Part shown: positions 1 through 16,079 of the stretch, piece after piece
Position numbering within the stretch: position 1 is the stretch's first letter
Layout: each line of letters begins with the position of its first letter
Assembly (NCBI GenBank): GCA_003153655.1
Contig: PMAK01000277.1
Coordinates: 1-16,079 of the forward strand
From: Phycisphaerales bacterium
Lineage (GTDB): Bacteria; Planctomycetota; Phycisphaerae; Tepidisphaerales; Tepidisphaeraceae
Direction of reading: 5' to 3'
DNA length: 16,079 nucleotides
Notes under the pieces: generated by a model
What the model saw: the letters and a program-made list of their open reading frames with translations, nothing else
Databases searched by the model: none
Told to the model about the DNA's origin: nothing
Made by a program: the position numbers and the translations under genes

Positions 1-675
1 CGGCGCGCCGTCGACCAGCGCGCGCAACTCGTCCGGCGTAACGGCGCGCAGCGAGTGCGCGCACGCGCCGACCACGACGTCCGGATCGTGCGCATGCGTT
101 GCACGAACGGCCGCAGCGATCTCGAGCACGTCGTCGACACCGGTCGCGAATCGGCGCTGCTGCGCGAGCAGCGGTGCCGCGCCGGCGTCGCCGTGCGCGT
201 AGAGCGCCGGCAGCAGACAGACCCCGATCCCGGCCGCTTTGGCCGCCGCGACGAGCGCGAGCGACATCGCGGCTTTGTCGGCGTACCAGCCACCGTCGGG
301 AGCACGATGCAGATAGTGAAACTCGGCGACCGCGGTGTAGCCCGCGAGCAGCATCGCGCGATAGACGTCGCGCGCGAGCTCGAACAACATCTCCGGCTCG
401 ATCTGCGCGGCAAATGCGTACATCGTCTCACGCCACGACCAGAAATCGTCCTGACCGCCGGGACCGCGCCGTTCGGCGAAACCGGCTCGCGCGCGCTGAA
501 ACGCGTGCGAGTGCAGGTTGGGCATGCCCGGTACGACCGGGCCGTCGAGGACCTGGGCGTCGCGCACCGTCGCACCGGGGCGCACCTCGAGCAGGGTACC
601 GTCCGGTGCGATCTCCAACAGCACGTCCGGGGCCCAACCCGCCGGCAAGAACGCCCAGGGCGCCACGACTCGCAC
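1..675 (-). CDS. hutF: Formimidoylglutamate deiminase HutF, N-terminal half (runs off window)
   Basis: HutF deiminates N-formimino-L-glutamate to N-formyl-L-glutamate plus ammonia in cytoplasmic histidine degradation. The minus-strand frame stays open from a stop at 724-726 to the left edge, giving about 225 residues of a family that is normally ~450 long. Visible signatures are VVPGMPNLHSHAFQRARAGF, whose two His (about residues 55 and 57) are the amidohydrolase metal pair, then GGQDDFWSWRETMY, then AEFHYLHRAPDGGWY, and AHSLRAVTP near the edge, close to the family motif PHSLRAVTP. No ATG lies in the open stretch upstream of the conserved region. GTG at 675 is the best start and GTG at 666 the alternative; neither has a strong Shine-Dalgarno. 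It is divergent from the DUF3999-like/hutI pair, and HutI makes its substrate, which supports the assignment. The C-terminal half is outside the window. Confidence 0.88.
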   Translation of the reverse strand, partial: MRVVAPWAFLPAGWAPDVLLEIAPDGTLLEVRPGATVRDAQVLDGPVVPGMPNLHSHAFQRARAGFAERRGPGGQDDFWSWRETMYAFAAQIEPEMLFELARDVYRAMLLAGYTAVAEFHYLHRAPDGGWYADKAAMSLALVAAAKAAGIGVCLLPALYAHGDAGAAPLLAQQRRFATGVDDVLEIAAAVRATHAHDPDVVVGACAHSLRAVTPDELRALVDGAP

Positions 676-752
676 CCGAGTCGCTTCGTGCGCGTCGTCC
701 GTTCCGCCCGCGGTTCGGTAGAACTACGGACGCCGTCGCGCGGCGCGAGAGC

Positions 753-758
753 TAGGCT
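753..758 (+). promoter_or_regulatory. Candidate -10 element for leaderless start
   Basis: TAGGCT fits the TANNNT form of a -10 box and ends six bases before the ATG at 765, so transcription could begin at or next to the start codon, giving a leaderless message. No convincing -35 box is seen upstream, and there is only a weak purine stretch as an alternative ribosome site. The rest of the 676-764 divergent gap shows no clear operator or terminator. Confidence 0.22.
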
Positions 759-764
759 GAACGT

Positions 765-1562
765 ATGGAACCAGAACTCTACGCCGCGCTCGATGCTCGA
801 CTCCGCCGTCTCGAGCACGACTCCGCCTCGCTGCGCGCCGACCTGGCCGCGGCGGCTCCGGCAACGCCATCCGCAGCGGCTGCCCCTTCTACTCCCGTTC
901 CGCCACCAGCCGCCGGCGCACCGCAGCCCGCTCCGATGCCGTCACTGGTGACCGTTCCCGTTGCGGCAAGCGAAAGCGACGACGGCCCGGCGCACGCGCA
1001 GACGTGGACGTTCGCCGTCGCCGTTCCGGTGCGCGCGATTGCGGTAAGCTTCAGCGACGGAGGCGCGCTATACGAGCGCCACGTCTCGGTCGAAACGAGC
1101 GACGATGCAAAAACATGGTCCTCCGCCGGCGACGGGACGATCGCCCACTTCGTCCAAGGTGGCGCGCACACGACGATCAGCCTCAGCGAGGCGTCGGCGC
1201 GGTACGTCCGGGTCAGCGTGCAGAACGGTGACGACGCACCGGTGCGAGGCTTGCGACCGGCGCTGCTCGTGCGCCCGCACGCGATCGTTTTTTCCGGCGG
1301 CGGGTCGCGCCGGCTGCTGTCGGGGAATCCGAACGCGGCCGCGCCGACGTACGACCTCGCCGCCCGGCTCGCGCACGAACGATGGAGCGCCGCCGATGCG
1401 TCGACGGGTAAGCCTGCTGCGAACGCCGGCTATCGCGACCCGCGACCGGTCGGCGAGCGGTATCCGTGGCTGCCCACCGGCGCGCTGCTCGCGTGCGCGC
1501 TCGCCCTTGGCCTCATTGCGTTGCGCAGTATTCCGCGCGGCATCCCGCCGGCCGAAGCGTGA
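765..1562 (+). CDS. DUF3999-like tail-anchored membrane protein with DUF2339-like N-terminus
   Basis: 265 residues, function unknown. Residues 1-30 form a charged Leu/Arg/Glu coiled-coil-like helix (RLRRLEHDSASLRADLAAA), followed to about residue 62 by an Ala/Pro-rich linker. Residues ~75-195 are a beta-rich, discoidin-like domain (VPVRAIAVSF, HVSVETSDDAKTW, ARYVRVSVQNGDD, then VRPHAIVFSGGG and YDLAARL). Residues ~236-256 are one hydrophobic helix before a short basic tail. The last ~190 residues resemble the C-terminal part of DUF3999 proteins, which normally have a signal peptide and are ~450 residues long. Here there is no signal peptide, and the first 60 residues instead resemble the start of DUF2339 proteins, a frequent DUF3999 neighbour. 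Its TGA overlaps the hutI GTG (GTGA, 1559-1562), implying cotranscription, although no link to histidine metabolism is known. Confidence 0.6.
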   Translation: MEPELYAALDARLRRLEHDSASLRADLAAAAPATPSAAAAPSTPVPPPAAGAPQPAPMPSLVTVPVAASESDDGPAHAQTWTFAVAVPVRAIAVSFSDGGALYERHVSVETSDDAKTWSSAGDGTIAHFVQGGAHTTISLSEASARYVRVSVQNGDDAPVRGLRPALLVRPHAIVFSGGGSRRLLSGNPNAAAPTYDLAARLAHERWSAADASTGKPAANAGYRDPRPVGERYPWLPTGALLACALALGLIALRSIPRGIPPAEA

Positions 1563-2666
1563 GCCGCTTCGACACGCTGTGGTACAACGCGCATCTCGCG
1601 ACCATGGTCGCGGGCGGTGCACCGTACGGCGCGATCGAGGACGGTGCGCTTGCGACGCGCGACGGTCGGATCGCCTGGATCGGGCGCCGCGCCGATCTGC
1701 CCGATGCACCCGGACGGCTCGCCGAACGCGCGATCGATGCGGGCGGACGCTGGATCACGCCGGGACTGATCGACCCTCACACGCACGTGATCTTCGGCGG
1801 CGACCGCGTCGCAGATTTTGAGCGGCGCGTCGCAGGCCAGAGCTACGCAGCGGCAGCGGGTAGCGGTAGCGGGATCGCGCACACCGTGGCGATGACGCGC
1901 GCGACCGACGAGCAAACCCTGTACCGTGACGCGGCTTCGCGCGTGCGCGCGATGATCGCCGCCGGGGCGACGACGATAGAGATCAAGTCCGGTTACGGAC
2001 TCGACGTTGAAACCGAGTTGCGGCTGCTGCGCGTCGCACGGCAACTGGGTACGAGGCTGGGCATCACTATTCGAACGACGAACCTCGGCGCGCACGTCGT
2101 TCCGCCCGAATACGCGGACCGGCGCGAGGCATACGTCGCGCTCGTGTGCGACGAGATGCTGCCGCGCGTCGCGCGCGAGCAACTCGCCGACGCCGTCGAC
2201 GTCTTCTGCGACACGATTGCGTTCTCGCCGGCAGAAACGGCGCGCGTATTCGAAGCCGCACGCGCGCTCGGTTTCGACGTCAAGGTGCATGCCGATCAGA
2301 TCGCCGATACGGGCGCAGCCGCACTGGCGGCACGATTCGGCGCGCTCTCGGCCGATCACATCGAGCACACCACCGACGCCGGCGTGGCCGCACTCGCGCA
2401 CAGCGGCACCGTCGCGGTGCTGCTACCGGGCGCATACTACTATCTGCGCGAAACCGCAAAGCCCCCCGTCGACGCGCTGCGTGCGCACGACGTGCCGATC
2501 GCACTCGCGACCGACTGCAACCCCGGCACCTCGCCGGTCACGACGCTCCCGACGGTGCTGAACATGGCCTGCGTTCTGTTCGGTCTCACGGCACAGGAAG
2601 CCGTTACCGCGGTGACGCGCAATGCGGCGCGCGCGCTCGGTCTCGCGGATCGCGGCGAGTTGCGCG
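1559..2666 (+). CDS. hutI: Imidazolonepropionase HutI, 3' truncated at contig junction
   Basis: HutI hydrolyses 4-imidazolone-5-propionate to N-formimino-L-glutamate, the third step of histidine degradation, in the cytoplasm. About 369 residues remain of ~405. Amidohydrolase metal and substrate motifs are present: IDPHTHVIFGGD (His74, His76), EIKSGYGLD, TTNLGAH (His179), VKVHADQ (His244), SADHIEHT and ATDCNPGTSP (Asp319). The start is GTG at 1559, overlapping the previous stop by four bases; it gives the expected N-terminus (VSRFDTLWYN). The recognisable sequence ends at ALGLADRGELR, just where the family continues with a short ADL-containing strand. The frame reads on to a stop at 2713, but those residues (after ~2667) are lpxK DNA read in another frame. 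It works directly before HutF, encoded divergently at the left edge. Confidence 0.9.
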
Positions 2667-2690
2667 GAGCCGATTTATGCAGCGATCATG
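2655..2690. other. Composition break joining truncated hutI to truncated lpxK
   Basis: HutI homology stops at about 2666 and LpxK homology starts at about 2667 (EPIYAAIMRARNGLYD) in a different frame, with no intergenic DNA between. Both genes are incomplete exactly here. Base composition and codon use change at the same place: 43/60 G+C in 2161-2220 against 33/60 in 3181-3240. The bases GCCGATTTAT read as ADL in the HutI frame, which happens to match the HutI consensus there, so a short microhomology may underlie the joint. A false assembly join is more likely than a natural recombination, because two essential-looking genes would be broken by the latter. Confidence 0.8.
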
Positions 2691-3632
2691 CGAGCGCGCA
2701 ATGGGTTGTATGACGCGAAGATTCTACCGATCCATGCTCTGGGCCGCCCGACGATCAGCGTGGGAAATATCACGACGGGCGGTACGGGGAAGACGCCGGT
2801 GGTGCGCTGGCTTGCCGCGAATCTGAAGGAGCAGCGGCCATGCATTCTGCTCAGGGGATATAAATCGACCACTGCGGGATTGAGTGATGAGCAGGCGTTG
2901 CTCGCAGCGGGCGATGCGCCGGTGATTGCCGATGGCGACCGACGGCATGGAGCGATTCGCGCGTTGCAGCAGCATCCCGAGACGACGGTTTTCATTCTGG
3001 ATGATGGGATGCAGCATCGCCGCGCGGCTCGGGATTTTGAGATCGTGCTGATCAACGCGCGTGAGCCGTTTGGAGGCGAGCGCGTGTTTCCGCGCGGGAT
3101 GTTGCGCGAGCCGCTGGTCGGATTGGCACGCGCGGACGCTGTTGTTGTCACCCATGCCGATGAGGCAGATGAGGCGGAAATCGCGAATATTTCGGGGGTG
3201 ATTCGGAAGCATAATGAGCGTGCGGCAATCTTTCGGGCCGATCATGTGATACAGGAATTGCGCTCTGCTGGCGGCGAATCGATGCCGCTTTATTCGCTGG
3301 CGGGCAAACGGTATTTTGCGTTCTGCGGACTCGGAAGTCCGGAGAGTTTTTTCTGGCGGCTGGAAACAGCCGGCGGCGCTTGCGTCGGGACGCGCGCGTT
3401 TGGAGATCATTTTGATTATCGCGAGCGGGATGTTGCCGAGATCACTGGCGAGGCTTTGTCCGCCGGGGCGGAGATGCTGGTTGTGACCGATAAGGATTGG
3501 GTCAAGCTTTCCAAAATAGCCAGTGGAATTTCGCTGCCGATTTGGCGGGCGGAATTGTCTTTGCGGTTTTGGGAGGACGACGGGGAAAAGTTGCTGAAAA
3601 TGATCGGGCCTGTTGCCGCAAATGACAAATGA
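2667..3632 (+). CDS. lpxK: Tetraacyldisaccharide 4'-kinase LpxK, 5' truncated
   Basis: LpxK transfers the ATP gamma-phosphate to the 4' position of the lipid A precursor at the inner membrane, forming lipid IVA. About 321 residues are present; the family is usually ~330-350. The kinase P-loop is intact (SVGNITTGGTGKTPVVRWLA), followed by LLRGYKS, VIADGDRRHGA, ILDDGMQHRRAARD (the family DDG.QH motif), FPRGMLREPL, FCGLGSPESFFW, FGDHFDY and VVTDKDWVKL. The N-terminal membrane-binding segment is cut by the junction: homology begins at PIYAAIMRARNGLYD. The first in-frame ATG after the joint (2688) lies inside conserved sequence and is not the native start. The final residues NDK and the stop TGA are supplied by the heptamer array at 3619-3646. 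Its presence shows that the right piece comes from a lipid A-producing bacterium. Confidence 0.9.
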   Translation, partial: EPIYAAIMRARNGLYDAKILPIHALGRPTISVGNITTGGTGKTPVVRWLAANLKEQRPCILLRGYKSTTAGLSDEQALLAAGDAPVIADGDRRHGAIRALQQHPETTVFILDDGMQHRRAARDFEIVLINAREPFGGERVFPRGMLREPLVGLARADAVVVTHADEADEAEIANISGVIRKHNERAAIFRADHVIQELRSAGGESMPLYSLAGKRYFAFCGLGSPESFFWRLETAGGACVGTRAFGDHFDYRERDVAEITGEALSAGAEMLVVTDKDWVKLSKIASGISLPIWRAELSLRFWEDDGEKLLKMIGPVAANDK

Positions 3633-3646
3633 CGAGTGACAAATGA
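3619..3646 (+). repeat. Heptanucleotide array, four units
   Basis: Four head-to-tail 7-base units: CAAATGA, CAAATGA, CGAGTGA, CAAATGA, followed by a decaying CAATATC. The second unit supplies the stop codon of lpxK, and the array ends 10 bases before the ATG of the next gene. The same units recur at 7793-7886 and, degenerate, at 10372-10398, so this is a dispersed family rather than a chance run. Confidence 0.85.
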
Positions 3647-3656
3647 CAATATCCTC

Positions 3657-4211
3657 ATGGCGGATTTTGTCTCGCGCGGCGGATTGAAGCTCGATCACGC
3701 CCTGACATTTTTTGGAATCGAAGCCACGGGGAAAATCTGCGCCGATCTTGGATGCAGCACCGGCGGGTTCACCGATTGTCTGCTGCAGAGCGGGGCGGCC
3801 AGGGTGTATGCGGTTGATACCGGGTACGGGGTTCTGGATTGGACGCTGCGGAAGGATCCGCGCGTGATCGTCATGGAGCGGACGAATGCGATGCATGTGC
3901 TGATTCCGGAGGCTGTGGGGATCGTGACCATTGATATCAGTTGGACGCGGCAAAAAAATATTCTGCCCAATGCGCGAAAAATTCTGGCGGGCGGCGGCAC
4001 CGTCGTGAGTCTCGTCAAGCCGCATTACGAGGCCGATCCGGCGATTTTGCGCAAAGGCGTGGTACCCGAGGAATTGGTGGATTCGGTGGTTGAGAAGGTT
4101 CGGGGGGATATCGAGGGGGCAGGGTGGGTTTGGGAAAATAGCGTCCGGTCGCCGATTAGGGGAGGCGGAGGAAACGTGGAAGTGCTAGTCTGCATACGGC
4201 CTCGAACCTAG
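3657..4211 (+). CDS. TlyA/FtsJ-like rRNA 2'-O-methyltransferase lacking the S4 domain
   Basis: TlyA proteins use S-adenosylmethionine to 2'-O-methylate ribosomal RNA and are sometimes annotated as hemolysins. This protein has 184 residues against ~245-270 for the family. Its core matches: FVSRGGLKLDHAL (residues 5-17), the SAM-binding loop ADLGCSTGGFTDCLL, VYAVDTGYGVLDW, DPRVIVMERTNAM, TIDISW, then LVKPHYEA with the expected catalytic Lys. The usual ~60-residue N-terminal S4 RNA-binding domain is absent. There is no room for it, because upstream lies only a repeat array and then lpxK. I chose ATG 3657: an in-frame start at 3636 exists, but its extra residues (MTNDNIL) come from the heptamer array. 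No Shine-Dalgarno is visible. It may be translated by coupling to lpxK. RNA recognition without S4 is unexplained, so the substrate is uncertain. Confidence 0.75.
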   Translation: MADFVSRGGLKLDHALTFFGIEATGKICADLGCSTGGFTDCLLQSGAARVYAVDTGYGVLDWTLRKDPRVIVMERTNAMHVLIPEAVGIVTIDISWTRQKNILPNARKILAGGGTVVSLVKPHYEADPAILRKGVVPEELVDSVVEKVRGDIEGAGWVWENSVRSPIRGGGGNVEVLVCIRPRT

Positions 4212-4220
4212 GATTGGCTT

Positions 4221-5060
4221 ATGGCGATCATGAAAACGTTGGGTGCGATGGTTTTACTATGCCTGATGGCAACGACTGCATCGGCGGCGGCTCATGTCCA
4301 AGCGGAACTTCTGACAAATGTCTCGGCCATCCAGGCGAGGAAGCCGTTTTGGCTGGGGGTGCGGCTTACAGTCGACCCGGGATGGCATGTGTACTGGAAA
4401 AATCCGGGTGATGCCGGGCTTCCGACGCGAGTGACGTTTGTGCTTCCGGATGGATTCATCGCGGGTCCGCTACAGTATCCGACGCCTCACCGATTTGATC
4501 AGCCGGGGAATATTGTGGCGTTCGGGTATGAGAATTCTGTTTTGCTTTTGGCGCGGGTGATGCCACCGGCGAATTTACCCGCCGATTTCCAAGGCAATTT
4601 CCGGGCAGCGGCTTCCTGGTTGGTCTGCTCGAACGTCTGTATTCCGGGGAAGGAAACGGTGGATCTGAATCTTGGCTCGTCCGCTGCGGCTAGTCCGGCG
4701 AATGAGGAACTGTTTAATGACTGGATCAGCCAGGTGCCTGTCGATGGGGACAACGTCGCGACGGTGCGGACGAAGGCCGACAAAAATGGCGACTGCGAGA
4801 TTGGCATCACCTGGCAGGAAGCCGCGCCGGATTCGATTGAGTTTCTTCCGGGTAGTTTGGACAACTATAACATTTCGAGCACCCAGGTGAAAACGATCAG
4901 CCAAACAACAACGATTACTTTCAATGTTCAGGCGCTCGCTGGGAAAGCCCCGCCGCCCGCGACGTTACAGGCGGTTGTGGGATATATGAGCCACGACGGA
5001 AAACACCGGGGCATGAATGTTTCGCTTGTCTTAGGGGCGGGCAGCGCCAACAATCACTAA
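4221..5060 (+). CDS. Exported DsbD N-terminal-domain (thiol-disulfide) protein
   Basis: 279 residues. Residues 1-23 are a signal peptide (hydrophobic LGAMVLLCLMATTASAAA), so the protein is periplasmic. The mature part resembles the DsbD alpha domain: VDPGWHVYWKNPGDAGLP (about 51-68), LQYPTPHRF, NIVAFGYENSVLLLARV, then SWLVCSNVCIPGKETVDLN with the Cys136/Cys140 pair that should carry the redox-active disulfide. Full DsbD also has an eight-helix transmembrane domain and a C-terminal thioredoxin domain; neither is fused here or encoded nearby in this window. In similar free-standing proteins the domain passes electrons to periplasmic partners; the partner here is unknown. The gene starts 10 bases after the methyltransferase stop, with AGGA at about -13, and is followed after 48 bases by an exported redoxin, suggesting a joint redox role. 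Confidence 0.75.
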   Translation: MAIMKTLGAMVLLCLMATTASAAAHVQAELLTNVSAIQARKPFWLGVRLTVDPGWHVYWKNPGDAGLPTRVTFVLPDGFIAGPLQYPTPHRFDQPGNIVAFGYENSVLLLARVMPPANLPADFQGNFRAAASWLVCSNVCIPGKETVDLNLGSSAAASPANEELFNDWISQVPVDGDNVATVRTKADKNGDCEIGITWQEAAPDSIEFLPGSLDNYNISSTQVKTISQTTTITFNVQALAGKAPPPATLQAVVGYMSHDGKHRGMNVSLVLGAGSANNH

Positions 5061-5097
5061 CGTCCCGAGACATTGGTCTTAGAAGTTCTTTTTGCAA

Positions 5098-5103
5098 AGA
5101 AGG
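5098..5103 (+). promoter_or_regulatory. Ribosome binding site deciding the redoxin start
   Basis: AGAAGG lies five bases before GTG 5109 and is the best Shine-Dalgarno match in this gap. It favours GTG 5109 over an in-frame TTG at 5073, and the shorter form also gives a normal signal peptide. Confidence 0.55.
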
Positions 5104-5108
5104 CATCT

Positions 5109-5723
5109 GTGCGAAATAAGATTTATGCGGCCGCGTCGCTTTTGGTGCTGGCGTCGATTGCGTTGGTTGGGCAGAACTGCACCGGGGATCAAATAGACTC
5201 GACGGCGAGCATTGGGGCGAAGGCGCCGGACTTTATGCTGCAGGACCAGAACGGGAAGAGCGTCAGCCTGCATGATTTCGCCGGGAAGATCGTCGTGCTG
5301 GAATGGACGAATCCGGACTGCCCGTTCGTTCAGCGGCAATACAAGGAAAAAACCATGACGACGCTCTCGAGCCGATACCAGGACAAAGGCGTTGTCTGGC
5401 TAGCGATCAATTCCGGCCACTCTGCCACGAATGATTCCGACAAACAGTGGGCCGCGGCACAGGATATTTCCTATCCAGAACTGAACGATTCCAGCGGAAG
5501 CACGGGCAAGGCTTATCACGCGACAAACACGCCGGACATGTTTGTCATCGCCACTGACGGGACGCTGGTGTATGAGGGGGCGATTGATAATGATCCCGAC
5601 GGGGACAAGAGTAGCGATAAGGTGAATTATGTGCAGCAGGCATTGGACGAGATTTTATCTGGCAAGCCTGTCAGTACGCCGCAGACTAAGCCGTATGGGT
5701 GCAGCGTGAAATACGGAAGCTGA
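5109..5723 (+). CDS. Exported redoxin (AhpC/TSA-type thioredoxin-fold protein)
   Basis: 204 residues from GTG 5109. Residues ~4-21 (KIYAAASLLVLASIALVG) are a signal peptide or membrane anchor; Cys24 follows but the preceding residues do not form a good lipobox. The domain is a thioredoxin fold of the redoxin/AhpC-TSA group: IGAKAPDFMLQDQNGKSVSL, IVVLEWTNPDCPFVQRQY with the single active-site Cys71, VVWLAINSG, TPDMFVIATDGTLVYEGAID, and the C-terminal PYGCSVKY seen in the group. There is no CXXC, so it resembles a one-Cys redoxin rather than a classical thioredoxin; the C-terminal Cys (~199) could be a resolving residue. It follows the DsbD-like gene by 48 bases on the same strand, consistent with a two-gene periplasmic redox unit. 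It converges on the phosphatase gene with a 29-base gap in which I see no hairpin terminator. Confidence 0.75.
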   Translation: MRNKIYAAASLLVLASIALVGQNCTGDQIDSTASIGAKAPDFMLQDQNGKSVSLHDFAGKIVVLEWTNPDCPFVQRQYKEKTMTTLSSRYQDKGVVWLAINSGHSATNDSDKQWAAAQDISYPELNDSSGSTGKAYHATNTPDMFVIATDGTLVYEGAIDNDPDGDKSSDKVNYVQQALDEILSGKPVSTPQTKPYGCSVKYGS

Positions 5724-5752
5724 GTGGTTTCGATTGTGACATCAACTGAAAT

Positions 5753-6616
5753 TTATTTCTCGCGGCCCATGACCAAGAGCGAGATAGTCAGTATCTGCAG
5801 GAATATTGCCACGAGCATCGGCATGAGCGGTTCGCCGACCGGTTTGTAAAAATAGCTGCCGACAGCCAGGGCGATGGCGAGGATCTGGGTGACGCCGGCA
5901 AGCATTTTGCCTAGTGAGAAATCCGCTGGGTGTTCGCTTTGCCGGCGGACCTGATCCAGGAGCCGCTGGAGGAGATGTTCGATGCGGGCGAGTTCCCCTT
6001 CCACCCCTGGATTCGAGATTTGGGCCGGCTCGTCGTCTTCGTCGGCGGTGGCTGCGATGACCTCGATCGCTTCGCCCAGGCTGGAGACAGTTTCGTCGGG
6101 ATCGACGGAACTGGGCTGAAGCGTTGCGGGCGATGGGGAAAGGGCCGGGTTGCTGACAAGAATTGTGCGGCAGCCGGCGGCGTATCCGGCTTCGATATCG
6201 CGCGGGGCGTCGCCTACGATCCATGAAACGCGGAGATCCAGATCGAGGGCGGCAGCCGCGGAGAGGATCATGCCGGGCTTTGGTTTTCTCAGGTCGCTGT
6301 CCTTCCGATATTTTTCGATCGTCGCTTCGGGATGGAATGGGCAGAATTCGTTGCGGTCGATCTTGGCGCGGCGATTTTCCTGAAGGAGAAGCTGAGCCAT
6401 CTTTTCGTTGACGGCCACGAGGGCAGTTTCGTCGAACAGGCCGCGTGCGACGCCGGATTGATTGCTGAAGGTGATGACGGCGAAGCCGAGATCATGTGCC
6501 CGTGCGATGGCGGCGGCGGCGCCGGGAATCAAGCGGACGGCGGCTGGATCGCCTAGGTAGCCGTCGCAGGCGATGAGCGTATTGTCACGATCAAAGAAGA
6601 TGGCGGGTTTTTTCAC
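5753..6616 (-). CDS. GmhB-like HAD phosphatase fused to a two-helix membrane tail
   Basis: 287 residues. Residues 1-~165 are a HAD-IIIA phosphatase of the GmhB/HisB-N type: FFDRDNTL (nucleophile Asp9, acid/base Asp11), TFSNQSG (Ser51), RKPKPGM (Lys111/113) and VGDAPRDIEAG (Asp136, Asp140). GmhB removes the 7-phosphate of D-glycero-D-manno-heptose 1,7-bisphosphate for LPS core or S-layer glycans. E. coli-type GmhB binds zinc through Cys92, His94, Cys107 and Cys109. Here only Cys92 is kept; the others read Phe94, Ser107 and Leu109, so the zinc site is gone. Residues ~170-230 are an acidic linker and a short coiled coil (GELARIEHLLQRLLDQVRRQ). Residues ~236-255 and ~264-284 are two hydrophobic helices ending MGREK. 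The start is GTG 6616 with a weak ribosome site. It lies 65 bases downstream of a glycosyltransferase on the same strand. The exact substrate is uncertain. Confidence 0.75.
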   Translation of the reverse strand: MKKPAIFFDRDNTLIACDGYLGDPAAVRLIPGAAAAIARAHDLGFAVITFSNQSGVARGLFDETALVAVNEKMAQLLLQENRRAKIDRNEFCPFHPEATIEKYRKDSDLRKPKPGMILSAAAALDLDLRVSWIVGDAPRDIEAGYAAGCRTILVSNPALSPSPATLQPSSVDPDETVSSLGEAIEVIAATADEDDEPAQISNPGVEGELARIEHLLQRLLDQVRRQSEHPADFSLGKMLAGVTQILAIALAVGSYFYKPVGEPLMPMLVAIFLQILTISLLVMGREK

Positions 6617-6681
6617 TGGCGGGAATTATGCCGCCTGCCGTGGTCCATGCAACTGTCCAGAGATTTTTGCGGCCTTGCTGC

Positions 6682-7788
6682 TTAAGCTGGGCGGCCACGA
6701 CCCGGCACTGTCAGGCGCGTGTACATCGCTATTGTCTCGGTGAGTTGGCGATTGAATGTGAAATCACGCCGGATACGTGTGGCGGCAGCGATGCCCATTC
6801 GCTGGAGCGCTGATTTATCGGAAAGAAATTCAACGGCGGTGTTTAGAAATGCCTGGCGATCGATCGGGACGGATCGGCCGGTTGTTCCCTCGACGATCAA
6901 CTCTTTGGTTCCACTGGTGCGGGTGCGGAGAACAGGCACGCCGGCGCACATCGCTTCGGCGCAGGCGTATGAAAATCCCTCACGCTGCGACGGCAAAAGC
7001 ATCGCGTCGGCGGCTTGCAACAGTGGGAGGGGCTCCCGATGGCCTAGCATCCAGACTCGGTCTTCAAGACCCTGGCGATCGAGCTGCTGTCGAATACTAA
7101 TCTCATTCGGGCCGTCACCGGCCATCAGCACGCGCAGGCCGGGCAGGGAATCTTTGCTCATGGCGGCGAGGTCAACAAGCCAGGATTCGTTTTTTGGGTC
7201 TTCGAGCCTGCCCAGGTAAAGGGCGACCAGATTGTCTTCGGTGAGGCTGAACGTTGCGCGGGCGGCTTGTCTCTCAGCGGCGGTGGGAACGGGGAATCGT
7301 TCTGTATGCACGCCATGGGGAATTAGGGAGATGCGCTGCGTGGGGATTCGGGCATCTTCGATAAGCCAATCACGTGCTTCGCTGGCGGCGGCGTGGGTGT
7401 GATCGCCGAAATCGGTGAGCCATCGCCAGGGTCCGCCCAGCGGGATATGGGAGAGGTGAAGGGTGTAAAGAATCGGTACGTTGATATTTTTTTGCAGCCG
7501 GCGAGCAACGAGGGTGGCTTTGCGGTAATGGGTGTGGATGAGATCGACGGGATTCTGTTCCAGATGTTGCCGGAGGATTCGGGATGCTTTCAGTAGGCCG
7601 AGCGGGCCACCCTTGATGGGGGCTTCGATCCAGGGCCATGGGGCGGCGCGGAACATGTTGTGCCAGGGGCCCGGTTGGCCGGCGATGGCGACCTGATGCC
7701 CGGCAGATTGCATGGCGCTGCACAGGTCATAGAGATAGCGGCTGATGCCGCCGGCGTCGGAGCCGGCGGTAATGTGAAGGATTCGCAT
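6682..7788 (-). CDS. Family 4 (GT-B) glycosyltransferase
   Basis: 368 residues from ATG 7788. It is a GT4 retaining glycosyltransferase, probably acting on the cytoplasmic face of the inner membrane. N-terminal acceptor lobe: MRILHITAGSDAGGISRYLY with the Gly-Gly loop, then DLIHTHYRKATLVARRL. C-terminal nucleotide-sugar lobe: ALYLGRLEDPKN, VLMAGDGPNE, VWMLGHREPL, ADAMLLPSQREGFSYACAEAMCAGVPV containing the EX7E motif. The frame extends upstream to 7803, but the extra residues (MTNDY) come from the heptamer array, so ATG 7788 is chosen; it gives a canonical GT4 N-terminus. No Shine-Dalgarno is visible, and the repeat array occupies that place. It is the first gene of a minus-strand pair with the HAD phosphatase and is divergent from the GT2-acetyltransferase gene. 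Donor and acceptor cannot be told from sequence. Confidence 0.85.
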   Translation of the reverse strand: MRILHITAGSDAGGISRYLYDLCSAMQSAGHQVAIAGQPGPWHNMFRAAPWPWIEAPIKGGPLGLLKASRILRQHLEQNPVDLIHTHYRKATLVARRLQKNINVPILYTLHLSHIPLGGPWRWLTDFGDHTHAAASEARDWLIEDARIPTQRISLIPHGVHTERFPVPTAAERQAARATFSLTEDNLVALYLGRLEDPKNESWLVDLAAMSKDSLPGLRVLMAGDGPNEISIRQQLDRQGLEDRVWMLGHREPLPLLQAADAMLLPSQREGFSYACAEAMCAGVPVLRTRTSGTKELIVEGTTGRSVPIDRQAFLNTAVEFLSDKSALQRMGIAAATRIRRDFTFNRQLTETIAMYTRLTVPGRGRPA

Positions 7789-7792
7789 GTAA

Positions 7793-7820
7793 TCATTTGT
7801 CATTTGCCATTGGTCATTTG
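7793..7820 (-). repeat. Heptanucleotide array, left arm, four units
   Basis: On the plus strand the units are TCATTTG, TCATTTG, CCATTGG, TCATTTG, i.e. CAAATGA/CCAATGG units on the minus strand. The array begins four bases upstream of the GT4 ATG at 7788. Bases 7807-7820 form a perfect 14-base inverted repeat with 7873-7886. Confidence 0.85.
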
Positions 7821-7851
7821 TAAAGGCGAAGAATGAGCCCGCGTCATCAAG

Positions 7852-7886
7852 CCAATAACAAATGGCCAGTTACAAATGACCAATGG
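7852..7886 (+). repeat. Heptanucleotide array, right arm, five units
   Basis: Units in perfect 7-base register: CCAATAA, CAAATGG, CCAGTTA, CAAATGA, CCAATGG. The orientation is opposite to the array at 7793-7820. CAAATGACCAATGG at 7873-7886 pairs perfectly with 7807-7820 (one more G-C pair outside), so the divergent gap can fold into a 14-15 bp stem with a loop of about 52 bases. The array lies 40 bases before the ATG of the downstream fusion gene. Confidence 0.85.
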
Positions 7887-7926
7887 CCATACTTCCGATA
7901 TATATGGAACACGTGGCGGCACACCC

Positions 7927-9492
7927 ATGATTGATGTCCTGATTCAGACCCATAACGAGGCCCTGAACCTTCCCCATACGCTGCAAAGCGTTCAGGGGTG
8001 GGTAAACCGTGTCTTTGTCGTGGATAGCGGATCGACCGACCGGACGCGGGAGATTGCCGGGGAGTATGGGGCGGTTGTGGTGCAAAAGGCATGGGAAGGG
8101 TATGCGCGGCAGAAGAATTGGGCGCTGGCCAATTTGCCGTTTGAGTCGCCCTGGATACTGATTCTTGATGCGGATGAATCGGTGACGCCGCCACTGAAGG
8201 ATGAAATTTTGGAGGTGGCTTCGCGGCCGGTGCAGAATGTTCGGGAAGGCGGATTTTTTCTGAATCGCGTCACCGTCTTCATGGGACGCGAGATTCACCA
8301 TTGCGCATATTTCCCCGCCTGGAATTTGCGGCTTTTTAAGCGTGGCATCGCGCGATATGAAGAACGCAACGTTCATGAGCATATGATTGTGGACGGGCCG
8401 ACCGGGCATTTGCGGCATTTGCTTCGACATGAGGACCGGCGCGGGCTTGAGCATTTCATCGCCAAGCACAATCGATATTCGACTCTTGAAGCGTTAGAGA
8501 TTTACCAGCATCGGGAAAGATGGCCGGGTTTCTGGCGATTTGTAAACGACCGCGTGGCGCGGCGGCGGTACATCAAATATTGCGTCGCGCCTAAGCTGGC
8601 GTTGCCCTGGTTTTTTCGATTTGTTTATATGTATTTCCTCCGCGGCGGAATCCTGGATCGCCGGCCCGGGCTGACACTCTGCCTTTTCATCAGCACGTAC
8701 GAATTGTTCATTCGTGCCAAATACAATGAACTGGTCCGCACAGGCGGCGAAGCGCCGGCGGGAATAGAGGGCCTTGCGGTGGCGGAGGGAGGCGGGGCCG
8801 CTTCAGGGGAGATGAACTCCGCGCCGAAAGTTGTGTTGCCTCCCAAGCCGCTCGCGGCACCGCCGCCGAAACTGGAGCAGCCCGCGAGCGATTCAGTCCC
8901 CCCCCCGCAAATTGTACTGGCGGCTAAAGCAGCGCCTTCCCATTCGCCGACACGAGGCCGAAAAATCCAAGCCAGTCCCTGGAAACCCATGGAAAACATC
9001 AAACGCGCCTTGTGGATGATCGTCAGAGCGAGTTTGTTCCGGATGTCATTTCACAACTGGTATGGATGGCGACGGCTTTTGCTGGAGATGTTTGGGGCGA
9101 AGCTTGGCAAGCGTGTCCGCGTTCGGCCGACGGCGTCGGTGGAGATTCCGTGGAATCTGGATATTGGAGATGATGTTGTGATCGGCGACTACGCGATCAT
9201 TTATTCGCTGGGCAAAATTACGATCGGACGTGCCTCAACGATCAGTCAATATGCGCATATTTGTGCCGGTACGCATGATTATACAACGCGGCGTTTCCCC
9301 CTGATTAAACCCCCCATCGTGATTGGCGATGAGGTTTGGATCGCAGCGGATGCGTTTGTCGGCCCGGGTGTTACGATTGGCGACCGGGCAGTCGTGGGCG
9401 CTCGGGCGACGGTTACAAATGATGTGCCGTCCGATCAGGTGGTCACCGGTCCGGCCGCGAAGATTCTAAAACGCCGCGTTCTGGAGGATTAA
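7927..9492 (+). CDS. Fusion: WaaE-like GT2 glycosyltransferase + WcaF-like acetyltransferase
   Basis: 521 residues in one uninterrupted frame. Residues 1-~270 are a GT-A family 2 glycosyltransferase of the WaaE/KdtX type: IQTHNEALNLPHTL, VVDSGSTDRT (32-40), YARQKNWAL, ILDADESVTP with the metal-binding DAD at 81-83, NVHEHM (148-153) and a hydrophobic, aromatic membrane-associating stretch at ~225-265. Residues ~275-350 are a Pro/Ala-rich linker. Residues ~357-521 are a left-handed beta-helix acetyltransferase like WcaF: HNWYGWRRLLLEMFGAKLGK, IPWNLDIGDDVVIGDYA, TISQYAHICAGTHDY (candidate catalytic His450), VWIAADAFVGPGVTIGD, VVGARATVTNDVP and GPAAKILKRR. ATG 7927 is chosen over an upstream in-frame ATG (7876) that overlaps the repeat array. 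It probably adds a sugar to a core or repeat unit and O-acetylates the same product. An internal ATG (Met355) could in principle start a free acetyltransferase. Confidence 0.85.
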   Translation: MIDVLIQTHNEALNLPHTLQSVQGWVNRVFVVDSGSTDRTREIAGEYGAVVVQKAWEGYARQKNWALANLPFESPWILILDADESVTPPLKDEILEVASRPVQNVREGGFFLNRVTVFMGREIHHCAYFPAWNLRLFKRGIARYEERNVHEHMIVDGPTGHLRHLLRHEDRRGLEHFIAKHNRYSTLEALEIYQHRERWPGFWRFVNDRVARRRYIKYCVAPKLALPWFFRFVYMYFLRGGILDRRPGLTLCLFISTYELFIRAKYNELVRTGGEAPAGIEGLAVAEGGGAASGEMNSAPKVVLPPKPLAAPPPKLEQPASDSVPPPQIVLAAKAAPSHSPTRGRKIQASPWKPMENIKRALWMIVRASLFRMSFHNWYGWRRLLLEMFGAKLGKRVRVRPTASVEIPWNLDIGDDVVIGDYAIIYSLGKITIGRASTISQYAHICAGTHDYTTRRFPLIKPPIVIGDEVWIAADAFVGPGVTIGDRAVVGARATVTNDVPSDQVVTGPAAKILKRRVLED

Positions 9493-9502
9493 TATGATTT
9501 GC

Positions 9503-9530
9503 TTGCAAAAAAGTCGATATATTTTAGAAT
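9503..9530 (+). promoter_or_regulatory. Candidate sigma70-type promoter
   Basis: TTGCAA (9503-9508) and TAGAAT (9525-9530) are separated by 16 bases in a locally AT-rich stretch just after the fusion-gene stop. It would drive the DUF4118/PAS gene at 9594, with a leader of roughly 55 bases. The call is based only on consensus similarity. Confidence 0.35.
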
Positions 9531-9593
9531 GCCGGGACAATAGGGTGTGATACGGGGGATGCATGCGATCGGGTTTCGTTATTTGTGTAAACC

Positions 9594-10379
9594 ATGAGTG
9601 CAGCAATCCGGCGGACAGGGCGGCATTTTCTCTTGGCGATCATTGTAGTTGCATTGGCGCTCGTAGCGACCGAAGTCCTTTATCACGTTGATCGGAATCT
9701 ACAGCGGCATGGGGTCATGGCATTTTTCCTGGCGGGTGTTGTCGTCGCCGCATGGCGCGGCGGGACCGCGCCGGCCATCATTACGACCCTGCTCTCCGCG
9801 GCGATCGGCGCGTGGATTATGCCGCCAGACAACTCTTTTCGCATTTCCGATCCCGACGATATCATACGGCTCTCCTTATTTGTGTTTCTCGCCGCGCTTA
9901 TCTGCTATCTACATTTCGCCCGGCATCGCGCCGAAAGTTCGCTAAAGGAAAGTGAAGGCCGCCTGCATTTTTCGCTGGATTCTTCCGGAGTGGCGTGCTG
10001 GGACGCGAACGTCAAAGGGGGAACGTTCTGGAAATCCCATAATCTTCCGGTGATTTTCGGCCGGACCAATGCCGATTTCGCGACGACCTACGAGGGTTTT
10101 TTCGCGTATATTTATCCCGAGGATCGGGAGTTTTTTCACCTCGCGTCGGTGGGCAGCGGAGCCGACCACCGCGACTACGAGATTTCCCATCGTGTGATCT
10201 GCGGCGACGGAACACTCCGGCGGGTGAGCACGCGAGGCAGAATGTATATCGACGAGGAAGGCCGCGTCGAACGCATGGTCGGGGCTGTCTTCGCCGTTGA
10301 TAATAAATTGGTGGGTCCCGCGACGTCGGATAGCCGCCCGCGCATGGGGCTGGGTGACATTGCCGCTTACATCATTTGA
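9594..10379 (+). CDS. DUF4118-like membrane sensor with one PAS domain and no output domain
   Basis: 261 residues. Hydrophobic segments at ~13-33, ~40-76 (two closely packed helices around AWRGGTAP) and ~89-108 form a KdpD-like DUF4118 membrane module, with FLAGVVVAAWRGGTAPAIIT as the family-like core. Residues ~112-122 (RAESSLKESEGRL) are the usual short helix before a PAS domain. Residues ~123-240 are a PAS_3-type sensor domain: GVACWDANVKGGTFW, IYPEDREFF, DYEISHRVICGDGTLRRVS and MVGAVFAVDNK. Proteins with this head normally continue into a histidine kinase, GGDEF or further PAS domains. Here the chain ends about 20 residues after the PAS domain, with its TGA inside a degenerate heptamer repeat. 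It may be a truncated kinase or a stand-alone sensor acting through a partner. It converges on a glycosyltransferase gene with a four-base gap. Start ATG 9594 has no clear Shine-Dalgarno. Confidence 0.7.
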   Translation: MSAAIRRTGRHFLLAIIVVALALVATEVLYHVDRNLQRHGVMAFFLAGVVVAAWRGGTAPAIITTLLSAAIGAWIMPPDNSFRISDPDDIIRLSLFVFLAALICYLHFARHRAESSLKESEGRLHFSLDSSGVACWDANVKGGTFWKSHNLPVIFGRTNADFATTYEGFFAYIYPEDREFFHLASVGSGADHRDYEISHRVICGDGTLRRVSTRGRMYIDEEGRVERMVGAVFAVDNKLVGPATSDSRPRMGLGDIAAYII

Positions 10380-10398
10380 CCAGTTATCTCATTTGACC
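10372..10398. repeat. Degenerate heptamer-family direct repeat
   Basis: TCATTTGACC occurs twice (10372-10381 and 10389-10398), 17 bases apart, with CCAGTTA between, a unit also found in the array at 7852-7886. The 7-base register is broken. The first copy contains the stop codon of the PAS gene, and the second encodes the last residues of the convergent glycosyltransferase (GQMR, stop at 10384-10386). Confidence 0.5.
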
Positions 10399-11556
10399 GG
10401 CCAAAACCTGCTGATAATTCTCGATCATCTGCTGGGCCACTTTGGGCCAGGTGAATCGGCTGATGACCAGGTCGCGGCCCGCCTGACCCATTTTTGCCGC
10501 GGCGATTGGATCGCGCAGGATGGTTTCAATTCCCGCGGCAATTGCCGGCGCATTCAGCTCGGCCACGACGCCTGCGCCGGCTTCGTTGACCTCCGGAAAA
10601 TGGCATTCAGTGGAGATGACGACCGGGGCCTCGCAGGCCATCGCTTCGGTAACGGCAAGGCTGAAGCCTTCCTGCCGGCTGGGCAGGCAAAAGCAATCGC
10701 AGTCGCGCAGAGCGGCGAGCTTTTGCGACGCATAAATAGGACCTACCAGATGAACGCGCGACGCAATTCCCAGGTGGGCAATTTGCGATTCAAACGCGGT
10801 CTGAGCGCCGTCGTCCGGGCCGGCCACAATCAATTGGGCATCGGGAAAATGACGGGATACGATGGCGAACGCATCGGCCAGAAAATCCAGGCCCTTTTTG
10901 TAATGCAGACGGCTCAGGAAAAAGATCAATTTGGCATCGGCGAATTCCGGATGCGCAGCGCGAAAGACTCCCCTGTGCGGCAGCGGATCGAGTTCCTGGA
11001 GGAATATGCCGTTGGGGATGATTCGGCCGGGCGAGGTCAGATTGAGCCGTTTGGTCAGCGCGCACTCGTCGGCGTTGAGGAAATGGAGAAACGCGGCGCT
11101 GTTGAGCATATGGCGATATCCCAGCATCATGGCCAGTTGCTTTTTCCACCAGCGCTGCGACATCGCCCAGGGGTCAAGCATGCCATGCGGCGTGAGAACG
11201 AACGGCTTGCCTGCGGCGATGGCAAGTTTCGCGACAACGTGGATGAGGGGATCCCAAACACCATGCAGGTGAATCAAATCAAATTCTGGGACGACACCGG
11301 AGAGCGTGCGGCGAGCGCCGCCCGCAAGGAATCGTTCCCGTTTTGTCAGCGGAGGCAGGTATTGGAACTTAACCGCGTCGATATTGGGAATTGTATTGAT
11401 GGAGGCGGTGACACGATCGTCGGCATTGGGAAAGCGATACGCGACGATCTGCATTTCGTAGCCGAGCGCAGCCTGTGCCGCAGCCATGCGTGTTGCCACC
11501 ATCGGAGGTCCGCCCGTTGCCGGGTCGAGAGATGGAATGGCATGCAGAACTTTCAT
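10384..11556 (-). CDS. Family 4 (GT-B) glycosyltransferase
   Basis: 390 residues from ATG 11556. The N-terminal lobe has MKVLHAIPSLDPATGGPP, the GT4 Gly-Gly acceptor loop, and FDLIHLHGVWDPL. The middle carries VLTPHGMLDPWAMSQRWWKK, typical of exopolysaccharide GT4 enzymes. The C-terminal donor lobe has LIFFLSRLHYKKGLDFLADAF, LIVAGPDDG, VHLVGPIY, and CDCFCLPSRQEGFSLAVTEAM with the EX7E motif. The frame is open upstream to ATG 11655, but that extension has no GT4 character, so 11556 is preferred. It is transcribed divergently from the sulfotransferase-GT4 fusion gene and probably serves the same glycan pathway. Its last four residues and stop come from a degenerate heptamer repeat. Sugar specificity is not predictable. 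Confidence 0.87.
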   Translation of the reverse strand: MKVLHAIPSLDPATGGPPMVATRMAAAQAALGYEMQIVAYRFPNADDRVTASINTIPNIDAVKFQYLPPLTKRERFLAGGARRTLSGVVPEFDLIHLHGVWDPLIHVVAKLAIAAGKPFVLTPHGMLDPWAMSQRWWKKQLAMMLGYRHMLNSAAFLHFLNADECALTKRLNLTSPGRIIPNGIFLQELDPLPHRGVFRAAHPEFADAKLIFFLSRLHYKKGLDFLADAFAIVSRHFPDAQLIVAGPDDGAQTAFESQIAHLGIASRVHLVGPIYASQKLAALRDCDCFCLPSRQEGFSLAVTEAMACEAPVVISTECHFPEVNEAGAGVVAELNAPAIAAGIETILRDPIAAAKMGQAGRDLVISRFTWPKVAQQMIENYQQVLAGQMR

Positions 11557-11645
11557 CCGGTGCGACAAGGCCGACGTCAGAAACGGTGCTTGCCCGAATT
11601 CGACGGGCAAAATCGGATCATGGCGCGGGCTTTTGTGCTGGAAAT

Positions 11646-11654
11646 ATTGTATCA
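11646..11654 (-). promoter_or_regulatory. Candidate extended -10 promoter element
   Basis: On the minus strand TGATACAAT reads as an extended -10 box (TGN plus TACAAT). It would start transcription near 11638 and leave an ~80-base leader before ATG 11556 of the glycosyltransferase. No good -35 is seen, which is acceptable for extended -10 promoters. Confidence 0.3.
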
Positions 11655-11747
11655 AGCCGGCAGGGTTCCTCCCATCGCCCGAGCGGCATATGATTACAAG
11701 GGTCGGGTTTTGACGACGGTCGATTTTGGCAATGGAGTCTGTGACAG

Positions 11748-14006
11748 GTGAATCGTTTTCTCAAGGCAACGGGGCGGGCGGTCAAATACGGCGCCCTGAA
11801 ATGGTCTGCCGACCGAGGCGTGGCCCAGGCCGATGCAGGGACTGGGTCCGTGCCAACGATTCCATCGGCATACCTGATCGGATGCGGGCGATCAGGCACG
11901 ACCGTATGCGGTGAGGTGCTCAGACGCCATCCCGACATTTACTACTTTTTTGAGCCGTATCATCTCTGGGCATCGATCGATCCGACGATCGATGTGCTCA
12001 ATCTGTACCATATTGGGTCCGCGACGCTTCTGCTCGGCGCGGATCGGTGCAGCGACCGCTCCCGCAAACGGTTCAATCGGTTGCTTCTTGATCGCGCGGA
12101 GCGGGCCAGGGCGAAGTTGATGGTGGAGAAGACTCCGTTCAATGCGTGCCGGATCGGCTATCTGGACGCGCTGACTCCGGGTTGCAAGTTCATTCACCTG
12201 GTTCGCGATGGCGTGGATGTGGCGCGGTCTATCGATCGGCTATCGCGCGACCGAAGCTATGGGATCGTGGGAAAGGGGGACTTGAATCGATGGTGGGGAC
12301 GCAGCGGATCCAAGTGGACGGCGCTTGCGACCGATGGCTCGGGTGCGAATTATTTTCCAGACGAGATACCGCTGCTCCAGAGTTATGAGTCCAAAGGCGC
12401 GTATGAATGGCTCGTCAGCCTCGGGGAAATTGATCGCTGGCGCAGCCGACACGGGGATCGGCTGCTGGAAATAACCTACGATGAGCTGACCGCCAATCCA
12501 CAGCAAACCCTGAAGAGAGTCTGCGACTTTTTGGGCGTGGCAGCGAATGATAGATGGCTGGCGGCCTCACTGACCAAGATTGATGCGGCGCGGAAAAATT
12601 TTGGCACGCCCGTAATTCTCCCGCCGAAAATGGCGGAGGCCTTTAATCGGGAGCAAAAGCGATTCAAATTTGTGAATCGAGCGGAGGCGGGAACGCCGCA
12701 AAGCACGACTCGGGTGCAGATGGCGGTCATCTCAAACGAACCAACGCCGTATCGTCTGCACGTGCAGCAGCGGATGGCCAGGGAGCTGGAGGGTGTTGCG
12801 GTCTACAATATTTTCACGCACACGATCTCGAATCCGAGCATGCCGTGGCAAATGCGCGTTGGGGCGGAACTGAATCCGGTTTTCTTTGCTCAGAACCACA
12901 TCAACGCGGGGATGCCGATATCGTTCCGGCACTTCCGGCTCTTTCGCGACATTCAACGACATCTGATTCAACATGGAATTCAGATGATCATTCTCCTGGG
13001 ATACAACGATCTGACGAGATTGCTGCTGATCCGCTGGGCCTATCGTATGGGCATTCCGCTGGTCCTGGCGGCGGATTCGAATATCTTCGCTGACACGAGG
13101 ACGCCATGGTTTTTACGCCGCATCAAGCGGCCATTTTTGCGATGGGTGCTGAGGCGGGTCGCCGGACTTATGCCGATGGGAACTTGCGGCCGGGCCTATT
13201 TCCGGAGTTATCTCGACCACAATTTGCCGGAATTTCTTTTTCCCTACGAGCCGGATTACGCATCGCTGTCGAATTTCGATGAGCAAGAGGTGAGCGCGTT
13301 TCGGGAAAGACACAATCTCGCGCCGGACCGCAAGCGGCTGCTCTATTGCGGGCGCCTGGTCCCCATCAAGCGAGTGGATGTACTGTTGGAAGCGTTTTCT
13401 CGCGTGGCGCTGGCCCGCCCGGAATGGGATGTTGTGATCGCCGGGGACGGACCACTCCGGAAGACCCTGGAGGCGTCCCTCAACGAAACGGCGCGTCCGC
13501 GCGTGAAATGGCTTGGATTCCTCCAATTTCAGGAGACCGTGCTTGCCTATCATGCATGTGATGTGCTGGTGCATCCCAGCGAATATGAACCCTGGGCGCT
13601 GGTGATCAATGAGGCGATCGCATGTGAATTACCGATTATCGCGACATCCGTTGTCGGAGCGGCGGTTGAGTTGGTGCGGCATCGGGAGAATGGATTAATC
13701 GTCTCGCCGCGCAGCGTTGAAGCGATGACCGATGCGCTATGGGAGGTCACCAAGACGGATCGGTACCTCGAGATGAAAGCCGGATGTGCGCCAATGCTCG
13801 ATTTATGGCGTCGCGCCGCTGACCCTGTCGAGGGCGTGCGGGAAGCGCTGCGGCATTTTGGCCTGATATGGCGGCAGCCTGCCGAGCCTGCTCGAAATCG
13901 CGGGTCAGAGAGGCCATCGGCTACATCCGCCGTCGAGGGTCCGGTAAATGAAGCTGATGCATCAACTCGGCCCGGCGAAGCGTCCTGGAGTTTGGATGGC
14001 TCGTAA
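11748..14006 (+). CDS. Fusion: PAPS-type sulfotransferase + family 4 glycosyltransferase
   Basis: 752 residues in one frame from GTG 11748. Residues ~40-300 are a sulfotransferase: LIGCGRSGTTVCGEVLRRHP (43-62) is the 5'-phosphosulfate loop, EKTPFN (127-132) a conserved substrate strand, FIHLVRDGVDVARSI (148-162) the 3'-phosphate site with Arg153 and Ser161, and ITYDELTANPQQTLKRVCDF (242-261) the usual C-terminal element. Residues ~325-715 are a GT4 glycosyltransferase: ISNEPTPYRLHVQQRMARE, ILLGYNDLTRLLLIRWA, LLYCGRLVPIKRVDVLLEAF, VVIAGDGPLRKTLEAS, CDVLVHPSEYEPWALVINEA (EX7E) and ELVRHRENGLIV. The last ~40 residues are low-complexity and polar. Sulfate acceptor and sugar donor are unknown; the natural inference is a sugar that is transferred and sulfated by one chain. 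It is divergent from a GT4 gene and followed after 168 bases by the polymerase-like gene. A small 6-bp stem at 14018-14033 lacks a U-tract, so it is not called a terminator. Confidence 0.83.
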   Translation: MNRFLKATGRAVKYGALKWSADRGVAQADAGTGSVPTIPSAYLIGCGRSGTTVCGEVLRRHPDIYYFFEPYHLWASIDPTIDVLNLYHIGSATLLLGADRCSDRSRKRFNRLLLDRAERARAKLMVEKTPFNACRIGYLDALTPGCKFIHLVRDGVDVARSIDRLSRDRSYGIVGKGDLNRWWGRSGSKWTALATDGSGANYFPDEIPLLQSYESKGAYEWLVSLGEIDRWRSRHGDRLLEITYDELTANPQQTLKRVCDFLGVAANDRWLAASLTKIDAARKNFGTPVILPPKMAEAFNREQKRFKFVNRAEAGTPQSTTRVQMAVISNEPTPYRLHVQQRMARELEGVAVYNIFTHTISNPSMPWQMRVGAELNPVFFAQNHINAGMPISFRHFRLFRDIQRHLIQHGIQMIILLGYNDLTRLLLIRWAYRMGIPLVLAADSNIFADTRTPWFLRRIKRPFLRWVLRRVAGLMPMGTCGRAYFRSYLDHNLPEFLFPYEPDYASLSNFDEQEVSAFRERHNLAPDRKRLLYCGRLVPIKRVDVLLEAFSRVALARPEWDVVIAGDGPLRKTLEASLNETARPRVKWLGFLQFQETVLAYHACDVLVHPSEYEPWALVINEAIACELPIIATSVVGAAVELVRHRENGLIVSPRSVEAMTDALWEVTKTDRYLEMKAGCAPMLDLWRRAADPVEGVREALRHFGLIWRQPAEPARNRGSERPSATSAVEGPVNEADASTRPGEASWSLDGS

Positions 14007-14165
14007 ACGGCGATTTTGGTAGTCTGAACTGCCGATAGCGAAACTGAACGTCCGCCATCGTTTTTGCGAAAAAATCCAACTGGTATTTGTGGGCGGCATA
14101 ATTTGCTGCTGCCGGGGCGGAGTGCCAATGTGCTTTAAATCGCGCGTGTGAGCGGCGTTCCCGAT

Positions 14166-14170
14166 AGAGG
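14166..14170 (+). promoter_or_regulatory. Ribosome binding site deciding the polymerase start
   Basis: AGAGG lies four bases before ATG 14175 and supports that start over an in-frame GTG at 14148, which has no ribosome site. Confidence 0.5.
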
Positions 14171-14174
14171 CGAT

Positions 14175-15740
14175 ATGAGTCAATACGCGACAAATTACGA
14201 TTACGGAGCGAGCGATCTCGCCGAGCCATTGGATTACACGGCTCCCGCGGCGGATCCGGGTCGATCAAAAATGACCCCGTTGCTGCTCATTCCGTCACTG
14301 GGATTGTCAGGTATCGCCTGGATGGCGGGGGGACTGTCGCCCCTGACCGACATGAGCTTTCTGCTCCTCACCATCGTCTGCATGGTTTTGCTGGTGCGTG
14401 AGCTGCTCATGTTTACCCAGCGATGGGGATTGGGCGGCGTCGTGCTTTACGCCGGTTCGCTGGTTTGGTTCTGCTTCGACTATTTAACATTCTGGTTTAT
14501 GAATCCGGAAAAAGCGGCGCAAACCGGATTCACCAACGCGATAGTGGCCAAGGCCGCTTTTTTCACGATCCTGTTTATCTGCTCCATGATGATCGGCCTG
14601 AATATCAGAAAGGGCCGATTTTTCGTCCGGCTCATGGAAAAAACGCCTGACATCCGCACGTCGGGAATTGGCTTCATTCTAGTCTTGATCCTGTTCGTGA
14701 TTGGCATCTGTCCGTTTTTTCTGTTCACCTCGGAACCGTGGTACACGGCGATTTATCATCAGTTCACCTCCGGCCGCGGCGGGCATGGTGTGGCCTGGAC
14801 CGTCGGTCGAACCGGAAACGTTAACTACAATTGGGGCGCGTACGTCGCGCAAATCCTCCAGATTGGAAAGGTTGGTTCGATCTACGCGATCCTTTGGGTT
14901 ATCCTGGTTTCCAAAAATATATTGCCACGGATCGTCGGGGTGGCGATCTGGCTACTGTGGCTGCTACTGGGAACAGGCACGGGCACTCGGGGTGAAGTGA
15001 TAGCCTCGATGCTTCCGGTGGTGTTTGCGTTCCATCTCAAATACAGCGCTATCGCCGCGGCCTATTCGAAAAAGATAAGTATTCGAGCTTATGTCATAGC
15101 GGGAGTGCTGTTGCTGATCACACTCATAGTCGTGCAGTTTCAGATAACCTTTCGGAACGAGGGATTTCTCAATAAATCACTGGAAGATGTGAAGGAAAAA
15201 ATCGAGGGAAACAGCATGTTCTCGGAGGGGCTGATGGGGTATAGGCTGATTCCCGACCGATTCAACTATTTCCATAACGCGTTTTACGTCGAGGGAGCCA
15301 TCCGTCCAATCCCGGACACCATCTTCTGGTTCTTCGTATCGCCGATGCCCCGCGCCCTGTGGCATTCCAAACCGATCGATCCCGCGTGGAAATGGTACAA
15401 CGAGGTCGTCACGGGCGATCCGAACGGCACCGAAGGCACCACGATCGCCACCGGCGCATCTGGATATTGGTTTATCCGGTACGGTCCTTTCGGACTTATC
15501 GAAGGCGGAATTTTGATTGGCTGGCTGATGTCTTACGGAGAAATGCTCTTTCTCTCCTGCAATGGCCGGCTGAATCTTCTCCTATTCGTGCTAGGCTGGG
15601 AAACGTGGCTATTTCGTGGCTTCAGAGGATTTGGTTTTAACGACCTTGACGCGCTGCTCGTCGGTTTTATTGCTCTGTCACTGCTAACCTTGGTCGCAAA
15701 CGTCTTCGGCGGTGTACCGGCGCAGATGGAATCAGCTTGA
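14175..15740 (+). CDS. O-antigen polymerase (Wzy)-like multi-pass membrane protein
   Basis: 521 residues with about ten hydrophobic helices. The N-terminal ~30 residues are polar and Tyr/Asp/Ala-rich (MSQYATNYDYGASDLAEP). Helices are visible at ~35-52, 60-78, 87-105, 122-142 and 165-185, with further ones in the middle and C-terminal third. Extramembrane stretches lie at ~187-225 (SEPWYTAIYHQFTSGRGGHG) and ~320-430 (QITFRNEGFLNKSLEDVKEK, RLIPDRFNYFHNAFYVEGAI). Wzy-type proteins join undecaprenyl-linked repeat units on the periplasmic side, and a large loop between helices in the second half is typical. Sequence conservation in this family is weak, so the call rests on topology, a motif-like GTRGEVIASMLP segment and the surrounding glycosyltransferases. 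It could instead be an exosortase-free EPS membrane protein of the same broad superfamily. It follows the sulfotransferase-GT4 fusion on the same strand. Confidence 0.65.
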   Translation: MSQYATNYDYGASDLAEPLDYTAPAADPGRSKMTPLLLIPSLGLSGIAWMAGGLSPLTDMSFLLLTIVCMVLLVRELLMFTQRWGLGGVVLYAGSLVWFCFDYLTFWFMNPEKAAQTGFTNAIVAKAAFFTILFICSMMIGLNIRKGRFFVRLMEKTPDIRTSGIGFILVLILFVIGICPFFLFTSEPWYTAIYHQFTSGRGGHGVAWTVGRTGNVNYNWGAYVAQILQIGKVGSIYAILWVILVSKNILPRIVGVAIWLLWLLLGTGTGTRGEVIASMLPVVFAFHLKYSAIAAAYSKKISIRAYVIAGVLLLITLIVVQFQITFRNEGFLNKSLEDVKEKIEGNSMFSEGLMGYRLIPDRFNYFHNAFYVEGAIRPIPDTIFWFFVSPMPRALWHSKPIDPAWKWYNEVVTGDPNGTEGTTIATGASGYWFIRYGPFGLIEGGILIGWLMSYGEMLFLSCNGRLNLLLFVLGWETWLFRGFRGFGFNDLDALLVGFIALSLLTLVANVFGGVPAQMESA

Positions 15741-15941
15741 TTTATTTTCCCATGATTTGAATATATCGCGTGCTGAGGGGAGCGGTATCCTGCCTATCCT
15801 CGTTTTGAATTCGCTAACGGCAAACCGCGTGATCGGACACCGAGACCGAAGAACATCTGGCTGAAAAGGCGGGTAACGGGGTACAATTCCACCGGCGGCG
15901 AGGCGACGCTGGTTTTAACCTATAAAAAGCGAGGGATAGGG
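15741..15941 (+). other. 201-base intergenic region, TACAAT box only
   Basis: No open frame with coding character is seen. TACAAT at 15882-15887 is a good -10 match but has no acceptable -35. No strong hairpin with a U-tract follows the polymerase gene. GGGATAGGG directly before ATG 15942 serves as a purine-rich ribosome site for the next gene. Confidence 0.3.
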
Positions 15942-16079
15942 ATGGGATTGGACAACGGTTCAAAACAGCGTGGGCTTATTGTCATCATATTAATCGCGAG
16001 TATTTTGAGATTTGCCGATTTCCCGCCGCGTTATGTTCAGCGTGACTTTGACGAGCGAGCGTATGTTGAAGGGGGACTG
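15942..16079 (+). CDS. Probable family 39-type membrane glycosyltransferase, 5' fragment
   Basis: 46 codons are visible before the right edge. A short polar head (MGLDNGSKQR) leads into a hydrophobic helix (GLIVIILIASILRFADF), then PPRYVQRDFDERAYVEGGL. A first transmembrane helix followed by a periplasmic loop with an acidic DE..Y pattern is how PMT/ArnT-like (GT39, GT-C) enzymes begin; they transfer sugars from polyprenyl-phosphate donors outside the inner membrane. A purine-rich ribosome site precedes the ATG. The fragment is too short to exclude another GT-C family, but its place after a polymerase-like gene fits a surface glycan role. Confidence 0.5.
   Translation, partial: MGLDNGSKQRGLIVIILIASILRFADFPPRYVQRDFDERAYVEGGL

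Follow-up and report, generated by a model that had tools for sequence, protein, structure and literature searches.

Misassembly is one source of chimeric contigs in metagenome-assembled genomes, although, according to the GUNC paper (PMC8201837), it is relatively rare beside mis-binning; a second study (PMC11261854) found that the number of chimeric contigs depends primarily on the assembler. The window considered here, 16,079 bp in length, is the entire contig C70 of a draft genome, G000, that comprises 304 contigs and 4.65 Mb and is 88.2% complete and 3.4% contaminated. With a probability that we put at roughly 95%, this contig is a short-overlap assembly chimera in which two unrelated bacteria have been joined at the contig end. 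The hut locus in bases 1-2665, with the genes hutF, DUF3999, and hutI, belongs to Eremiobacterota, and bases 2646-16079 are consistent with the organism of the draft itself, a planctomycete of the Tepidisphaeraceae. The suggestion of an earlier note that the contig contains a false assembly join is strongly supported by the taxonomy and tetranucleotide composition of its two parts, by the occurrence elsewhere of the two joined genes in intact form, by differing gene neighborhoods, and by a shared word of 20-22 bases.

The closest counterpart of the left part is the hutF-hutI locus of Eremiobacterota (L028-L034), in which the two genes are divergent and, in some genomes, separated by a DUF3999 gene, an arrangement that recurs in the window. 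Among eight Eremiobacterota loci (L027-L034), seven carry hutF upstream of hutI on the other strand (two are cut by a locus or contig edge), with 65-78% identity to hutF of the window, and three (L027, L029, and L032) contain a DUF3999 gene; the placement of this gene between hutF and hutI is seen in L032/L178, L029/L176, and L179. In the window, the N-terminal half of hutF, encoding formimidoylglutamate deiminase, occupies positions 1..675 of the minus strand (NF006684 profile positions 4-223 of 456; TIGR02022 positions 6-223 of 455), followed on the plus strand by a DUF3999-like gene at 765..1562 (PF13163, E=1.9e-8), likewise of Eremiobacterota affinity, and by hutI, encoding imidazolonepropionase, which starts with GTG and extends from 1559 to 2665. 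Unlike its counterparts, the locus is damaged at both ends, hutF being cut by the contig end and hutI by the joint. The contig begins in the middle of hutF, so that the foreign piece is both terminal and incomplete at its outer edge.

For the right part, the closest comparison is with the gluQ-lpxK-tlyA locus of a family member, G013 (L168), where lpxK is followed by tlyA as in the window and tlyA is 65% identical. This order was found in one of the eight relatives' loci examined; in the other seven, lpxK alone of the window's genes is present, with no tlyA match beside it. In both relatives inspected for the upstream side (G013 and G020, L169), gluQ lies immediately upstream of lpxK, the stop of the one overlapping the start of the other, whereas the window has foreign DNA in place of gluQ and the first 25 codons of lpxK. 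A search of the draft with the gluQ gene of G013 yielded a single hit, a gene on contig C300 with 38% identity that is putatively gltX, so that the expected left neighbor of lpxK is probably missing from the draft and not displaced. The truncated lpxK, encoding tetraacyldisaccharide 4'-kinase, runs from 2646 to 3632 on the plus strand and is adjoined on the same strand by a gene for a tlyA/FtsJ-family rRNA methyltransferase at 3636..4211 (PF01728; 154 bits against TIGR00478, below the cut-off of 185.8 for that model).

The remaining planctomycete part, 4221..16079, is even in composition and encodes a DsbD_N-domain protein, a ResA-like protein, a GmhB-like HAD protein, glycosyltransferases, two fusion proteins, and one protein without a family match. 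In the first fusion, within a single open frame at 7876-9492, a proline-rich linker connects a family 2 glycosyltransferase to a WcaF-like hexapeptide acetyltransferase; in the second, at 11748-14006, a sulfotransferase domain and a GT4 glycosyltransferase share one open frame.

Both genes at the joint have nearly identical intact relatives, identified among the best 120 candidates for each protein (representatives of clusters at 90%). For HutI, the best of the 120 relatives listed, themselves drawn from 8,000 scored candidates and 405-439 residues long, is P0001, an intact protein of 411 residues that is 99% identical to the window's product. The window's hutI has 369 codons and lacks the last 42; its match to the amidohydrolase model TIGR01224, with 423 bits, is above the score cut-off and covers profile positions 1-341 of 377, after which the sequence is foreign, so that the protein is C-terminally cut and not full length. 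For LpxK, the best of the 120 relatives listed is P0121, again intact (353 residues) and 99% identical, and its first 25 residues are absent from the window, whose gene matches TIGR00682 from profile position 5 (193 bits) and PF02606 from position 10 (239 bits), in each case above the cut-off and short of full length. The P0001 cluster consists of four member sequences on three contigs, the longest of 9,854 bp, and the P0121 cluster of five members on one contig of 1,541 bp. No joined HutI-LpxK peptide occurs among these 240 best relatives, and when the draft was searched for the lost 5' end of lpxK, nothing outside C70 matched P0121. Two HutI residues encoded at 2054-2083, close together, differ from P0001; one of them is an asparagine where all 120 listed relatives have tyrosine or phenylalanine, which suggests thin coverage, and both differences are probably sequencing or consensus errors of a region covered at low depth.

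The joint itself can be read from the alignments of the two products with their intact relatives. HutI identity to P0001 extends to the arginine encoded at 2663-2665 (...GLADRGELR), and LpxK identity to P0121 begins at the arginine encoded at 2646-2648 (RIAASCAEP...). The genes lie on the same strand in different frames (1559+3n for hutI, 2646+3n for lpxK), and bases 2646-2665 encode both proteins. The codons allow a little more, as base 2645 is compatible with the last position of a leucine codon in LpxK and base 2666 with the first position of a valine codon in HutI; bases 2644 and 2667 cannot match. The joint on the plus strand therefore extends over 2645..2666 at most, a word of 20-22 bases read as ADRGELR in the frame of HutI and as RIAASCA in that of LpxK. 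From the protein identities together with the bases of the window, the shared word would be GCGGATCGCGGCGAGTTGCGCG or up to two bases less. At a blunt joint, the chance that about seven residues would agree in the second frame is negligible, so that both source genomes must have carried all or nearly all of the word, which is, on these alignments, the place where the pieces were joined. Overlapping identities in different frames are the signature of an overlap-driven join.

These results bear closely on what had been described from the window at the outset. That HutI homology ends and LpxK homology begins at this place, in different frames and with both genes truncated, is borne out by the profile matches and by the alignments with P0001 and P0121. 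The interval of 2655..2690 proposed for the joint overlaps the one found here, but its start lies about ten bases too far to the right; likewise, the two homologies do meet within a few bases, but they overlap over 2646-2665 instead of merely abutting. The bases then suggested as shared, GCCGATTTAT (2669-2678), must be discarded as a joining word: they belong to LpxK only, as intact HutI continues after GELR with V-D-A-R-C-D-L, which is not encoded there.

How readily such words arise can be roughly gauged. A search of the genome with the first 20 bases of the joining word, tolerating up to one mismatch, gave a single occurrence. Comparison of 419 kb of this genome with 113 kb of Eremiobacterota DNA gave one 20-mer common to both and no 21-mer; scaled to full genomes, this single count corresponds, roughly, to shared 20-mers of the order of hundreds, and accidental links of 20-mer size are expected in a mixed community. 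Words listed as common to the left and right stretches of the window carry no weight here, as those stretches overlap and the matches are trivial.

Composition changes sharply at the joint. The step in G+C from about 70% to about 55% that the earlier note had seen in sampled lines was recovered in a maximum-likelihood change-point test, which placed it at base 2672, with 70.4% before and 56.8% after and a log-likelihood gain of 88.2; the right part alone gave a gain of just 10.0. Across the 41 sequences tested (38 sampled contigs, for which the first 20 kb at most were used; contig C16 in full; and the window, both whole and as its right part alone), C16 alone exceeded the window, with a gain of 155.3, and the next gain after the window was 40.1. 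A comparison of tetranucleotide profiles on the two sides, as had been advised, assigns each to its own taxon. The left part correlates at 0.978 with Eremiobacterota, a figure in part due to homology since the reference was 71 kb around hut loci, and at 0.721 with its own genome; the right part correlates at 0.972 with its own genome and at 0.718 with Eremiobacterota. Nine pieces along 2668-16047 gave correlations of 0.87-0.92 with the genome. When 39 sampled contigs of the draft were divided into 524 overlapping pieces of 2,660 bases, none reached the left part in G+C content or in likeness to Eremiobacterota, and 15 correlated as poorly or more poorly with the mean profile of the genome. There is thus a composition step at the joint, with each side matching its own taxon.

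Best-match taxonomy, the second comparison that had been advised, likewise gives Eremiobacterota on the left and Tepidisphaeraceae on the right. Sixteen of the HutI relatives listed carry an organism name, and of these 14 are Candidatus Eremiobacteraeota or Candidatus Elarobacter, the other two being one Dongiaceae and one Xanthomonadales. The eight best named genome loci for HutI (L027-L034) are all from Eremiobacterota, with identities of 72-82%. All eight organism-named relatives among the best 120 for LpxK are Tepidisphaeraceae. This assignment fits the window's own genome, as lpxK is present in 40 of 41 genomes of the family and class, its own included. Clear HutI matches (E below 1e-50) besides that of the window itself were found in one of 24 other genomes of the family and three of 16 of the class, at 35-44% identity. 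A search for LpxK in eight Eremiobacterota genomes returned nothing, an empty answer that alone shows nothing. No near-identical Eremiobacterota genome showing the true continuation of hutI was found among those compared, of which the nearest has 81% nucleotide identity to the window across hutI.

The joint in C70 is probably not the only one of its kind in the draft. The whole of C16 was profiled because it was the one of 40 sampled contigs that stood out; 262 of the 304 contigs lie outside the sample. Its G+C content falls from 63.8% to 57.5% at about 27,505, and the probable joint lies near 27,457-27,507 (L184:7457-7507), inside an aldo/keto reductase gene at the conserved motif GYRHIDTAQMYGNE. 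The N-terminus of this enzyme is unlike its relatives up to the motif, after which it matches them, and all four organism-named matches listed for the part after the motif are Pseudolabrys. The right 60 kb of C16 have the composition of the planctomycete, and the first 27.5 kb are, on the basis of one gene and of composition, probably alphaproteobacterial, making the site near 27.46 kb a probable second inter-phylum joint in G000.

Other irregularities were observed in the draft. A weaker G+C step, from 59.3% to 51.8% with a gain of 40.1, occurs near position 9,980 of contig C131 (L151) and may reflect a further joint or an island. At least one run of exactly two N is present in 32 of the 39 sampled stretches (for example, L129, L130, and L151) and none in the window; these runs look as though they came from a scaffolding or gap-marking step. 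All 2,957 bases of contig C81 (L144) read N.

In the likeliest course of events, the Tepidisphaeraceae contig ended near the start of lpxK, at thin coverage, and was extended through the accidental word of 20-22 bases into the end of a contig carrying the Eremiobacterota hutF-DUF3999-hutI region, from a source presumably present in the same sample. The best matches name two taxa, and each gene at the joint has an intact counterpart elsewhere, while none of the 240 relatives listed shows the joined form. We infer that the assembler, with a short k-mer and thin coverage, made the join; the k-mer size at which it arose is a guess. Very unlikely by comparison is a laboratory chimera, whether from ligation, from amplification, or as a single chimeric long read. 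Short shared words also give rise to amplification chimeras, and the clustered HutI substitutions at 2054-2083, in suggesting thin and error-prone coverage, would suit such an origin. Chimeric molecules of this type are, however, uncommon and seldom prevail in a consensus. The smallest k-mers of short-read assemblers are about as long as the overlap of 20-22 bases, and a systematic cause is indicated by the second probable joint in C16.

Also very unlikely is a real recent horizontal transfer in which an Eremiobacterota hut fragment recombined into the planctomycete lpxK by short-homology illegitimate recombination: such recombination can also use short shared words, of which the joint has one, but the event would have removed the start of a gene that is single copy in the draft and found in 40 of the 41 genomes searched, the intact 99%-identical P0121 exists elsewhere, the expected left neighbor gluQ was not found in a draft that is 88% complete, and the foreign piece still has the composition of its donor and has its other end outside the contig, running off in hutF, with no host DNA on its left within C70. 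The same junction was not encountered in relatives of either parent. Of the 25 family relatives, 23 gave an LpxK match, and 22 of these matches start at residues 3-23 of P0121 with an N-terminus of their own, the match in G016 starting at residue 34; no long hutI match in 99 genomes of the family of G043 extends beyond base 2672.

The short-overlap assembly chimera has consequences for annotation. The fused hutI-lpxK genes are most likely an artefact without biological novelty, and C70 would give rise to false claims of gene neighborhood, such as one placing histidine catabolism next to lipid A and glycan genes. The warning in the earlier note against linking histidine catabolism to the glycan locus, or assigning one taxon to the whole window, was well placed, as the window has two source taxa. 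For quality control, the contig should be trimmed of its first 2,645 bases, hutF and hutI should not be counted for the genome, and C16 of the same draft calls for the same check for chimerism. A search of the genome for hutH (histidine ammonia-lyase) gave one model match on C16 at 85.8-87.3 kb (85799-87298; L183), which at 439 bits is below the cut-off of 539 and so does not demonstrate histidine catabolism in this organism; next to this hutH-like gene lies an open frame with a GAGPAG motif, which we take to be dinucleotide-binding-like.

A practical test that requires no reads follows from this case, in that overlapping identities of two intact relatives across a joint reveal the joining word. 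As far as the chimeric contigs treated in the GUNC paper (PMC8201837) are concerned, in which fragments from several sources are wrongly assembled into one contig, C70 is the same in kind. What sets it apart is an unusually legible joint, as each broken gene has an intact relative at 99% identity and the joining word is common to both in two frames.
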